Under the pieces are notes generated by a model that saw only the letters and a program-made list of their open reading frames with translations, did no database searches and was not told the origin of the DNA. Positions 1 through 64,000 of a DNA stretch of 64,000 nt are shown one piece after another. The position numbers and the translations under genes were made by a program. The stretch is taken from positions 2,542,001 to 2,606,000 of the forward strand of contig NZ_CP054587.1 in the NCBI RefSeq assembly GCF_002025255.2, read 5' to 3'. Position 1 is the stretch's first letter; each line of letters begins with the position of its first letter. The stretch is from Halolamina sp. CBA1230. Its GTDB lineage: Archaea > Halobacteriota > Halobacteria > Halobacteriales > Haloferacaceae.

Positions 1-2
1 TG

Positions 3-260
3 CCGGGCGCGCTGGTGCTGAGTCGCTTCGTCGGCGCCGCCGAGTCGCTCTGTCCCGCGGCGCTGTCGGTGAACCCCTACGACGCGGCGGGGTTCGCCGA
101 GACGATCCGCGAGGCGCTGGCGATGGACGAACCCGAGCGCCGCGAGCGGATGGCGTCGCTGCAAACGTCAGTGCAGGAGGAGGACATCGACGCGTGGCTC
201 TCCGCGCAAGTGGACGTGCTGACGGACGGGAAGCAGGTGGTGGCGGCGGACGACGACTGA
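3..260 (+). CDS. Trehalose-6-phosphate synthase-like glycosyltransferase, C-terminal end (partial)
   Basis: The reading frame is open at the window edge, so only about the last 85 residues are present. The fragment has the GT20/OtsA C-terminal signature: LSRFVGAAE, then a VNPYD block, then a helix of the type ALAMDEPERRERM and a final helix with a Trp. In OtsA this part contacts the nucleotide-sugar and closes the second Rossmann domain; the enzyme makes trehalose-6-phosphate from UDP- or GDP-glucose and glucose-6-phosphate, a compatible-solute route. The acidic tail (AADDD) is haloarchaeal. The assignment rests on the tail only; a related glycosyltransferase is possible. Confidence 0.75.
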   Translation, partial: PGALVLSRFVGAAESLCPAALSVNPYDAAGFAETIREALAMDEPERRERMASLQTSVQEEDIDAWLSAQVDVLTDGKQVVAADDD

Positions 261-446
261 ACCGCCGGAGAGGACCGCTCGATCGGCGGTCGGACAGGTA
301 GCCGGATCGTTCGATACCGTGTAGATATCGTTGGGTTTCCCCAACCAACCGCCGAAAATGGGTCACTCTCGATCCGGTCGTCCTCGCAGCTTCAGCGTTT
401 CAGTAGCAGGTTGGTTCAATAGAGTCGAACGTCTAGAGTGTATGAT

Positions 447-890
447 ATGGAGACGCTACGTTTCGATCATGTAGGTGTTGTCGTCGATGACCTCGACGCC
501 GTGGCCGCGTTCTTCCTCGACCTCGGATTCGAGCGCGAGGGCGGGGCGTCGGTCGAGGGCGAGACGGTCGATAAGATCAACGGACTCGACGGCGTCCGGG
601 CGGAGGTGGTGATGATACGAGCGCCGGACGGCAGTGGCAGGCTCGAACTCGTCAAGTACCACGCGCCGATCGACGATGAGGGCGCACACCGCTTTCCTGC
701 GAACCGGATGGGCTTCCGGCACATCGCCATTGAGGTCGATGGCCTCGATACGATCGTTGATAGACTACGAGACAACGGCTTTGACACCGTCGGCGAGGTT
801 CGTGATTACGAGGGCATCTACCGACTCTGCTATGTCCGCGGTCCGGAGGGTTTGATCGTCGAACTCACCGAACAGCTCGACTCCTCATAA
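447..890 (+). CDS. VOC (glyoxalase/bleomycin resistance/dioxygenase) family protein
   Basis: About 147 residues with the paired beta-alpha-beta-beta-beta layout of the VOC superfamily. It starts with LRFDHVGVVVDDLD (metal-ligand His of module 1), has FRHIAIEVDGLD in module 2, and ends with GPEGLIVELTEQ, which carries the usual metal-ligand Glu. The family covers glyoxalase I, methylmalonyl-CoA epimerase and ring-cleavage dioxygenases; sequence alone does not choose the substrate. An in-frame GTG at 438 would add three residues; I prefer ATG 447 because the conserved strand starts directly after it. It stands alone, between the trehalose gene and a palindrome-rich gap. Confidence 0.8.
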   Translation: METLRFDHVGVVVDDLDAVAAFFLDLGFEREGGASVEGETVDKINGLDGVRAEVVMIRAPDGSGRLELVKYHAPIDDEGAHRFPANRMGFRHIAIEVDGLDTIVDRLRDNGFDTVGEVRDYEGIYRLCYVRGPEGLIVELTEQLDSS

Positions 891-1150
891 CCGAACCGGC
901 CTGTCCACCGGACACGTGCGGGATAGGAATGGTGAGTCCCTGTGTTAACTAAGCAATAGCTACCTGCCAGACGTTTCGCTTCCACCGCTGGGGAATCGAA
1001 CACGGCTGCGAGGAGAGAACGATTTTCTGGCAGTCGTTCTCGGATCGCGGTTCCCTCGTCGTCATCAGAACGCAGCGCGTTCTGATTGGCTCACGAGAGC
1101 AAAGCTCTCGTGAACGCTGTCGCTCCTCACTCACTTGTTCGCGGAAGAAG

Positions 1151-1172
1151 CGCCCGGAGCGGGATTTGAACC
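1151..1172 (-). repeat. tRNA-Asp 3'-end fragment, copy 1 (22 bp)
   Basis: Twenty-two bases identical to the last 22 nt of the tRNA-Asp gene at 2307-2379 (acceptor 3' strand, T-stem, part of T-loop), followed by unrelated palindromic sequence. It looks like an old attachment-site duplicate left when an element integrated into the tRNA 3' end and later decayed. Confidence 0.7.
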
Positions 1173-1304
1173 ACGGTCGGACGTGCTCGCTCACTTCGTT
1201 CGCTGCCCACGACCTCCCTGCTTCAAATCCCTTCGTCGGCGTTTCGTTGCGACCGGACTCGCGCCTCGCAAGCTCGGCGCTCGTCGGTTGGTCGCAACAG
1301 AAAG

Positions 1305-1326
1305 CGCCCGGAGCGGGATTTGAACC
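1305..1326 (-). repeat. tRNA-Asp 3'-end fragment, copy 2 (22 bp)
   Basis: A second 22-base copy of the tRNA-Asp 3' end, 154 bp after copy 1 and also followed by CAC and inverted-repeat sequence. The spacer before it holds an inverted repeat with TTGCGACC/GGTCGCAA arms, so each fragment sits beside a palindrome. Confidence 0.7.
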
Positions 1327-1439
1327 ACGAGAACTCGCTACACTCGTTCTCTGGGTTCAGAATCCCTCGTGGTCGTTTCGCTGGACTCAGGGCTCGCTCG
1401 AAGCAAGCTTCTCGCTCGCCAGTTGAGTCCAGCAGAAGA

Positions 1440-1480
1440 CGCCCGGAGCGGGATTTGAACCCGCGTCACAACCGTGACAG
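1440..1480 (-). repeat. tRNA-Asp 3'-half duplicate, copy 3 (41 bp), probable att site
   Basis: Forty-one bases identical to 2307-2347, that is the tRNA-Asp 3' half from the anticodon loop to the discriminator base. Haloarchaeal tyrosine recombinases that use tRNA genes commonly duplicate such a 3' segment. Copy 3 and the intact tRNA would flank an 826-bp remnant (1481-2306) holding one small membrane-protein gene. Confidence 0.8.
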
Positions 1481-1771
1481 ACGGCAGCTCACTTCGTTCG
1501 CTGTCGTCGGACTATGACGGCAACATCATCCGGGAGTCCGCAATTTCACCCGTGCTACCCCACACTAACCGCCAATCTGTCTTAAACCCTCGCCCCCCAC
1601 CCACCAGTTATCCGCGCCACGGATTACACGTTGGCCGAAAAAATCCTCTGCCAGATAGTCTGATAAATTACACACCTTCGAGACCCAGTAGCAGAGGCCC
1701 TAATTCAGCGAGAAGGTGGTGGGTTCGGAAAAGGAGGCAATGGTAGATACAGGTGAACTACGGATTGATTC

Positions 1772-1981
1772 CTAGATGAGAAATCCAGTGAATATTATCA
1801 TCAAACCGAGAACGACTCCGAATATTCCTATACCTCGTTGCACAAGTCCACCCTGCTCTGACAGCTCAGAATCCTCAAATCTGTGTTCAGCCCTTACATC
1901 AACCAATCTCTGAGGATGTACAATGCTATACCCCCCAAGTGCCGATAACCCAAGTCCGAGGGCGACAAGAAGGATATTCAT
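1772..1981 (-). CDS. Small two-TM membrane protein (DUF6199-like)
   Basis: A 69-residue protein with two hydrophobic segments. The first is LLVALGLGLSALGGYSIV at residues 4-22, the second GIGIFGVVLGLMIIFTGFLI at the C-terminus. A charged polar loop lies between them (residues 27-48), with the pattern hydrophobic-HPQRLVD and a Gly/Arg before TM2. This arrangement resembles small DUF6199-type membrane proteins; the function is unknown. ATG 1981 is chosen because translation from an upstream Met at 2041 would add 20 atypical residues. It is the only gene in the remnant bounded by tRNA-Asp repeats, and is A+T-richer than the chromosome. Confidence 0.6.
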   Translation of the reverse strand: MNILLVALGLGLSALGGYSIVHPQRLVDVRAEHRFEDSELSEQGGLVQRGIGIFGVVLGLMIIFTGFLI

Positions 1982-2306
1982 TATTCTGGTTATCTCACCA
2001 CAGATTGATAAAAATATCCGTCGATAGGTTCGCAACCCCACTTACCGGCTGTTTCACACCAGAATCAGGTGGTGAGAACTCGTCTCGGTGGGGCGAGTCG
2101 CTTTGGAAAGTATGCGGGACCATTCAGTATACCCGGTCAGGATTGTGACCTAAATGCGGCAAGAATGTGCCGTTCTTCACGGTCTCTACTCTCCGCACGC
2201 GTGAGCCGGAGTGAGGTCAACCCGAAATAATTGTGCTGGATCGTACGACCCCGGAAAGAGATAGTTTCTACCCAGAAATTCAGTAAAATGGACGTAGAAG
2301 CCTTGA
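1982..2306. other. Intergenic, nothing convincing
   Basis: No gene, tRNA or long repeat recognised. A small imperfect inverted repeat lies near 2157-2185 (AAGAATG/CGTTCTT). The stretch lies between the small membrane gene and the 3' end of tRNA-Asp and belongs to the presumed insertion remnant. Confidence 0.5.
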
Positions 2307-2379
2307 CGCCCGGAGCGGGATTTGAACCCGCGTCACAACCGTGACAGGGTTGTATGATGGGCCACTACACCATCCGGGC
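2307..2379 (-). tRNA. tRNA-Asp (GTC)
   Basis: On the minus strand the 73-nt gene folds as a standard cloverleaf. The acceptor arms GCCCGGA/TCCGGGC pair perfectly, the T-arm is GCGGG-TTCAAAT-CCCGC, and the anticodon loop is centred on GTC. The discriminator base is G, as expected for tRNA-Asp. No intron and no encoded CCA. Three partial 3' copies downstream of it (1151, 1305, 1440) show that its 3' end has been an integration target. Confidence 0.95.
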
Positions 2380-2567
2380 ACGCTGCCTCGCTGCACTCAA
2401 TCGTACTGCCGTTTGGTAGATAAGGCTTGTTATCCATCGGCGCCGTGTGATGGCCCGACGTAGCGGGGTGTTGCCCCTCTCGAGCGGCGGCGTCGACGCC
2501 CGGTCTGGGAACCGCTCGCGCACGCGCGACCTACATTTAGCAAGCGTTATGTGCCGCCGGCTAAAAT

Positions 2568-2581
2568 ACAGCCGTAGTATC
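2568..2581 (+). promoter_or_regulatory. Candidate promoter of the RNA polymerase operon
   Basis: A TATA-like CTAAAATAC lies about 37 bp before the rpoH start codon, which places the expected start site near 2601 and leaves a leader of about 12 nt. A second A/T stretch (ACATTTAGC) is at 2532-2541. Confidence 0.45.
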
Positions 2582-2612
2582 TCGTGACCGATTCTCCCAA
2601 CGCCCAACACCT

Positions 2613-2840
2613 ATGGTAGACGTAAGCCAACACGAACTGGTTCCGGAGCACACGCTCCTCGACGAGCCCGAGGTCGAGGAGGTGCTGGAGGAGTACCAAG
2701 TGAAGAAGACCAACCTACCCAAGATCAAACGCAAGGACCCCGCCCTGCCGAAGGAGGCAGAGCCCGGCGACGTCGTCCGCATCGAGCGCGACTCGCGCAC
2801 CACAGACACAGCCGTCGTTTACAGGCTGGTGGTCGAATAA
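2613..2840 (+). CDS. rpoH: DNA-directed RNA polymerase subunit H (Rpo5)
   Basis: Seventy-five residues, full length for the archaeal Rpo5/RpoH subunit, homologous to the C-terminal domain of eukaryal Rpb5. The family signatures HELVPEH and the ending [25 protein letters not shown] region are present. It belongs to the lower jaw of RNA polymerase and helps hold downstream DNA. It is the first gene of the rpoH-B''-B'-A'-A'' operon; its TAA stop shares the A with the ATG of rpoB''. Confidence 0.97.
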
Positions 2841-4408
2841 TGGATCGGGAGGATCGCCGCGCTGTCTCCCGGGAGTACTTCTCCCAGGAACGGCTGGCGG
2901 AGCACCACTTCCGATCGTTCAACAACTTCCTCGACCGCGGGATGCAGGACGTGGTCGACGAGAAGGAGACGATCGGCACCGACATCGGCGACAAGGAGGG
3001 CCAGGAGCCCGTCTGGGTCGAGCTCGGCGACGTGCGCATCCTGACGCCGCGTGTCCGGGAGGCCGACGGCTCCGAGGAGCTGCTCTACCCGCAGGAGGCC
3101 CGCCTGCGCAACATCACCTACGCCGCGCCGGTGTTCATGGAGATGTCCATCGTCCGGGGCGGCGAGGAGGAGCCCGAGGAAGTCGTCGACCAGACCGAGA
3201 CCAAGGTCGGCCGGATGCCGATCATGGTCGGCTCGAACAAATGTAACATCGACGGGTTCTCCGACGAGGAGCTGATCGACATCGGCGAGGACCCCGTCGA
3301 CCCCGGCGGCTACTTCATCGTCAACGGCTCCGAGCGCGTGCTGATGACCAGCGAGGACCTCGCGCCGAACAAGATCCTCGCGGAGCACGACACCAAGTAC
3401 GGCGACGACATCCAGGTCGCCAAGACGTTCTCCCAGCGCCGTGGCTACCGCGCGCTCGTGCTGTGTGAGCGCAACCGCGAGGGGCTGCTCGAGGTCAGCT
3501 TCCCCTCCGTCTCCGGCTCGGTGCCGTTCGTGACGCTGGTCCGTGCGCTCGGCCTCGAATCGGACGAGGAGATCGTCCACCGCGTCTCGGAGGACCCCGA
3601 GATCGTGAAGTTCATGCTGGAGAACCTGGAGGAGGCCGACGTCCAGACCGAGGAGGGAGCGATCGAGACCCTCGGGAAGCGCGTCGCCTCCGGTCAGGGG
3701 AAGAACTACCAGCTCAAGCGGGCGAACTACGTGATCGACCGCTACCTCCTCCCCCACCTCCACGAGGAGGGCGTCGACGAGGAGGACGTCCGCATCAACA
3801 AGGCGTACTACCTCTGTCGGATGGCCGAGGCGTGTTTCGAGCTCGCGCTCGGGCGCCGCGACTCCGACGACAAGGACCACTACTCCAACAAGCGACTCAA
3901 GGTCAGCGGCGACCTGATGAAGGACCTGTTCCGGACCGCGCTGAACAAGCTCTCCCGGGACGTGAAGTACCAGCTCGAACGCGCCAACATGCGGAACCGC
4001 GACCTCAGCGTCAACACTGTGGTCCGGTCGGACGTGCTCACCGAACGGCTGGAGCACCCGATCGCCACGGGGAACTGGGTCGGCGGCCGCTCCGGCGTCT
4101 CCCAGCTGGTCGACCGCACCGACTACATGGGCGTGCTCAGCCACCTGCGACGGCTGCGCTCGCCGCTGAGTCGCTCCCAGCCCCACTTCGACGCGCGTGA
4201 CCTCCACGCGACCCAGTGGGGCCGGATCTGCCCCTCCGAGACGCCGGAGGGGCCGAACTGCGGTCTGGTGAAGAACTTCGCCCAGGCGATGGAGCTCTCC
4301 CAGCACGTCGACGACGAGCGCGAACTGAAGCGCGAACTCGACGCGATGGGCGTGGAGGGTATCCCCGGTATCGAGGGCGTCGAACGAGCAACACCCGCGG
4401 ACGACTGA
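2840..4408 (+). CDS. rpoB2: RNA polymerase subunit B'' (Rpo2N)
   Basis: 522 residues, the N-terminal half of the beta/Rpb2 subunit, split from B' as in haloarchaea and methanogens. Visible motifs: [42 protein letters not shown] and [28 protein letters not shown], which are conserved lobe/fork-loop and hybrid-binding elements. It joins B' to form the catalytic second-largest subunit. Start ATG overlaps the rpoH stop by one base; rpoB' begins one base after its stop, which indicates coupled translation and equal dosage. Confidence 0.97.
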
Positions 4409-4409
4409 G

Positions 4410-6242
4410 ATGGCAGGAAAACAGGAACGACCTGCGAAGGTCTACGTGAACGGCAGCCTCGTCGGGACCCACCCGGATCCCGAGGAGCTGGCAGCACAGA
4501 TCCGAGAGTCACGCCGTAACGGCGAAGTCAGCGAGATGGTCAACGTCGCGGTGAAAGAGCGCACCCGCGAAGTGATCGTCAACGCCGACTCCGGCCGTGC
4601 ACGGCGCCCGCTGATCGTCGTCGACGACGGCGAGCCGCGGCTCACTGACGAGCATATCGAGGCCGTCGAGAACGACGAGCTCGAGTTCGAGGACCTCGTC
4701 GACCGCGGCATCATCGAGTTCATCGACGCCGAGGAGGAGGAGGACATCCTCGTCGCCGTCGACGAGGACGACATCACCGAGAACCACACCCACCTCGAGG
4801 TCGACCCGCAGCTGATCTTCGGGATCGGCGCGGGGATGATCCCCTACCCCGAGCACAACGCCTCGCCGCGTATCACGATGGGCGCGGGGATGATGAAGCA
4901 GTCGCTCGGGCTCCCGTCGGCGAACTACCGCATCCGGCCCGACACGCGCCAGCACCTCCTCCACTACCCGCAGCTCTCGATGGTCAAGACCCAGACCACC
5001 GAGCAGATCGGGTTCGACGAACGCCCCGCGGCCCAGAACTTCACGGTCGCGGTCATGTCCTACGAGGGGTTCAACATCGAGGACGCGCTGGTGATGAACC
5101 AGGGTTCGGTGGAGCGTGGTCTCGCCCGCTCGCACTTCTTCCGCACCTACGAGGGCGAGGAGCGACGCTACCCCGGCGGCCAGGAGGACCGCTTCGAGAT
5201 CCCCTCCCAGGACGTCCGCGGCGCCCGCGGTGAGGACGCCTACACCCACCTCGACGAGGACGGGCTGGTCAACCCCGAGACGAAGGTCGACGAGAACTCG
5301 GTGCTGCTCGGGAAGACCTCGCCGCCCCGGTTCCTCGAGGAGCAGGAGGACCTCGGCGGCCTCTCGCCCCAGAAGCGCCGCGAGACCTCGGTCACGATGC
5401 GCTCCGGCGAGGACGGCATCGTCGACACGGTGACGCTGATGGAGGGCGAGGACGGCTCGAAGCTCTCGAAGGTCTCGGTGCGGGACGAACGGATCCCCGA
5501 GCTCGGGGACAAGTTCGCGTCCCGGCACGGCCAGAAGGGCGTCGTCGGCCACCTCGCACCCCAGGAGGACATGCCGTTCACCGAGGAGGGACTGATCCCC
5601 GACCTCGTGATGAACCCCCACGCGCTCCCCTCGCGGATGACCGTGGGCCACGTGCTGGAGATGCTCGGCGGCAAGGTCGGCTCGCTCGAGGGCCGCCGCG
5701 TCGACGGCACCGCGTTCCAGGGCGAGGACGAGGAGGAGCTCCGCGAGAGCCTCGAGGAGCGCGGCTTCAAGTCCTCGGGGAAGGAGGTCATGTACTCCGG
5801 CATAACCGGCGAGAAGATCGAGGCCGAGATCTTCGTCGGCACGATCTTCTACCACAAGCTGTACCACATGGTGAGCAACAAGCTGCACGCCCGCTCGCGC
5901 GGCCCCGTGCAGGTGCTCACCCGCCAGCCCACCGAGGGGCGCGCCCGCGAGGGTGGCCTCCGCGTGGGGGAGATGGAGCGTGAGGTACTGATCGGGCACG
6001 GCGCCGCGATGGCGCTGAAGGAACGCCTGCTCGACTCCTCGGACCGCGAGACGGTGTACATCTCGGAGGACACCGGGATGGTCGCGGTCGAGGACGTGGA
6101 GCAGCGCCGGGTGTACGACCCCATTACGAAAGACGAGGACAACATCCACGAGTTGGAGGTCAGCTACGCGTTCAAGCTGCTGCTCGACGAGATGAAAGCG
6201 CTCGGTATCCGACCCAAACTCGAACTGGAGGACGCAGTATAA
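4410..6242 (+). CDS. rpoB1: RNA polymerase subunit B' (Rpo2C)
   Basis: 610 residues, C-terminal half of Rpb2. Diagnostic blocks: [15 protein letters not shown], the switch region [15 protein letters not shown] near residues 368-382, [14 protein letters not shown], and [19 protein letters not shown]. The C-terminal clamp ribbon, which in most archaea holds zinc with two Cys pairs before [11 protein letters not shown], is present as a fold-like stretch (about residues 548-590), but all four Cys positions are replaced (ISEDTG and DPIT in place of CxxC pairs). It is otherwise intact and in one frame with its operon neighbours. Confidence 0.97.
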
Positions 6243-9173
6243 ATGTCAATCTCAGGCTCACCCAAGGAGATCGGCGAGATCAGCTTCGGCCTGATGGACC
6301 CGGAGACGTACCGGGACATGAGCGCCACGAAGGTGATCACCGCCGACACGTACGACGACGACGGCTACCCCATCGACATGGGGCTGATGGACCCCCGGCT
6401 GGGGGTTATCGACCCCGGGCTGGAGTGCCGGACCTGCGGGCAGCACTCCGGCTCGTGTAACGGCCACTTCGGACATATCGAGCTCGCGGCGCCGGTGATC
6501 CACGTCGGCTTCGCGAAGCTGATCCGCCGCCTGCTGCGTGGCACCTGTCGGGACTGCGGCCGGCTCTCGCTCACCGAGGACGAGCAGGCCGAGTTCGCCG
6601 ACCGGCTCGAGCGCGCGAAGGAGCTGGACGACGACCCCGACGACGTGCTGAAGGCCGCCATCCGGCAGGCCCGGAAGACCTCGCGGTGTCCGTACTGCGG
6701 CGAGACCCAGTACGACATCAAACACGAGAAGCCGACGACCTACTACGAGGTCCAGGACGTCCTCGCCGCGGAGTACTCCGAGATCATCGCCGAGGCGATG
6801 CAGCCCGACGAGGACGAGGAGGACGACGCCGGCGTCGCGCCCCAGGAGCTCGCCGACGAGACCGGCATCGCGCTCGACCGGGTCAACGACATCCTCAGCG
6901 GCGAGTTCCGGCCGCGCGAGGAGGACCGCAAGGCGCTGGAGAAGGCGCTGGACGTCGACCTGACCGAGGAGGACGAGAACAAGCTGATGCCCAGCGACAT
7001 CCGGGATTGGTTCGAGGACATCCCGGACGAGGACCTCGCGAACATCGGCGTCAACCCCGAGACCTCCCGGCCCGAGTGGATGATCCTGACGGTGCTGCCG
7101 GTGCCGCCGGTCACCACCCGCCCCTCGATCACGCTGGACAACGGCCAGCGCTCCGAGGACGACCTCACCCACAAGCTGGTCGACATCATCCGCATCAACC
7201 AGCGGTTCATGGAGAACCGCGAGGCGGGTGCGCCCCAGCTGATCATCGAGGACCTCTGGGAGCTGCTGCAGTACCACGTCACCACGTTCGTCGACAACGA
7301 GATCTCCGGCACGCCGCCGGCCCGGCACCGCTCCGGCCGGCCGCTGAAGACCCTCTCCCAGCGCCTGAAGGGGAAGGAGGGTCGCTTCCGTGGCTCGCTG
7401 TCCGGGAAGCGCGTGAACTTCTCGGCGCGAACCGTCATCTCACCGGACCCGACGCTGTCACTGAACGAGGTCGGCGTCCCCGAGCGCGTGGCTCGGGAGA
7501 TGACCCAGACGATGAACGTCTCCGAGCGCAACCTTGAGGAGGCGCGCACGTACGTCCGGAACGGCCCCCAGGGCCACCCCGGCGCGAACTACGTCAAGCG
7601 GCCCGACGGCCGCCGGCTGAAGGTGACCGAGAAGAACTGCGAGGAGCTCGCCGAGAAGGTCGAGCCCGACTGGGAGGTCTCCCGCCACCTGACCGACGGC
7701 GACATCATCGTGTTCAACCGACAGCCGTCGCTGCACCGGATGTCGATCATGGCCCACGAGGTGGTCGTGATGCCGTACAAGACGTTCCGGCTGAACACGA
7801 CGGTGTGTACGCCGTACAACGCCGACTTCGACGGCGACGAGATGAACATGCACGCGCTCCAGAACGAGGAGGCGCGTGCCGAGGCTCGCGTGCTGATGCG
7901 CGTCCAGGAGCAGATGCTCAGCCCGCGCTTCGGCGAGAACATCATCGGCGCCATCCAGGACCACGTCTCCGGCACGTATCTGCTGACCCGGAACAACCCC
8001 GAGTTCACCGAGAACCAGGCGCTGGACCTGCTGCGTGCGACCAGCGTCGACGAGCTGCCCGAGCCCGACGGCCAGGATGACGGCGAGCCCGTCTGGACCG
8101 GGCGCACCGTGTTCTCGGAGCTGCTCCCCGACGACCTCAACCTCGAGTTCCGCTCCGAGGCCGACGACGAGGTCGTGATCGAGGACGGCCAGCTCAAACA
8201 GGGCACCATCGACGAGGGCGCCATCGGCGCGTTCGGCGGCGACATCGTCGACACCATCACCAAGGAGTACTCGAAGACCCGCGCCCGCGTGTTCGTCAAC
8301 GAGGTGGCGACGCTTGCGATGCGCTCGATCATGCACTTCGGGTTCTCGATCGGGATCGACGACGAGTCGATCCCGCCGGAGGCGGGCGAGCAGGTCGACG
8401 AGGCGATCGACGACGCCTACGAGCGCGTCGACGAGCTGATCGAGACGTACCGCGCGGGCGATCTGAACTCGATCCCCGGCCGCACCGTCGACGAGACGCT
8501 CGAGCTGAAGATCATGCAGACGCTCGGCAAGGCGCGTGACTCGGCGGAGGACATCGCCAGCGACCACTTCGCCGACGACAACCCCGCCATCGTGATGGCG
8601 AGCTCCGGCGCGCGTGGGTCGATGCTGAACCTGACCCAGATGGCCGCCACCGTCGGCCAGCAGTCCGTCAGTGGCGAACGCATCAACCGCGGGTACGAGG
8701 GCCGCACGCTCAGCCACTACGAGCGCGGCGACCTCGGCGCCAAACCCCACGGGTTCGTGGAGAACTCCTACCGCTCGGGGCTGACCCCGCGGGAGTTCTT
8801 CTTCCACGCCATGGGTGGCCGCGAGGGGCTGGTCGACACGGCAGTCCGGACGTCGAAGTCCGGCTACCTCCAGCGCCGGCTGATCAACGCGCTCTCCGAA
8901 CTCGAGGCGCAGTACGACGGCACCGTGCGGGACACCTCCGGCACGGTCGTCCAGTTCGAGTTCGGCGAGGACGGCACCTCGCCGGTGAAAGTCGCTTCCG
9001 ACGAGGACGACCCCGTCGACGTGGAGTCGATCACCCAGCGCGTGCTGGACAAGGAGTTCAGCAGCGAGGAGCAGAAGAAGCGGTTCCTGGGCGAGCGCAG
9101 CGAGACGACCAACCTCTCTGAGTACGCCGGTCCCGGCCTGAACAAGGCGGGCCAGGGGGTGACCGATGACTGA
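6243..9173 (+). CDS. rpoA1: RNA polymerase subunit A' (Rpo1N)
   Basis: 976 residues, N-terminal part of the largest subunit. It contains the clamp zinc site [17 protein letters not shown] (residues 62-78), a second CRDCG...CPYCG zinc module (about 103-156), and the catalytic Mg-binding [12 protein letters not shown] (about 527-538). Bridge-helix and funnel sequences ([27 protein letters not shown]) follow. Residues about 192-265 form a haloarchaeal-type insertion that looks like an XRE/Cro HTH unit ([19 protein letters not shown]). The stop overlaps the start of rpoA'' by 8 bases. Confidence 0.97.
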
Positions 9174-10401
9174 CGCCGACGCGCTCCCCGAGAGCTTCGA
9201 GCATATCGACGAGTCGACCGAGACGCTCGTCGAGGAGACCGAGCTGCCGCGACGGCTGAAAGACCGCATCTACGGCGCCATCGAGGAGAACGAGGGCGCT
9301 ACCCGCGAGGAGATCGAGGATATCGTGAAGGCGGTCGTTTCCCGCTACGAGGACACCCGGGTCGACGCGCTCGACCCCGTCGGGACGGTGTCGGCCCAGT
9401 CGATCGGCGAACCGGGCACCCAGCTGACGATGAACACGTTCCACTTTGCGGGCGTCGCGGAGATCGACGTGACACAGGGGCTGCCCCGGCTGATCGAGCT
9501 CGTCGACGCCCGGAAAACGCCGGACACGCCGACGATGACGGTCCACTTGGAGGAGGAGTACGCAACCGACCGCGACAAGGCCCGCGAGGTCGTCTGGCAG
9601 ATCGAGGCGACGAAGATCCTTGCGCTGGGGAACGTCTCGACCAACGTCGCGGACATGCAGGTCACGATCGACCTGAACGAGGACACGCTCCAGAAGCGCT
9701 GGCCGACGTACGACGACGTCGGCGAGGTCGCCGGCGAGATCCAGGAGACGATCGAGAGCGAGCTCAAAGTCGCGACCAAGCGCAAGGGGACGAAGATCGC
9801 GTTCGGCCCCGAGCAGCCCAGCTACCGCGAGCTGCTCCAGCTGGTCGAGGAGCTCCGCGAGGTCGTGTTCAAGGGGATCGAGGAGATCTCCCGGGTCGTG
9901 ATCCGCAAGGAGGAGGTCGACGACGGCGACGAGGAGTTCGTCCTCTACACCGAGGGGTCGGCGTTCGGCGACGTCCTCGAGATCGAGGGGGTCGACGTCA
10001 CCCGCTCGACGTGTAACAACATCCACGAGATCAACGAGGAGCTCGGGATCGAGGCCGCCCGCGAGACGATCATCAACGAGACCCACGACACGCTGGCCGA
10101 GCAGGGGCTCGACGACGTGAACGTCCGGCACCTGATGCTGGTGGCGGACATCATGACCAACCGCGGCACCATCGAGTCGATCGGCCGCCACGGGATCTCG
10201 GGGTCGAAGGACTCCGTGCTCGCTCGCGCGGCGTTCGAGGTGACGGTGAACCACCTGCTCGACGCCGCGATCCACGGCGAGGTCGACGATCTCGACGGCG
10301 TGATCGAGAACGTGATCGTCGGGAAGCCGGTGTCGATCGGTACCGGCGACGTCGACCTCCGGATGGGCGCCGGCGGCGCCGCGAACTCCGCCGACGACTG
10401 A
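9166..10401 (+). CDS. rpoA2: RNA polymerase subunit A'' (Rpo1C)
   Basis: 411 residues, C-terminal part of the largest subunit, with the trigger-loop block [20 protein letters not shown] and [18 protein letters not shown] (residues 66-110). The C-terminal [18 protein letters not shown] and [18 protein letters not shown] blocks form the jaw and switch region. The trigger loop closes over the NTP during catalysis. The start codon lies 8 bases inside rpoA'. No intein is present. Confidence 0.97.
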
Positions 10402-10468
10402 TGGGCCGACCGCGCTCCCAGCCGCCGGCGACCCACCGTCGCGGCCTCCCGCGCTCGGAGGTCGGTCG

Positions 10469-10891
10469 ATGAGCCTGACGCTGTCGGACGAGGCGCGCCG
10501 ACACATCGCCGCGTTCGCCGACGTGGCCGACGTGACGCCGGTGGACTGTCTGGTCGAGGACGACCGCGCGGTGTTCGTGATCCCCGCCGGCGAGATGGGG
10601 ACGGCGATCGGGCCGGACGGCGAGACCGTCGAGGCCGTCGAGGCGCAGCTGGGCACCCGCGTCGACCTCGTCGAGGACGCCGACGACCCAGCCGCGTTCG
10701 TCGCGAACTGCCTCGCGCCCGCGGCCGTGCGCAACGTCACCCTGTCGACCCAGGGCGGCAGCACCGTCGCGTACGTCGAGGTGCCACAGGGCGACCGCGG
10801 GGTCGCCATCGGCGCCGGCGGCGAGTCGATCGAGGCGGCACGGGAGCTCGCTGCGCGGCACTTCGACATCGAGGACGTCCAGCTGGCGTAG
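10469..10891 (+). CDS. nusA: NusA-like transcription elongation factor (KH domains)
   Basis: 140 residues, the short archaeal NusA that consists only of two KH RNA-binding domains. GXXG-type loops are visible at MGTAIGPDGETVEAVE (about residues 45-60) and RGVAIGAGGESIEAAREL (about 111-128). In archaea it lies between rpoA'' and rps12 as here, and is thought to act on RNA at the polymerase exit. The 67-bp spacer after rpoA'' holds nothing recognised. Confidence 0.93.
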   Translation: MSLTLSDEARRHIAAFADVADVTPVDCLVEDDRAVFVIPAGEMGTAIGPDGETVEAVEAQLGTRVDLVEDADDPAAFVANCLAPAAVRNVTLSTQGGSTVAYVEVPQGDRGVAIGAGGESIEAARELAARHFDIEDVQLA

Positions 10892-10963
10892 CCGGGACGG
10901 GCGCAGATCGGAGTAGCGCCACCTCTAACGCGTTCTCGCCCCGTCTCTTCTCGCCGAAAGGGG

Positions 10964-10975
10964 ACGCTTAAGTGG
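10964..10975 (+). promoter_or_regulatory. Candidate internal promoter for rps12-rps7
   Basis: A GCTTAAGT box is centred about 26 bp before ATG 10996, so a transcript from it would be leaderless or nearly so, which is common in haloarchaea. It suggests that the two ribosomal protein genes can be transcribed apart from rpo-nusA. Confidence 0.45.
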
Positions 10976-10995
10976 CTCCGTCGAAGAGTGAGGGT

Positions 10996-11424
10996 ATGGC
11001 GAACGGCAAGTACGCCGCGCGCAAACTCAAGAAGGACCGCCAGAAGCGGCGGTGGTCCGACTCCGAGTACGCGCGCCGGGAACGCGGACTCAAGGAGAAA
11101 TCCGACCCGCTCGAGGGCGCCCCGCAGGGTCGCGGGATCGTGCTCGAGAAGGTCGGCATCGAAGCGAAACAGCCCAACTCGGCGATCCGGAAATGTGTCC
11201 GGGTCCAGCTCATCAAGAACGGGAAGCAGGTCACCGCGTTCTGTCCCGGTGACGGCGCGATCTCGTTCATCGACGAGCACGACGAGGTCACCATCGCCGG
11301 CATCGGCGGCTCGAAGGGTCGCGCGATGGGTGACATCTCCGGCGTCAACTACAAGGTCGAGAAGGTCAACGGCGTGTCGCTGATCGAACTGGTTCGCGGG
11401 AACGCGGAGAAGCCAGTCAGATGA
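10996..11424 (+). CDS. rps12: Ribosomal protein uS12
   Basis: 142 residues, archaeal/eukaryal type uS12 (Rps23 family). Recognised by [26 protein letters not shown] and [15 protein letters not shown], which surround the decoding centre. An upstream Met at 10972 exists in frame, but [11 protein letters not shown] at 10996 is the canonical start and fits the promoter spacing. The stop overlaps the rps7 start by four bases (ATGA). Confidence 0.97.
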
Positions 11425-12038
11425 GCGAGGAAGAAGCCGCCGAGGCCGAGGAGGCCGAGGCAGAGACCGAGGAGTCCTCGGCCGGCGCGGACCTGTTCGG
11501 CGTCTGGGACGTCTCCGACATGGAGTACTCCGACCCCTCGACCCAGCGCTACCTCAACGTGACGCCCGTCGCCCACACGATGGGTCGGCACGCGAGCAAG
11601 CAGTTCGAGAAGTCCGAGATCAGCGTGGTCGAGCGACTGATCAACCGGCTGATGCAGACCGAGGACAACACCGGTCACAAACAGAAGACGACCCGCATCG
11701 TGCGGGACGCCTTCGAGATCGTCCACGAGCGGACCGAGGAGAACCCCGCGCAGGTGCTGGTCGAGGCCGTCGAGAACGCGGCCCCGCGCGAGGAGACCGT
11801 CCGCCTGAAGTACGGCGGGATCTCGGTCCCGAAAGCCGTCGACGTGGCGCCCCAGCGCCGCGTCGACCAGGGGCTGAAGTTCATCGCGCAGGGCACGCTC
11901 AACGCCTCGCGCAACACGACGACGCCGGCCGCGGAAGCGCTGGCCCAGCAGCTGATCGGCGCCGCCGACTACGACGTGAACGTCTACCCGATCTCCCAGA
12001 AGGAGGAGACCGAGCGCGTCGCGGCCGCGGCCCGCTAA
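11421..12038 (+). CDS. rps7: Ribosomal protein uS7
   Basis: 205 residues. The acidic N-terminal extension (about 25 residues of Glu/Ala) is haloarchaeal; the core has the 16S-binding [19 protein letters not shown]-type helix, [20 protein letters not shown] and the beta-hairpin [20 protein letters not shown]. It nucleates assembly of the small-subunit head. ATGA overlap with rps12. In many haloarchaea EF-2 follows nearby; here four unrelated genes separate them. Confidence 0.97.
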
Positions 12039-12039
12039 C

Positions 12040-12082
12040 GTCCGCGATTTCCCTTTCGTTTTTCGAGCCGGGATAGCCCGGG
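12040..12082 (+). terminator. Candidate terminator after rps7
   Basis: A T-rich run (CCCTTTCGTTTTTCG, T5 at about 12059-12063) is followed by a GAGCCGGG/CCCGGGCTC inverted repeat. U-rich tracts end transcription in archaea, so this is the probable end of the rpo/str transcript. Confidence 0.45.
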
Positions 12083-12136
12083 CTCCACACCGGAGTGCGG
12101 TGCGTTTTTGCGCCACGCGTGTCGAGCCCACGAGTC

Positions 12137-13351
12137 GTGCCCTCCACCGTCGTTCGGAAGTTCTACCTGTTACAGGCGACCCGGTCGGTCGGGTTCATCT
12201 CCCCGATCTTCACGCTGTTTCTCCTCCGTGACCTCTCGTTCACCGTCGTCGGGTCGCTGAGTGCGCTGTCGGCCGCGGTCGTCGTCCTCGGCGAGGTGCC
12301 GACGGGGTACGTCGGCGACCGGCTGGGTCGGCGGACGAGCATCGGGCTCAGTATCGGACTGAAGGCGGCCTCGCTGCTGGGGTTCGTGTTCGCCCAGTCG
12401 GCCGTGGGCTACGCGGTGTTGTACGTCCCGTGGGCGCTGGGGCTGACGTTCGCCTCGGGTAGCGTCGACGCGTGGCTCTACGACACGCTCAGCGAACGGC
12501 TCGACGCCGGCGAGTTCACCCGCATCCGGGGCCGAGGTGAGGCGGTGATGGCGTGGAGTTCGGTCGTCACTGCGGTCGGCGGTGGGGCGCTCTACGGCGT
12601 CGACCCGACGTGGCCGTTCCTCGCCAGCGTCGGCCTGAACCTCCTCGGGCTGGCGGCGCTGGCCTCGCTGCCGAAGAACCGGGCCTACCGCGACGGTGAG
12701 GGTGGCGGTCCGACTGCGGCGGAGACGTTCGGGGTGCTCCGGCGGGCCGTCGCCCGCCCGTCGCTCCGGTCGTTCGCGCTCTACGCCGGCCTCTTTTTCG
12801 CGGTGCTGAGCGCGTCGACGACGTACGTGCAGCCGATCGCGGAGTCGATGTTGGAGACCACGATCCCGGGGGACCTCCCCGTCGGGCTCTCGCTGGGGCT
12901 GTTGTACGCGAGCTTCAGCGGTATCACCGCGGTCGCGAGCGGGCGGGCTGGGGCGATCGAGGACCGGCTGGGGACGCGACGCCTCCTGATCGTCGTGCCC
13001 GTGCTCACGAGCGGGCTGCTCGTGCTCCCCCGGCTAGCGCTGATCGCCGCGCTCCCGATGTTCGTCGCCCAGCGTGGCTCCCGAGCGTTGTTGCTCCCGG
13101 TCGTCAACGGCCGCGTGAGCGAAGCCGTCGACGACGCCGGCCGGGCAACGGCAGTCTCGGCGGTGTCGCTGCTGACCAAGCTGTACAAACTCCCGCTGGC
13201 GGTCGGGGCGGGCGTCCTCGCGGACGCGCTGGGCGAGACCAGCGCCGTCGCCGCGCTCGGGGGCGTGTTCCTCCTCGTCGCCGCCGCGTCCACGGTCGCC
13301 CGGCCGCTTCGACTCCTCGACGACGGCGCCGATCAGGGGGGCGCCGCCTGA
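12137..13351 (+). CDS. MFS transporter
   Basis: 404 residues with about 12 hydrophobic helices. The loop-2 motif of the major facilitator superfamily is visible as PTGYVGDRLGRRTSIG (about residues 52-67), and the equivalent in the C-terminal half as GAIEDRLGTRRLLI. Such proteins move small molecules by proton or ion coupling; the substrate cannot be read from sequence. GTG 12137 is preferred over an upstream ATG at 12095 because MFS proteins begin close to TM1 (FYLLQATRSVGFISPIF). It opens the group of genes that separates rps7 from EF-2. Confidence 0.85.
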   Translation: MPSTVVRKFYLLQATRSVGFISPIFTLFLLRDLSFTVVGSLSALSAAVVVLGEVPTGYVGDRLGRRTSIGLSIGLKAASLLGFVFAQSAVGYAVLYVPWALGLTFASGSVDAWLYDTLSERLDAGEFTRIRGRGEAVMAWSSVVTAVGGGALYGVDPTWPFLASVGLNLLGLAALASLPKNRAYRDGEGGGPTAAETFGVLRRAVARPSLRSFALYAGLFFAVLSASTTYVQPIAESMLETTIPGDLPVGLSLGLLYASFSGITAVASGRAGAIEDRLGTRRLLIVVPVLTSGLLVLPRLALIAALPMFVAQRGSRALLLPVVNGRVSEAVDDAGRATAVSAVSLLTKLYKLPLAVGAGVLADALGETSAVAALGGVFLLVAAASTVARPLRLLDDGADQGGAA

Positions 13352-13387
13352 CAGAAAGCCTTTGGTCGACGGTGGCGACTACCTGAT

Positions 13388-14740
13388 GTGGACCCCGACA
13401 CGCTCTCCCGCCGAACGGTACTTGCCCTCTCGGCCGTCGGGCTGGCCGGCTGCAGCGCCCCCGACGAGCCGACCGAGACAGACACCGGCAGCGACCCCTC
13501 CGACCCGTCCAGCTACGACCCCAGCCTCGACCACGACGAGACGGCGTGGGACGGCTACGACCCGGAGTGGTCGGCGCCGACGAGCGCCGCCGAGACCGAA
13601 CTGGAGACCGAGGTGCTCGCCGAGACGCTGGAGATCCCGTGGGATCTCTCCTTCACCGGGAACGGCGAACTGTTCCTGACCGAGCGAACCGGCGACGTGC
13701 TGCGCTACGCCGACGGCGAGACGACGACCCTGTTCGAGCCCGAAGACGCCATCCCCGCCGGCTCCGTCGAACCCGGCAGCGACGAGGACAGCTGGTTCGT
13801 CGACGGCGGCGAGGGCGGGACGATGGGCGTCGAAGCCCACCCGAACTACCCCGACGTGCCGCTGGTGTACGTTTACTACACCGCGACGACCGACGAGGAG
13901 CCCGTGGTCCGGCTCGCGGCGTTCGAACCCGACAGCGAGAACCCCGGCCAGCCGGTCTCCGTGCTCGCGGAGTCGCCCGCCAGAGCCGGCACCAGAACGA
14001 ACATCCACAACGGGGGCCGGCTACGGTTCGGCCCCGCGAACTACCTCTGGGTGACGACCGGCGACGCCGGCAACGGCGAACTCGCTGCCGACCCCGACTC
14101 GCTGGCGGGCAAAGTGCTGCGGATGACGCCCGACGGCGAAGGGGCTCCAGGCAACGAGAGCATCGGCGACCCCCGCATCTTCACGATGGGCCACCGGAAC
14201 GTGCAGGGGCTGAGCTGGCTCCCCGACGCGACGCCGGTCGCCGACGAGCACGGCCCCGGGCCGGACGAAGTGAACGTGCTCGAGGCCGGCGCGAACTACG
14301 GCTGGCCCGACGCGCGCCGCCCCGACGAGTACCAGGGGACCGACTACCACCGACCGGTCGCGAGTTCGGCGCTCGTCGAGGCGACGTGGGCGCCCTCCGG
14401 CTCCTCGTTCTACCGTGGCGAGGCGGCGCCGACGCTGCAGAACCGGCTGCTCGTGGGGGCGCTGATCAATCAGCGACTCAAGGCGTTCACGCTGACCCCG
14501 GAGGGCGAGGAGCTGCCCGCCCTCGGCGAGACCGGGAAGCGCCACGAGGCCGACTGGCTGGACGACGAGTACACCGTGACCAGCCACGACCTGCTCGTGA
14601 ACGAGCTCGGGCGCATCCGGCACGTCGAGGAGGGGCCCGACGGCGCGCTGTACGCGATCACCTCCAACCGCGACGGGCGGGCGAACGAGCCGTTCCCGCG
14701 GGAGATCGACGACGTGCTGGTGCGGATCACCGAGGCCTAG
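13388..14740 (+). CDS. PQQ-dependent sugar dehydrogenase-like lipoprotein (GSDH family)
   Basis: 450 residues. It starts with a Tat-type lipoprotein signal: SRRTVLALSAVGLAGC, lipobox LAGC at about residues 19-22, so the mature protein is probably anchored outside the membrane. The rest is a six-bladed glucose/sorbosone dehydrogenase propeller: LEIPWDLSF, LFLTERTGDVLRY, VEAHPNYP, WVTTGDAGN, and GHRNVQGLSW near the active-site His/Arg. Such enzymes oxidise aldoses with PQQ; whether this organism makes PQQ is not shown here. GTG 13388 is the start; a TATA-like AGCCTTTGG at 13357-13365 fits a leaderless transcript. Confidence 0.87.
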   Translation: MDPDTLSRRTVLALSAVGLAGCSAPDEPTETDTGSDPSDPSSYDPSLDHDETAWDGYDPEWSAPTSAAETELETEVLAETLEIPWDLSFTGNGELFLTERTGDVLRYADGETTTLFEPEDAIPAGSVEPGSDEDSWFVDGGEGGTMGVEAHPNYPDVPLVYVYYTATTDEEPVVRLAAFEPDSENPGQPVSVLAESPARAGTRTNIHNGGRLRFGPANYLWVTTGDAGNGELAADPDSLAGKVLRMTPDGEGAPGNESIGDPRIFTMGHRNVQGLSWLPDATPVADEHGPGPDEVNVLEAGANYGWPDARRPDEYQGTDYHRPVASSALVEATWAPSGSSFYRGEAAPTLQNRLLVGALINQRLKAFTLTPEGEELPALGETGKRHEADWLDDEYTVTSHDLLVNELGRIRHVEEGPDGALYAITSNRDGRANEPFPREIDDVLVRITEA

Positions 14741-15480
14741 TCGGCGCCCGCGGCGACGTAATCCCGGGTCACGTCGACCAGCGCCTTCCGGTACTCGCTC
14801 TCGGAGGGGTCGGCCGCGAGCGAGCGGAACGCCTCGGCGAACGTCTCGAGGCCGATCTCCGGCGCGTCGTCGGCGGCCGCGTGCGCGAGGTCGTAGATCC
14901 GGTGGTCGGGGCCGACGAGGTCGTGGCGTTCGACCAGCGCGAGCGCGAAGGCGGCGTTGACCGCCGTGATCTCCGGATCCGCGCCCGGGGTCGCGAGCTG
15001 CCAGCCGGCCGGCGCCGCGGGCGGTCGGTCGGCGACGGCGTCGGCCAGCCGGGACTCGAGGAACGTGACGAGCTTCCCGCCCGGCGCGACCGAGAGCGTG
15101 ATGTCGTCGGCGTAGATGTCCTTCATGTGGTTGGCGAGCTGGTGGACGTGGGCCAGCTTGCGCTGTTCGACGCTCTCGCCCGCCAGTGCGAGGAAGATCG
15201 CCTCCCGCGTCGACTGGTGGTGGGAGGGGTGCTGTTGCTCGTAGCGGGCCATGTGGGAGAGCTCGTGCAGCGCCAGCTCCCGCGCCATCGCGCTCGTGGC
15301 GGCCTGTCGGGAGATGTTGAGCACGTGACGGTCCTCGTAGTGGCCCGCCCAGGTGCGCTCGTCCGGATCGTCGCGCACGCGGACGTGGACGGGGAGTTCG
15401 ATCTCGCTCTCGGTCTCTAAGAGGTCTGCTGCGCCGAGGAACGGCTCCGCGGGGCCGTTGTCGGGGAGTCGTATATCCAT
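14737..15480 (-). CDS. DUF5781-like protein with HExxH motif
   Basis: 247 residues, soluble and acidic. It carries HELSH (with LALHELSHMARYE around it), the zinc-binding signature of gluzincin metallopeptidases, followed by a His-rich stretch PSHHQS. It resembles the haloarchaeal DUF5781 family, for which I know no assigned function. It is convergent with the sugar dehydrogenase (the stop codons overlap by 4 bp) and divergent from the membrane gene at 15618. The start MDIRLPDNG at 15480 is preferred over a Met five codons upstream. Confidence 0.75.
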   Translation of the reverse strand: MDIRLPDNGPAEPFLGAADLLETESEIELPVHVRVRDDPDERTWAGHYEDRHVLNISRQAATSAMARELALHELSHMARYEQQHPSHHQSTREAIFLALAGESVEQRKLAHVHQLANHMKDIYADDITLSVAPGGKLVTFLESRLADAVADRPPAAPAGWQLATPGADPEITAVNAAFALALVERHDLVGPDHRIYDLAHAAADDAPEIGLETFAEAFRSLAADPSESEYRKALVDVTRDYVAAGAD

Positions 15481-15617
15481 GTGTGTCAGTACCACGGGGT
15501 AGAGGGGGAAGACGATTGTGGTGAGGGAGATCGCCGCGCGGGTAGGATCGAACTACGACTCTTCGGGCGACGCCGGCCGGGGAGTAGCCTTATTCAGCCG
15601 GCGAGCCACTACCACCC

Positions 15618-16079
15618 ATGCGCGATGCGATCGCCAGGTTCGACGACGCCGTTCGTGCGGTCGGCGACCCCGAGGAGCCGTCGCCGCCGCTGACGCTCCG
15701 GGCGGCCTGTTCGTACCTGTTCCGGCGGGCGGTCCCGGCGCTGGTGCCGGTCGCGGTCGCCGTCGTCGGGCAGTTCCTCTTCACGAACCCCACGAGCGGG
15801 CTGTTGACGTTTGGCGGTGTCGCTGCCGCGATGGTCGGCGGCGTCGCGGGCGCCGCGCTGGCGCTGGACCGACGGATCACGGCGCTTGTGGCCGCTGTGG
15901 GGAGCGCCGCGCTGTTGGTCGGCCTCCCGTTCGCGATCGCGGGCAGCGGCGACCTGTTCGCGGTCCAGACCGGACTGTTCGGCGTGGTGACGCTGTTCGT
16001 CGCGGCGGTCTGCTACGCCGAGACGGCCGGGCTCTCCCGGGCTGCCGGGACGGCCGATACCGCGGCGACAGGGGAGTAA
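15618..16079 (+). CDS. Multi-pass membrane protein, unknown function
   Basis: 153 residues with a soluble N-terminal 25 residues and about four hydrophobic segments (ALVPVAVAVVGQFLF, LLTFGGVAAAMVGGVAGAALAL, ITALVAAVGSAALLVGLPF, LFGVVTLFVAAVCY). No catalytic motif recognised. A TATA-like GCCTTATTC at 15587-15595, about 26 bp upstream, fits a leaderless transcript and supports this start. It is the last gene before EF-2. Confidence 0.7.
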   Translation: MRDAIARFDDAVRAVGDPEEPSPPLTLRAACSYLFRRAVPALVPVAVAVVGQFLFTNPTSGLLTFGGVAAAMVGGVAGAALALDRRITALVAAVGSAALLVGLPFAIAGSGDLFAVQTGLFGVVTLFVAAVCYAETAGLSRAAGTADTAATGE

Positions 16080-16145
16080 CGAAATCGCCCGCTGTGGCGG
16101 CCACAGCGGCGTGTGCCGGTGGCACACCCGCTCCGTGAAACACTA

Positions 16146-16156
16146 CCCTTTTGACC
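16146..16156 (+). promoter_or_regulatory. Candidate promoter of EF-2
   Basis: A T-rich box CCCTTTTGAC is centred about 27 bp before ATG 16179, which gives a leaderless transcript. EF-2 thus probably has its own promoter after separation from rps7. Confidence 0.4.
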
Positions 16157-16178
16157 CCGCCACGGGTAGCCCACGCCA

Positions 16179-18368
16179 ATGGGCCGACGTAAGAAAATCG
16201 TCCAAGAGTGTGAGCGGCTGATGGACACGCCGGAGAACATCCGGAACATCGCCATCGCCGCACACGTCGACCACGGGAAGACGACCCTTTCGGACAACCT
16301 CCTCGCCGGCGCGGGGATGATCTCCGAGGGGACGGCAGGCGAGCAGCTCGCGATGGACACCAAGGAGGACGAGCAGGAGCGTGGGATCACCATCGACGCG
16401 GCGAACGTCTCGATGACCCACGAGTACGAGGACACCAACCACCTCATCAACCTGATCGACACCCCCGGCCACGTCGACTTCGGTGGCGACGTGACCCGGG
16501 CGATGCGTGCCGTCGACGGCGCGCTGGTGGTCGTCGACGCCGTCGAGGGCGCGATGCCCCAGACGGAGACGGTGCTCCGACAGGCGCTGCGGGAGGGCGT
16601 GAAGCCGACCCTGTTCATCAACAAGGTCGACCGCCTGATCTCCGAGCTCCAGGAAGGGGAGGAGGAGATGCAGGAGCGACTGCTCGGCGTCATCGCGGAC
16701 GTGAACGAGCTGATCCGCGGGATGATCGAGGAGATGGACGACATCGACGACGACTGGACGGTCTCCGTCGAGGACGGCACCGTCGGGTTCGGCTCCGCGC
16801 TGTACAAGTGGGGCGTCTCGATGCCGTCGATGCAGCGCACCGGCATCTCCTTCGAGGACATTATCGAGATGGAGCGCAACGACAAGCGCGACGAGCTCCA
16901 CGAGCGCTCGCCACTGTCGGACGTCGTGCTCGACATGGTCTGTGAGCACTTCCCCAACCCCGTCGACGCGCAGCCCCACCGTGTCCCGCGCATCTGGCGT
17001 GGCGACTCCGAGTCCGAGCTGGCCGAGGACATGCGGCTGGTCAACGAGGACGGCGAGGTCGTGTTCATGGTGACCGACATCTCGATGGACCCCCATGCCG
17101 GCGAGATCGCCACGGGGCGTGTGTTCTCCGGCACCCTGGAGAAGGGCCAGGACCTGTTCGTCTCCGGCACCGCCGGGAAGAACCGGATACAGTCCGTCGG
17201 GCTGTTCATGGGGAGCGAGCGCGAGGAAGTGGATCGCGTGCCCGCGGGGAACATCGCCTCCGTCACCGGGCTGCGCGACGCTATCGCCGGCTCGACGGTC
17301 TCCTCCGCCGAGATGACACCGTTCGAGTCGATCGAACACATCTCGGAGCCGGTGATCACGAAGTCCGTCGAGGCCCAAACCATGGACGACCTGCCGAAGC
17401 TGATCGAGACGCTCCAGCAGGTCGCCAAGGAGGACCCGACGATCCAGATCGAGATCAACGAGGACACCGGCGAGCACCTGATCAGCGGGCAGGGCGAGCT
17501 CCACCTCGAAGTGATCACCCAGCGCATCGAGAAGGAGCAGGGGATCCCGGTCAACACCGGTGAGCCGATCGTCGTGTTCCGGGAGCAGCCTCAGGAGGAC
17601 TCCCGGGAGGTCGAGGGCGTCTCGCCCAACCGCCACAACAAGTTCTACATCTCCATCCACCCGATGGATCAGGAGATCGTCGATGCCATCAAGCTGGGCG
17701 ATGTCTCCATGGACATGCCCGAACTGGAGCGCCGCGAGGCGCTGCAGGACGCCGGCATGGACAAGGACACCTCCCAGAACGTGGAGACCATCCACGGCAC
17801 CAACATCCTCATCGACGACACGAAGGGGATCCAGCACCTGAACGAGACGATGGAGCTGGTGGTCGAGGGGCTGCAGGAGGCGCTCGACGACGGGCCGCTG
17901 GCCGCAGAACCCGTGCAGGGGACGCTGCTCCGCCTGCACGACGCCCGGCTCCACGAGGACACCATCCACCGCGGTCCCGCGCAGGTCATCCCCGCCGTCC
18001 GTGAGGCGGTCCACCACGCGCTGATCGACGGCGAGATCCGGCTGCTGGAGCCGATCCAGAACGTCCGGATCGACGTGCCCAGCGAGCACATGGGTGCCGC
18101 CTCCGGCGAGATCCAGGGCCGCCGTGGCCGCGTCGACGACATGTACCAGGAGGGCGGCCTGATGGTCGTCGAGGGCGTCGCGCCGGTCGAGGAGATGATC
18201 GGCTTCTCCAGCGACATCCGGAGCGCGACCGAGGGTCGTGCGTCCTGGAACACCGAGAACGCCGGCTTCCGCGTGATGGCCGACAACCTCCAGCGCGAGC
18301 AGATCATGGAGATCCGCGAGCGCAAGGGGATGAAGCTCGAGCTCCCCGAGTCGGTCGACTACATCTAA
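16179..18368 (+). CDS. fusA: Translation elongation factor EF-2
   Basis: 729 residues, full-length archaeal aEF-2, the GTPase that moves tRNA and mRNA through the ribosome. Visible: G1 [11 protein letters not shown] (about 27-37), switch [14 protein letters not shown] (about 94-105), G4 NKVDR, and the domain IV tip [16 protein letters not shown], whose second His is the diphthamide site. The C-terminal [12 protein letters not shown] is typical. The gene is monocistronic as far as spacing shows. Confidence 0.98.
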
Positions 18369-18402
18369 CGCGTCGGCCACCGAGGTTTTCAGTCAGAAGC
18401 CA

Positions 18403-18414
18403 GTCATTTTTGAT
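18403..18414 (+). terminator. Candidate terminator after EF-2
   Basis: A T-rich stretch (CATTTTTGATG, five T) lies about 40 bp after the EF-2 stop and directly before the next start codon. It may end the EF-2 transcript. Confidence 0.35.
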
Positions 18415-19044
18415 GTGACAAAATCCTCGGTAGTCACACGTCGGTCCGTGCTGAAAGCCGGCGTCGCTATCAGTGGGTCAGCTGCCACTGCGTCGGCGTT
18501 GCTCGCGACCCAGCCCCGGCCCGCAGTCGCCACGAGCCACTTCACTGCGGGCAATGTATCGGTCTCAAACGAGAGCGGTGAACTGTCGACACTGACGCTC
18601 TCGCCGAGCATCGGCGTCGAGTGGAACGAGCTCTCGACGGCCGTCGAGGAGGTGAAGTTCCGGTTCAAGACGGATATGGGTGGCAGTGTATCGACCGCAC
18701 ACACTGAGACGAAAACCGTGGGATCGCCGGGAACGAGCGGGTCGACGTCGTTCGACTCGTTCAACGGCGGCGAACAGATCCCGCTTCTGAGTAACAATGG
18801 TGGCACCGTCTCGGCCGGCAAGTTCGATGACCCAACCGCCGGCGATGGAGAGTCCGTGACGACAGAAGTCGGGCTTGTCGTGGAGGGAATCTTCCAAACC
18901 GAGGGTGGGAACACGACCATCGTCTCGCGCACACTCAGCAACGGTGACCCGCTCGTCGACACCGCCTTCGACGTCACCGTTACCCACGAGTCCGATCCGT
19001 CGACGGGCGTCACCGACGGCGAGGCCGGAACGAACGCGAGTTGA
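18415..19044 (+). CDS. Tat-exported protein of unknown function
   Basis: 209 residues beginning with a Tat signal: TRRSVLKAGVAISGSAATASALLA, twin Arg at residues 9-10 and an Ala-rich cleavage region around PAVATSH. No Cys lipobox, so a secreted soluble protein. The mature part is Ser/Thr/Gly-rich with alternating short strands and no Cys or catalytic motif I recognise. GTG 18415 is the only start upstream of the twin arginines. Function unknown. Confidence 0.7.
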   Translation: MTKSSVVTRRSVLKAGVAISGSAATASALLATQPRPAVATSHFTAGNVSVSNESGELSTLTLSPSIGVEWNELSTAVEEVKFRFKTDMGGSVSTAHTETKTVGSPGTSGSTSFDSFNGGEQIPLLSNNGGTVSAGKFDDPTAGDGESVTTEVGLVVEGIFQTEGGNTTIVSRTLSNGDPLVDTAFDVTVTHESDPSTGVTDGEAGTNAS

Positions 19045-19165
19045 ACAGTCCGGGTCGCAGCGATCGTCGCCGAGCGTGTCACACCCCGGGAAGGCTTATG
19101 TCCACCCCGCCGCTCCCTCCGCCCGTGTTCCGTTCGTATCCGACGCCCGGAGGTGAGGTCCGACG

Positions 19166-19690
19166 ATGAGCCACGCCGACAGGGTGGCGACACACACGCT
19201 CCGGCTCGAACTCGACGACGAGCCGGGCGAGCTCGCGGCCGCGCTCGACCCGATCGCCGAGAACGGGGGGAACCTCCTCTCGGTGTTCCACGAGCGCGGG
19301 AGCCGCACACCCGGCGGGCGCATCCCGGTCGAGGTGGCGCTCGACTGCCCGTGTGCGCGGTTCGACGATATCGTCGACGGACTGCGCGACCAGGGCGTGA
19401 CCGTCGTCGCCGCCGACGAGGAGTACTACGGTGAGGCGTTCCGCGTGCTGCTGACCGGCCACCTGGTGGATACGGATCTCTCGGAGACGCTGCGTGAGAT
19501 CGAGAGCGCGTCGACGGTCGCCGTCGAGGAGCTCTCGCTGTCGGCCCCCGACGGCGTCGAGGCGGTGTCGAGCGCGTACCTGCGCTTGGGCGCCCGCTCG
19601 GGTGAACGCGGGACCGCACTGGAGCAGGTACGGGAGATCGCCGACCGGAAGGGGCTGACCGTCGTCGAGCCGCTGGAGGCGAGCGGATGA
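19166..19690 (+). CDS. ACT-domain amino-acid-binding regulatory protein
   Basis: 174 residues. The N-terminal ACT domain shows LRLELDDEPGELAAALDPIAENGGNLLSV, the usual strand-loop-helix that binds an amino acid at the PGEL turn. A second ACT-like half runs from about residue 85 (AFRVLLTGHLVD). Its stop overlaps the start of the homoserine dehydrogenase gene (ATGA), so it probably senses threonine, methionine or another pathway product and controls that enzyme; this is inferred from the neighbour. A TATA-like GGCTTATG at 19094-19101 may be the promoter. Confidence 0.85.
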   Translation: MSHADRVATHTLRLELDDEPGELAAALDPIAENGGNLLSVFHERGSRTPGGRIPVEVALDCPCARFDDIVDGLRDQGVTVVAADEEYYGEAFRVLLTGHLVDTDLSETLREIESASTVAVEELSLSAPDGVEAVSSAYLRLGARSGERGTALEQVREIADRKGLTVVEPLEASG

Positions 19691-20643
19691 GGCTGGCGAT
19701 CTTCGGGGTCGGCGCCGTCGGTCGGTCGGTCGCGAACTTGGCCGGCGAGCACGGCCACGACGTGGTCGGCCTCGCCGACTCGACCGGCGCGACGCTGGGC
19801 GATCCGCTGAACGTGGACGACGCACTCCAACGCAAGTCCGAGACGGGTACAGTCGGGCGGGAGCCACACGAGGCGCTGCTTCGAGCCGACTACGACGTGC
19901 TGGTCGAGGCGACGCCGACGACGCTCGACGACGCCGAACCCGGGTTCTCCACCGCCGTTTCCGCCCTCGAACGCGACCGCCACGTCGTGCTCGCGAACAA
20001 GGGGCCGGTCGCCGAGCGCTACGACGAGCTCTGTGCCGCCGCGCGGGAGAGCGAGGGGCGACTCCGGTTCGAGGCGACCGTCGGCGGCGCCATCCCCGCG
20101 GTCCGGACGGTCGAGGACTTCGGCCCGGCCCACGTCGACCGCGTTCGCGGCGTGCTCAACGGCACCGCGAACTTCGTGCTCTCCCGGATGGCCGCCGAGG
20201 GGCTGGGGTACGATCACGTCCTCTCGGAGGCCCAGGAGCTGGGCGTCGCGGAGGCAGACCCGACGTTCGACGTCGACGGCACCGACGCGGCGCTGAAGGG
20301 CGTGATCGTCGCGAACGTGCTCCGGGCGGCCCGGGGGCGTGAGGCGCTGACCCTCGACGACGCGGAAGTGAGCGGGATCCAGGATCTCCCCGTGAGTGCG
20401 CTGTCGCTCGCCGCCGAGGACGGGCGGACGGTGCGGCTGATCGCCGAGGCGTCGCCCGAGGGTGTCCGTGTCGGCCCGCGGCTGGTGCCGGAGAACGGTA
20501 CGCTGGCGGTGACCGGTACCCAGAACATCGTCCAGATCGAGACCGGCCACGCCGGGCGGCTGAACCTCTCGGGTCACGGCGCCGGCGGCCCCGAAACGGC
20601 ATCGGCGGTGCTGTCCGACGTGGGTCGGTTACCACCCCGCTAA
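19687..20643 (+). CDS. hom: Homoserine dehydrogenase
   Basis: 318 residues. N-terminal Rossmann motif FGVGAVGRSV (residues 5-14); EATPTTLDDAEPG and LANKGPVA in the nucleotide site; catalytic region GGAIPAVRTVEDF and LNGTANFVLSRM; then AEADPTFDVDGTDAALK with the acidic/Lys pair of the family. It reduces aspartate semialdehyde to homoserine for threonine and methionine. It lacks the C-terminal ACT domain of many bacterial forms; that domain is encoded by the upstream overlapping gene instead. Confidence 0.93.
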   Translation: MRLAIFGVGAVGRSVANLAGEHGHDVVGLADSTGATLGDPLNVDDALQRKSETGTVGREPHEALLRADYDVLVEATPTTLDDAEPGFSTAVSALERDRHVVLANKGPVAERYDELCAAARESEGRLRFEATVGGAIPAVRTVEDFGPAHVDRVRGVLNGTANFVLSRMAAEGLGYDHVLSEAQELGVAEADPTFDVDGTDAALKGVIVANVLRAARGREALTLDDAEVSGIQDLPVSALSLAAEDGRTVRLIAEASPEGVRVGPRLVPENGTLAVTGTQNIVQIETGHAGRLNLSGHGAGGPETASAVLSDVGRLPPR

Positions 20644-20708
20644 CCCGAGAACCACGGTACGGTCCAACAAACCGCCGTACGCGGCCGGATTCCGGTGAGA
20701 CGTATCGA

Positions 20709-20757
20709 AATGGTTTTACGGCGTTCTGCCGAACGTTTCCCCACAGCGCCTTTAGCG
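20709..20757 (+). promoter_or_regulatory. Candidate promoter region of EF-1-alpha/rps10
   Basis: Two T/A-rich boxes lie upstream of ATG 20770: GGTTTTACG at about 20712-20720 (expected start site near 20742) and CCTTTAGCG at 20749-20757, which is too close to the ATG for a normal 26-bp spacing. I favour the first. Confidence 0.35.
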
Positions 20758-20769
20758 CGTGAATCCACC

Positions 20770-22038
20770 ATGAGCGAAGACAAACCGCACCAGAACTTGG
20801 CCATCATCGGCCACGTCGACCACGGGAAGAGTACGCTCGTGGGCCGGCTCCTGTACGAGACAGGGAGCGTCCCCGAGCACGTCATCGAGCAGCACCGCGA
20901 GGAGGCAGAAGAGAAGGGCAAGGGCGGCTTCGAGTTCGCCTACGTCATGGACAACCTCGCCGAGGAGCGGGAGCGAGGTGTCACCATCGACATCGCCCAC
21001 CAGGAGTTCGACACCGACGACTACTACTTCACCATCGTCGACTGTCCGGGCCACCGTGACTTCGTGAAGAACATGATCACGGGCGCCTCGCAGGCCGACA
21101 ACGCGGTGCTCGTCGTCGCGGCCGACGACGGCGTCGCGCCCCAGACCCGAGAGCACGTGTTCCTGGCCCGCACGCTGGGGATCAACGAGCTCATCATCGG
21201 CGTCAACAAGATGGACCTCGTCGACTACAGCGAGGACTCCTACAAGGAGGTCGTCGACGAGGTTCACGACCTGCTGAACCAGGTCCAGTTCGCGACCGAC
21301 GACACCACGTTCATCCCGATCTCGGCGTTCGAGGGCGACAACGTCGCCGAGAGCTCCGAGAACACGTCCTGGTTCGACGGCCCGACGCTGCTGGAGGCGC
21401 TCAACGAGCTTCCGGAGCCGGAGCCGCCGACGGACGCGCCGCTGCGCCTGCCGATCCAGGACGTCTACACCATCTCCGGCATCGGGACCGTCCCGGTCGG
21501 ACGGATCGAGACGGGGACGCTCAACACGGGCGACAACGTCTCCTTCCAGCCCAGCGACGTGGGCGGCGAGGTGAAGACGATCGAGATGCACCACGAGGAG
21601 GTGCCCAACGCCGAGCCCGGTGACAACGTCGGGTTCAACGTGCGCGGCATCGGCAAGGACGACATCCGCCGTGGCGACGTCTGTGGCCCGGCCGACGACC
21701 CGCCCAGCGTCGCGGAGACGTTCCAGGCCCAGGTCGTCGTCATGCAGCACCCGAGCGTGATCACCGCCGGCTACACGCCGGTGTTCCACGCCCACACCGC
21801 ACAGGTCGCGTGTACGATCGAGTCGATCGACCAGAAGATCGACCCGTCGACCGGCGAGGTCGCCGAGGAGGAGCCGGACTTCATCAAGTCCGGCGACGCC
21901 GCGGTCGTCACCGTCCGCCCGCAGAAGCCGCTCTCGATCGAGCCGTCGAGCGAGATCCCCGAACTGGGGAGCTTCGCCATCCGCGACATGGGTCAGACCA
22001 TCGCGGCCGGCAAGGTGCTCAGCGTCGAAGAGCGATAG
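20770..22038 (+). CDS. tuf: Translation elongation factor EF-1-alpha
   Basis: 422 residues, the GTPase that brings aminoacyl-tRNA to the ribosome. G1 [15 protein letters not shown], switch region [15 protein letters not shown]3 [13 protein letters not shown]4 NKMD and G5 SAF are present, followed by the two beta-barrel domains ([28 protein letters not shown]). A longer frame reaches 20695, but [20 protein letters not shown] at 20770 is the canonical start. The rps10 ATG follows directly after its stop. Confidence 0.98.
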
Positions 22039-22353
22039 ATGCCCGAGCAACAGGCCCGCGTCCGTCTGACGGGTACGAGCCCGGAGGACCTGGACGACAT
22101 CTGTGACGACGTCCGCGAGATCGCGGAGAAGACGGGCGTCTCGCTGTCCGGCCCCATCCCGCTCCCGACGACGGAGCTCAACGTGCCCGCACGGAAGTCC
22201 CCCGACGGCGAGGGGACTGCCACGTGGGAGCACTGGGAGATGCGGGTCCACAAGCGGCTGATCGACATCGACGCGGACGAGCGCGCGCTCCGCCAGCTGA
22301 TGCGGATTCAGGTCCCGAACGACGTCTCGATCGAGATCGTCCTCGAGGACTGA
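22039..22353 (+). CDS. rps10: Ribosomal protein uS10
   Basis: 104 residues, archaeal uS10: [20 protein letters not shown], then [40 protein letters not shown] region and [13 protein letters not shown] at the end. It lies in the head of the small subunit. It starts at the base after the EF-1-alpha stop, a conserved archaeal pair. A T4 stretch at about 22372-22378 may end the transcript before tRNA-Ala. Confidence 0.97.
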
Positions 22354-22481
22354 AGCGGCTTTCCGTTCTCCCGTTTTCTCACGCCGGGTGAGCGACCGCT
22401 GTGTCGACGGCTGCGTGGGGTTTCGACAGCGCGACTGGGAAGCGCAACGTTCAAACCGCTCCCCCGCCTCGAATCGGATGC

Positions 22482-22553
22482 GGGCTCGTAGATCAGTGGT
22501 AGATCGCTTCCTTCGCAAGGAAGAGGCCCTGGGTTCAAATCCCAGCGAGTCCA
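22482..22553 (+). tRNA. tRNA-Ala (CGC), integration site of the 18.9-kb element
   Basis: A 72-nt cloverleaf. Acceptor arms GGGCTCG/CGAGTCC pair with one G-T, the anticodon loop in CTTCGCAAG is centred on CGC, the T-arm is CTGGG-TTCAAAT-CCCAG, and the discriminator base is A. The tRNA is complete at the element's left border, so integration rebuilt the 3' end; a 16-bp copy of that end is at 41457-41472. Confidence 0.95.
22538..22553 (+). repeat. attL core (inside tRNA-Ala)
   Basis: The last 16 nt of tRNA-Ala, AATCCCAGCGAGTCCA, from the T-loop edge to the discriminator base. It is repeated exactly at 41457-41472. Confidence 0.85.
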
Positions 22554-22901
22554 TGAGACGAACTCGGCAAGCCGAATGACCGTACGGCGTCCGGGTTTTA
22601 TCCGTTACACCACCTCCCAGCTAGGGGAGTCTATGTGGTTTTCCGGCAACTCTCGTCGTCGAGAGTTTGTGTGGTTGTCCTACAGGGTCCGCTCCGTACC
22701 GGGATTGCGCTTAGTGATTTGTTTCGAGGATTAGTAAAAGTACCTCCACGTCCCAGGTCTGGTTGCCCAGATCTACGGAGTAGATAGCAGGTTCAGCGAA
22801 GAAGCTTGGGACATTCTACGTTCGTTCGAAGACATCGCGAGAAACCGGAGAGGTGTTACGCTGAGCCACTATCGGTCAAGCAGCACCACCGGAGATGTCT
22901 C
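22554..22901. other. Left-end intergenic stretch of the element
   Basis: No gene recognised in these 348 bases. An imperfect inverted repeat is visible near 22640-22665 (CAACTCTCG/CGAGAGTTTG) and another near 22756-22780 (AGGTCTGG/CCAGATCT). Confidence 0.45.
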
Positions 22902-23048
22902 TCACGATGTTGCGGGCGGAGGATTGAGGGAGTCGTTCTTCAGCGTAATGCTGATGTACGCGATGAGCGCCACGATGACCGGAGGCGCTACGCCGGCGGT
23001 TGCAAACACGACACTTAGAAACCCAGACTTGAGTGTGTCTTTGGCCAT
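22902..23048 (-). CDS. Tiny single-TM membrane protein (48 aa)
   Basis: An ORF of 48 residues starting ATG at 23048. It begins MAKDTLKSGF, continues with a clear hydrophobic segment LSVVFATAGVAPPVIVALI (about residues 11-29), then AYISITLKNDS and a Pro-rich tail. Lys residues before the segment suggest N-in topology. I know no family. It is the first gene at the left end of the element and has no obvious Shine-Dalgarno sequence. Many plasmids and viruses of haloarchaea carry such small membrane proteins, but the role here is unknown. Confidence 0.5.
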   Translation of the reverse strand: MAKDTLKSGFLSVVFATAGVAPPVIVALIAYISITLKNDSLNPPPATS

Positions 23049-23365
23049 ATCTCTGAGGTAGTTTAGGATGCGGTTCTCCGTCCCGCCGTTATTCCCTCAC
23101 GAGGATTCGAACCCCGAACACCTAGATCCACACCCGCTGTCCTCAGAGTGGTCGTGTCTATCACCGTTTAGGGGATCCCGAGCAAATAAAACACGTCCCT
23201 GTCGCAGGTCAATTCACCCTCATAGAATTTGGCGAGGTCCGGTTCCTTTCAAAGACACATTATTGAGACACACATTGACGGCAATCTAATAAACGGATAT
23301 CATCTACCCACATCGATTGACTGTCGAAAATCGTAGCCAGGCCACCGAGGCTGATAGCAGGGTGG
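23049..23365. other. Intergenic, contains a T-arm-like fragment
   Basis: No gene recognised. At about 23095-23115 the minus strand reads GGGGTTCGAATCCTCG, like a tRNA T-arm, but acceptor and anticodon arms do not form around it. It may be a tRNA fragment brought in by an earlier integration. Confidence 0.4.
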
Positions 23366-24109
23366 TCAGATAGTGAGGGTGTTCCCGTTGATTCTGAGCC
23401 ACTCACGGCGTTCTTCGTAGTCCGGTATAAGAGCACCAACAGTGTTCCAGAACGCGCCGGAGTGCTGATCGTGGATTGAATGAGCTAACTCATGAACGAG
23501 AACGTAATCTTGGATCCGAACAGGTGCTCGGATTAGCCGCCAATTGAGGCGAACTGTTCCATCGTCGTATTCGCCCCAACGACCGTCAAGCTCTCCGACC
23601 CAGACTGGCACATCCTCAAGGCCCAACCTTGACTCAAAACGCGACACTCGGTCCGGAAGCTCTTCCTCTGCTCGCTTAACGAACCAGTCGACGACCGCTT
23701 GGTGCTTTCGACGAACGCTCACGTCGTCGACATCACCGTCAAACCGGTGAACGCGAAGAGTGAACGTCTGCTCGTCGAACGATAATCTCGGCTCCGGTAC
23801 GTCCGCCTCGACGACCTCTAGTGAGTACTGTCGTCCGCGATACTGAAGCTTCTCACCGCTCATATACTCTTTCGGATACGGGGGCCCTTCCTGCTCCTTC
23901 AGTCCGTAGAGTTTCTGAAGCAGCCATTCCTGACGAGACTCAAGTACCTCCTCCACGTCCGCTACCGTAGCGGTCATCGGGGCTGTAACAGTCAACTCTA
24001 ACGAACTGTCAATCGAGAGCCCCACAGTCTCCCGACCTTCCGACCAGTCGATTGTATAGGGAACAACCGTTTGGCCGATATGATGCCGACGCTCTAGGCG
24101 TTCGCTCAT
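23366..24109 (-). CDS. YgjP/WLM-type metallopeptidase (DUF45) linked to type I R-M
   Basis: 247 residues. The N-terminal half is beta-rich and the C-terminal half has the zincin motif HELAH at residues 206-210, followed by HSGAFWNTVGALIPDYEERREWL, which matches the YgjP-like family (DUF45). RWGEYDDGTVRLNWRLI upstream is the family's conserved strand pair. Its ATG overlaps the hsdR stop by four bases, so it is the fourth gene of the hsd operon. Such genes recur next to type I R-M systems; their role there is not established. Possibly it trims or turns over a subunit (inference). Confidence 0.88.
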   Translation of the reverse strand: MSERLERRHHIGQTVVPYTIDWSEGRETVGLSIDSSLELTVTAPMTATVADVEEVLESRQEWLLQKLYGLKEQEGPPYPKEYMSGEKLQYRGRQYSLEVVEADVPEPRLSFDEQTFTLRVHRFDGDVDDVSVRRKHQAVVDWFVKRAEEELPDRVSRFESRLGLEDVPVWVGELDGRWGEYDDGTVRLNWRLIRAPVRIQDYVLVHELAHSIHDQHSGAFWNTVGALIPDYEERREWLRINGNTLTI

Positions 24110-27066
24110 TGGTAGTGGTTCCGGGCGAGTTCGATGACGCGGCTGGTCAGCTCCTGGCGGTCATCACCCGAAATGTTGATCTCAGACCGATATAACTCCC
24201 TCGTCACTTCCTTCCGCATCTGATTCTGTAGATGGGTCCGCTCTTTCCATTCCACCTTCGTGACGAACTCCTCAACGGTCGAAACCAGATCAGCCGTGAG
24301 CTCGATCAGGTTTTCCTCACCAGCATCGTGCTCATCCAGTACGTCCTCAACAGCATGGTAGAACGAAAGATCGGTCTCGTCGCGGAGGCCCTTGTTCCGC
24401 GCCTGCTTGTCACGAGAGCGAATCTCGTCCATCAGTTCTCGGAGCTCCTCGATAGTCTCACGTTCATCGTACCGCCCCTCTCGGTACTTTTCGATAAGCT
24501 CCTCAAGACGATCCCGGAGAGAGCCGTACTGCACCGGGTCCTCATCAAACCGGACGTTAATCTCGTGCTCAATCGCATTCTGCATCTCACTCGCACGAGC
24601 TTCGTCGCTCTCTAGGCCTTCAAGTTTCGCGTCAAACTCGACCTCCTCCATGATCGAGACGGGTTCGTCGTTCAGGACCTCGATACCGCGAGAGGTAATG
24701 TGGTCCTGGATCAACTCGCGGACCTTCGCCCCAGCGCCGTCGAGGTTCATTGTCTCGTCACGGTAGCGTTCCTTCGCCTTCCCGTAGATCGTGCTGAGCT
24801 GCTCAAGATCTTCCCGGTAGGGGTTCGCCATCGGATCCGGAAGAACAACGTCCATCAACTGCGAGAACCGCTTAAACGCGTTCTTGAACTCGATTCGGCG
24901 GTCATCTGGCTCAAGCGACTGGACACACTGCTCAACCTCGTCGAGGTCGTCGAAGAACGAGACCGCTTTGCTGTGTGCCGCCTCAAGATCGGGCTGCTTG
25001 TCCTCGACGGGCACCATCGCTCGTTCAACGTCCTTGGAGCTGAACATCGCGAGTGCCTCCTTCAGCTCATCGGAGACACCGTAGTAGTCGATGATGAGGC
25101 CGTGGGTTTTCTCCTCGAACGGGCGGTTCACGCGAGCGATCGCCTGCAACAGGCTGTGCTCTCGCAGTGGCTTATCGAGGTACATCACCTGCGCCACCGG
25201 CGCGTCGAAGCCGGTCAGCAGCATATCGCAGACGATGAGCAGCTCAACCTCACCGTTCGGGTCGACGAACGACTCCTTATACTGGCTCTTCTCGGAATCG
25301 CTTGGCGTCCACTTCTTGATGTGCTCAGGGTCATTGTGCCCCTCGGAGACGATGACCCGGGACTCGGGACCGTTCAGGCTGTCCAAGGTCTCCTTGTAGC
25401 GGATAGCCGCCTCCTTACTGGTGGTGACGACCATCCCCTTGAACGGGTCAGGCACGTCGTTTTCGAAGTGCTCGATGATGTCCAGGGCAACTCGGTCAAC
25501 TCGGGGCTGAGCCTCAGCGAGGTCCTGCGTGCGAGCGTACCGCTTCTGTATCTCCGCCTTCTCCTCTGGTGACTTATCCGAGAAGATGCGATCAAACAGG
25601 CGGTCGAGCGTCTCGCCTTCGAGGTGGATATCTGCGAGACGGCCCTGATACAGAATCTCGACTGTCGCACCGTCTTCCAGCGATTGGTCAATAGTGTACG
25701 TATCGATGTAGTTCCCGAACGTCCGGCGAGTGTTGCGCTCGTCCTTCTCGATTGGCGTCCCAGTGAATCCGACGTAGAAGGCGTTCGGAAGCGCCGTTCG
25801 CATGTTGTTCGCGAGTTCCTTGTCTTGCGTCCGGTGAGCCTCGTCGGCCATCACATAGATGTTCTCGTTGCGGGAGAGCACCGGGAAGTCGTCCTCCTCG
25901 TCCGTGGTCTGGAACTTGTGGATCAGCGTCGTGATCGTCTCACCCGCGTCGTAGGTGAGTCGGTCGCGGAGGTCGTCGATGCTCTGGGCCTTCTTCGGGT
26001 TCGGGAAGCCGCACCGCTCAAACGTCGCGTGAATCTGGTCGTTGAGCGCCCGGCGGTCCGTGACCAACAGGAGTGTCGGGTCGTCCTCGTTCCGGCGCAG
26101 CTTCAGCGCGAGGAAGAGCATCGTGAGCGACTTCCCAGATCCCTGAGTGTGCCAGACGACGCCGCCCTGCGCCTCACTCCGGCCGCGCTTGTTGATCCTT
26201 TCGAGCGCCTTCCGGACCGCCCGGTACTGCTGATACCGGGCGACCATCTTGACCGCGCCGCCCTGCTTGTTCTCGAACACCGTGAAGTGCCTCAGCTGAT
26301 CGAGCAGGCGCTCGGGCTCGAACAGCGCATAGAGCATCCGGTACTGGTCGGGGAGGTACCCGTCGAGGTCGAACAGGTCTATGAGTTCGTCGTCCTCCAA
26401 TGGGTAGGCATCACGCCACGGTTTGTACTGGTCCTTCGGCGTTTCGTACGTGCCCATGACCGCGCCCTCCATCCAGGCGGCGACCGAGAACTGGTTGTAC
26501 CGGAACAGCTCCTCGGCGCCCTCCGACTCACCGTCGCGTTCGTTCTGGTAGCGAGTGAGCTGATCGAGCGCCTCCGACCGTGGCTCCGGGATCAGAGGGC
26601 TCTTGCACTCGACGACGCCGAGCGGGATGCCGTTGACGAACAGCACGATGTCTGGTTTGACGACCTCGACCGGCCCCGCGACCCGGAACTGGTTGAGCGC
26701 GAAGAAGTCATTTTTCTCGGGGTTCTCGTAGTCAATGTACTGGACCGTCTGGTGTTGCTTGCCGTGGCCGCGATCCTGCTCGACGGAGGTGTGTTGGACG
26801 AGCTTTTCGTGGATCTGCTCGTTCTCGTCCATGGTGCTCGTTCCAGCAACTTGCGTGACCTTGCGAACAGCCTTGTTCAGATTGTTCTCGTTGAGCCAGG
26901 GATTCAGGCGCTTTACTGCGTTGCGAAGTCGAGGTTCGAGTACGGCCGAGGACTCGGTCTTGCGGGGATCGACCCAAGTGGTCCGTTGCTGGTCGACGAC
27001 CTCCCAACCGAGTTGCTGGAGCGCGTCGAGAGCGGGCCGCTCGGACTCGGCGTACTCGTCTGGCAT
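24106..27066 (-). CDS. hsdR: Type I restriction enzyme, R subunit (HsdR)
   Basis: 986 residues, full length. The N-terminal nuclease has KPDIVLFVNG...GVVECKSP (PD-ExK type, about residues 135-160). The motor has Walker A HTQGSGKSLTM (about 305-315), DEAHRTQ, GFTGTPIE, LLTGFDAPVAQ and AIARVNRPFEE. The C-terminal third is helical and binds the methylase core. HsdR translocates DNA and cuts unmodified DNA with HsdM2S. The start lies 2 bp after the hsdS stop. All key residues look intact, so the subunit should be active. Confidence 0.95.
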   Translation of the reverse strand: MPDEYAESERPALDALQQLGWEVVDQQRTTWVDPRKTESSAVLEPRLRNAVKRLNPWLNENNLNKAVRKVTQVAGTSTMDENEQIHEKLVQHTSVEQDRGHGKQHQTVQYIDYENPEKNDFFALNQFRVAGPVEVVKPDIVLFVNGIPLGVVECKSPLIPEPRSEALDQLTRYQNERDGESEGAEELFRYNQFSVAAWMEGAVMGTYETPKDQYKPWRDAYPLEDDELIDLFDLDGYLPDQYRMLYALFEPERLLDQLRHFTVFENKQGGAVKMVARYQQYRAVRKALERINKRGRSEAQGGVVWHTQGSGKSLTMLFLALKLRRNEDDPTLLLVTDRRALNDQIHATFERCGFPNPKKAQSIDDLRDRLTYDAGETITTLIHKFQTTDEEDDFPVLSRNENIYVMADEAHRTQDKELANNMRTALPNAFYVGFTGTPIEKDERNTRRTFGNYIDTYTIDQSLEDGATVEILYQGRLADIHLEGETLDRLFDRIFSDKSPEEKAEIQKRYARTQDLAEAQPRVDRVALDIIEHFENDVPDPFKGMVVTTSKEAAIRYKETLDSLNGPESRVIVSEGHNDPEHIKKWTPSDSEKSQYKESFVDPNGEVELLIVCDMLLTGFDAPVAQVMYLDKPLREHSLLQAIARVNRPFEEKTHGLIIDYYGVSDELKEALAMFSSKDVERAMVPVEDKQPDLEAAHSKAVSFFDDLDEVEQCVQSLEPDDRRIEFKNAFKRFSQLMDVVLPDPMANPYREDLEQLSTIYGKAKERYRDETMNLDGAGAKVRELIQDHITSRGIEVLNDEPVSIMEEVEFDAKLEGLESDEARASEMQNAIEHEINVRFDEDPVQYGSLRDRLEELIEKYREGRYDERETIEELRELMDEIRSRDKQARNKGLRDETDLSFYHAVEDVLDEHDAGEENLIELTADLVSTVEEFVTKVEWKERTHLQNQMRKEVTRELYRSEINISGDDRQELTSRVIELARNHYQ

Positions 27067-27068
27067 GG

Positions 27069-28385
27069 TTAGTCGGCGTTGACGCGGACTTTACCGGTGA
27101 GGAGATCTTGCATAAGGCCGCGTTTCAGCTCCTGCAACCGTGATTTGTGTTTCCGCTCTTGCCTGATTTTCTGTCGAATATGACCAAACCCTTTGGATAT
27201 CTCTTTTTGTTCCTCAAGAGTTGGTAAAGCAATTTCGAGGTTACCAATTGCCCCCGTTCCAATATACTGCATTGAGGCTCCGGAAGCATTATCAAGAATC
27301 TGTTGTTGCATCTGTCGATATTGTAGCGCGGTTCCTAAGTATCCTGGTAGGATCCTTTTAGTTATTGGCCTTAAGAGGGCTAACTGAACAAAAATGTTGA
27401 ACCTACGCCCAGTGTCAACAATGCAGATTTTTCCGAGCGATCCAGAGCCAACTTTTCCCAATAAGATATCGCCCTCTTGAGGGTCAACTCTTGGTCTTAA
27501 TTCTCTGTCATTTTCTTCTGATATCCGCTTGCAGTTTTCAAAATCAATCTCCCCATTTTCAATATCTCCTGCGCTCACAAATGGAATACCCTTATCAGTA
27601 TAATCCGGGGTAGAGTGAGGGCCGTCAACGATCTTCTCACAGACTTGTGAGAGTGTTGTAACTTCCCAATCTACTGGTATCGTCGCCAAATTTGAGCCGA
27701 ACCGTACCTCTCTCGTATTCTTTGAATCAGAGCCCGAAAAGAAACTCTGCATCAGCCCACGCTTCAGGTTTTTTGTCTCCTCGATCATTTTATCTGTTTG
27801 GTTAATCTGCTCGTCGACATTCGAGAGGATCTCAGCGATGCGGCGCTGTTCAGGGAGTGAGGGAGAAAGTAGTGGAAGAGATTTCAGATCATCAGTTAAC
27901 ATTCCTTGGATAGTGCTACCCTGGCTGTATCTGTCCCGAATCTTCGCCTGGTTGAGCAATAGATGCCAAGTAACAAAGTCGGGATCAACTTTACTCTCAT
28001 CGAGAACTATCCCGGTTAGATCCTGACTGATGGCAATCTCTTTTTTTGTACGACCTACATTAGCTACGTTTACGCGGGTTCCGAAGAGTATGCTACCCTC
28101 CGGAACAAGAGAAGCGGTGCTATTCTCAAGACCTTCTTGGGTGAGGAAATCTTTCTCCCCTTCGAATTGTGGACCATCTACTACTGCAGCGGTTGTCCAC
28201 GGTATATCCCCTCCCCAGTAATCCTCATTGCCTGAATCAGGCGTACCACCGGAAATAAATCTCGACGCAACGTTACTTAGCGTTGTTACCGTCCATTCTT
28301 CCGGTATTTCAAGCTTCTCAGGACCGACTTGAACCTCTTGGTACCCTTCCTGTAATTTGTCGCTCCCGCTCTGTATCTGGCTCAT
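27069..28385 (-). CDS. hsdS: Type I restriction-modification specificity subunit (HsdS)
   Basis: 438 residues with two target-recognition domains, each followed by a coiled-coil spacer. The repeats begin IPEEWTVTTLSNVASRFISGGTPD and IPVDWEVTTLSQVCEKIVDGPHS; the spacers contain LPEQRRIAEILSNVDEQINQ and LEEQKEISKGFGHIRQKI, each followed by LKRGLMQ. HsdS picks the bipartite DNA target. The gene is distinctly A+T-richer than hsdM and hsdR, as expected when recognition domains are exchanged. ATGA overlap with hsdM. Confidence 0.95.
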   Translation of the reverse strand: MSQIQSGSDKLQEGYQEVQVGPEKLEIPEEWTVTTLSNVASRFISGGTPDSGNEDYWGGDIPWTTAAVVDGPQFEGEKDFLTQEGLENSTASLVPEGSILFGTRVNVANVGRTKKEIAISQDLTGIVLDESKVDPDFVTWHLLLNQAKIRDRYSQGSTIQGMLTDDLKSLPLLSPSLPEQRRIAEILSNVDEQINQTDKMIEETKNLKRGLMQSFFSGSDSKNTREVRFGSNLATIPVDWEVTTLSQVCEKIVDGPHSTPDYTDKGIPFVSAGDIENGEIDFENCKRISEENDRELRPRVDPQEGDILLGKVGSGSLGKICIVDTGRRFNIFVQLALLRPITKRILPGYLGTALQYRQMQQQILDNASGASMQYIGTGAIGNLEIALPTLEEQKEISKGFGHIRQKIRQERKHKSRLQELKRGLMQDLLTGKVRVNAD

Positions 28386-29944
28386 CGGTAATCCAACTCC
28401 TCCATATACTCCTGCAGTTCCTCGTCGGTCTTCTGGCGTTCCTCGGCCAGTTTATCCAACTCCCGTAGCTTCTCGCTCACGTCGATGGGCTCCTCAGGCT
28501 CGGTTGTATCGACGTAGCGAGGCACGTTCAAATTCCAGTCATTCTCTTCGATTTCCGCTAAGTCAACAAGCCGACTGTGGTGGTCCTCCTCGCGCCCACT
28601 CAGGAACGTCTCTGCAAGGTACTCGACACCTTCATCGGTCAGTTGGTTCTGGTTCGAAAGTTCCTCAAACACTTGTACGTCTGACTCTCGGAGGGTCTGG
28701 TCCTCGGCATAGATGAAGTGAACCTTCCCCTCTCGCTCGTCTGGCTTGTCCTTGTTCAGAATGAGAATACAACCCGGCGACGAGGTGTTGTAGAACAGGT
28801 TCTCCGGTAGCGCGATGACGGCCTCGATGAGGTCATCTTCCAGAATCGGCTTGCGGATTTTCTTCTCAGAGCGCGAACGGAACAGCACACCGTTGTCCAT
28901 CACAACGCCCGCCTTTCCAGTCTCATTGAGCGAGGCGGTCATGAGCTGGATCCAGGCCCAGTCGCCACGGTTCGAGGGTGGGAGCCCGTACGGGAAGCGG
29001 TTGTACGGCTCGTTGTCCTCGACCCAATCCTTGTTCCACTCCTTCTGGTTCCACATCGGGTTTGCGATGACCCGGTCGAACACCTCCAACTCGTCGTGCT
29101 TCGTGACACGCTTGGGGTCGGTGATGGTGTCGCCCTTCTCAATCTTGGCGTCGTAGAGCTCGTGGAGCAGGACGTTCATCTGGCCGATGGCCCACGTGTT
29201 CAGGTTCTTCTCCTGGCCGTACAGCGAGATGTCCGTCATGTCGCCACCCTGCTCACGGATGTGTTCGGCGGAGTAGATGAGCATCCCACCAGAGCCACAG
29301 CAGGGGTCGTACACGCGGTGGCCGGGCTCCGGGTTCACGCACTTGACAATGAGGCGGACGACCTCTCGGGGGGTATAGAACTCGCCGCCCTTCTTCCCGG
29401 CGTCGTCGGCGAACTCGCGGATTAGGTACTCGTAGGCCCGTCCGAAGATGTCCGGATCCTTGAGGTCCTCGTTCCGGTAACGGTGCTTCGAGAAGTGCGA
29501 AACGAGATCAGAGAGCAGTGAGTCCGGCAACCGCTCTTTATCGTTGAAATCGACGGTGGTGAGCACGCGGTCGGCGATTGGGTCGTTCTCATCCTCGACC
29601 GCTGCAAGTGCCTTGTTCAGCGCCGCACCAACGTCTGTCTCCTGGGCCTTGATGTGGTCCCACCGAGCCCGTTCGGGGATCCAGAACTCCTCGTGGAGGT
29701 CTCGGTCGTCCCGAGCGGTCTCGACGGGGATGTCCAGTTCCTCGGCAACCTCTTCGGTCTCCTCCTCGAATCGGTCGTTGGCCCGTTTCAGGAACAGCAG
29801 CCCGAAAATGTAGTTCTTGTAGTCCGCAGAGTCGATGCTTCCACGGAGTTTGTCCGCGGCCGCCCAGAGGTGTTTTTCGAGAGTAGGGAGCGTCAGTAGA
29901 TCAGATTCCGTCCCAGGTAGCGTCGCCTGGTCGTCTTCAGCCAT
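28382..29944 (-). CDS. hsdM: Type I DNA adenine methyltransferase (HsdM)
   Basis: 520 residues. N-terminal helical domain (LWAAADKLRGSIDSADYKNYIFGLLFLKR), SAM motif I DPCCGSGGML (about residue 220), FYTPREVVRLIVK just before it, and catalytic motif IV written NPMW (VIANPMWNQKEW) where most type I enzymes have NPPF. It methylates adenine in the site chosen by HsdS. MAEDDQATLPG at 29944 is preferred over a Met four codons upstream. It is the first gene of the hsdM-hsdS-hsdR-metallopeptidase operon. Confidence 0.94.
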   Translation of the reverse strand: MAEDDQATLPGTESDLLTLPTLEKHLWAAADKLRGSIDSADYKNYIFGLLFLKRANDRFEEETEEVAEELDIPVETARDDRDLHEEFWIPERARWDHIKAQETDVGAALNKALAAVEDENDPIADRVLTTVDFNDKERLPDSLLSDLVSHFSKHRYRNEDLKDPDIFGRAYEYLIREFADDAGKKGGEFYTPREVVRLIVKCVNPEPGHRVYDPCCGSGGMLIYSAEHIREQGGDMTDISLYGQEKNLNTWAIGQMNVLLHELYDAKIEKGDTITDPKRVTKHDELEVFDRVIANPMWNQKEWNKDWVEDNEPYNRFPYGLPPSNRGDWAWIQLMTASLNETGKAGVVMDNGVLFRSRSEKKIRKPILEDDLIEAVIALPENLFYNTSSPGCILILNKDKPDEREGKVHFIYAEDQTLRESDVQVFEELSNQNQLTDEGVEYLAETFLSGREEDHHSRLVDLAEIEENDWNLNVPRYVDTTEPEEPIDVSEKLRELDKLAEERQKTDEELQEYMEELDYR

Positions 29945-30185
29945 ACTCCACCACAACTCCCGAACCTAATAATTGCAGCGTAACTCTGGTTGGCACGTAC
30001 AGCCGTCTTCGATTTTCTGCGGACATCCTGCTGCAATTGAGAAGTTTCGACGTGACCGGAGCTTGTGACGCATCTCTCGTTATCCGGGCTCCGTTGTTGA
30101 TAGCACGTGCGCGCAGAACAGCCTTCATGCGGGCCCCTTCACTATCATAACGATGAACTTTAGTTCTAATCTGAGGTGGGCTGTG

Positions 30186-30728
30186 TCACCCACTCGTACT
30201 TGTGCCGTAGTTCATCTTGTTTCGGAAATTCTCTTTAAGCCGGTTTGCTTCGTCTAAGTGGTCGCTGGCCCGTTCTAATTGGCTTTCAGCTTCAATTGGC
30301 TCATCAGGCATCGCGAACGCTGCGTTTTCCCGAGCTGCGGATGCCTCGGTCATTCGCCAGTAGTACTGAACGAGTAGCTGAAACCCCTCCCGGGTGTTGG
30401 TGCCCTCCTCGTACTCATCGGCTTTGTTTTCGACAGCACTATTCAGATCGTCGTACCGCTTTCGGGCCTTCTGAAAGTGCATATACGCCCTAGAGTAGTC
30501 TTCACTCTCGTAAGCGTCAGACCCGTCATTGAACTGATTCAGAGCCTCCTGCTCTTTCGATTCGTGATTGTCAAGCCAGGTGTTGATCGTGTCCCGCCAC
30601 GAGGGGGTTTGCTGTGAATTGTTTGGCTCTTCAGCAGCCCCTTCTTCGGCGGCACAACCTGCAGTACTGAGACTGAGAGCAGTTACTGAACCTGCTAGAA
30701 ATTTGCGCCGTGGGAGCTGTGTCAACAT
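30186..30728 (-). CDS. Tat lipoprotein, helical, unknown function
   Basis: 180 residues. Signal PRRKFLAGSVTALSLSTAGC with twin Arg at residues 7-8 and lipobox STAGC near residue 25 marks an exported lipid-anchored protein. The mature part is strongly helical and charged (a Glu/Asn linker, then ALNQFNDGSDAYESEDYSRAYMHFQKARKRYDDL), like a TPR-type or four-helix fold. No family recognised. It lies divergently from the wHTH gene at 30847 and may share its control region. Confidence 0.75.
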   Translation of the reverse strand: MLTQLPRRKFLAGSVTALSLSTAGCAAEEGAAEEPNNSQQTPSWRDTINTWLDNHESKEQEALNQFNDGSDAYESEDYSRAYMHFQKARKRYDDLNSAVENKADEYEEGTNTREGFQLLVQYYWRMTEASAARENAAFAMPDEPIEAESQLERASDHLDEANRLKENFRNKMNYGTSTSG

Positions 30729-30846
30729 ATGATAGTACCCTGTGCCCAGCCTAGATACAATATTCTTTTGACTTGTTTGTTTTTGCTGAGACTCAGATTA
30801 TCCGTTTACGGTCTTTATTCGCTGAGGGTCAGCACTTTCGGAGAAG

Positions 30847-31077
30847 ATGGGTCTCGTCTCCGAGTCGAAACTGCGGATCTTGCAGTCTATTCAGAAGGAG
30901 CCCACATATGGGTATGAGTTAGCTGAAACCCTCGACTTGAGCAGCGGTTACGTCTACACTCATCTCAAGGAGCTCCGCGAAGAGGGCATGATTGAAGTCA
31001 CAGAAGAGGAGGGCGATAGGAAAATATACCAACTCACCGAGAACGGTGAACTACTCCTCCAAGCCCTCGAAGATTAG
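30847..31077 (+). CDS. PadR-like winged-helix regulator (short)
   Basis: 76 residues that form a single winged helix: SKLRILQSIQKEPTYGYELAETL (helix 1-2, with the PadR GYEL block), SSGYVYTHLKELREEGMIEV (recognition helix) and the wing DRKIYQLTENGE. It has no C-terminal dimerisation extension, so it is a minimal PadR/ArsR-type protein. A TATA-like GTCTTTATTC at 30811-30820 fits a short leader. It probably regulates the divergent lipoprotein gene or element functions (inference). Confidence 0.82.
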   Translation: MGLVSESKLRILQSIQKEPTYGYELAETLDLSSGYVYTHLKELREEGMIEVTEEEGDRKIYQLTENGELLLQALED

Positions 31078-31083
31078 AGGAGA

Positions 31084-31236
31084 TCAATGGTCAACAATTT
31101 CTGACCACTCACAACCACACGTTTCGCAGGTGTAGCATTTCTTTGTAATCGACCCTTCAGGCTTCTCGAACATCCATACGTCGCTATCGTCGCCGCATTG
31201 CGGGCAAAACTCCTCGACCTTCCATGCGGTCGGCAT
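31084..31236 (-). CDS. Tiny zinc-ribbon protein (50 aa), operon gene 8
   Basis: 50 residues, MPTAWKVEEFCPQCGDD..., with CPQCG at 11-15 and CETCGCEW near the end; the two CxxC pairs are about 26 residues apart, a typical zinc ribbon. The start is placed at 31236, 4 bp after the stop of the upstream gene, because the longer frame upstream is an atypical shadow. Last gene of the tiny-gene operon. Possibly a DNA- or protein-binding ribbon. Confidence 0.7.
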   Translation of the reverse strand: MPTAWKVEEFCPQCGDDSDVWMFEKPEGSITKKCYTCETCGCEWSEIVDH

Positions 31237-31240
31237 TGGT

Positions 31241-31471
31241 TCAGTTCTCCTGCGCAGGTCGAAGGTCTCGCCACCGAAAGCTGTGCGTCGACCCGTTTTC
31301 GAACTCCACCGAGAACAGGTGGGAGTCACGTTGGTCGCCGGTCTCAGTACCTGCGTTATCCTCCAGTACGTCCACAACTTCCCCGTGACGGCCATGAAAC
31401 TGATCAAAGTCAGGGTCCTCAGTATCGGGGATGTCGACCCGTACCGGATCACCTACGTCAAACCGTCTCAT
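31241..31471 (-). CDS. Small SH3/KOW-like protein (76 aa), operon gene 7
   Basis: 76 residues: RRFDVGDPVRVDIPDTEDPDFDQFHGRHGEVVDVL, then a short acidic insert, then HLFSVEFENGSTHSFRWRDLRP. The pattern (VGDPVRV, GRHGEVVDV, F/V-V-F, W/R-DLRP) looks like the small five-stranded barrel of KOW or L21e-type proteins. Function unknown; an RNA- or protein-binding adaptor is possible. Its start lies inside the 3' end of the preceding gene (14-bp overlap). Confidence 0.7.
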   Translation of the reverse strand: MRRFDVGDPVRVDIPDTEDPDFDQFHGRHGEVVDVLEDNAGTETGDQRDSHLFSVEFENGSTHSFRWRDLRPAQEN

Positions 31472-31760
31472 TGTTTGCAGCTTGGTTCGGGAGGCTCCTG
31501 TCTCTGACGGTCACCGATACTAGCTTGTGCGCAAAGAAGACGCCGAGGAGTATCGCTTCATCTTCGCCTTCAGTCCCGGGCTCAACTTCCTCAGGACAGC
31601 AATCGAGACACCAGGTACGACGTGGGGTCCAACCACCCCTGTCGTAGTAGGTAGCGTACATCCCTGCTTTATCCCCATGCTGAATCCGAGCAGAGCAACG
31701 GTCGCAGATGTGTCCCGTACCCACCCCGTTCATCGCCGCCGCAGGATCGGGACGGCTCAT
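31458..31760 (-). CDS. Zinc-motif protein (100 aa), operon gene 6
   Basis: 100 residues. HICDRCSARIQHGDKAG (CxxC with a following His) and TWCLDCCPEE (CxxC) about 30 residues later suggest one zinc site, as in HNH-less treble-clef or LIM-like small proteins. The C-terminal half, LLGVFFAHKLVSVTV, is hydrophobic but too short to call a membrane segment. Overlaps the preceding gene by ATGA. Confidence 0.7.
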   Translation of the reverse strand: MSRPDPAAAMNGVGTGHICDRCSARIQHGDKAGMYATYYDRGGWTPRRTWCLDCCPEEVEPGTEGEDEAILLGVFFAHKLVSVTVRDRSLPNQAANNETV

Positions 31761-31918
31761 TCGTCGTCGCCTCCTAGGACCCGCTCAAAATTGTCTTCGG
31801 TCATGTCGATGGCTCGCTCAACGTACTCCTCTTCACCTGTTAGCTGACCCACGTATCGGAACACAGGGTACCACTTTCGAATCCACCACCGCATTAGACC
31901 GAAATACCGATCAAGCAT
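31757..31918 (-). CDS. Tiny basic/aromatic protein (53 aa), operon gene 5
   Basis: 53 residues starting MLDRYFGLMRWWIRKWYPVFRYV; the first half is rich in Trp, Tyr and Arg and could be an amphipathic helix at the membrane, the second half is acidic. No family known. The start is chosen to give an 8-bp overlap with the preceding gene; a longer form from upstream Met codons is possible. ATGA overlap with the next gene. Confidence 0.5.
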   Translation of the reverse strand: MLDRYFGLMRWWIRKWYPVFRYVGQLTGEEEYVERAIDMTEDNFERVLGGDDE

Positions 31919-32315
31919 CGTCGACCACCTCTCGGCGCCACGCATCGAGATCCGGTGTCCTGAGCGTCCACCTGTCTTCCGGGAGTTCCGAAACCACCTC
32001 ACGCTTGAACTGTTGGTAGTGCATTGTTGCGAACTCGTCGTCGTACGCGTGCGCGAGGATGGCGATTGCTAGCTGCGCCGGTCCACTTCCCGAGTACGCC
32101 CAGGCGTACCCACTCGGGGAAGCTGATAGGAGGTCGTACCGCTTGGGGAGGGTGTCTCCGTCGACGGTGACTGTGTACTCTTCGCCCACCGGTTCGGATG
32201 GGCTGTGGTGTCCGTGGTAGACGTGTTTTGTCGACGTACCCGACTGTCCGTCGCTGGAGGAAGCTGCTCGAAGGGTGTTTTCGCTGCTCGAACCCCGGGG
32301 GAGAGGCCGCATCAT
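31911..32315 (-). CDS. DUF6166-like protein, operon gene 4
   Basis: 134 residues. The N-terminal 45 residues are a low-complexity Ser-rich stretch; the C-terminal domain reads EYTVTVDGDTLPKRYDLLSASPSGYAWAYSGSGPAQLAIAILAHAY with YQQFKREVVSELPEDRW after it. This is the pattern of DUF6166, a small domain common on plasmids and in phages, with the Gly-Ser-Gly-Pro-Ala-Gln-Leu-Ala helix start. Biochemical role unknown. ATGA overlap with the SWIM gene. Confidence 0.75.
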   Translation of the reverse strand: MMRPLPRGSSSENTLRAASSSDGQSGTSTKHVYHGHHSPSEPVGEEYTVTVDGDTLPKRYDLLSASPSGYAWAYSGSGPAQLAIAILAHAYDDEFATMHYQQFKREVVSELPEDRWTLRTPDLDAWRREVVDDA

Positions 32316-32695
32316 TCCACCTCCCCAAGCCGGTTCAGCGCCTCCCGTAGTTCGTCAGCAGTTTCGATGAGATCCTGGGCCTGCTGTTCCAGCTCATCGG
32401 CATTCGCTTCAAGATCGCTAGCGGTCTCGGTGAGTCGAGTTTCGAGCGTGTCGGTATCAACCTGACCGACCTCGATTCGGACCCGCCGGATGTGTTTGCA
32501 CTCGGCCAGCCCATCTCGGTGCCGAAAATCTGGACAGGTACACGAGGGTTCACCGGCGATGTCTACTGTGTACTCCGACCCCGACTGCGTGGTAACCGAG
32601 AACAGCGCATTCCCTTCCTCGATTACCGTCATGTGTTCCGTAACAGCCCGGATAGTCCGTGGCTCTACCTCGGGCTGAATTGACTCGGAGCTCAC
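32312..32695 (-). CDS. SWIM zinc-finger protein with coiled coil, operon gene 3
   Basis: 127 residues. A SWIM motif CTCPDFRHRDGLAECKHIRRV (CxCx(n)CxH) lies at about residues 53-73, preceded by a beta hairpin (YTVDIAGEP). The C-terminal 45 residues, SDLEANADELEQQAQDLIETADELREAL, form a clear coiled coil. SWIM domains bind DNA or protein. It resembles stand-alone SWIM proteins found on haloarchaeal plasmids. ATGA overlaps on both sides. Confidence 0.85.
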   Translation of the reverse strand: MSSESIQPEVEPRTIRAVTEHMTVIEEGNALFSVTTQSGSEYTVDIAGEPSCTCPDFRHRDGLAECKHIRRVRIEVGQVDTDTLETRLTETASDLEANADELEQQAQDLIETADELREALNRLGEVE

Positions 32696-33189
32696 GTCCC
32701 ATCACCCCCAGATTCACGGACCGGAACCCAGTACTGTTCGTCTCTGGTGAGCCTCTCCCTGCACTCTAGGTGACACGCCTCCTCGACGAGGTCGATTGCT
32801 TGCTTTGCCGCCGAGAGCGTCAAGGTACCGGCCTTGAACGTGTGTCCGCGTTCGAGCGTTTCCAGCTTCGTCGTTAACCGCACGTCGACGACCGGCCCGA
32901 AGCTCCGGTTGTTGACGCAACCAGCCCGAGAACTCCACGGTCCGCGAAGTGTAACGGACTCCCCATCGGTGGTCGTTATCTCGAAGCAGTCTCCGGTGTA
33001 GCCCCCGTCGTTGCCGTTTCCGGACCACGCGAAATAGGACACGTAACCGTCCTGTATGGCACACCAGATACTGTCCTCGTGCTCGAACCGCAACTCGGAC
33101 CGGTCAGGGATCTCGTCGACAAGCACCTCTAGACGTGGGGCGTTGCCAACATCCTCCCTCCAGTCGACCTGCGCATCAAGGAGCTTCAT
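32692..33189 (-). CDS. Hypothetical protein (165 aa), operon gene 2
   Basis: 165 residues from MKLLDAQVDWRED; mostly beta strands with Trp- and Gly-rich turns (YFAWSGNGNDGGYTGDCFEITTTDG; TLRGPWSSRAGCVNN) and a helical Cys-containing end (AIDLVEEACHLECRERL). The fold suggests a small sandwich; no family recognised. The chosen start overlaps the preceding stop as ATGA; six more residues upstream are possible. Confidence 0.65.
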   Translation of the reverse strand: MKLLDAQVDWREDVGNAPRLEVLVDEIPDRSELRFEHEDSIWCAIQDGYVSYFAWSGNGNDGGYTGDCFEITTTDGESVTLRGPWSSRAGCVNNRSFGPVVDVRLTTKLETLERGHTFKAGTLTLSAAKQAIDLVEEACHLECRERLTRDEQYWVPVRESGGDGT

Positions 33190-33425
33190 CGACGCTCCAC
33201 CTCGCACTGGTCGGGAAGATGCTCTTCGTCCAGTACCTCAACACCACACTGGATGCAGCGAAGGTACCGTTCCAGGTACTCGGTCTGACCCTCGTGTCTT
33301 CGATTGGGGTCGGGGTGCTTTCCGGGCACCCACTCCGCTTTGTCGATAACCATATGCTGACCGGCCTGTTTCGCATCCGGGTGTCTGTCCGACAGTGATT
33401 CCTCTATCGAGTTCGTTTGTCCCAT
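33186..33425 (-). CDS. Small zinc-motif protein (79 aa), operon gene 1
   Basis: 79 residues, first gene of the overlapping tiny-gene operon. The C-terminal part reads YLRCIQCGVEVLDEEHLPDQCE, with CIQCG and a later His/Cys, a probable zinc site. ATG 33425 is chosen because AGGAGG (complement of 33435-33440) lies 9 nt upstream; an ATG at 33434 touches that sequence and is too close. A strongly folded leader starts immediately upstream of the Shine-Dalgarno sequence. Confidence 0.65.
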   Translation of the reverse strand: MGQTNSIEESLSDRHPDAKQAGQHMVIDKAEWVPGKHPDPNRRHEGQTEYLERYLRCIQCGVEVLDEEHLPDQCEVERR

Positions 33426-33440
33426 TGGCTTCATCCTCCT

Positions 33441-33519
33441 AGGGAAGCCACAGACCGGTGCTCTGACACCGGTTTTTGCTCCGGAACGGATCCGTTAGCA
33501 GTGGCTCTGTGGGTTCCCT
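33441..33519 (-). ncRNA. Structured leader of the tiny-gene operon (possible riboregulator)
   Basis: A 79-nt fold. The outer stem is 14 bp with one mismatch (33441-33454 with 33506-33519). Inside are a 7-bp hairpin (ACCGGTG, 33454-33460, with CACCGGT, 33467-33473) and a perfect 12-bp palindrome AACGGATCCGTT at 33485-33496. It ends one base before the AGGAGG of the first gene. This could be an RNA switch or a protein-bound leader; as DNA it could equally form a cruciform. No known riboswitch recognised. Confidence 0.5.
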
Positions 33520-33736
33520 AAGTAAGTATAGGACTTGTATTGGTAAAGTGTCACTTAAAGCAGCAAACTCTGTCTTATTTGCTGATTAGGACAGTTCGGT
33601 CTCATTAGAAGTTGATAGCAGGTGCTCCGTCAAGACTCACCAGCGTACTTACGCTCGATTTGATTATATAAATCACACGGCGGACGTGAGTACTCCATAA
33701 TGTGTTTCTATGTAGTACTCACTGTCACTGAAACAT
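33520..33736. promoter_or_regulatory. Control region between the replication gene and the tiny-gene operon
   Basis: A minus-strand TATA-like TTTATATAATC is at about 33663-33673 and could drive the tiny-gene operon with a leader of about 200 nt that includes the folded element. A perfect 9-bp inverted repeat GTGAGTACT/AGTACTCAC lies at 33686-33694 and 33714-33722, just after the end of the replication gene; it may be an operator or part of a terminator. Confidence 0.4.
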
Positions 33737-35959
33737 TTATTGCGTAGGTCGTTCTGTTTCCCGCAGTTGCCCGTGACGGGGTGGACCGTTGAGCGTCCAC
33801 CGCTTAGTGCGTCCTACCCAGTCACCTTTCTCAACAATTCCACTGTCGGCGAACTGATTGAGCTTTTGGAGCGTCCGGCTATGACTGAGTGTATCGTTGA
33901 CAAGTTGGGTGTTTACCCGTTCGACCACCTCGCGCGTTCGTAGGGGTCCGTCGGCCCGGTCGAGGATGGAAATTATCGCCTCGGTCGCACCATTTCGCTT
34001 CTCTCCGCGACCAAAGATGTCGATGCTGAACGTTTCGTCGGCGTTGATCAGTTCCTCGTCGAACATCCGGGTGAACAGGTAAACAAAAGCAGTCTCGTCC
34101 CGGTTAGTGTCGCGGGCGGCTCTGCGAGCGGCCTGATAAACCTCGCTGTGGACTATGTTCTTAAGCACGGTCTTGGCCTGACCCTTATATCGATCCTCGC
34201 CGCGAACCGCGAAGTTGTCCTGTATGATTTTATCGTCGTAGTCGAGGAGCGCCATCCACTGACGAACCGCATCGTCTCCGGGGTGAGGGGCACCGATGAC
34301 GGCATGGAGTCGACTCTTTTCAAATGTCCGATCACTCCGTAGACCTCCGAAATGGAGTATCTGGTCCGCGTACGCTAACTCCATCACCTGATCAGCGTAC
34401 TCGCTATGCTTCACCTTCCGTTTCATCGCTTTCGACGTGACGACACTCACTTCGTCTGCGCCGTGATAGTCGACGATGGCCTGTAGAATAGCGAGAAACT
34501 CACGAGAGGAGACGTTGTCCGGATTGTTAATCGGCACCATGTTTTCCGTCAGCTGGCGGAACTCGATGTCGAACGCCTCAGAGACGACGGTTCCACGCTC
34601 CTCACGTTGGTTCGGACTCGCGGACTCAAACTCGACTCCCGTCAGTGACTCCCATCTAGCTTCCGAGCCAGTGGCGTCCAGCGCGATGACCTGTTCGGCC
34701 TCTTGAAGTGGCTGGGGCGGGCTCGCAACGGCCACAGGATTATGGCTGTTGTTGACAGTGTTTCTTGTTAGGTCAAGGACAACGGTATACGGGACATCGT
34801 CCGAATCAAACATCATGTGGTTCGTATTCTCCGTATCCTCTCCTTTTAGCAGAGCTAACGTTAGAAGCGGAGCCTCAGCCCTGTGGTAATCGTAGGAATC
34901 AACCTTCACTGGAGCATTGCGAGTAATCAGTGGATCCCTGTCGTCGTCTTCGTTGAGTTCCGAGAGCGGGGCATAGTGTTCACGAATGTGCTTAGCGACC
35001 TCCGCTTTGACTGCGTCTTTCGCCCGGAGCGCCCCTTTGTACCCATTAGGTCCGATCTCGATAGCGGAGAGAAAGTTCTCAGTTGCGGCCTCAATATAGT
35101 CTTCCGTGAAAGTCTTGACGAGTTCACCAGAAACGTCCTCATCAGCGATGACGGTCGTACCCGATACGACCTCGGGCATATTGAGCAGAGAAGCACCACA
35201 GATGATGATGTCGGCCTCGCCCTGCTCTATTCGTTCCATCCGATTCTGCATTATCCGTCGGTGCCGACAAGCGGGTTCGCTATCCGGGTCGGTAGGATCG
35301 TAGCCACGTTTTTGCCCTTCCTGTTGACACGGAAGGGGGTACAGGCCGCTGTCGAAATACTGCGGATCTACGATTTTCGCCCATTCGGAAGAGGCGGCGT
35401 TATGGATTGCACCCGTAGTAGCGCCCCGTTGGACGTAGGCGTCTATCTCTTTAGCAACCTCGTTGACGTACTCCTCCTCAGCGTTCTTGGAGAGCGTCTG
35501 ACATACAGCGGTGTCATCATCTGGGGTCGCCACTGTCCAGCCACCCTCGCCATCGACCTTGAGTTGGGGAATGTCTCCAAACCGTTCGCGTGGCGAAGGG
35601 ACGTACACGACGTTAACCTCACCAACGAGCTCTTGCTCAGTCAGCGTCTCCAAGACCGACTGATACGTTTCCTGTCGATTGCGATACTCTGTCGTGGCGA
35701 GGACAAACGTTCGGTCAGTACGGGAGGCAATTTGGGGAACGACGGTCTCTTTGACGTATGACTTCCCGCCACCAGGCACAGTTCGTAGGAGCCAGTTACT
35801 GTTCAGCTGCGACAAGAGCCACCGAAACAATTGCTCGTTTTCTTCCCATAGGTCCTCGGCGTCAGTCGTGACGGTCTTGCGAAGCTCTTCCGGGGAGATC
35901 CCATCTGCTTTCGCTGCAACCGTGGTCCGCTCAGCTTGTTCAGCCTCCGACATCGTCAC
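33737..35959 (-). CDS. P-loop helicase-like protein, candidate replication protein
   Basis: 740 residues. Walker A is TVPGGGKSYVKE (about residues 60-71) and a Walker B-like VIADEDVSG lies near 265-275, which is a DEAD/DEAH-type arrangement with DED. Several Cys between them (CQQEG...ACRHRR, about 210-235) could ligate an Fe-S cluster or zinc as in XPD-type helicases, but this is inference. The final 100 residues look like a winged helix (LRTREVVERVNTQLVNDTLSHSRTLQKLNQF). It is the largest non-hsd protein of the element and follows two small DNA-binding-type genes, so I propose replication initiator/helicase. No exact family recognised. Confidence 0.7.
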   Translation of the reverse strand: MTMSEAEQAERTTVAAKADGISPEELRKTVTTDAEDLWEENEQLFRWLLSQLNSNWLLRTVPGGGKSYVKETVVPQIASRTDRTFVLATTEYRNRQETYQSVLETLTEQELVGEVNVVYVPSPRERFGDIPQLKVDGEGGWTVATPDDDTAVCQTLSKNAEEEYVNEVAKEIDAYVQRGATTGAIHNAASSEWAKIVDPQYFDSGLYPLPCQQEGQKRGYDPTDPDSEPACRHRRIMQNRMERIEQGEADIIICGASLLNMPEVVSGTTVIADEDVSGELVKTFTEDYIEAATENFLSAIEIGPNGYKGALRAKDAVKAEVAKHIREHYAPLSELNEDDDRDPLITRNAPVKVDSYDYHRAEAPLLTLALLKGEDTENTNHMMFDSDDVPYTVVLDLTRNTVNNSHNPVAVASPPQPLQEAEQVIALDATGSEARWESLTGVEFESASPNQREERGTVVSEAFDIEFRQLTENMVPINNPDNVSSREFLAILQAIVDYHGADEVSVVTSKAMKRKVKHSEYADQVMELAYADQILHFGGLRSDRTFEKSRLHAVIGAPHPGDDAVRQWMALLDYDDKIIQDNFAVRGEDRYKGQAKTVLKNIVHSEVYQAARRAARDTNRDETAFVYLFTRMFDEELINADETFSIDIFGRGEKRNGATEAIISILDRADGPLRTREVVERVNTQLVNDTLSHSRTLQKLNQFADSGIVEKGDWVGRTKRWTLNGPPRHGQLRETERPTQ

Positions 35960-35976
35960 CAGTGGAGGCTAAATCG

Positions 35977-36297
35977 TCAGTCGAGCCCATCTTCCCACTC
36001 TTCCTCCAGTTGCTCTAGCTTACGTTCGCGCATCATTCGTTTTTCAATTAGCTGATGCACAAAAACCGAGAACACAACATCCTGTGATCGGAGGTACTCC
36101 TCATGTTCATCAGTCACGGTAACAGAGGTCCGAATCAGCTCATGCTCATCAGTATCGCGTGATGTAGCAGAGGGAAATTCATCCTTGCCCTCCATCACGT
36201 CGTTAATCGCCTCACGAACGAGCCCGCTCAGCGTGAAGGCACTGTCTTGAACGTACTGGTAGTGATCGTCACGAAGACGGACTTGTCGATCTTTCAT
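35977..36297 (-). CDS. Tandem ribbon-helix-helix protein (106 aa)
   Basis: 106 residues with two RHH-like units. Unit 1: RQVRLRDDHYQYVQDSAFTLSGLVREAIND (residues 4-33). Unit 2: RTSVTVTDEHEEYLRSQDVVFSVFVHQLIEKRM (about 56-88). Each shows a short strand with alternating polar residues and two helices, so one chain could make a full RHH DNA-binding pair. The C-terminus is a charged helix. It overlaps the upstream coiled-coil gene by 29 bp and precedes the helicase-like gene by 17 bp. Likely a repressor or partition/copy-control protein. Confidence 0.65.
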   Translation of the reverse strand: MKDRQVRLRDDHYQYVQDSAFTLSGLVREAINDVMEGKDEFPSATSRDTDEHELIRTSVTVTDEHEEYLRSQDVVFSVFVHQLIEKRMMRERKLEQLEEEWEDGLD

Positions 36298-36607
36298 TTT
36301 CTAATTGCTTTCGGAGTACTTCTTTTTCTTTCCTAAGATCCTGGATTTTCTCTTCGTACGCGTGCTGGAGCTGATGTACCTCTTCGTAGACAGACTGAAG
36401 TTCGTGCTCGAACGTCTGTGGGTCGGTTTCTGATTCTTTCCAAAGCTGCATGCCGTGCTCTACGAGAGTTGCAACCCCAACAGACCACTGTGGTTCTCCA
36501 TTCGGTTGTTGTAAGCCCATCTCATGGGTAATGAACTCACCAACCTCTTGTCGTGATAGACTATCCGTCCGCGAGAAGTCAATCGCTTGGAGATTATCAT
36601 CACTCAT
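36269..36607 (-). CDS. Small coiled-coil protein (112 aa)
   Basis: 112 residues. The N-terminal half is mixed (SLSRQEVGEFITHEMGLQQ; VGVATLVEHGMQLW); the C-terminal half, HELQSVYEEVHQLQHAYEEKIQDLRKEKEVLRKQLENE, is a long coiled coil. It is first in the three-gene operon with the tandem RHH protein and the helicase-like protein. Similar small coiled-coil proteins accompany replication or partition genes on haloarchaeal plasmids; no family assigned. Confidence 0.65.
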   Translation of the reverse strand: MSDDNLQAIDFSRTDSLSRQEVGEFITHEMGLQQPNGEPQWSVGVATLVEHGMQLWKESETDPQTFEHELQSVYEEVHQLQHAYEEKIQDLRKEKEVLRKQLENERSTSPSS

Positions 36608-36623
36608 TGGTTTGAATCGGATT

Positions 36624-36660
36624 GTACATGCTGACTTGTACTGTACATGTGAATATGTAC
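36624..36660. promoter_or_regulatory. GTAC-repeat operator cluster upstream of the replication operon
   Basis: Four GTAC cores at 36624, 36638, 36643 and 36657, arranged as two pairs with 14-bp spacing, 17 bp before the start codon of the coiled-coil gene. Two of them sit in TGTACATG. Symmetric short sites are what RHH proteins bind, and the operon encodes a tandem RHH protein, so autoregulation is a reasonable guess. Confidence 0.5.
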
Positions 36661-37107
36661 GGGAGGTGCCTTGAAACTTTCGGCGGGATGATCACGCCAT
36701 CAGAGATAGAGTCCCGTGCTAAAGGGGAGATCTGACTCTTTCGAACAGGCTGTCCGACTGGCGATGGTATAAACCAATCATATGCTGTCCCTAAGTCTAC
36801 AAACTTGTCGGAGATAATAGTCAGCGGAAGTATTCACATACCGACTGAGGCCAAAACTGGTCCCGTTATAGTGAGACCTGGGCTGGTGGGCTCGACCTCT
36901 ACTGCTCCGGTTGAGGGAGCGTTATCAGGGGGTGGTGTGGATTCGAGCGGCGGCGAGAAACCGGGGCCACGGTCGTCCCAGTACTGACTTTCGAGTGCGC
37001 GTGATCGGTCACCATCTGCTTGGCAAGGGTGTCGCTGACCGCCGTACGTACATACACACACGTACCGTCGGTACGTCGTCTGAAGAGTAGGAGAAGGCGA
37101 AGTTTCC
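36661..37107. other. Intergenic stretch, candidate origin/control region
   Basis: No convincing gene. The right end has a second GTAC cluster: palindrome GTACGTAC at 37044-37051 and CGTACC-GTC-GGTACG at 37061-37075. GTAC cores at 37048 and 37062 again have 14-bp spacing. Together with the cluster at 36624-36660 this could be the replication origin or partition site. Short frames on both strands here have atypical composition. Confidence 0.4.
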
Positions 37108-37548
37108 TTATACGGGTGGGCGTGGTCGTCGCCGTTGCTGACTCCCGCGCATCTTGAACGCCGCGACAAGCAAGAATAGCGTGATTCCAGTCATGAAAAT
37201 AATCACCCCAGTCAGTTCAGCACCTAGCATCATTGAGGCCCCCATCGACATTAGATAGTACAGCACAACTCCTGGCCAGCCCGCAAACACGTAAGCAAGG
37301 GCCGTCGAAACGAGTGTCGAGATGACTGGCAACACGCTCAGAACTACGATAGCTGTGGACAGAATCGACATCGGGTCAACGCCCAGCGTATTTCCTGCGA
37401 CGGGCTGGAGTGCGTTAGCGAACTCTAAGAGGATCAGTTGCATCGTTGGAACGAGTACAGCACTCGCAACGGTACCTTGCCACGCGCGTTCAGCTATATC
37501 AGCGGTCGCATCGGCGGGCCCACCGGCTGGTTTTCTCGGAGTGGACAT
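37108..37548 (-). CDS. Multi-pass membrane protein of the element
   Basis: 146 residues from MSTPRKPAGG. Hydrophobic segments include VASAVLVPTMQLILLEFANAL, ILSTAIVVLSVLPVISTLVSTALAYVF, VVLYYLMSMGASMML and VIIFMTGITLFLLVAAF, then a basic tail RGSQQRRRPRPPV. About four membrane helices, no catalytic motif, function unknown. The start at 37548 avoids six extra residues of an upstream Met and follows the common MST- pattern. Confidence 0.65.
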   Translation of the reverse strand: MSTPRKPAGGPADATADIAERAWQGTVASAVLVPTMQLILLEFANALQPVAGNTLGVDPMSILSTAIVVLSVLPVISTLVSTALAYVFAGWPGVVLYYLMSMGASMMLGAELTGVIIFMTGITLFLLVAAFKMRGSQQRRRPRPPV

Positions 37549-37748
37549 TCTGACTTGACAGAGCACCTATAGCCACAAAAAGGCCATTAAGTAACAGATT
37601 GTGAACGGTTAGGCCTAGAGGCGATGACAGGGCATCAATATCGGCTCTCGACGGATCTGCTATCAATAACGGAGCTATAAAGCTACCTGAGGGACTGAAA
37701 TAATTCAACAGTATGATTCATTACACTCGGTAGAGGGGAGTTCGGGAC

Positions 37749-38591
37749 CTAGTCCTCAAACTCGTCAAGATCCGTGTCCCCCGCGAGGTCGCATCGCCAC
37801 GGGTCGTCCTCAGGAGTTGGCTCCACTGCGTGCTCGATTTCTTCCTCGGTGAACGCTTCCTCCGGTTCGCGGTAGGCATAATCGGGACGGTCGTACTGAA
37901 GCACCCGTCGCCACCATTTACGCCCGAGCTTGGTTTCACCAGACGTTCTTGCTCCGTGAACACGGAAGTGCGGCCAACCTCTTCCGCGACCTGCTCCAGG
38001 GTAACTGTGTTTATCAGCGACAATTGAGCCAACTTTTCCATCGGGATCGAGCTCTTCGTCGCTAACCGGCGGTTCGTACAGAGGATCGTGGTCAGCATCT
38101 TCTCGCGCCTTCGCCCGGTCCACCATAGTGTTCGAGAAATATCCATTCGAGTGAGTGACCTCGCGGCTAGAGTTGGCGCGAGCACACACCATTGCGGCGG
38201 CGATAGCGCAAAGTCGCCGCGCCCAGTCGTTATCTCCGTATCGCCCCTTTGCGAGGTCCTCATAACGCAGAACGTGATCTATCGCTTCGTTGCCCGCTAC
38301 GAGGTCTTCGATTGTCACTAGCACAGCACGGTCCCAATAGTGAGTTTCGTAGCCGGGCCCTGATCGGACAAGCTCCCACGCAGCAAAGGCCGCCTTCTCA
38401 ACGTCAGACCGACGCACTGCTTTTTGGAAGAGCGAACTGATCACGTCTCTGCGATAACCGCCCTTGGTTTCGTACCACGGCATCTCCTCTCCAAAGTCGT
38501 TAGTCTGTTCTTCGTCAGGATCATCGTCGTCGTCCGGTTCTTCGAGTTCTCCGTCCTCACCGAACCGGTACTGATCGTTGCTGTCGCTCAT
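37749..38591 (-). CDS. MgsA/RarA C-terminal-domain-like protein without ATPase
   Basis: 280 residues. After an acidic N-terminus (residues 1-40, PDDDDDPDEEQ) comes GGYRRDVISSLFQKAVRRSDVEKAAFAAWELVRSG..., which follows the pattern of the RarA/MgsA/WRNIP1 C-terminal helical domain ([21 protein letters not shown] type). RRLCAIAAAMVCARANSSREVTH corresponds to the next helices, and KHSYPGAGRGRGWPHFRVHG recalls the C-terminal H-x-PG-KxLGxGxxYP-H block. The AAA+ ATPase half is absent. It may interact with replication forks or clamp-loader-like partners of the host (inference). Medium confidence. Confidence 0.55.
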   Translation of the reverse strand: MSDSNDQYRFGEDGELEEPDDDDDPDEEQTNDFGEEMPWYETKGGYRRDVISSLFQKAVRRSDVEKAAFAAWELVRSGPGYETHYWDRAVLVTIEDLVAGNEAIDHVLRYEDLAKGRYGDNDWARRLCAIAAAMVCARANSSREVTHSNGYFSNTMVDRAKAREDADHDPLYEPPVSDEELDPDGKVGSIVADKHSYPGAGRGRGWPHFRVHGARTSGETKLGRKWWRRVLQYDRPDYAYREPEEAFTEEEIEHAVEPTPEDDPWRCDLAGDTDLDEFED

Positions 38592-38742
38592 CGGTGGTCT
38601 CTGGGGCTGAAAACCCGATTAGATATAACACGTGTCAGGTATTAAGAACTTCTAATAGAGGACGGGGATCACATGAACTCAGTGTGAGTTAATCTGGTAA
38701 ATCATACGTCAGGAATTTACGGCTACGTTTAGATGTCCAATT

Positions 38743-40212
38743 ATGGAAAAATTAGAATATGAGGGACATTGGTGGCTTCCCGGAGAACATGAGGACCGTG
38801 TAGGTGGAGTACTAAGGTTTGAACCAACGGAAGGCGCAGAATTAGAGCTATTTGAAGCGTTTGAAACGGGTTTTATGCAGGATGACAGGCACGACAGCCA
38901 TAGTCGACTATACGGAGTCTCTAAAGAAGGGGATTTCCTCACATTAGTAAACTCTACTAGGACCGGGTTTGGCTCCACGCACGGACAAAATGGTGAGATT
39001 AGCCACTCATCATACCACGTTCAATATATTATAGAGGGCGAACAAATCCCCAAAAATAATAATATCTCATTCACCAAGTTCTGGGTTAGTTTTCCAGGAA
39101 TAAAGGAATGGTCTCAACGTTATCCAATATCAGATACGGACTATCCTCCATCCGGTGGGTTTGAACTAGAACTGAGCAATCCTGACGTACTAGAAGCCGA
39201 TTTAATGGAATATTCATTAAAGCTGCTAAGTTCCTATTCTCCGACCCATTCACGCGCAGATACCCCAAAGATATCGAGTAAGACCTATTTCGGTCTTGAA
39301 CCAAAATATCCGTCAATTACACTTCCACGCCTTAGGACGTACGTATCATCACTTCAAGACTTGCTTAGCATAGCGACGAATCATACTATGGAGCCGACCT
39401 ATATTGAAGCACGAACGCCAAATTCAGAATTTTCGAAGGTCAATATATACTACTCAGATACAACATTCAGTCAGTCGGGAACACCTAGAATAACGAATAT
39501 TAACTTCAGACTTCCGGATATTCCGGATGGATTTGAGGGATTGGTTTCTAGATGGTTTGAGCTAAGAAATGAAGTAAAGTCTACAATTGATGTTTTCCTT
39601 GGGACCCGTTACAGTTCGAAGGTATATCAACAAGATATTTTTCTCTCACTAACTCAGGCTGTGGAATCCTATCATCGTCGTAGATATGATGACGAGTATA
39701 TGGACAGCCAAGATTACGAGTCAAATGTATACCCGGATATCATGGAATTTGTTCGAGGCGATCTAGAAGAGGTATATAATGACCCAGCGATGTTTGATGG
39801 TAGTCCATTAAGCTCGGCTCAGCTCAACCGTCTCAAGTCAATGCGAGATGCGTATGGATTTCCGAATGACTTGGGAAATGTTCTAGACTCCGCTGTGCAG
39901 TATGCTAATGAGTATTCACTCAGAAAGCGGTTCAAAGATTTAGTAAACGATGAGTATCACCATATACTATCAGACCTTCCACATAGTTCGGTTGGAAAAA
40001 TACACCCAATCGTAGAAACACGCAATCATTTTACCCATCAAATCAAGGACCAAGAGAAAAGCTCCGCAGTCGCAGAAGGTGCTGAGTTAGCTCGACTTAG
40101 TTGGTCGGTAGAACAACTGTTGGAAGTTGCTCTATTATCGGAACTTGGTGTTCCCGAATCACAGATAGAACAAACCCTACAAGATAGATACAAACAATAT
40201 CGAATCTACTAA
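38743..40212 (+). CDS. apeA: ApeA-like HEPN-domain anti-phage defence protein
   Basis: 489 residues. The N-terminus has the ApeA NTD1 pattern EGHWWLPGEHEDRVGGVLRFEPTEGAELELF, then a long beta-rich region to about residue 260. The C-terminal third is helical with the HEPN ribonuclease signature RNHFTH (R427, H432; RxxxxH) and SVEQLLEVALLSELG after it. In bacteria ApeA acts alone and causes abortive infection through its HEPN RNase. The gene is far A+T-richer than all neighbours and is the only plus-strand gene in this part of the element, so it looks separately acquired. Active-site residues are intact. Confidence 0.75.
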   Translation: MEKLEYEGHWWLPGEHEDRVGGVLRFEPTEGAELELFEAFETGFMQDDRHDSHSRLYGVSKEGDFLTLVNSTRTGFGSTHGQNGEISHSSYHVQYIIEGEQIPKNNNISFTKFWVSFPGIKEWSQRYPISDTDYPPSGGFELELSNPDVLEADLMEYSLKLLSSYSPTHSRADTPKISSKTYFGLEPKYPSITLPRLRTYVSSLQDLLSIATNHTMEPTYIEARTPNSEFSKVNIYYSDTTFSQSGTPRITNINFRLPDIPDGFEGLVSRWFELRNEVKSTIDVFLGTRYSSKVYQQDIFLSLTQAVESYHRRRYDDEYMDSQDYESNVYPDIMEFVRGDLEEVYNDPAMFDGSPLSSAQLNRLKSMRDAYGFPNDLGNVLDSAVQYANEYSLRKRFKDLVNDEYHHILSDLPHSSVGKIHPIVETRNHFTHQIKDQEKSSAVAEGAELARLSWSVEQLLEVALLSELGVPESQIEQTLQDRYKQYRIY

Positions 40213-40259
40213 CGTAATAAGGTGAAAATAAATAGCAATCGTATCTGATGCTCTCTGAC

Positions 40260-41258
40260 CTACATTTGGTCTAGATGCTCTTGCCGTCGCTTCCGTTTCT
40301 CGCCCGGACTCGCCATGTCGTAGTGTTTGTCCAGAACATCACCGCTCACATCCATCCGATCTGATGCGACCTCCTTAGGAACGTTGGCGTTCCGGTGGGC
40401 CGTAATAGACCCACGACGAATCGCGTGAGGACTCACCGAGGATGGACATGTGGAGGCGTGCTGATTGCTAGTCGCATCACACGAGTCTCGCGACCGCCCA
40501 TGAGGACACTCATTCGTATAGTGGCACGGGCGTGTTAGGACGTAGATGTTCTGCGTTAAGGTGTTCCTGTGGGGCCGGCCCTGTTTGCTCCCCAGTAGTG
40601 GCATCCGCCCGTAGTCATCCTCAACGTAGGGATGATTCCCCTCAATGTAGTCGTCGATGACCTCACAGACGCCTTCGTTTAGGTTGACTTGGCGTTCCCC
40701 CCGGGACTTGTTTTTGAGCCCCGTCCCTCTGTCGGGCCGGTGACGAACATCGAGCCATCCCTCCCGTGCGTTGTAGTCGTCGATGTCCAGGGCATGGAGG
40801 GAACTGATACGCATCCCGGTGTGCCACAGGATGTAGAAGAGCGCGTGACGGAACGTAGCGTACTCGAATCGCTCGCAGTATTCGAGGATGTGTTCCGCCT
40901 CTTCATCGGAGACTATTGTCTCCCGGACCTCGTCTTCCCGGTCGAGGTCAGGTAGGGCAAGTCGTTCGTTGATGCCCATCGGTGCGACATCCAACCGCTC
41001 ACAGAATTGGAGGAACTGTCGGACAGTCCCGAGCTGGTTGTTCAACGTAACCCGCTTAATGTCCTGCGCCCGCCATTTCTTGAACTCGTGGAGGTGGCGT
41101 CCACGGACGTTGTTCATGTCTTCCAGACCGTTCTCCTCGCACCATTCGAGGAAGACGTTGAGCCGGTGCTTGTGGTTGTGGAAGGTGCTGTTCACGACCT
41201 CGGATTGTTTGTCGGCGAGATACTCGTTGACGGCTTCGTGGGGTGACATCGATTCCAT
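40260..41258 (-). CDS. Tyrosine recombinase/integrase (XerC/D type)
   Basis: 332 residues. SAM-like N-terminal core-binding domain (HEAVNEYLADKQSEVVNSTFHNHKHRLNVFLEWCEENG), then the catalytic domain with Arg in WHTGMRISSLHALD, HAIRRGSI (HxxR) and the nucleophile Tyr in VLDKHYDMASPGEKR near the C-terminus. An insert with four Cys/His (CHYTNECPHGRSRDSCDATSNQHASTC) precedes HxxR, as in many haloarchaeal integrases. It lies 200 bp from the right att site, so it is the element's integrase. Start MESMSPHEAV at 41258. Confidence 0.93.
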   Translation of the reverse strand: MESMSPHEAVNEYLADKQSEVVNSTFHNHKHRLNVFLEWCEENGLEDMNNVRGRHLHEFKKWRAQDIKRVTLNNQLGTVRQFLQFCERLDVAPMGINERLALPDLDREDEVRETIVSDEEAEHILEYCERFEYATFRHALFYILWHTGMRISSLHALDIDDYNAREGWLDVRHRPDRGTGLKNKSRGERQVNLNEGVCEVIDDYIEGNHPYVEDDYGRMPLLGSKQGRPHRNTLTQNIYVLTRPCHYTNECPHGRSRDSCDATSNQHASTCPSSVSPHAIRRGSITAHRNANVPKEVASDRMDVSGDVLDKHYDMASPGEKRKRRQEHLDQM

Positions 41259-41353
41259 CGTTCGTTCACCGCAATCCCGGGCGTGGAACGGAGGCCTGTG
41301 CTCCGTTGGCTGGGGTGGCGGTGACGCCGTCGAGGCGAAGCCGAGTCGGCGAG

Positions 41354-41385
41354 TGGACGAGCGTGTGGATTTGAACCGCGGGCCT
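41354..41385 (-). repeat. Degenerate inverted copy of a tRNA 3' half
   Basis: The plus strand reads TGGAC, then GGATTTGAACC at 41367-41377, then GGGCCT at 41380-41385, which matches the reverse complement of the tRNA-Ala 3' half with changes in between. It lies between the integrase and the right att site, in inverted orientation to it. It may be a scrambled former att site. Confidence 0.35.
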
Positions 41386-41456
41386 GTGATTGCTGAAACT
41401 GAGCGCGGCCTTGGCCGCGCGAAGCTTCCGAGCAAGCGAAGGGCCCTGCGGTGAAT

Positions 41457-41472
41457 AATCCCAGCGAGTCCA
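41457..41472 (+). repeat. attR core of the tRNA-Ala element
   Basis: Sixteen bases identical to the tRNA-Ala 3' end at 22538-22553, in the same orientation. The sequence on the left (GCGGTGAAT) is unlike the tRNA, so this is the right border duplicate. Confidence 0.85.
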
Positions 41473-41912
41473 CTCCCTTCTGGCCTTCTCGCGAAGGCTC
41501 CGTTCTCGCAACAGTGAGCGCCTCGCTCCCCAACGTTCAGTAACTCACGGGCGAGAAGAAAACCCGAAGGACGCGAAGTTCGCCGAATATCTCGGCGCAC
41601 CCCACGCTGTCCCCGAAGTATTCGCGGTGTCGCGGAGTGATCGGCGAAGCGCGTTAGCCGGAATCGAGGTCGAGCGATGAATCTTCGGGGACACGACGAA
41701 CGGTCGGGCAGGAAGGTGTAGCTCTCTGAGATCGAGGTCGAGCAGTTCGTCGACGCCGCCTGCCCACTGTAAGCAGAACCTTCGGTCCCGCCCTGCTCGC
41801 GAGACTTCCAGCGAGTCCACGTTTCTGCGACGCGAGCCGTCGACGCGTTCGACGCCGGCACGAGGTATATCCGGTTTCTAACAATACGCCTCGGTATCAA
41901 GAGCCTTCGACA
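41473..41912. other. Second, decayed insertion scar beyond the right border
   Basis: No gene recognised. It carries an 11-bp inverted repeat TGTCCCCGAAG at 41608-41618 with CTTCGGGGACA at 41693-41703, a hairpin CGCCGA/TCGGCG near 41581-41597, and the phrase ATCGAGGTCGAGC twice (41672 and 41731 areas). A 12-bp copy of the tRNA-Ala 3' end follows at 41808-41819. Confidence 0.5.
41808..41819 (+). repeat. Third tRNA-Ala 3'-end copy (12 bp)
   Basis: CCAGCGAGTCCA, identical to the last 12 nt of tRNA-Ala, 347 bp beyond the right border. Its position suggests an earlier integration at the same tRNA whose content is now reduced to about 350 bp. Confidence 0.6.
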
Positions 41913-42908
41913 ATGCTCCAGAGTCGAGTCCGGGGGACGTTGCACAAAGTGAAGACGCGGGCGAAGTCGAACGAGCGCCTCTACAATCTGGTGTACGACC
42001 TCGCTAACGCCGCGGAGTTCAGCGACCTGTACGAACACGAGAAGATGCTGGCCGATTCAGTGCGCGTCGAGCACTACGCGGCGGCGATCCGTCGGCACGT
42101 CTCCCCGGGGGATGTCGTGGTCGATCTCGGGACCGGCACGGGACTGTTGGCGATCATCGCCGCCCGCCAGGGGGCGACCGTGTACGCCATCGACCACTCC
42201 GAGTTCATCGACGTCGCCGAGGACATCGCGGCCTACAACGACGTCACGGGCATCCAGTTCGAGCAGGTCCACAGCCGTGATTTCGAACCCCCGGAGCGAG
42301 TGGACGTCATCCTCCACGAACAGATGGGCGACGACCTGTTCAACGAGAACATGGTCGAGAACGTCCTCGACCTGAAGCGGCGCGTGCTGGCGGAGGACGG
42401 CACAATCCTGCCGGGGAAGTTCGAGCTGTTCCTGGAGCCGGTGACGCTCCGGGAGGAGTACCGGTTCCCGTTCGTTCACGAACTGACTGTCGAGGATATC
42501 GACTTCGGGTTCCTCGCGGACCACCCGAGGATGAGGAAGTACCGACCGGACGGGTACGCACGCTCGTTCGTCGATTCGGCGGCCGTCGACGGGTTCCTGT
42601 CGACGCCGGCGCCGATGCTCTCCTTCGACCTGAACGACCTCGCCAGTGAGGAGGAGCTCCCCACCGAACTGTCCGCGTCCCGACGCGTCGGCGCTCCCGG
42701 CGTGATGGACGGCCTCTGTCTGTACTTCCGGACGGAGTTCGACGAGGAGATCCAGTTCGACACGTCCCCGCTGTCCACCAACACGTCCTGGCACAACCGC
42801 GTGCTGCGGACGCCACAGCGGGAGTTCGACGACGGCGAGGAGATCACGTACACCGTCGACGCGGACCCGCTGTACAACACCGGGATGTGGTCCGTGTCAG
42901 TGGAGTAG
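41913..42908 (+). CDS. PRMT-like SAM-dependent methyltransferase
   Basis: 331 residues. SAM motif I VVVDLGTGTGLLAIIAARQGA with VYAID after it (about residues 69-94). The next acidic loop, DVILHEQMGDDLFNE (about 131-145), has the two Glu spaced as in the double-E loop of protein arginine methyltransferases (SExMGxxLLxE). The C-terminal half is a beta-rich domain; SWHNRVLRTP lies where PRMTs have the THW loop. It could methylate protein arginine, but a small-molecule target is possible. It is the first chromosomal gene after the integration scars. Confidence 0.75.
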   Translation: MLQSRVRGTLHKVKTRAKSNERLYNLVYDLANAAEFSDLYEHEKMLADSVRVEHYAAAIRRHVSPGDVVVDLGTGTGLLAIIAARQGATVYAIDHSEFIDVAEDIAAYNDVTGIQFEQVHSRDFEPPERVDVILHEQMGDDLFNENMVENVLDLKRRVLAEDGTILPGKFELFLEPVTLREEYRFPFVHELTVEDIDFGFLADHPRMRKYRPDGYARSFVDSAAVDGFLSTPAPMLSFDLNDLASEEELPTELSASRRVGAPGVMDGLCLYFRTEFDEEIQFDTSPLSTNTSWHNRVLRTPQREFDDGEEITYTVDADPLYNTGMWSVSVE

Positions 42909-42919
42909 CTCGGTCGGCG

Positions 42920-43132
42920 CTACGCGTCGTCCTCCAGCAGCCCCGACTCCTCCAGCACGATGTTCTGGAACTGTTCGGCGACGCCGGGGTCGACCTGCGC
43001 CACGTCCTCGCCGTCGTGGACCGACTCGTTGTGCCCCTCGATCCGATCCGCGAGCGCCGCGAGGGGGACGCGAGTGGTGGTCTCACACTCGGGGCAGTGG
43101 ATCGGCACCTGCGGGCCGTCGTCGTCGCTCAT
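42920..43132 (-). CDS. Small zinc-motif protein (70 aa)
   Basis: 70 residues. CPECETTTRVPLAAL near the N-terminus, then GHNESVHDGED: a CxxC followed by two His could form one zinc site. The rest is an acidic helix (DPGVAEQFQNIVLEESGLLEDDA). Function unknown. It is convergent with the methyltransferase, 11 bp away, and precedes hyuB's 3' end by 40 bp. Confidence 0.7.
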   Translation of the reverse strand: MSDDDGPQVPIHCPECETTTRVPLAALADRIEGHNESVHDGEDVAQVDPGVAEQFQNIVLEESGLLEDDA

Positions 43133-43172
43133 ACTCCCCTACTCGCCAGCCGCGACCATAAGCATCCGGGTG

Positions 43173-44927
43173 CTACTCGGGGTCGACCCCGTAGCGCTCC
43201 CGGGCGGCCGCAGGCGTCAGCTTCCCGAGCCGGAGGTCGAGCTCGACCGCCGCCAGGTCGCGGTTCGCGGGATCGCCGTACCCCCCTGCTCCGGGCGTTC
43301 GGATGCTGACGACGCTGCCCGGCGCGAGATCGTGGACCGATTTCTGGGGGAGTTTCTCCCCTTCGTCGGCGTCGTACTCCTCGGCGTCGTCGTACAGGTA
43401 CACGGCGCCGCGCTCGCCCGGGTCGCCGCCGTCCAGCCCGTAGGGCGCGTGCTGGTGGCGATCCGCGAGCAGGCTGAACCGGGCGGTGTGGTCCCGGACC
43501 TCGATATCCCGCCGCAGGCCGAGCCCGCCGCGGAACTCGCCGGCGCCGCCGGAGTCCGGCCGGAGCGCGTAGCGCAGCACGCGGAGCGGGTAGGCGGTCT
43601 CCAGCACCTCCACGGGCGTGTTCATCGTGTTGCTCATGTGGACGTGGACGCCGTCCATCCCGTCCTTGCCCGCGCGGCCGCCGAAGCCACCGGCCTGGGT
43701 CTCGTAGAAGGCGTAGGGTTCCCCCTCCGAATCGGCATCCCCGTCCTCCTCTCGGGGGTCCGTCCCGCCGAAAGTGACGTTGTTCATCGTCCCTTGGCAC
43801 GCCGCGAGCACGCGTTCGGGGGTTTCGGTCGCGAACGCGCCGAGCACCACGTCGGTGACGCGCTGGCTGGTCTCTAAGTTGCCGCCGACGACCGCCGCCG
43901 GGGGCTCGGGGTTGACGAGACTCCGCTCGGGCGCGTCGATGGAGATGGGTCGGTAGCAGCCGTGGTTCGGTGGGATCTCCGGGTCGGTCACACAGCGTAC
44001 CGCGTAGTACGTTGCCGAGGAGGTGACCGCCAGCACGGCGTTGATCGGTCCCTCGGTCTGGGAGGCGGTGCCCGCGAAGTCGACGCCGACCTCGTCGCCG
44101 TCGACGGTGACCGCGACCTCGATAGGGAGGTCCTCGTTCCCGCGGCCGTCGTCGTCGAGCACGTCCGCGAACTCGTAGGTGCCGTCGGGGAAGTTCTCGA
44201 TCTCGCTGCGCATCCGTCGCTCCGAGTAGTCCTTCACCGCCGCGAAGGCGGCTTCGAGCGTGTCGGCGCCGTACTCCTCGACCATCCCGTGGACGCGCTC
44301 GCGGGCGGTCTCGTTGGCGGCCTCCTGAGCCCGCACGTCGCCGCGGCGCTCGTCGGGCGTGCGCACGTTCGCGAGGATCATCCCGAACACGTCGTCGTCG
44401 ATCTCACCGCGTTCGATCAGTTTGACCGGCGGGATCCGGAGCCCCTCTTGGTAGATCTCGGTCGAGTCGGCGGCGACGCTGCCCGCGGTCGAGCCGCCGA
44501 TGTCGGCGTGGTGGGCACGGTTGGCGGCGTAGGCGACGAGTCGGGGGTCGTCGCTCTCGGGGTCGGCGAACACGGGCGAGACGAGCGTGAGATCCGGCAG
44601 GTGGGCGCCGCCACGGAACGGGTCGTTGAGAAGGACCGCATCACCCGGATGCAGGTCGCCCTTGAACGCGTCGACCGCGGCGGCGACCGAGAACGGCATC
44701 GCGCCCAGGTGGACCGGCATGTTCTCGGCCTGGCTCACCATCTCGCCGTCGGCGTCGAACAGCGCACACGAGCAGTCCCGGCGCTCCTTGATGTTGGGCG
44801 AGTAGCCCGTGCGGACGAGGTTGGCGTTCATCTCCTCGGCGACCGCGACGCAGCCGTTCCGGACGACTTCGAGGGTGACGGGGTCGATCTCCGCGGCGTC
44901 GACGTTCGGGGAGTCGCCGGCGCTCAT
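43173..44927 (-). CDS. hyuB: Hydantoinase/oxoprolinase subunit B (HyuB)
   Basis: 584 residues from [25 protein letters not shown]. Family blocks: [69 protein letters not shown] and the C-terminal [20 protein letters not shown] type sequences. HyuA and HyuB together hydrolyse N-methylhydantoin or 5-oxoproline with ATP. Its ATG overlaps the hyuA stop by four bases. The exact ring substrate is not readable. Confidence 0.92.
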
Positions 44928-46987
44928 CGGTCCACCCCCGTATCCACGACCAGCGTGCCGTCCGGATCGACCACGGCGGACTGCCCCGGGCGCAGGACGA
45001 CCGTGCTCTCCGGCCCTTCGACGACCGCGGGACCGTCGAACTCGCCGCCGGCAGGGAGTACGTCGCGGTCGTAGATCGGCGCGTCGTGGGCGTCGCCGTC
45101 GAAGGAGACCTCGCGGCGTTCGGCGACGGCGTCGTCGACCGTGCCGTCCGCGCCGACCGTCGCGGTCTCGGGCGAATCGACGACGCCGCGGGCGTGCAGA
45201 CGCAGCGTGACCAGTTCGACCGGCTCCTCGGGGTCGGAGTGGCCGTATCGTGCCTCGTGACGCTCGTGGAAGCGGCGCTCGATCTCGGCGATCGCGTCGG
45301 CGTCGACCTCGCCCGCGGGGAGCGGGACGGAGACGTCGAACGACTGGCCCGCGTAGCGCAGGTCCGCGACGCGCTCGAACTCGCGGTTCTCGCGCGGAAC
45401 GTCCTCGGCGGCGAGTTCGTCGTCGCCCTCGGCCCGGAGCTCCGCGAACGCGGTCGCGACCGTCTCGGGGTCGACCGCGTCCCACGGTCGGACCATCGAC
45501 TGGCTGTAGTCGTACCCTACGTCGCTGATCAGCAGGCCGAGCGCCGAGAGCGCGCCCGCGGTCCGGGGGACGAGCACGGTCGGCACGTCGAGTTCGGCCG
45601 CGAGCGTCGGCGCGTGGAGCGGCCCCGCGCCGCCGAACGCGACGAGTGCGAACTCCCTGGGGTCGTGCCCGCGCTCGACGGAGACCACCCGCAGCGCGCG
45701 AGCCATGTTCGCGTTGGCGACGTCGAGCACGCCCTGTGCGGTCTCCTCGGGGTCCATCCCCAGTTCGTCGCCCAGCTCCGCGAACGCGGCGCGCACCTCG
45801 TCGGCGCCGACGTCGCGGTCCCCGGGCAGGAACCCTGCGGGGTCGATCCGGCCAAGGAGGTAGTGAGCGTCGGTCGTCGTCGGGCGCTCGCCGCCACGGC
45901 CGTAGCAGATGGGGCCCGGATCCGCGCCCGCGGAGCGCGGGCCGACCCGGAGCGCGCCGCCGGCGTCGACCCACGCGACGGAGCCCCCGCCGGCGCCGAC
46001 GGTGTGGACGTCGATCATCGGCACGCCGACGGTGTAGTCGCCGACGGCGACGTCGGTGGAGACGACGGGTTCGCCGTCCTGCACGAGCGAGACGTCACAG
46101 GAGGTGCCGCCCATGTCCATCGTGACGAGGTCCGAGTAGCCCGCGCGGTCGGCGACGTGGGTCGCGCCCTGCACGCCCGCGGCGGGGCCCGAGAGCAGCG
46201 TGTTGACCGGGCGTTCGCGGGCGGCGTCGGCGTCGATCAGCCCGCCGTTGGACTGCATGATCTTCACCGTCGCCTCGACACCCCGATCCCGGACCTCGCG
46301 TTCGAGGTCGCCGACGTAGTCGGCCATCACCGGCGCGAGCGCCGCGTTGAGCGCGGTGGTGACGCCCCGCTCGTACTCCCGTATCTCCGGGAGCACGGAA
46401 CTGGATCGGGAGACGGAGACGTCGGGCATCTCCTCGCGCAGGATCTCGGCCACGCGGCGCTCGTGGGCGGGGTTCTCGAAGGCGAAGAGGAGACAGACCG
46501 CGACCGCGGAGACGCCCGTCTCGTCGATTTCGGCCGCGACCTCCCGGACGGCGTCCTCGTCGAGGTCGCGGATCACGTTCCCCCGCTCGTCGAGGCGCTC
46601 GGGGACCGTGAAGCGGTGATCACGGGGGACGACTGGCTCGGCTTTCTCGGCGTCGAAATCGTAGATGTCCGGGCGGTCTTGGCGGCCGATCTCCAGGGCG
46701 TCGCGGAACCCCTCGGTCGTGACGAGCGCGGTGTCGGCCCACGTCCCTTCGAGGACGGCGTTGGTGGCGACGGTGGTGCCGTGGCTGAAGAAGTCGACGT
46801 CCTGGGGGGTGTAGTCGGCGGCGGTCTCGCTCTCGTCGAGGCCGTCGAGGACGCCGCGTTCCGGTTCGTCGGGAGTGGAGGGTGTCTTGGTGACGGTGAT
46901 CTCGCCGTCCCGGACGGCGACGACGTCGGTGAACGTGCCGCCGATGTCGACGCCGACGCGCGTGGATCGGTCGTGCTGGTCGGTCAC
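44924..46987 (-). CDS. hyuA: Hydantoinase/oxoprolinase subunit A (HyuA)
   Basis: 687 residues from GTG 46987 (VTDQHDRSTRVGVDIGGTFTDVV). The N-terminal ATPase has VGVDIGGTFTD phosphate-1 motif, FSHGTTVATNAVLEG, VKIMQSNGGLIDADAARERPVNTLLSGPAAGV, TMDMGGTSCDV and GAGGGSVAWVDAGGALRVGPRSAGADPGP, all typical of the actin-like hydantoinase fold. A frame extends 216 codons further upstream, but that part is Arg/Cys-rich repeat sequence and not homologous, so it was cut. Operon with hyuB. Confidence 0.92.
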   Translation of the reverse strand: MTDQHDRSTRVGVDIGGTFTDVVAVRDGEITVTKTPSTPDEPERGVLDGLDESETAADYTPQDVDFFSHGTTVATNAVLEGTWADTALVTTEGFRDALEIGRQDRPDIYDFDAEKAEPVVPRDHRFTVPERLDERGNVIRDLDEDAVREVAAEIDETGVSAVAVCLLFAFENPAHERRVAEILREEMPDVSVSRSSSVLPEIREYERGVTTALNAALAPVMADYVGDLEREVRDRGVEATVKIMQSNGGLIDADAARERPVNTLLSGPAAGVQGATHVADRAGYSDLVTMDMGGTSCDVSLVQDGEPVVSTDVAVGDYTVGVPMIDVHTVGAGGGSVAWVDAGGALRVGPRSAGADPGPICYGRGGERPTTTDAHYLLGRIDPAGFLPGDRDVGADEVRAAFAELGDELGMDPEETAQGVLDVANANMARALRVVSVERGHDPREFALVAFGGAGPLHAPTLAAELDVPTVLVPRTAGALSALGLLISDVGYDYSQSMVRPWDAVDPETVATAFAELRAEGDDELAAEDVPRENREFERVADLRYAGQSFDVSVPLPAGEVDADAIAEIERRFHERHEARYGHSDPEEPVELVTLRLHARGVVDSPETATVGADGTVDDAVAERREVSFDGDAHDAPIYDRDVLPAGGEFDGPAVVEGPESTVVLRPGQSAVVDPDGTLVVDTGVDR

Positions 46988-47115
46988 GTCGTCGTTCCTC
47001 CGCGAAGGTGGTTCGCGTGACGGCTCGGGGTAGGGTGCATTGGTCGGAGAGTGTGGGGCGTGGTACGTGGATGTTTCCCCTATGGGGTTGAGTTGGTTTC
47101 GAGAGGTGTCGTGAC

Positions 47116-47250
47116 GGCTACCGCGACCGCAACAGTATCTCGATCGTTGACCTCTGAGACGGCTACGGTGACCGCAACAGCATCTCGTTCGTAGACTTCT
47201 GAAACGGCTACGGTGACCGCAACAGCATCTCGATGCTTGACCACTTGTGA
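47116..47250. repeat. Three-copy 45-bp tandem repeat
   Basis: Copies begin at 47116, 47161 and 47206, each starting GGCTACsGnGACCGCAACAG. The unit is a multiple of three, so all frames stay open through it. The last copy runs into the 21-bp inverted repeat arm at 47235. Confidence 0.8.
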
Positions 47251-47541
47251 CCGCAGGGCGCCGGACACGGAGTCCGGCGCTGCGCCGAGTCCCCACCCCT
47301 CCCCCCGCCGGCGCCAACGTGGCGCCGGCGAGGCGTCCACCGCGACCGCACCGCCGTCGCTGTCGGCGCGAAGCGCGTGCGCCCTCGTGGCGCACGTCAG
47401 CGCGAGGGACGAGTGAGCGACCACAGTTCTCGTGAACGAAGTGAACGAGAGCACGGCAGAGCTTCGCTCTGCCGGAGGGAGCGAACGAGTCGGCTGGGGA
47501 GGTCTGAGGCTGCGGTGCTGTGCGGTCACAAGTGGTCATGC
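47235..47541. mobile_element. MITE-like palindromic element bounded by 21-bp inverted repeats
   Basis: The arms at 47235-47255 and 47521-47541 are complementary in 20 of 21 positions. Between them are at least four nested hairpins: GCGCCGGAC/GTCCGGCGC near 47258-47280, GCCGGCGCC/GGCGCCGGC near 47310-47333, CTCGTGAAC/GTTCACGAG-type near 47430-47451, and GGCAGAGC/GCTCTGCC near 47456-47474. No coding signal inside. Either a miniature transposable element or a structured RNA/DNA locus. Confidence 0.5.
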
Positions 47542-47710
47542 TCACTCCGCGGTCGCGTTCGCAGTCACTGTTTGCGTCGATATCAGCACCCAACAATCCC
47601 CCAGTCACATCCCCAGTCGCTGTTTGCGTCGGCATCAGTCCTCGATAAACTCCCCCGTCACCGTTCGCGTCGACGGAAAATGCCGGGCGAAAAAGCGAAC
47701 AAGCAGCCGT

Positions 47711-49018
47711 TTAGACGTCGTGGTCCGCTTCTTCAGCCTCAACGACCTCCACACCACGATTGTTCACCGCGTGCGGGTCCAGCCCCTGCTCCTGCATGAA
47801 CTGCTTGTACAGCCGTTCGGCCGTCTCGCCGTCCTTCTGCTTGTCCGAGGCGCGGTCACAGAGCTCCACCAGGTCCTCGGGCACCTCGTTGGTGTGGACG
47901 ATCCAGTGGTTGATCAGGTCCGAGAGCCGCCGGATCGGCGAGGTGAAGTGGCCGTAGATGTCGAAGTTGAGCGCGTGGTGGCCGCCGAACGGGTCGTTCA
48001 TGTACTTCGCGCGGGGCATCACCTTCAGCACGGCGCGCTGGATCTTGTCCAACGAGCGGCCGGGTGACTCCTCCAGCGCGGCGTTGACCGCCTTCCGCGG
48101 ATCGTCCCCGAACGCCTCGCCCGGGATGGAGACGCCGTCCAGCTCCTGGATCTCCTTCAGCGCCTCGTTCCACTGATCCGGCGTCGGCTGGGGGTGGACA
48201 CGGTACATCGCCTCGACGCCGCGGTCCCACATCAGCGTGTGCGTCACCGCCTTGTTCGCCTTCAGCATGCACTCCTCGATCATCGTGTGTGCCCGGTCCC
48301 GGCGGGGGTTGAGCACGAGCGACCCGTCCGCCTTCCGCTGTTCGTGCATGCGGTCCGCGAGGTCGAACGCGAGTTTGTTCTCCTCGTGCAGCGCCGCGTC
48401 CTCCTCGTCGAGGCGGCGCTCACACTGGGTGTACGTCAGGCGCTCGTCGGAGTTGATCACCGACTTGTAGATCTCGATCTCCTCGAAGGAGAGCTCCTCC
48501 TTGTCGAGATGCATCTCGACGGTGTGGGCCAGGCGGTCCTCCTCGGGGACGAGCGAGCAGACCGTCTCCGCCAGCGCGGGCGGGAGCATGTGGGTGGTGT
48601 ACCCCGGGAAGTAGACGGTGTTACAGCGCTCGACGGCCTCCTCCCACATCAGCGAGTCCGGGTGGACGTAGTGGCTCACGTCCGCGATGTGGACGTAGAG
48701 CACGTACTCGTCGTCGTACTCCTCGACGGAGAGTGCGTCGTCGAAGTCCTGTGCGTCGGCGGGGTCGGTGGTCCACGCCGTGAGGTCCCGGAGATCCTGT
48801 CGGTCGTCGAGTTCGTCCTGGATCTCCTGTTCGACGTTCTCGACGCGGCGCTCGGCCTCCCGCAGGACGGCGGGTGGGAACTCGTCCCGGAGGTCGAACT
48901 CCTCGAACAGTTCGTCGCGTTTCTCGGCCAGCGCCTCGTCGAGGGCTTCGGAGATCAGCACGGGTCCCTGCCCCTCGGCCGTGCCGGCCGCGGCCTGGGC
49001 GTCGTCAGTTTCGCTCAT
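47711..49018 (-). CDS. RNB-domain ribonuclease (RNase R/II family)
   Basis: 435 residues. Catalytic RNB motif DPADAQDFDDALSV near residues 86-99 supplies the Asp cluster for two metal ions; HIADVSHYV, YFPGYTTHMLPPALAE, ADGSLVLN, and HFTSPIRRLSDLINHWIV are further family blocks. The protein lacks the cold-shock and S1 domains of bacterial RNase R, as is usual for short haloarchaeal forms. It degrades RNA from the 3' end. Start MSETDDAQAAAG at 49018; an upstream Met at 49075 would overlap the region just before the divergent PUA gene. Confidence 0.92.
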   Translation of the reverse strand: MSETDDAQAAAGTAEGQGPVLISEALDEALAEKRDELFEEFDLRDEFPPAVLREAERRVENVEQEIQDELDDRQDLRDLTAWTTDPADAQDFDDALSVEEYDDEYVLYVHIADVSHYVHPDSLMWEEAVERCNTVYFPGYTTHMLPPALAETVCSLVPEEDRLAHTVEMHLDKEELSFEEIEIYKSVINSDERLTYTQCERRLDEEDAALHEENKLAFDLADRMHEQRKADGSLVLNPRRDRAHTMIEECMLKANKAVTHTLMWDRGVEAMYRVHPQPTPDQWNEALKEIQELDGVSIPGEAFGDDPRKAVNAALEESPGRSLDKIQRAVLKVMPRAKYMNDPFGGHHALNFDIYGHFTSPIRRLSDLINHWIVHTNEVPEDLVELCDRASDKQKDGETAERLYKQFMQEQGLDPHAVNNRGVEVVEAEEADHDV

Positions 49019-49087
49019 GGAGGCCGTAAGAGGAGCCCGCAGGTAGGCGTTTCGGGGGCGGCGCCGGTCGGACACTCCGGAGCGGTC

Positions 49088-49097
49088 GATTTATCCC
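49088..49097 (+). promoter_or_regulatory. Candidate promoter of the PUA gene
   Basis: A GATTTATCCC box is centred about 27 bp before ATG 49120, consistent with a leaderless transcript. Confidence 0.35.
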
Positions 49098-49119
49098 CCG
49101 AGACGGCCCACCGAAGGGT

Positions 49120-49599
49120 ATGGAGATCAGCTCCCGCCACCATCTCCGAAGCGACGCCGTGTCCGAGGTCGAGACCGCGCTGCGCGAGGGGTTGGGGGTC
49201 GAACTCGCCGCCGACACGTACGAACTGGTGGAACTCGAGGACTCCACGTTCGACGTCGTGCTGGTCGACGGCGAGCCGGACGTGCTGTACTACGAGGGCG
49301 AGCCGTTCCTCTCGGTCCGCGGGGCGAACCGTCACCCGCCCGAGGAGGGGGTCGTCACCGTCGACGCCGGCGCGGTGTCGTTCGTGAGCAACGGCGCCGA
49401 CGTGATGCGCCCGGGGATCACCGAGGCCGACGACGACATCGAGGCGGGCGACCTCGTCGTGATCGTCGAGGAGAGCCACGGAAAGGCGCTGGCGGTCGGC
49501 CGCGCGCTCGTCGACGGCGACGAGATGGCCGGCGACAGCGGGAAGGTGGTCGAGTCGCTGCATCACGTCGGCGACGACGTGTACGAGTTCTCCGTGTAG
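49120..49599 (+). CDS. PUA-domain RNA-binding protein (MCTS1/TMA20-like)
   Basis: 159 residues. The N-terminal half (SSRHHLRSDAVSEVETALREGLG) is a pre-PUA module and the C-terminal half a PUA domain: VVTVDAGAVSFVSNGADVMRPGITEADDDIEAGDLVVIVEESHGKALAVGRAL region, with the VMRPGI signature at about residues 103-108. Archaeal proteins of this type are related to eukaryal MCTS1, which acts on ribosomes. The gene is divergent from the RNase gene. Confidence 0.88.
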   Translation: MEISSRHHLRSDAVSEVETALREGLGVELAADTYELVELEDSTFDVVLVDGEPDVLYYEGEPFLSVRGANRHPPEEGVVTVDAGAVSFVSNGADVMRPGITEADDDIEAGDLVVIVEESHGKALAVGRALVDGDEMAGDSGKVVESLHHVGDDVYEFSV

Positions 49600-49710
49600 C
49601 GTTCCCACTGTCTGAGGCTCCTCGAACGAGCCCATCACGCGGAGCAGTACCCGGACCGTCCCGCGGCCGGGAACACAGTACCTTTGAGCGCTCGCCGCGT
49701 CGATCCGCCC

Positions 49711-49953
49711 ATGAGCGAGCAGCCCGGCACCGAGGACGACACCGCGCGGAGCTACCGGCTTGACCGGCTCGCGGGGTTCTCGGTGATCGCCGCGTTCGTG
49801 CTCTCGCTGGCGCTGCTTTTCGTCGGCGATCCGCTGTTCTGGGTCCCGTTCGCCCTCGGTCTCGGGATCGGTCTCCCCGGCTTCGCGATTCTCGCGGACC
49901 GTGAACGTTCGAAGACGGGCGAGAGCGGGCCAGCGACGGCCGACGACGAGTAG
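49711..49953 (+). CDS. Small two-TM membrane protein (80 aa)
   Basis: 80 residues from MSEQPGTEDD. Two membrane segments, GFSVIAAFVLSLALLFVG and FWVPFALGLGIGLPGFAIL, between acidic ends. A TATA-like TACCTTTGAG at 49679-49688 about 27 bp before this ATG supports it over an upstream in-frame codon at 49684. Function unknown; convergent with the cupin gene. Confidence 0.7.
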   Translation: MSEQPGTEDDTARSYRLDRLAGFSVIAAFVLSLALLFVGDPLFWVPFALGLGIGLPGFAILADRERSKTGESGPATADDE

Positions 49954-50448
49954 TCAGGGAACCTCGCCGGCCATCGAGCCACGGTACCAGCGACCAGTTT
50001 CGACACCACAGCGTCCGCAGTGCGCAACCACGGCCGCCTCGTCGTCCGCGCGGCCGAGATCGTTGTCGGTCTCCCCCTCACACTCGGGACAGTAGCGCAG
50101 CGTCACCGACTCGCCGTACGAAAGCGGCGCACCGAGCGCGATGGCGACCACGCGCTCGTCGCCGCGGTTCCAGCCGCGCTGGAACTCCTCGCGGCCGAAC
50201 CGGACTGCCTCGTCCGGACCGACGTCGACGTCGCCGGATTCGGTCTCGAACGTCGCGGTGCCCTCGATCACGTAGAACACCTCCTCCTGGATCTCGTGGT
50301 TGTGGTAGGCGTACGCGAAGGAGTCGCCCGGGTCGAGTTCGTAGTAGTTCATCGCGAGATCAGTCAGCCCGAGCGGTTCCGTGAGCCCTCGAACCATCGC
50401 GGCGGGCCCGATCCGGCCGTCGACGTCGTCGACTGCGACACGCTCCAT
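49954..50448 (-). CDS. Cupin-domain protein with C-terminal zinc ribbon
   Basis: 164 residues. Cupin motif 1 is seen as AYHNHEIQEEVFYVIEGTATFE (His pair and Glu, about residues 49-70) and motif 2 around DEAVRFGREEFQRGWNRG. The last 50 residues hold two CxxC pairs (RYCPECEG and AHCGRCG), a zinc ribbon fused to the cupin. The cupin may bind a metal and a small ligand; function unknown. Start MERVAVDDVDG at 50448. Confidence 0.82.
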   Translation of the reverse strand: MERVAVDDVDGRIGPAAMVRGLTEPLGLTDLAMNYYELDPGDSFAYAYHNHEIQEEVFYVIEGTATFETESGDVDVGPDEAVRFGREEFQRGWNRGDERVVAIALGAPLSYGESVTLRYCPECEGETDNDLGRADDEAAVVAHCGRCGVETGRWYRGSMAGEVP

Positions 50449-50508
50449 AGCCGGGTCGGCGGCCCGGACGGACAAAAATCCGCGCGCTGGCCCGACCCTC
50501 CGTGGGGG

Positions 50509-51597
50509 TCAGTCGAAGCCGGAGATCAGGGTGACGACCCACTGCGCCGGGTCGGGATCGCGCCGGAGTTCGACGCGTTCGACCCACTTGACCCACTGGA
50601 ACCCGCGGCGTCCGGGCGCGACCAGCCGTGCGGGCCCGCCGTGGCCGTGCGCGAGCCGTGAGCCATCGATCGCAGTCGCCAGCAGCGCCTCGCGGGCCTC
50701 GCCGATCGGGAGGCTCCAGCGGTAGCCGGTGACGCTGACGAACCGGACCCAGCGCGCTTGCTCGTCCCCCGCGTCGACGCCGGCCTCGTCGAGCAGGTCG
50801 CCGACGCGGACCCCCTGCCAGTGCTGGATCGTGTACCAGCCGCTGGTGCAGTCGAGCGTCGCGCGGCGCTCGTCGCCGGCGGCAGCGAGCAGGTCGTCGT
50901 ACGCCAGTTCGCCCTCCTCGCCGTCGAGCCCCGCGACCGTGAGCGACCAGTCCGAGCGATCGATCGGGTCGGGGTCGTCGGCGACCCACGAGGTGACGGG
51001 GAAGGAGCCGCCTTCGGTCTCGGTATCGTACAGTTCGCCAGTGGGCTTCGAGCCGGTTTCGCGGATCGTCACGCCCCGGACGGCGGCGACGGCCTCGCTC
51101 ACGCGCCACGCGAGCGTGCCGGCGACGAGCAGGCCGCCGATCCGGAGCGCGCTGCGCCGCGAGGCGTCGGTTCTGGACGGCAGTCGGAGCCGTGCACGGA
51201 GATGGAGCAGGAGGAGCGGGATCGCGAGCAGTCCCAGCCCGACGTGGGCGTTCAGCGTGATCCACGGGCCGATGGGGACGTTGCCGCCCAGCCCCCAGAA
51301 CGTCCCGGAGACGAGCGCCGAGACGGCGACGACGCCGAGGAGGACCGAAATCGGCGTCGCCCGGTCCCACTGCCCGCGGTCGAGCACGCGCCGGGCGACG
51401 CGGGCGAACTTGAAGGCGAGCAGGCCCGCGAGTGTGAGGCCGACGATCCCGTGGAGGTCGACCAGGGGCGCCGGCGGGAGCCAGCCGGTCCACGCGAGCA
51501 GCCCGGTGGCGACGGCGCTCGCGACGGCGACGAGGATCGCCCAGTCCACCGCTCGCGGCGGCGGCGCGAGGCGGCGAAGGCGGCTCCCGACGCGCAT
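50509..51597 (-). CDS. Membrane-anchored molybdopterin oxidoreductase (sulfite-oxidase fold)
   Basis: 362 residues. Residues 1-170 hold about five membrane helices in a cytochrome-b561-like layout with His in helices (LVDLHGIVGL, NAHVGLGLL). The C-terminal half is the sulfite oxidase molybdopterin domain: DCTSGWYTIQHWQGVRVGDLLDEAG with the Mo-ligand Cys, VTGYRWSLP, HGHGGPARLVAPGRRGFQWVKWV. This fusion recalls YedY/MsrP with its membrane partner in one chain. Electrons probably pass between membrane haem and the Mo centre (inference). Start MRVGSRLRR at 51597, as the upstream extension is not hydrophobic or conserved. Confidence 0.85.
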   Translation of the reverse strand: MRVGSRLRRLAPPPRAVDWAILVAVASAVATGLLAWTGWLPPAPLVDLHGIVGLTLAGLLAFKFARVARRVLDRGQWDRATPISVLLGVVAVSALVSGTFWGLGGNVPIGPWITLNAHVGLGLLAIPLLLLHLRARLRLPSRTDASRRSALRIGGLLVAGTLAWRVSEAVAAVRGVTIRETGSKPTGELYDTETEGGSFPVTSWVADDPDPIDRSDWSLTVAGLDGEEGELAYDDLLAAAGDERRATLDCTSGWYTIQHWQGVRVGDLLDEAGVDAGDEQARWVRFVSVTGYRWSLPIGEAREALLATAIDGSRLAHGHGGPARLVAPGRRGFQWVKWVERVELRRDPDPAQWVVTLISGFD

Positions 51598-51739
51598 GAA
51601 CGTGGGTTGGACTCCCACGGCCAAGAGTGCGTCGCGGGCGACAACGCGGGGAGCATCGGCGACGCACGGAGCGATGGGCGCTGGCGGCCCGCGTCGCCGC
51701 CACCCCGACAGCCAAGTGCCACAGAAACGATGGGCGAAC

Positions 51740-52468
51740 GTGCCAGCAGCCATCGTCACCGGTTCGTCCAGGGGTATCGGTCGCGGCGTCGCCGAACGCT
51801 ACGCCGCCGACGGCTACGACGTTGCGGTGAACTACCACACCAGCGAGGAGGCGGCCGAGGAGACCGCTGACCGCGTCCGTGCGGCCGGGCAGGAGGCGAT
51901 CGTCGTCGGCGCTGACGTCTCGGACCCGGAGGCGGCGACGCGACTGGTCGAGGAGACCGAGTCGGCGTTCGGGAGCGTCGATCAGGTGGTCAACAACGCC
52001 GGGATCGACCAGCACACCTTCACCGAGGACCTTCCGCCGGAGGATTTCGATCGCGTGATGGACGTGAACGTCAACAGCGCGTTCAACGTCACGAAAGCGG
52101 CGCTGCCGCACCTGCGGGAGTCCGAGGACGCTCCGTCGATCGTGAACGTCTCGTCGATCCTCGCGTTCACGGGCGCGCCGATCGAGGTCCACTACGCCGC
52201 CTCGAAGGGGGCGCTGCTCTCGCTGACCAAGAGCCACGCGCGGGATTTCGCGCCGGATATCCGGGTGAACGCGGTCGCGCCGGGCCACATCGAGACGGAC
52301 ATGGTGAGCGACCGGACGGAGGCGGAGTTGGCCGAGGAGATCGCGGAGATCCCGGTCGGGCGGATCGGGCAGGTGGCGGATATCGCCGGAGCGTGTGCGT
52401 ACCTGCGTGACGCGGGGTTCGTGACGGGGGAGACGTTGAACGTCAATGGCGGGGAGCTGATGCGGTGA
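51740..52468 (+). CDS. Short-chain dehydrogenase/reductase (FabG-like)
   Basis: 242 residues from GTG 51740. Rossmann motif TGSSRGIGRGVAERYA (residues 7-22), NNAGI, catalytic NVSSILAF...YAASKGA (Ser, Tyr, Lys), and PGHIETDM after it. This is a classical NADP-type SDR close to 3-oxoacyl-ACP reductases; the substrate is unknown. It is divergent from the molybdoenzyme. Confidence 0.9.
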   Translation: MPAAIVTGSSRGIGRGVAERYAADGYDVAVNYHTSEEAAEETADRVRAAGQEAIVVGADVSDPEAATRLVEETESAFGSVDQVVNNAGIDQHTFTEDLPPEDFDRVMDVNVNSAFNVTKAALPHLRESEDAPSIVNVSSILAFTGAPIEVHYAASKGALLSLTKSHARDFAPDIRVNAVAPGHIETDMVSDRTEAELAEEIAEIPVGRIGQVADIAGACAYLRDAGFVTGETLNVNGGELMR

Positions 52469-52544
52469 GCGAGGGCTCGGTGCATCGCCGGGTCCACGGA
52501 CAGCGCCCGAAGAAGCAAAGAGCCGCGACGCCCAACGCTGCCCC

Positions 52545-52988
52545 GTGAAGGAGTACGAGCGCAAGCAACTGCTCGAACGGGTCGGCCGCGAGGGCGCCAC
52601 GATCGGCGCCGACATCCCCGAGGAGATCGAGGTGCAGGGCGACACCCTCGAGCTCCGGCAGTTCGTCTTCGAGATCAAGCGCCGCGACACCGTCCCCGCC
52701 GAGGAGCGCGAGCGCGTCGACGAGGCGAAGAAGAACCTCCGACGCGAGCGCAACGAACGCCTCGAGCTGATCGAGGAGGGGGAGGTCAGCTACGAGCGCG
52801 GCGAGGAGCTCGCCCGCAGCATCGTCGGCATCGACCGCGCGCTGAACGCGCTCGAACAGCTCGAACCCGTCGACCTCGAGGGCGAAGCCGCCCGAAAGGA
52901 GACCGCCGACCAGAAGCGCTGGATGAACTTCCTCCAGCAGGCGCTCGGCCACGACGACGACGGCAGCCCGCGGCGGAGTTCGCTCTGA
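52545..52988 (+). CDS. DUF5788-like haloarchaeal protein
   Basis: 147 residues, almost entirely charged helices: MKEYERKQLLERVGREGATIGADIPEEIEVQG at the start, then FEIKRRDTVPAEERERVDEAKKNLRRERNERLELIEEG and AIVGIDRALNAL. It fits the haloarchaeal family DUF5788. Function unknown. It lies 42 bp upstream of polX in the same direction, so a link to DNA repair is possible by context. GTG start at 52545. Confidence 0.78.
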   Translation: MKEYERKQLLERVGREGATIGADIPEEIEVQGDTLELRQFVFEIKRRDTVPAEERERVDEAKKNLRRERNERLELIEEGEVSYERGEELARSIVGIDRALNALEQLEPVDLEGEAARKETADQKRWMNFLQQALGHDDDGSPRRSSL

Positions 52989-53030
52989 TCGCGCTCCGAC
53001 CGCAGAACCACCCGCCACCTCACCCACTTC

Positions 53031-54800
53031 ATGCCCACCAACGACGAACTCGCGACACTGCTCGAAGAGATGGCCGACCTGCTGGAGGCCGACGACGTGG
53101 AGTACAAACCCACCGCCTACCGCCGCGCCGCGGAGAACGTCCGGGAGTACCCCGAACCCGTCGAGGAGCTGGCAGCGGAGGGGGAGGACGCCGTCGCGGA
53201 GATCAACCGTGTCGGCGACGCCATCGCTGCGAAGCTGGTCGAGTACGTCGAGACCGGCGAGATCGACGAACTCGAAGAACTCCGGGAGGAGCTCCCCGTC
53301 GACATGGCCGCGCTCACGAGCGTCGAGGGCGTCGGTCCCAAGACGGTCGGCACGCTGTACGAGGAACTGGGGATCACCGACCTCGACGAACTCGAGGACG
53401 CCGCGCGGAACGGCGAGATACGGGAAGTCGAGGGGTTCGGCCCCAAGACCGAGCAGAACATCCTCGACGGGATCGACTTCGCCCGACAGGCCCACCAGCG
53501 CACGCTGCTCGGCACGGGTCGCCCGCTGGGCGAGGCCGCCCGCGACTTCCTCACGGGCATCGATACCGTCGAGGAAGCCGAACTCGCGGGCTCGAACCGA
53601 CGCTGGAAGGAGACGATCGGCGACGTGGACGTGCTCGCGGCCAGCGACGACGGCGAGGCGGTCGTCGGCGCCTTTCTCGACTGGGAGGACTCCGCGGAGA
53701 CTATCGAGTCCGGACCCACCAAAGCCAGCCTCCGGACCGGCGACGGCGTCCGTGTCGACCTCCGGGTCGTCGACCCCTCGGAGTTCGGCGCGGCGCTGCA
53801 GTACTTCACCGGCAGCCGCGACCACAACATCCACCTCCGGAACGTCGCCATCGACCGTGACCTGAAACTGAACGAGTACGGCTGCTTCGACGTCTCCGAG
53901 GTCGATAACCCCGATTCGGGTCAGCGCGTCGGCGAACGCGTCGCCGGGGAGACTGAGGAGGGGATGTACGCCGCGCTGGACCTCCCCCTGATCCCGCCCG
54001 AGCTCCGGGAGAACACCGGCGAGATCGAGGCCGCCAGCGACGGGAACCTGCCGGATCTGATCGAGGAGTCCGACATCCGCGGCGACCTCCACGCCCACAC
54101 GGAGTGGTCCGACGGCGACGCGACCGTCGAGGAGATGGCGTTCGGCGCCGCGGCGTTCGGCCATGACCACCTCGCGATCACCGACCACGCCGAGGGGCCG
54201 GGCGTGTTCGGCAACACCGGGCTCTCGCCCGAGGAGGTGCGCGAGCAGGCTGACGCCGTCGACGAGGCTCGCGACGCGCTCGACGACGCGGGGCACGACC
54301 TCGAACTGCTCCACGGCGTCGAGACCAACATCGATGCCGACGGCGGGCTCTCGACGCCGGACGATCTGCTCGCGGAGCTCGACGTCGTCGTCGCCTCGCC
54401 CCACGCCGCGCTGGATCAGGACCGCGAGGACGCCACCGAGCGACTCCTCGCCGCGATACAGCATCCCGAGACGGATATCCTCGGCCACCCGACCGGCCGA
54501 CTCATCAACGAGCGCCCGGGGCTCTCGCCCGACTTCGAGCGACTGGCCGGGGCCGCAGCCGACGCCGACACCGCACTCGAACTCAACGCCAGCCCCAGCC
54601 GGCTCGATCTCCCGGACTCCGCAGTCCGAGTCGCGGTCGAGGCCGGCGCCACGATCGTGATCGACACTGACGCCCATCGACCGGGCGCGTTCTCGGAGGT
54701 CCGTTTCGGCGTCCACACCGCTCGCCGTGGCTGGGCCGAGACCGACGACGTGCTCACGGCCCGCGACGCCGACGGCGTTCGGGCGTTCCTCGACCAGTGA
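53031..54800 (+). CDS. polX: DNA polymerase X with PHP domain (PolX)
   Basis: 589 residues. N-terminal helical 8-kDa domain (LLEEMADLLEADDVEYKPTAYRRAAENV), HhH motifs (LTSVEGVGPKTV; VEGFGPKTEQNI), the polymerase palm around residues 170-310 (SNRRWKETIGDVDVLAAS with the catalytic DVD), and a C-terminal PHP nuclease: DIRGDLHAHTEWSDG (about 348-362), ITDHAEG, HGVETNI, SPHAAL, GHPTGR and IDTDAH. It fills short gaps and removes 3' blocks in base-excision repair. GTG/TGA overlap with the next gene. Confidence 0.95.
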   Translation: MPTNDELATLLEEMADLLEADDVEYKPTAYRRAAENVREYPEPVEELAAEGEDAVAEINRVGDAIAAKLVEYVETGEIDELEELREELPVDMAALTSVEGVGPKTVGTLYEELGITDLDELEDAARNGEIREVEGFGPKTEQNILDGIDFARQAHQRTLLGTGRPLGEAARDFLTGIDTVEEAELAGSNRRWKETIGDVDVLAASDDGEAVVGAFLDWEDSAETIESGPTKASLRTGDGVRVDLRVVDPSEFGAALQYFTGSRDHNIHLRNVAIDRDLKLNEYGCFDVSEVDNPDSGQRVGERVAGETEEGMYAALDLPLIPPELRENTGEIEAASDGNLPDLIEESDIRGDLHAHTEWSDGDATVEEMAFGAAAFGHDHLAITDHAEGPGVFGNTGLSPEEVREQADAVDEARDALDDAGHDLELLHGVETNIDADGGLSTPDDLLAELDVVVASPHAALDQDREDATERLLAAIQHPETDILGHPTGRLINERPGLSPDFERLAGAAADADTALELNASPSRLDLPDSAVRVAVEAGATIVIDTDAHRPGAFSEVRFGVHTARRGWAETDDVLTARDADGVRAFLDQ

Positions 54801-55264
54801 GCGACCCCATGAGCGAGAACGGTGACGCGGACCGCTTCCTGCTCGACGTGATGCTCGGCAAGCTCGCGACGTACCTCCGGATGTGCGGGTACGACACGGC
54901 GTACGCGCTCGATCGCGGGATCGAGGCCGACGAGGAGCTCCGACCGCTCGCCGAGTCGGAAGGCCGGACGTTACTGACACGGGACGAGGAGCTCGCGACG
55001 GCGACCGACGACGCCGTGCTGCTCACCGAACGCGAGGTCGAGCAACAGCTTCGGGAGCTCCGCGCGACGGGGGTCGAGCTCTCACTGCCCGACCATCCAC
55101 AGCGGTGTAGCGCCTGCAACGGGGAGGTCGAGCCTGCAGACCTCGACGACGCCCCCGAGCACGTTCCCGACGGCGTCGAACCGTACCGCTGTCGGGACTG
55201 TGGACAGTGGTTCTGGCGAGGATCGCACTGGGACGACGTGCAGGAAACGCTCGCGGCGATCTGA
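54797..55264 (+). CDS. Mut7-C RNase-domain protein with zinc ribbon
   Basis: 155 residues. Starts with the Mut7-C pattern RFLLDVMLGKLATYLRMCGYDT, then RTLLTRDEELA, a PIN-like fold with conserved Asp residues. A zinc ribbon follows: RCSACNGEV and YRCRDCGQWFWRGSHWD. Likely a nuclease or RNA-binding protein. GTG 54797 overlaps the polX stop; ATG 54809 is an alternative start and would remove four residues. Confidence 0.88.
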   Translation: MSDPMSENGDADRFLLDVMLGKLATYLRMCGYDTAYALDRGIEADEELRPLAESEGRTLLTRDEELATATDDAVLLTEREVEQQLRELRATGVELSLPDHPQRCSACNGEVEPADLDDAPEHVPDGVEPYRCRDCGQWFWRGSHWDDVQETLAAI

Positions 55265-55265
55265 G

Positions 55266-56363
55266 CTACTTTCGCGGGGTGTACTCGTCGCAGGCGTCCA
55301 TGTCGTCCATGAGCCCCTCGTGGAACCCACAGTAGGGCTGCATCCCCTCGTCGGTCTGGACGTACTCGAAGTGTTTGCAGGAGCCACAGTAGCTGTCCCG
55401 ATCCGGCCCGCTCGAGGCGCGCTCGGGGGTCGCCCCGGTCGGCGTCCAGTCGTCGTCGCGGCGCGGGGAGTTCCCGGTGTCGACGCCTTTGACGTTGCCC
55501 GTCGAGGGGGACCCGCTGCCGGTGCGTCCGGCGGCGTTCTCCCGGTTCTCGCGCCGGGGCGGTTTGGATCCCACCGAGTCCCCGCGCTCGTCGTCGGAAC
55601 GCGAACCGGTCGCCGACGGCTCGTCCGATCCGCTGCTGGGGCTGCTCGGCCCCGCGTCGGCGATCTCGGACCCGTCGACGAACGCGCCGCCGTTGCTCAC
55701 GCCGTTGATCGTGTTCGTCGACGCGCCGCCGTCGCTCGCGACGCTGCTGTCGCTCCCGCCGCCGGCGCCCGGACGGTCCGGGGAGTCGACTTCGGGGGTC
55801 CCGCCGAGGACGCCCATGCTGCCGGAGAACTTCGGGAGCTCGGAGGTCGGGACCTCGATCACTTTCGTCTCCCCCTGTGTGGCCACCTCGACGTGGGCAG
55901 TGCCGCCGGGGCTGTTCCGGGACTCGAAGTTGACGATCCCGGTGAACAGACACCACAGCGTCGTGATGATCCCCGCGGAGTACAGCAGCGCGACGGGGAG
56001 GGTCAGGAGCCGCTGATCCCCGAGACAGTTCGTCCCAACCCACTGGCAGGGGTAGGCGTGGGCGAACAGCGCGACCCCGAGCAGCGAGAGCGCGGCGCCG
56101 ATGACTGCCGCGACCCGGGTCCGTCGCCCCGAAGGGAGTACGGTGAAGATCCCGAGGATCGCCGCAGGGACGCCGAGCCCGGCGAGAATGCCTGCCCACT
56201 CCCACGAGGCAGTGAGCGAGGTCATCGGCGTCGTTGCCCCCACGACGATCCCGGCGATCGCGAGGAGCCCGCCGAGTGCGAACAGTCCCAGCCCCGCGTA
56301 CAGTCGTCGGAGGCTGGTCTGGAACTCCGCGTCGGGCTTGTACACCTCCGAGAGACTGGTCAT
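55266..56363 (-). CDS. Membrane protein with long disordered linker and Cys-rich tail (DUF7139-like)
   Basis: 365 residues from MTSLSEVYKPDAEF. Residues 20-160 contain about four membrane helices (LYAGLGLFALGGLLAIAGIVVG, WAGILAGLGVPAAILGIFTVL and others). Residues 190-320 are Ser/Gly/Asp-rich and disordered. The last 40 residues hold a zinc-like cluster: YCGSCKHFEY, PYCGFHEGL, ACDEY. The stop lies one base after the Mut7-C stop (convergent). Unknown function; the layout suits a surface-sensing or scaffold protein. Confidence 0.75.
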   Translation of the reverse strand: MTSLSEVYKPDAEFQTSLRRLYAGLGLFALGGLLAIAGIVVGATTPMTSLTASWEWAGILAGLGVPAAILGIFTVLPSGRRTRVAAVIGAALSLLGVALFAHAYPCQWVGTNCLGDQRLLTLPVALLYSAGIITTLWCLFTGIVNFESRNSPGGTAHVEVATQGETKVIEVPTSELPKFSGSMGVLGGTPEVDSPDRPGAGGGSDSSVASDGGASTNTINGVSNGGAFVDGSEIADAGPSSPSSGSDEPSATGSRSDDERGDSVGSKPPRRENRENAAGRTGSGSPSTGNVKGVDTGNSPRRDDDWTPTGATPERASSGPDRDSYCGSCKHFEYVQTDEGMQPYCGFHEGLMDDMDACDEYTPRK

Positions 56364-56484
56364 GTGCAGGGTGTCGGGCCCCACGGACAAAAAGCCGTAC
56401 GTCAGACATGTATCAGCGAACGGATGGGTGGACGGCGTCGGCGTTATCGAAAGCGTTACCGTCGGGACAGCCGACGTGCCCGGT

Positions 56485-56775
56485 ATGAGCGAAGAGGAAA
56501 CCGAGGAGGAAGCCGAAGAGCCGGCCGTCGAGCTCGGTGAGGGTGCCGACGTCGAGGGCGCGCCGATCGCCCGCGTCGCCGCGCGACTCACCTGGCCCCA
56601 GGAGCGCAGCCGTATCGTCGAGAAGGAGGGCGACGCCACCATCCGGACGCCCGACGGACCCCGAACCCTGAGCGAGCTGCTTGAGGAGACGGACACCACC
56701 TACTTCGACACCCGGCAGACGTTCGTCGAAGCCGTCGAGGACGTGGTCGGTCGCGGCCCGATCGCGACCGAGTAG
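56485..56775 (+). CDS. DUF5789-like small haloarchaeal protein
   Basis: 96 residues: a very acidic N-terminus (MSEEETEEEAEEPAVELGEG), then VARLTWPQERSRIVEKEGDATIRTPDGPRTLSELLEET and FDTRQTFVEAVEDVVG. It fits haloarchaeal DUF5789-type proteins (about 90-100 residues, function unknown). It is convergent with nreA, 6 bp away. Confidence 0.75.
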   Translation: MSEEETEEEAEEPAVELGEGADVEGAPIARVAARLTWPQERSRIVEKEGDATIRTPDGPRTLSELLEETDTTYFDTRQTFVEAVEDVVGRGPIATE

Positions 56776-56781
56776 CGCGGC

Positions 56782-58041
56782 TCAGAACTCCAGCAGGCTC
56801 GACTGGAGCCCCGCGGCCATCGTCGACTTCCTCCGCAGGCGCCCCTCCGAGACCGGCAGGTGGGTACAGACCTCGCTGATCGCGCCCGACAGCGTCTCCG
56901 CGGTGCCGTGTTCGCCCTCGAACGCGTGGCGCACGGCCTCCCGGACCTGCCAGACGCCCACCGGACCCCAGTAGTCGTCCGAGACGTGCCGGAGGACGAG
57001 CGCCTTCGCCTGCCGATCGATCTCCGAGAGGTGTTCGAGCACGCCGAGGCGGGCGGCGTAGTACGCGCCCGCCGTCTCGTCGACGTACCCCGTCCGCCCC
57101 TCGAACTTCTCGTGGGCGCTGGCCAGGTAGATGCCGGCCTCGGGGTCGGGGTTCCAGATGCTGCCGGGCGCCTTCATCTCGACCAGTTCGTACTCCCAGT
57201 TGCCCGGCGCGAGGATCACCCAGAAGCTGTTGCCGAGATACTCGTTGTGGTGGACCTGGACGGTGTCGACGCTCTGGGTCCCGCGGAGCGTCCCGCGGAG
57301 GTACTGGCCGACCGTGTCGTCGACGGCCGTGATCGACCACCGCGTGGGGACGAGCTTCCGGTTCTCGGCCTGGCCCAGCGCGCCCGCCGAGAGGATCGTG
57401 TTGATGTCGTACACGTCGAACCCGCGGCGGTAGAGGTAGTTGATCGCGCCCTGGGCCTGCCAGTCGTCGTCCTCGAGCGTCTTCTCGACGGGGCGAGGGA
57501 CGTGAGGGTTCTCCGTGAGGTCCGCGGACTGCGCCGTCGCTCGTGGACCCACGGGTGTCGCCACGTCGTCCCGGGAGACGTCGTAGTCCACGTCCGGCCG
57601 GTCGTCGAGCCCGACCTCGACGCCGACCGGACGGTCGGCGATCGCGATCTCGCGCTGGACGCCGGTGAACCCGTCCCACGCGTCGTGGACGTCGACGCCG
57701 ACGCCCGTCCGGTTCGAGTTCAGCAGGCTGGTCCGGCGCTCGAACACGTCGGCGATCCCGACCCCCTCGTCGTACCACTCGCCGCTGGTCTCGAACTGGC
57801 TGGCGTCGTCCTCGTGGCCGACCGGCGAGAGGATCCCCGTCGACACCTTGGGGTAGTCCGATCGGCCGACGAAGATGGAGGGGGAGACGCTCCCGACGAG
57901 CGCGTCGTCGGTGACGTGCTCCTCGAAGCGGCTCTCGAACTCCTCCAAGTGGTCGAGTATCTCGTAGTTCTTCTCCTCGGCGAGGCGCCGGCGTTCGGCG
58001 GCCTCGTCCGCCTCGTACTCGAGATACTCGTCCAGCCGCAT
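56782..58041 (-). CDS. nreA: Nre family DNA repair protein (NreA) with PIP-box
   Basis: 419 residues. Nre signature SPSIFVGRSDYPKVSTGILSP at about residues 52-72 and C-terminal conserved blocks (NYLYRRGFDVYDINTILSAGALGQ; NEYLGNSFWVILAPGNWEYE; HEKFEGRTGYVDETAGAYYAARLGVLEHL). The protein ends LQSSLLEF, which contains QxxLxxF, the PCNA-interacting motif that archaeal NreA carries at its C-terminus. It acts in DNA damage repair through the sliding clamp. The N-terminal zinc finger of some Nre proteins is not visible. Start MRLDEYLEYE at 58041. Confidence 0.9.
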   Translation of the reverse strand: MRLDEYLEYEADEAAERRRLAEEKNYEILDHLEEFESRFEEHVTDDALVGSVSPSIFVGRSDYPKVSTGILSPVGHEDDASQFETSGEWYDEGVGIADVFERRTSLLNSNRTGVGVDVHDAWDGFTGVQREIAIADRPVGVEVGLDDRPDVDYDVSRDDVATPVGPRATAQSADLTENPHVPRPVEKTLEDDDWQAQGAINYLYRRGFDVYDINTILSAGALGQAENRKLVPTRWSITAVDDTVGQYLRGTLRGTQSVDTVQVHHNEYLGNSFWVILAPGNWEYELVEMKAPGSIWNPDPEAGIYLASAHEKFEGRTGYVDETAGAYYAARLGVLEHLSEIDRQAKALVLRHVSDDYWGPVGVWQVREAVRHAFEGEHGTAETLSGAISEVCTHLPVSEGRLRRKSTMAAGLQSSLLEF

Positions 58042-58284
58042 CACTCCGCAGTCGGCGCTGCGTGGGCTTGAAAGTTCTGTGCGTGGCACTCTCGACAGTC
58101 ACGCACAGGTAGCGAACGGCGTCACGAACGCATCCCGGCCGGTGTGTCGCGCTCCCGCCTCGGCCGAACCGGGGTGATCTCTCAGCGCATACCGTCGTTG
58201 GTCGCGTTCCCGTACTTGAACGTGGGGGATGGTTCGGGACACGCGAGTGGTGGTAACTGCGGGACGGCGCACTCGGAGCGAACC

Positions 58285-58294
58285 GCCTTTACTC
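58285..58294 (+). promoter_or_regulatory. Candidate promoter of rnhA
   Basis: GCCTTTACTC, centred about 26 bp before ATG 58315, fits a leaderless transcript of the rnhA operon. Confidence 0.35.
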
Positions 58295-58314
58295 GCCGGG
58301 CGGGTAGCGAACCC

Positions 58315-58908
58315 ATGCCGACCGTCACTGTCGACCCCGCGGACGCCCGCGAGCGCCTCCGCGAGGCCGGCGTCGAGATCCGGGAGGGGAACACCGACCA
58401 CGAGCGCTGGCGGGCCGAACACGGCGACGCCGTCGCGGTCGCGTACGACGACAAGGTCGTCGTCCAGGGGAGTTCGCCCACGGATCTCACGCTCCTCCTG
58501 AAGAACGGCGGCGGCCGCGCCCACGTCTACTTCGACGGCGCCAGCCGGGGGAACCCCGGGCCGGCGGCCGTCGGCTGGGCGATCGTCAGCAGCGACGGCG
58601 TCGTCGCCGAGGGGGGCGAGACGATCGGCCGCCGGACGAACAACCAGGCGGAGTACGAGGCGCTGCTGCGGGCGCTTCGAGCCGCCAAGGATCTCGGCCT
58701 TGAGGAGGTCGACGTCCGCGGCGACTCCCAGCTCGTCGTCAAACAGCTCCGGGGCGAGTGGAACACCAACGACCCCGAACTCAAGGAGCTGCGCGTCACC
58801 GCCCGGGAGCTGCTCCGGGCGTTCGACCGCTGGGACGTCGAGCACGTTCCGCGGGAGATAAACGACCGCGCAGACGATCTGGCGAACGAGGCACTCGATG
58901 ACCGATAG
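58315..58908 (+). CDS. rnhA: Ribonuclease HI
   Basis: 197 residues. The first 65 residues form the haloarchaeal N-terminal extension. The RNase H domain has YFDGASRGNPGPAAVGW (catalytic Asp, about residue 74), NQAEYEALLRAL (catalytic Glu), RGDSQLVVKQL (catalytic Asp) and ending NDRADDLANEAL (catalytic Asp). It cleaves RNA in RNA-DNA hybrids. It overlaps the next gene by 11 bp. The same neighbourhood (rnhA, PadR regulator, pyrophosphatase) is known from Halobacterium. Confidence 0.94.
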   Translation: MPTVTVDPADARERLREAGVEIREGNTDHERWRAEHGDAVAVAYDDKVVVQGSSPTDLTLLLKNGGGRAHVYFDGASRGNPGPAAVGWAIVSSDGVVAEGGETIGRRTNNQAEYEALLRALRAAKDLGLEEVDVRGDSQLVVKQLRGEWNTNDPELKELRVTARELLRAFDRWDVEHVPREINDRADDLANEALDDR

Positions 58909-59524
58909 CGAGCCAGAGACGGCCGAACGAACCGACCCGGAGGAGGAGCGCGTGCCGGATATCCCGGCCGACGCGGTCGACGAGGTCGAACGACTGACTC
59001 GGCTGGCGCGGGCCGCCGAGCGCCGCGAGGACGACGCCGCGGTCGAGGAGGCGTCGGTGTACCGGGAGCGACGCGAGGAGCTCGTCGAGGAGTACGACTA
59101 CGAGACCCGGCTCCGCGACGAGGACGACACGCTCGTGCTCTACCCCGAGGAGTGGCTGGTGGACGGCGTCGTCCAACTCGACCGCGTCGAGGAGACCGAC
59201 CGCGCGGTCGAGATCTCCCTCTCGGGCCCGGGCGACCCCGAGCGCTGGCAGGAGATCGCCGACCACAACGACGACCTCGTCGACGCCGTCGCCGAGGAGC
59301 ATCCGGATCACGAGGCCAACGCCCGCGCGCTGGCGGATTTCGCCAGCAACCACTACGCCAAGCCCGTCGAGAAGCTGACCGTCGAGGAGGTGGAGGTGTT
59401 CCTCGACGAGTACTACCCGCGCAACACGTGGCCCAGCGAGGCGGACGCGTCGCTGATCGAGACGTCCGTCCGAAAGCTGTTCGCGGCGGCGGATTCCGAG
59501 CCGCCGGCGCCGGTCGAGAACTGA
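58898..59524 (+). CDS. rnhA-operon protein (DUF7108-like)
   Basis: 208 residues, acidic and helical: VDEVERLTRLARAAERREDDAAVEEASVYRERREELVEEYDYETRLR..., then LVLYPEEWLVDGVVQLDRVEETDRAVEISLSGPGD, and a C-terminal helical domain ALADFASNHYAKPVEKLTVEEVEVFLDEYYPRNTWP. No catalytic motif recognised. Start inside rnhA (11-bp overlap) shows translational coupling; a role with RNase H is implied only by context. Confidence 0.75.
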   Translation: MTDSEPETAERTDPEEERVPDIPADAVDEVERLTRLARAAERREDDAAVEEASVYRERREELVEEYDYETRLRDEDDTLVLYPEEWLVDGVVQLDRVEETDRAVEISLSGPGDPERWQEIADHNDDLVDAVAEEHPDHEANARALADFASNHYAKPVEKLTVEEVEVFLDEYYPRNTWPSEADASLIETSVRKLFAAADSEPPAPVEN

Positions 59525-59531
59525 GCCGGCG

Positions 59532-59894
59532 TTAGAGCTGTTCGTCGACGATCTCGCTGATCTCGTCGGCGCGGCTCTCGTCGGTCACGTACCGGGAGAG
59601 CGTCCACTCGAGGCTGTCGAGAACCGCCTCGCGGCCCTTCTCGGTCAGCTCGTACTGGTTCGTTCGCTTGTCGAGTTCGCTCTTCTCGACCAGATCCAGC
59701 TCGACCAGATCGTCGAGGTTCGGGTAGAGTCGGCCGTGGTTCACTTCGTTCCCGTAGAACGCCTCGAGCTCGCGTTTGATCGCGAGCCCGTACATCGCCT
59801 CCTCGGAGAGGATGACGAGGATGTTCTGCTGGAACGCTGTGAGATCGCGTGCGATACCCGGCTCTTCGTCGTTGACCGCTTCTGCCTCTGACAT
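59532..59894 (-). CDS. rosR: PadR-family regulator, RosR orthologue candidate
   Basis: 120 residues. Winged helix: LTAFQQNILVILSEEAMYGLAIKRELE (PadR YGL block), NHGRLYPNLDDLVELDLVEK and the wing RTNQYELTEKGREAV, with a C-terminal dimerisation helix. In Halobacterium salinarum the PadR-type regulator RosR, which controls the response to reactive oxygen, is encoded next to rnhA and the pyrophosphatase, as here; that synteny and the sequence type support orthology. Start MSEAEAVND at 59894. A palindrome ACCGT-GAA-ACGGT at 59927-59939 lies just upstream and may be its operator. Confidence 0.8.
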   Translation of the reverse strand: MSEAEAVNDEEPGIARDLTAFQQNILVILSEEAMYGLAIKRELEAFYGNEVNHGRLYPNLDDLVELDLVEKSELDKRTNQYELTEKGREAVLDSLEWTLSRYVTDESRADEISEIVDEQL

Positions 59895-60025
59895 TGTTGG
59901 GTGTGGCACTGTCCGCTCCCCCCACCACCGTGAAACGGTAGACCCCCCTTCCCGGGGTGCTACCGCCGAATACACACAGTTCGGGGTATTCGTCCAGTGC
60001 GCGTGGGAAATGGTACTCGTCCCAA

Positions 60026-60075
60026 CCTAAAAGCGTTTTCGCCCGGACAGAAACGTCCCGAAAAGCATTTGCCCG
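60026..60075 (+). promoter_or_regulatory. Candidate promoters of ppa with a duplicated box
   Basis: Two similar boxes, CCTAAAAGCGTTTTCGCCCG at 60026-60045 and GAAAAGCATTTGCCCG at 60059-60074, lie before ATG 60098. The second has the best spacing for a start site near 60091. The duplication could give two start sites or a regulator site. Confidence 0.4.
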
Positions 60076-60097
60076 GCTTGGCGGAACCTCAGAGGGC

Positions 60098-60628
60098 ATG
60101 ACGAACCTCTGGGAAGACCTGGAAACCGGGCCGGACGCGCCCGAGGAGATCTACGCGGTCGTGGAGTGTCTCAAAGGCGAGCGCAACAAGTACGAGTACG
60201 ACAAGGACGTCCCCGGCGTCGTGCTCGATCGCGTGCTGCACTCGAACGTCCACTACCCCTACGACTACGGCTTCATCCCCCAGACCTACTACGACGACGA
60301 GGACCCGTTCGACGTGATGGTAATGGTCGAGGACGCGACGTTCCCCGGCTGCGTGATCGAGGCCCGCCCGGTCGCGCTGATGAAGATGGACGACGACGGC
60401 GAGCAGGACGACAAAGTCATCGCGGTCCCCAGCGAGGACCCCCGCTTCGACCACATCCAGGACATCGACGACATCCCCCAGCAGACGCTCGACGAGATCG
60501 ACGAGTTCTTCGAGACGTACAAGAACCTCGAGGAGGGGAAGGAGGTCACCACTCTGGGCTGGGAGGACAAGCAGGCCGCGCTCGACGCCGTCGAGCACGC
60601 ACAGGATCTCTACGACGAGACGTTCTAA
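60098..60628 (+). CDS. ppa: Inorganic pyrophosphatase (family I)
   Basis: 176 residues. Signature motifs: YEYDKDVPGVVLDRVLHSNVHYPYDYGFIPQTY (Lys and Tyr of the active site) and DEDPFDVMVMVED, where the Asp residues bind Mg. KVIAVPSEDPRF and HFF-type C-terminal region complete the family I fold. It pulls biosynthetic reactions by hydrolysing pyrophosphate. The protein is strongly acidic, as expected for a haloarchaeon. Start ATG 60098. Confidence 0.96.
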   Translation: MTNLWEDLETGPDAPEEIYAVVECLKGERNKYEYDKDVPGVVLDRVLHSNVHYPYDYGFIPQTYYDDEDPFDVMVMVEDATFPGCVIEARPVALMKMDDDGEQDDKVIAVPSEDPRFDHIQDIDDIPQQTLDEIDEFFETYKNLEEGKEVTTLGWEDKQAALDAVEHAQDLYDETF

Positions 60629-60930
60629 CCAGTCACGGCTCGTGACCAGCGAGCGACGTCATGTCGCTCGTTCGGAGCGTATTGCCGTGACTGTGTGATG
60701 ACCAACTGCGGCTCGGGACCGCGCTACCGACGCCGCTTCGCACGCGCTCTTCGGCCCGACGAGTGCGTCGGGCCACCCGGTACGCTCCCGTCGCCGATGC
60801 GCCCCAGTTCTCCCTCACAGCTTCGCCGATACCCACGAGACATGGGTATACCTGCGACGTATCAGTCGCTGCCGATCGATACGTTATGCGTATGGGTAAT
60901 CTCTTGAGTGGTGAGGCCCGAACGTCGCAC
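60629..60930. other. Intergenic stretch with nested palindrome and an operator-like repeat
   Basis: After ppa, CAGTCACGGC (60630-60639) pairs with GCCGTGACTG (60684-60693), and inside it GAGCGAC/GTCGCTC forms a second hairpin; this may be a terminator or RNA-processing structure. At 60829-60849 there is a perfect inverted repeat ATACCCA-N7-TGGGTAT, with a half site TATGGGTAAT near 60894. No gene longer than the 32-codon frame at 60931. Confidence 0.5.
60829..60849. promoter_or_regulatory. Perfect inverted repeat, candidate operator
   Basis: ATACCCA and TGGGTAT, exact complements separated by 7 bp, about 80 bp before the tiny gene at 60931. The spacing suits a dimeric HTH regulator. Confidence 0.4.
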
Positions 60931-61029
60931 ATGGCCACGAAGCAGCACTCCGTCGGCATCGACCACGTCACCGTCGTCCCCGAACCGGCGGCACGAGCCG
61001 ACGAGAGCGAGGACGACGACGAGAGCTAG
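60931..61029 (+). CDS. Tiny acidic protein (32 aa), tentative
   Basis: 32 residues: MATKQHSVGIDHVTVVPEP, then ARADESEDDDES. Composition (Val-rich strand and acidic tail, GC-rich third positions) looks haloarchaeal. Its stop overlaps the stop of the convergent aminotransferase by two bases in a shared CTAG. An operator-like inverted repeat lies upstream. No homologue known to me; it could be chance. Confidence 0.35.
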   Translation: MATKQHSVGIDHVTVVPEPAARADESEDDDES

Positions 61030-62102
61030 CGGTTCTCGATAACCTCGCCGACGCGGTCTAACCCTTCGCGGAGTTCTTCGGTCGGGAGGCCGAACCCGAT
61101 CCGGAAACGGTCCCCGTAGGGGCCGAACAGGTGCCCGGGCGCCAGCACTACCGACGCCTCCTCGACCACGACGCGGCAGAACTCCTCGGCGTCCGCGAAC
61201 CCCTCCGGCACCGTCACGAACCCGTTGACGCCGACCGGCTCGTGCCAGTCGAGGCCGTGCTCGTCGAGCCAGTCGGCGACGATCCCGCGGTGGTCGGTCG
61301 CGAGATCGCGGTTCTCGGCCAGGATATCGTCCTCCTGCTCGCCAAGCGCCTGCTTCGCGACGTGCTGGCCGAACAGCGTGGGCGAGATGGTGGTGTAGTC
61401 CTTCCAGCGCCACGCGCGTTCGACCACCTCCTCGTCGCCGACGAGCCAGCCGAACCGCAGGCCGGCGAGTCCGTAGGCCTTCGTGAGGCTCGTGGTGGAG
61501 AGCCCGTACTCGCCCATCGCCGCCGCCGGCGTGATGGGCTCCTCGGCGAGCAGGCGGTACACCTCGTCACAGAGCAGGTACGCGTCGTGCTCGGCCGCGA
61601 GGTCGTACAGCTCCCGGACCGTCTCCTCGTCGTGGTACTCGCCGGTGGGGTTGTTGGGGTTGTTGAGCACGACCACTGCCGTGTCCTCGCGGATCGCCTC
61701 CCGGACGCCGGCCACGTCGACGCTCCAGTTCTCGCGGTTCAGCGGCACCCGCGTCACCTCGCCGAACGCCTCCGGGACGGCGTGGAGCGCCTGGTACGTC
61801 GGCGTCACGACGACCGCGTGGTCGCCGTGCTCGGAGTTCAAAAGCGAGAGGAAGGTGAGGAAGTTCGCCTCCTGCGTGCCGACGGTGAACAGCACCTCGT
61901 CGGCGCTCCGGCCGTAGCGTTCGCCCACGTCGGCGCGGAACTCCGGGTCGCCGTTGGTGGGGATCACGTACCCCAGCTTCCCGGGGTCGAGATCGAAGCG
62001 GCCGGCCGGCAGCGACCTGATCCCGCTCTCGGCGAGCATGATGTCTGCGTCGTGTTCGTACTCCGCGAACCAGCGTTCGAGCCCGAACGGCGAGACGTCC
62101 AT
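61026..62102 (-). CDS. Class I/II PLP aminotransferase
   Basis: 358 residues. Cofactor-site motifs: VLNNPNNPTGEYHDE (about residues 146-160), LLCDEVYRLL, TTSLTKAYGLAGLRFGW with the PLP-binding Lys near residue 210, and FRIGFGLP near the C-terminus with the substrate-carboxylate Arg. Fold type I aminotransferase, typical of aspartate- or aromatic-type enzymes; the amino-acid preference cannot be read from sequence. Start MDVSPFGLERW at 62102 is the only good one. Confidence 0.92.
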   Translation of the reverse strand: MDVSPFGLERWFAEYEHDADIMLAESGIRSLPAGRFDLDPGKLGYVIPTNGDPEFRADVGERYGRSADEVLFTVGTQEANFLTFLSLLNSEHGDHAVVVTPTYQALHAVPEAFGEVTRVPLNRENWSVDVAGVREAIREDTAVVVLNNPNNPTGEYHDEETVRELYDLAAEHDAYLLCDEVYRLLAEEPITPAAAMGEYGLSTTSLTKAYGLAGLRFGWLVGDEEVVERAWRWKDYTTISPTLFGQHVAKQALGEQEDDILAENRDLATDHRGIVADWLDEHGLDWHEPVGVNGFVTVPEGFADAEEFCRVVVEEASVVLAPGHLFGPYGDRFRIGFGLPTEELREGLDRVGEVIENR

Positions 62103-62145
62103 ACGCTCCTTGCGTCACGGGTCGACAAAAACCACCTGCTGCCGG

Positions 62146-63813
62146 CTACTCTCGATCGCGCTTTCGCATGTTCTGACGCGTGAACTGCGGCGTCGCCCGG
62201 ATCGACCGCCGTTTCCGCCGGAATGAGCGCCAGAGCGCGAACACCAGCGGCGCCGTCACGGCGAGGATGCCGAGGGAGATCCGCCAGTCCTGCCCGAACG
62301 CGTAGATCAGCGCCGCCGAGAGCACGCCGGCGGCGACGAAGATCCCCAGGATCAGTCGCTTCGCGAGATCCCGAAACACGTCGTCCTCGTCCTGGACGTT
62401 GATGTTGACCGTGAGGTTCTCGTCCTCGACGCCGTCGAGCACGCGGTCGAGCTTCGGCGGGACCGACACCAGCGCGCCGGCGGTCTCCTGGGCCCGGTCG
62501 GCGGCGTCGCCGGCGATCTTGCGGGCGGTCTGTTCGCGGTACCCCTGCTCGGTGAGGTAGTCGGTCGCGACGCTGATGAAGTCGAACTCGGGGTCGAGCG
62601 TGACACACACTCCTTCGACGACGGTCGCGACACGGAGCACCAGCGCGAGGTTCCGGGGCAGGCGCAGCGGGAACTCGTAGATCGTCCCCTCGACCTGCTC
62701 GATGATCTGCTGGACGCGGTACTGCTCGATATCCTCCCCCCGGGCGTCCTGGATCGCGAGCTCCATCACCCGGCCCATCACCTCGCGGTCGGCCTCCGGC
62801 GAGAGCGTCCCCATCTCCACGAGGGCGTCGAGGATCGCGTCGGTGTCCCGCTCGGCGATGGCGATGTAGAACTCCACGATCTTCTCCTGAACGTACGGGT
62901 CGACCCGGCCGCTCATCCCGAAGTCGTAGAAGATCACCGCGCCCTCGTCGTCGACTGCGAGGTTCCCGGGGTGGGGGTCGGCGTGGAACACGCCGTCGTC
63001 GATGATCATCTGGAGGTAGATGCGCTGGAGCCGCTCGGCGAGCTCGGTGCGATCGATCCCGTTCGCGTCGAGCTCGTCGACGTCGTTGATCTTCGTCCCC
63101 GGCAGGTACTCCATCGTCAGCACCGCCTCCCCCGAGGCCGCCTCGTGGGTGTCGGGGATGCGGATCTCCTCGTCCCCCTCGAAGTTCTCGCTGATCTCCT
63201 CGAGCATCGCGCGCTCGCGGTCGTAGTCCATCTCCTGGCGGATCGTCTTCGAGAACTCGTCGGCGAGGTTCGAGAGCGAGAACGAGCTCGACTCGTCGAC
63301 GAAGAAGACGATCACGGGCAGCGACCAGCGCAGCACCGTGAGGTCGGCGTTGACCAGCGGGACGATCCCCGGCCGGCGCACCTTCACGGCCACCTGCTCG
63401 CCGTCGTGGACCGCGCGGTACACCTGCCCGAGGCTGGCGCCGCTGATCGCCTCGCTGTCGAACTCGTCGAACGTCTCCTCGACGGGGCCGAGTTCGTCCT
63501 CCAGCACCTCCTTCGCCTCGTCCCAGTCAGCCGGGGGGACCTCGTCCTGCAGCGTCGAGAGCACGTCGACGTACTCCGGCGGGAGGATGTCCGGCCGCGT
63601 CGAGAGGAGTTGGCCGAGCTTGATGAACGTCGGCCCGAGCGTCAGCAGCGTCTCGAGCAGCGACTCGGCCCGGCGGACCCGCGTCTCGCTGTCGACGCTC
63701 CGGCTCCGGCCGAACAGGAGGAACCGGTTCCGGTCCCGCGCCCACGCGAACAGCAGCGGGAAAAACCCCTTGAGGACGACCAGGAAGCGCCAGTAAGCAC
63801 GGAGTGACGCCAG
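62146..63813 (-). CDS. ABC1/UbiB-type atypical kinase (no ATG/GTG at full-length start)
   Basis: 555 residues if translated from CTG 63813 (LASLRAYWRFLVVLKGFFP). The KxGQ motif FIKLGQLLSTRPDILP lies upstream of the first GTG (63564), so translation from that GTG would lose a hallmark of the family; a stop occurs two codons before CTG 63813. Other motifs: AAxASLGQV-like ISGASLGQVYRAV, VAVKVRRPG, FHADPHPGNLAVDD and VIFYDFGMSG. Two membrane helices end the protein. These kinases support isoprenoid quinone or lipid metabolism. A point mutation of ATG to CTG or a non-canonical start explains the missing codon. Confidence 0.85.
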   Translation of the reverse strand: MASLRAYWRFLVVLKGFFPLLFAWARDRNRFLLFGRSRSVDSETRVRRAESLLETLLTLGPTFIKLGQLLSTRPDILPPEYVDVLSTLQDEVPPADWDEAKEVLEDELGPVEETFDEFDSEAISGASLGQVYRAVHDGEQVAVKVRRPGIVPLVNADLTVLRWSLPVIVFFVDESSSFSLSNLADEFSKTIRQEMDYDRERAMLEEISENFEGDEEIRIPDTHEAASGEAVLTMEYLPGTKINDVDELDANGIDRTELAERLQRIYLQMIIDDGVFHADPHPGNLAVDDEGAVIFYDFGMSGRVDPYVQEKIVEFYIAIAERDTDAILDALVEMGTLSPEADREVMGRVMELAIQDARGEDIEQYRVQQIIEQVEGTIYEFPLRLPRNLALVLRVATVVEGVCVTLDPEFDFISVATDYLTEQGYREQTARKIAGDAADRAQETAGALVSVPPKLDRVLDGVEDENLTVNINVQDEDDVFRDLAKRLILGIFVAAGVLSAALIYAFGQDWRISLGILAVTAPLVFALWRSFRRKRRSIRATPQFTRQNMRKRDRE

Positions 63814-63863
63814 CCTGGATCACCCCCCCGTTCGCGGTTCGGCGGCTCGGCTCGCTCCGACCA

Positions 63864-64000
63864 TCAGGTGTCGTCGATGTCGATCGACTCGGCGGGGCCG
63901 GCCGATCGCTTGGGGACGGTGACGGTGAGCACGCCCCGGCTCATCGACGCCTCCGCGTCGGTGTCGGCGTCGGGCGGGAGCGGGATCTCGGCGTCGAGAA
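63864..64000 (-). CDS. Hsp20/alpha-crystallin family protein, C-terminal end (partial)
   Basis: The last 45 codons lie in the window; the rest is beyond position 64000. The tail reads ...LPPDADTDAEASMSRGVLTVTVPKRSAG, matching the end of an alpha-crystallin domain (the G-V-L-T-V-x-x-P-K strand) of a small heat-shock protein, followed by an acidic extension. These chaperones hold unfolding proteins in oligomers. Confidence 0.8.
   Translation of the reverse strand, partial: LDAEIPLPPDADTDAEASMSRGVLTVTVPKRSAGPAESIDIDDT

Follow-up and report, generated by a model that had tools for sequence, protein, structure and literature searches.

Eight small genes of Halolamina sp. CBA1230 probably form an early operon within a haloarchaeal integrative element; the operon mRNA would start with a structured, translation-controlling leader, and the encoded proteins would be independent small nucleic-acid- or protein-binding factors, not one complex. 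The further proposal that this leader represents a natural archaeal RNA switch of a new class, gated by a ligand or a protein, the first in haloarchaea, present in mobile elements of more than half of the haloarchaeal genomes and timing the translation of early or zinc-protein genes, is in our judgement evenly poised. Hardly any natural RNA switch is known from archaea, one experimentally determined case named in 2021 being the fluoride riboswitch of Thermococcus kodakarensis (PMC8241225), and the leader makes archaeal translational control directly testable in Haloferax. The leader also indicates where operons of small unannotated genes, often of mobile elements, begin, and offers a handle for finding early or counter-defence genes.

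The genes are located in the window, the whole stretch of 64,000 nt that was analysed, on the minus strand between positions 31084 and 33425. A regulator gene faces them and is found beside the operon in several relatives as well.

33425-33186, minus: g1, 79 aa, CxxC...C protein
33189-32692, minus: g2, 165 aa, without known family
32695-32312, minus: g3, 127 aa, SWIM-type zinc finger and coiled-coil-like C-terminus
32315-31911, minus: g4, 134 aa, DUF6166
31918-31757, minus: g5, 53 aa, Trp-rich peptide
31760-31458, minus: g6, 100 aa, strongly conserved four-Cys zinc-type protein
31471-31241, minus: g7, 76 aa, SH3-like, distant relative of eL21, clade of the viral 'L21e' proteins
31236-31084, minus: g8, 50 aa, zinc ribbon weakly similar to TFS, relative of the HRTV-15 gp42 Zn finger
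30847-31077, plus: PadR-type regulator, facing the operon

From g1 to g8, neighbouring genes overlap by 4, 4, 4, 8, 4 and 14 nt, and the last two are separated by a 4-nt gap. The true start of g1 is the ATG at 33425, which is preceded by AGGAGG and whose methionine is invariant among orthologues. That the eight frames are genes and did not arise by chance follows from homologues with conserved order in related elements, from dN/dS values of 0.05-0.28 indicating purifying selection (determined against L040, L042, L041 and L053, and only where synonymous sites were unsaturated), and from invariant putative metal ligands. The latter are C60, C63 and C77 in g1, C52, C54, C66 and H68 in g3 (CxC...CxH, 8 orthologues), C19, C22, C51 and C54 in g6, and C11, C14, C37 and C40 in g8, which are shared by the two sequences available.

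The initial annotation of this DNA had described eight tightly overlapping minus-strand frames of 50-165 residues as one operon lacking obvious enzyme motifs, at least four of them with zinc-type Cys/His motifs, and had named a SWIM finger, a DUF6166 member and a KOW/SH3-like barrel. All frames are present, gene order is conserved, no enzyme motif was recognised, and the ligands listed above bear out the zinc-type motifs of g1, g3, g6 and, from two sequences, g8. The SWIM assignment of g3 holds through its motif and a match to phrog_17897 (E 1.1e-14), though the score against the SWIM family PF04434 stays below the Pfam cut-off (17.8 against 19.6 bits). By profile comparison, g4 certainly belongs to DUF6166 (PF19663, E 2.8e-27, 95 bits at a cut-off of 27), a family found frequently in haloarchaea and in viral contigs, and g7 resembles eL21/SH3 proteins, albeit weakly. 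Of 170 genomes of the family, 149 encode SWIM relatives, most of them distant. The TFS profile TIGR01384 gave 17.2 bits with g8 and its cut-off of 64.75 was not reached. No fold match in the PDB was obtained with the usable best model of g4 or with the best of five AF2 models of g2 (pLDDT 82.6), and literature searches for papers on DUF6166 and for haloarchaeal SWIM proteins together with integrases returned none.

The operon resides in an integrative element:

22554-41472: integrative element, flanked by 16-nt repeats of the tRNA-Ala 3' end, with a tyrosine integrase inside

This element of 18.9 kb is integrated at tRNA-Ala (22482-22553), the repeats being located at 22538-22553 and 41457-41472, and the integrase gene (40260-41258) adjoins the right-hand repeat. 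Between 22 and 42 kb of the window, GC content drops from about 68% to 46-58%. The cargo includes type I restriction-modification genes, assigned to HsdR/S/M from the sequence, and a YgjP-like metallopeptidase. Directly upstream of the operon, a 740-aa protein is encoded that was recognised as a P-loop protein from the sequence as well; related elements differ in the replication-type genes upstream. Between the integrase and the remaining element, an ApeA-like HEPN protein with both Pfam domains is encoded (38743-40212). Beyond the right end, 12 nt of the tRNA-Ala 3' end recur at 41808-41819 as a second partial copy, possibly left behind by an earlier or a nested insertion.

Comparison of upstream sequences revealed a conserved block that precedes g1, outside the coordinates of the initial annotation, and extends up to its start codon. 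The elements of this leader, including a hairpin alternative to the main fold, are the following:

33519-33426, minus: leader RNA, about 95 nt, 3' end at the g1 start codon
33519-33506 with 33454-33441, minus: helix P1
33499-33478, minus: hairpin P2
33473-33454, minus: hairpin P3
33450-33426, minus: alternative (sequestor) hairpin, UGGCUUC (33450-33444) pairing with GAAGCCA (33432-33426)

When 24 leaders from full and reduced elements were folded singly, nearly all adopted a three-way junction composed of the closing helix P1 and two hairpins. In L057, the leader retains P1 and a single hairpin, without clear P3 or sequestor, and it was excluded from the covariance model. For the window leader, a folding energy of -41.0 kcal/mol was calculated, compared to -27.4 +/- 3.5 for shuffled versions (z -3.9). 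Because a MAFFT alignment of all leaders placed P1 wrongly, the model was built up starting from seven closely similar leaders. This model, R1, from which the window leader had been left out, was searched against 84 loci (1.44 Mb); it recovered the window leader (E 1e-9) and most other leaders, gave additional candidates in L069, L094 and L272, and matched operon starts with the exception of one weak antisense hit. Double-sided changes are present in 24 of 29 pairs, and the covariation score of 0.397 (shuffled 0.154 +/- 0.012, slid at most 0.097) lies, in alignments that were fitted to the model, above all slid versions and, on every measure, above all 500 shuffles. With 70 sequences, likewise fitted to the model, the score is 0.498 against 0.168 +/- 0.008 in shuffles, and 92.9% of the cells are paired. 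The leader has the conserved secondary structure, backed by compensatory changes, that characterises cis-regulatory RNAs. Searches against the 4227 families of Rfam 15 yielded as best match a microRNA family far under its cut-off (E 0.17), and eight leader loci gave nothing up to E 0.1. By these comparisons, it is a previously undescribed RNA.

A model built from 24 leader sequences, R2, matched in 228 of 391 Halobacteria genomes, representing 66 of 86 genera. Outside the haloarchaea, a phylum-wide sample of roughly 124 genomes contained two marginal matches, about the number permitted by the threshold of E 0.01. Of 70 copies, 65 lead into an ORF of 35 aa or more whose ATG is located exactly at the model's end; the position of the AUG is partly built in, since the covariance model includes it, but the open frame behind it is not. 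TATA-like motifs peak 26-30 nt upstream of the leader, with 55 in that 5-nt bin and 17 in the next highest. With a TATA-like box at about 30 nt, transcription should start at the leader, which is predicted to belong to the 5' UTR, directly preceding the start codon.

The first genes behind the leader are diverse. Commonest is a cluster of mostly SWIM-type proteins (29 copies), followed by a cluster of proteins of about 380 aa with a weak OB-fold match (13), the g1 family (11), a 101-aa family (5), C105 (2) and singletons. The genome analysed here contains a second copy of the leader (G000:C1:2414115-2414206, L315), located directly before a gene for a SWIM-finger protein of 170 aa. The conserved protein of about 380 aa, with its weak OB-fold match, is preceded by the leader in L299, L302, L303, L304, L313 and L316, in some genomes in more than one copy. 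Eight leader-like copies are present in a single genome (G300:C1; L352, L353 and others), two of them before near-identical zinc-type peptides of 45 aa.

Translational riboswitches and the autoregulatory leaders of ribosomal protein genes share a structured 5' leader with an alternative hairpin that masks the SD sequence directly before the start codon. The leader is predicted to have the same features: it is structured, abuts the start codon, and contains a potential SD-masking hairpin. Unlike those leaders, it has no match in Rfam 15, is confined to haloarchaea within the sample, and precedes small genes of mobile elements. In the putative sequestor, the SD sequence AGGAGG (33440-33435) is located in the loop and the GAAGCCA arm directly before the AUG. 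As UGGCUUC is part of the 3' strand of P1, formation of the sequestor excludes the lower part of P1. The arms change jointly in other loci, where GCUUCC/GGAAGC, GCCUUCU/AGAAGGC, UGUCUUUC/GAAAGACA and GGGUUC/GAACCC are found, and 28 different arm pairs of at least 6 bp occur. Over 70 leaders, the mean longest stem is 6.37 bp, compared to 4.77 +/- 0.14 bp when the 12 nt before the AUG were shuffled and 5.04 +/- 0.15 bp when tails were swapped between loci; in none of 300 trials of either control was the observed value reached. An SD-like motif is present inside the loop in 49 of the 70 leaders, and the best stem is shorter than 6 bp in 18. According to computed complementarity, the leader would be able to adopt an alternative fold masking the ribosome binding site, as translational riboswitches do.

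P1 and the sequestor may be regarded as alternatives. With P1 formed, the SD sequence would be free and the operon translated; with P1 opened, the sequestor would mask it. Since P1 appears to be by far the more stable structure, ON would be the default state and a factor would be needed for OFF; the minimum free energy favours P1 so strongly that the sequestor may be minor without a factor acting in trans. The use of SD sequences is not strictly needed in haloarchaea (PMC8241225). As the first genes mostly specify SWIM or zinc proteins and few junction bases are invariant, our guess is that the OFF factor is a protein encoded by the element, possibly the SWIM protein, which would then act on the leader of its own mRNA. 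If the leader were instead a ligand-sensing riboswitch, the junction would be stabilised by a small molecule or an ion, and the SD sequence would thereby be kept free. The aptamer-like junction, the mutually exclusive SD-masking hairpin and the many copies before unlike genes (SWIM, OB-fold, g1 and 101-aa types) are compatible with such a sensor, but few positions outside the helices reach 70-90% conservation and the downstream genes have no common metabolic theme, so that we give this possibility modest weight. A passive structure without any switch, serving transcript stability, ribosome recruitment or constant presentation of the SD sequence by a helix, is unlikely: P1 is indeed of high stability (the entire leader reaching -41 kcal/mol) and stops immediately upstream of the SD sequence, yet the complementarity of the pre-AUG segment to the 3' strand of P1 is locus-specific and exceeded that of swapped tails in 300 of 300 trials.

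A search for co-occurrence of the gene families, suggested by the initial annotation, revealed the operon in the same order in 16 loci (tblastn and HMM mapping), 15 of which contain at least four of the eight families and one, L265, three together with C105 and C150; a DNA-level search of plasmids and phages gave no match. Genes are replaced at fixed slots (C105 for g1, C150 for g2, C46 for g6), others are inserted (C16, C18, C52), and some are lost. The idea that C150 is a diverged g2 was rejected, as their profiles have no similarity. A reduced version consists of the SWIM gene and g6 only (L271, L273, L274, L277, L278), in several cases with the integrase C32 and/or a winged-helix gene upstream and with convergent restriction genes downstream. 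SWIM and DUF6166 genes are neighbours in 13 of the 16 loci.

These data bear on the earlier suggestion that tight coupling ensures constant stoichiometry of one multi-protein assembly on nucleic acid. Translational coupling, conserved order and the frequent adjacency of SWIM and DUF6166 genes would agree with an assembly. One obligate complex is nevertheless very improbable because genes are swapped, inserted and lost at fixed slots down to a two-gene version; moreover g2, g7-g8, SWIM and DUF6166 genes each occur independently of the operon. The shuffled and distant arrangement regarded beforehand as speaking against a complex was encountered in part: SWIM and DUF6166 genes are separated by about 6-16 kb on plasmids.

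On haloarchaeal plasmids, a SWIM relative and an ArdC-like gene are located side by side, close to DUF6610 and DUF6166 genes and next to orc1/cdc6; the SWIM and ArdC-like genes adjoin in 7 of 16 plasmid loci. This arrangement recalls the leading or early anti-restriction regions of plasmids (ArdC). The window differs by lacking ArdC, for which tblastn found no match here or in the operon loci searched, and by combining SWIM and DUF6166 in one coupled micro-operon. In L262, L263 and L264, the plasmid stretch is conserved as orc1/cdc6 or an AAA ATPase, SWIM, ArdC-like, DUF6610 and DUF6166 genes with varying inserts, which in L264 include mercury resistance genes.

In 12 of the 16 loci, the genes downstream of the operon encode a restriction system. 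It is HsdRMS in the window, L040, L044, L053 and L057, and a PglX-like system, sometimes together with a PLD helicase, in L042, L043, L048, L049, L052, L091 and L267. The proteins could accordingly be accessory or control factors of these systems and not of the element, a reading also suggested by g7 next to a type IIG enzyme in HRTV-15 and next to HsdR, helicase and methylase genes on plasmids. We consider this somewhat unlikely, as the type of cargo is highly variable, the operons of L041 and L280 have none in view, and restriction genes are not clearly enriched over the same islands in general. Independent factors acting at entry or activation of the element, in protection from host defence and/or in the timing of restriction cargo, are favoured by the element-borne and early position, the restriction cargo, the ArdC neighbours of relatives and the viral g7-g8 homologues. 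By association, such a role in establishment, counter-defence or timing is plausible, and to that extent the anti-defence or early gene pack proposed initially fits the surroundings.

Homologues of g7 are present in many islands, on plasmids and in four Hafunaviridae (HRTV-15, HRTV-24, HJTV-3, HSTV-3). The viral proteins were described in the literature under the name 'ribosomal protein L21e' and as the first case of ribosomal proteins in archaeal viruses (PMC8651126), a claim on which the results on g7 bear. They share 63-64% identity with g7 over 75 aa. In HRTV-15, a g8-like Zn finger is encoded just before the g7 homologue (gp41; MZ334516.1, 34543-34770), and the type IIG enzyme follows. 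A phylogenetic tree separates a clade of 49 g7 proteins, gp41 among them, from true eL21 (support 0.70, branch 1.3); the distance of gp41 to the closest g7 is 0.49, and that to every eL21 exceeds 2.6. Similarity between g7 and eL21 is limited to an SH3-like core of 49 columns (hhalign 89%), PDB searches gave weak eL21 matches (E 0.18-0.41), and PF01157 was not matched up to E 1. About 30 N-terminal residues of true eL21 are absent from g7 and the HRTV-15 protein, and the real eL21 of the host is encoded elsewhere. It appears that g7 and the viral 'L21e' proteins constitute a separate mobile SH3-like family that is often located next to restriction genes and does not group with true eL21. Given the separate clade, the absent N-terminus and the lack of a PF01157 match, the name ribosomal protein, and with it a ribosomal role, seems doubtful.

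Restriction genes are not clearly more frequent among the immediate neighbours of stand-alone g7 genes than among genes at least 6 kb away in the same islands, integrase and HNH genes being the exceptions. A role of g7 as a subunit of a single restriction type was rejected, as its neighbours are too diverse and not clearly enriched compared to the same islands. In a plasmid hotspot represented by L184, L185, L187 and L188, DUF262 and TIR genes are followed by a hypothetical gene, g7, and then varying nuclease, helicase or methylase cargo.
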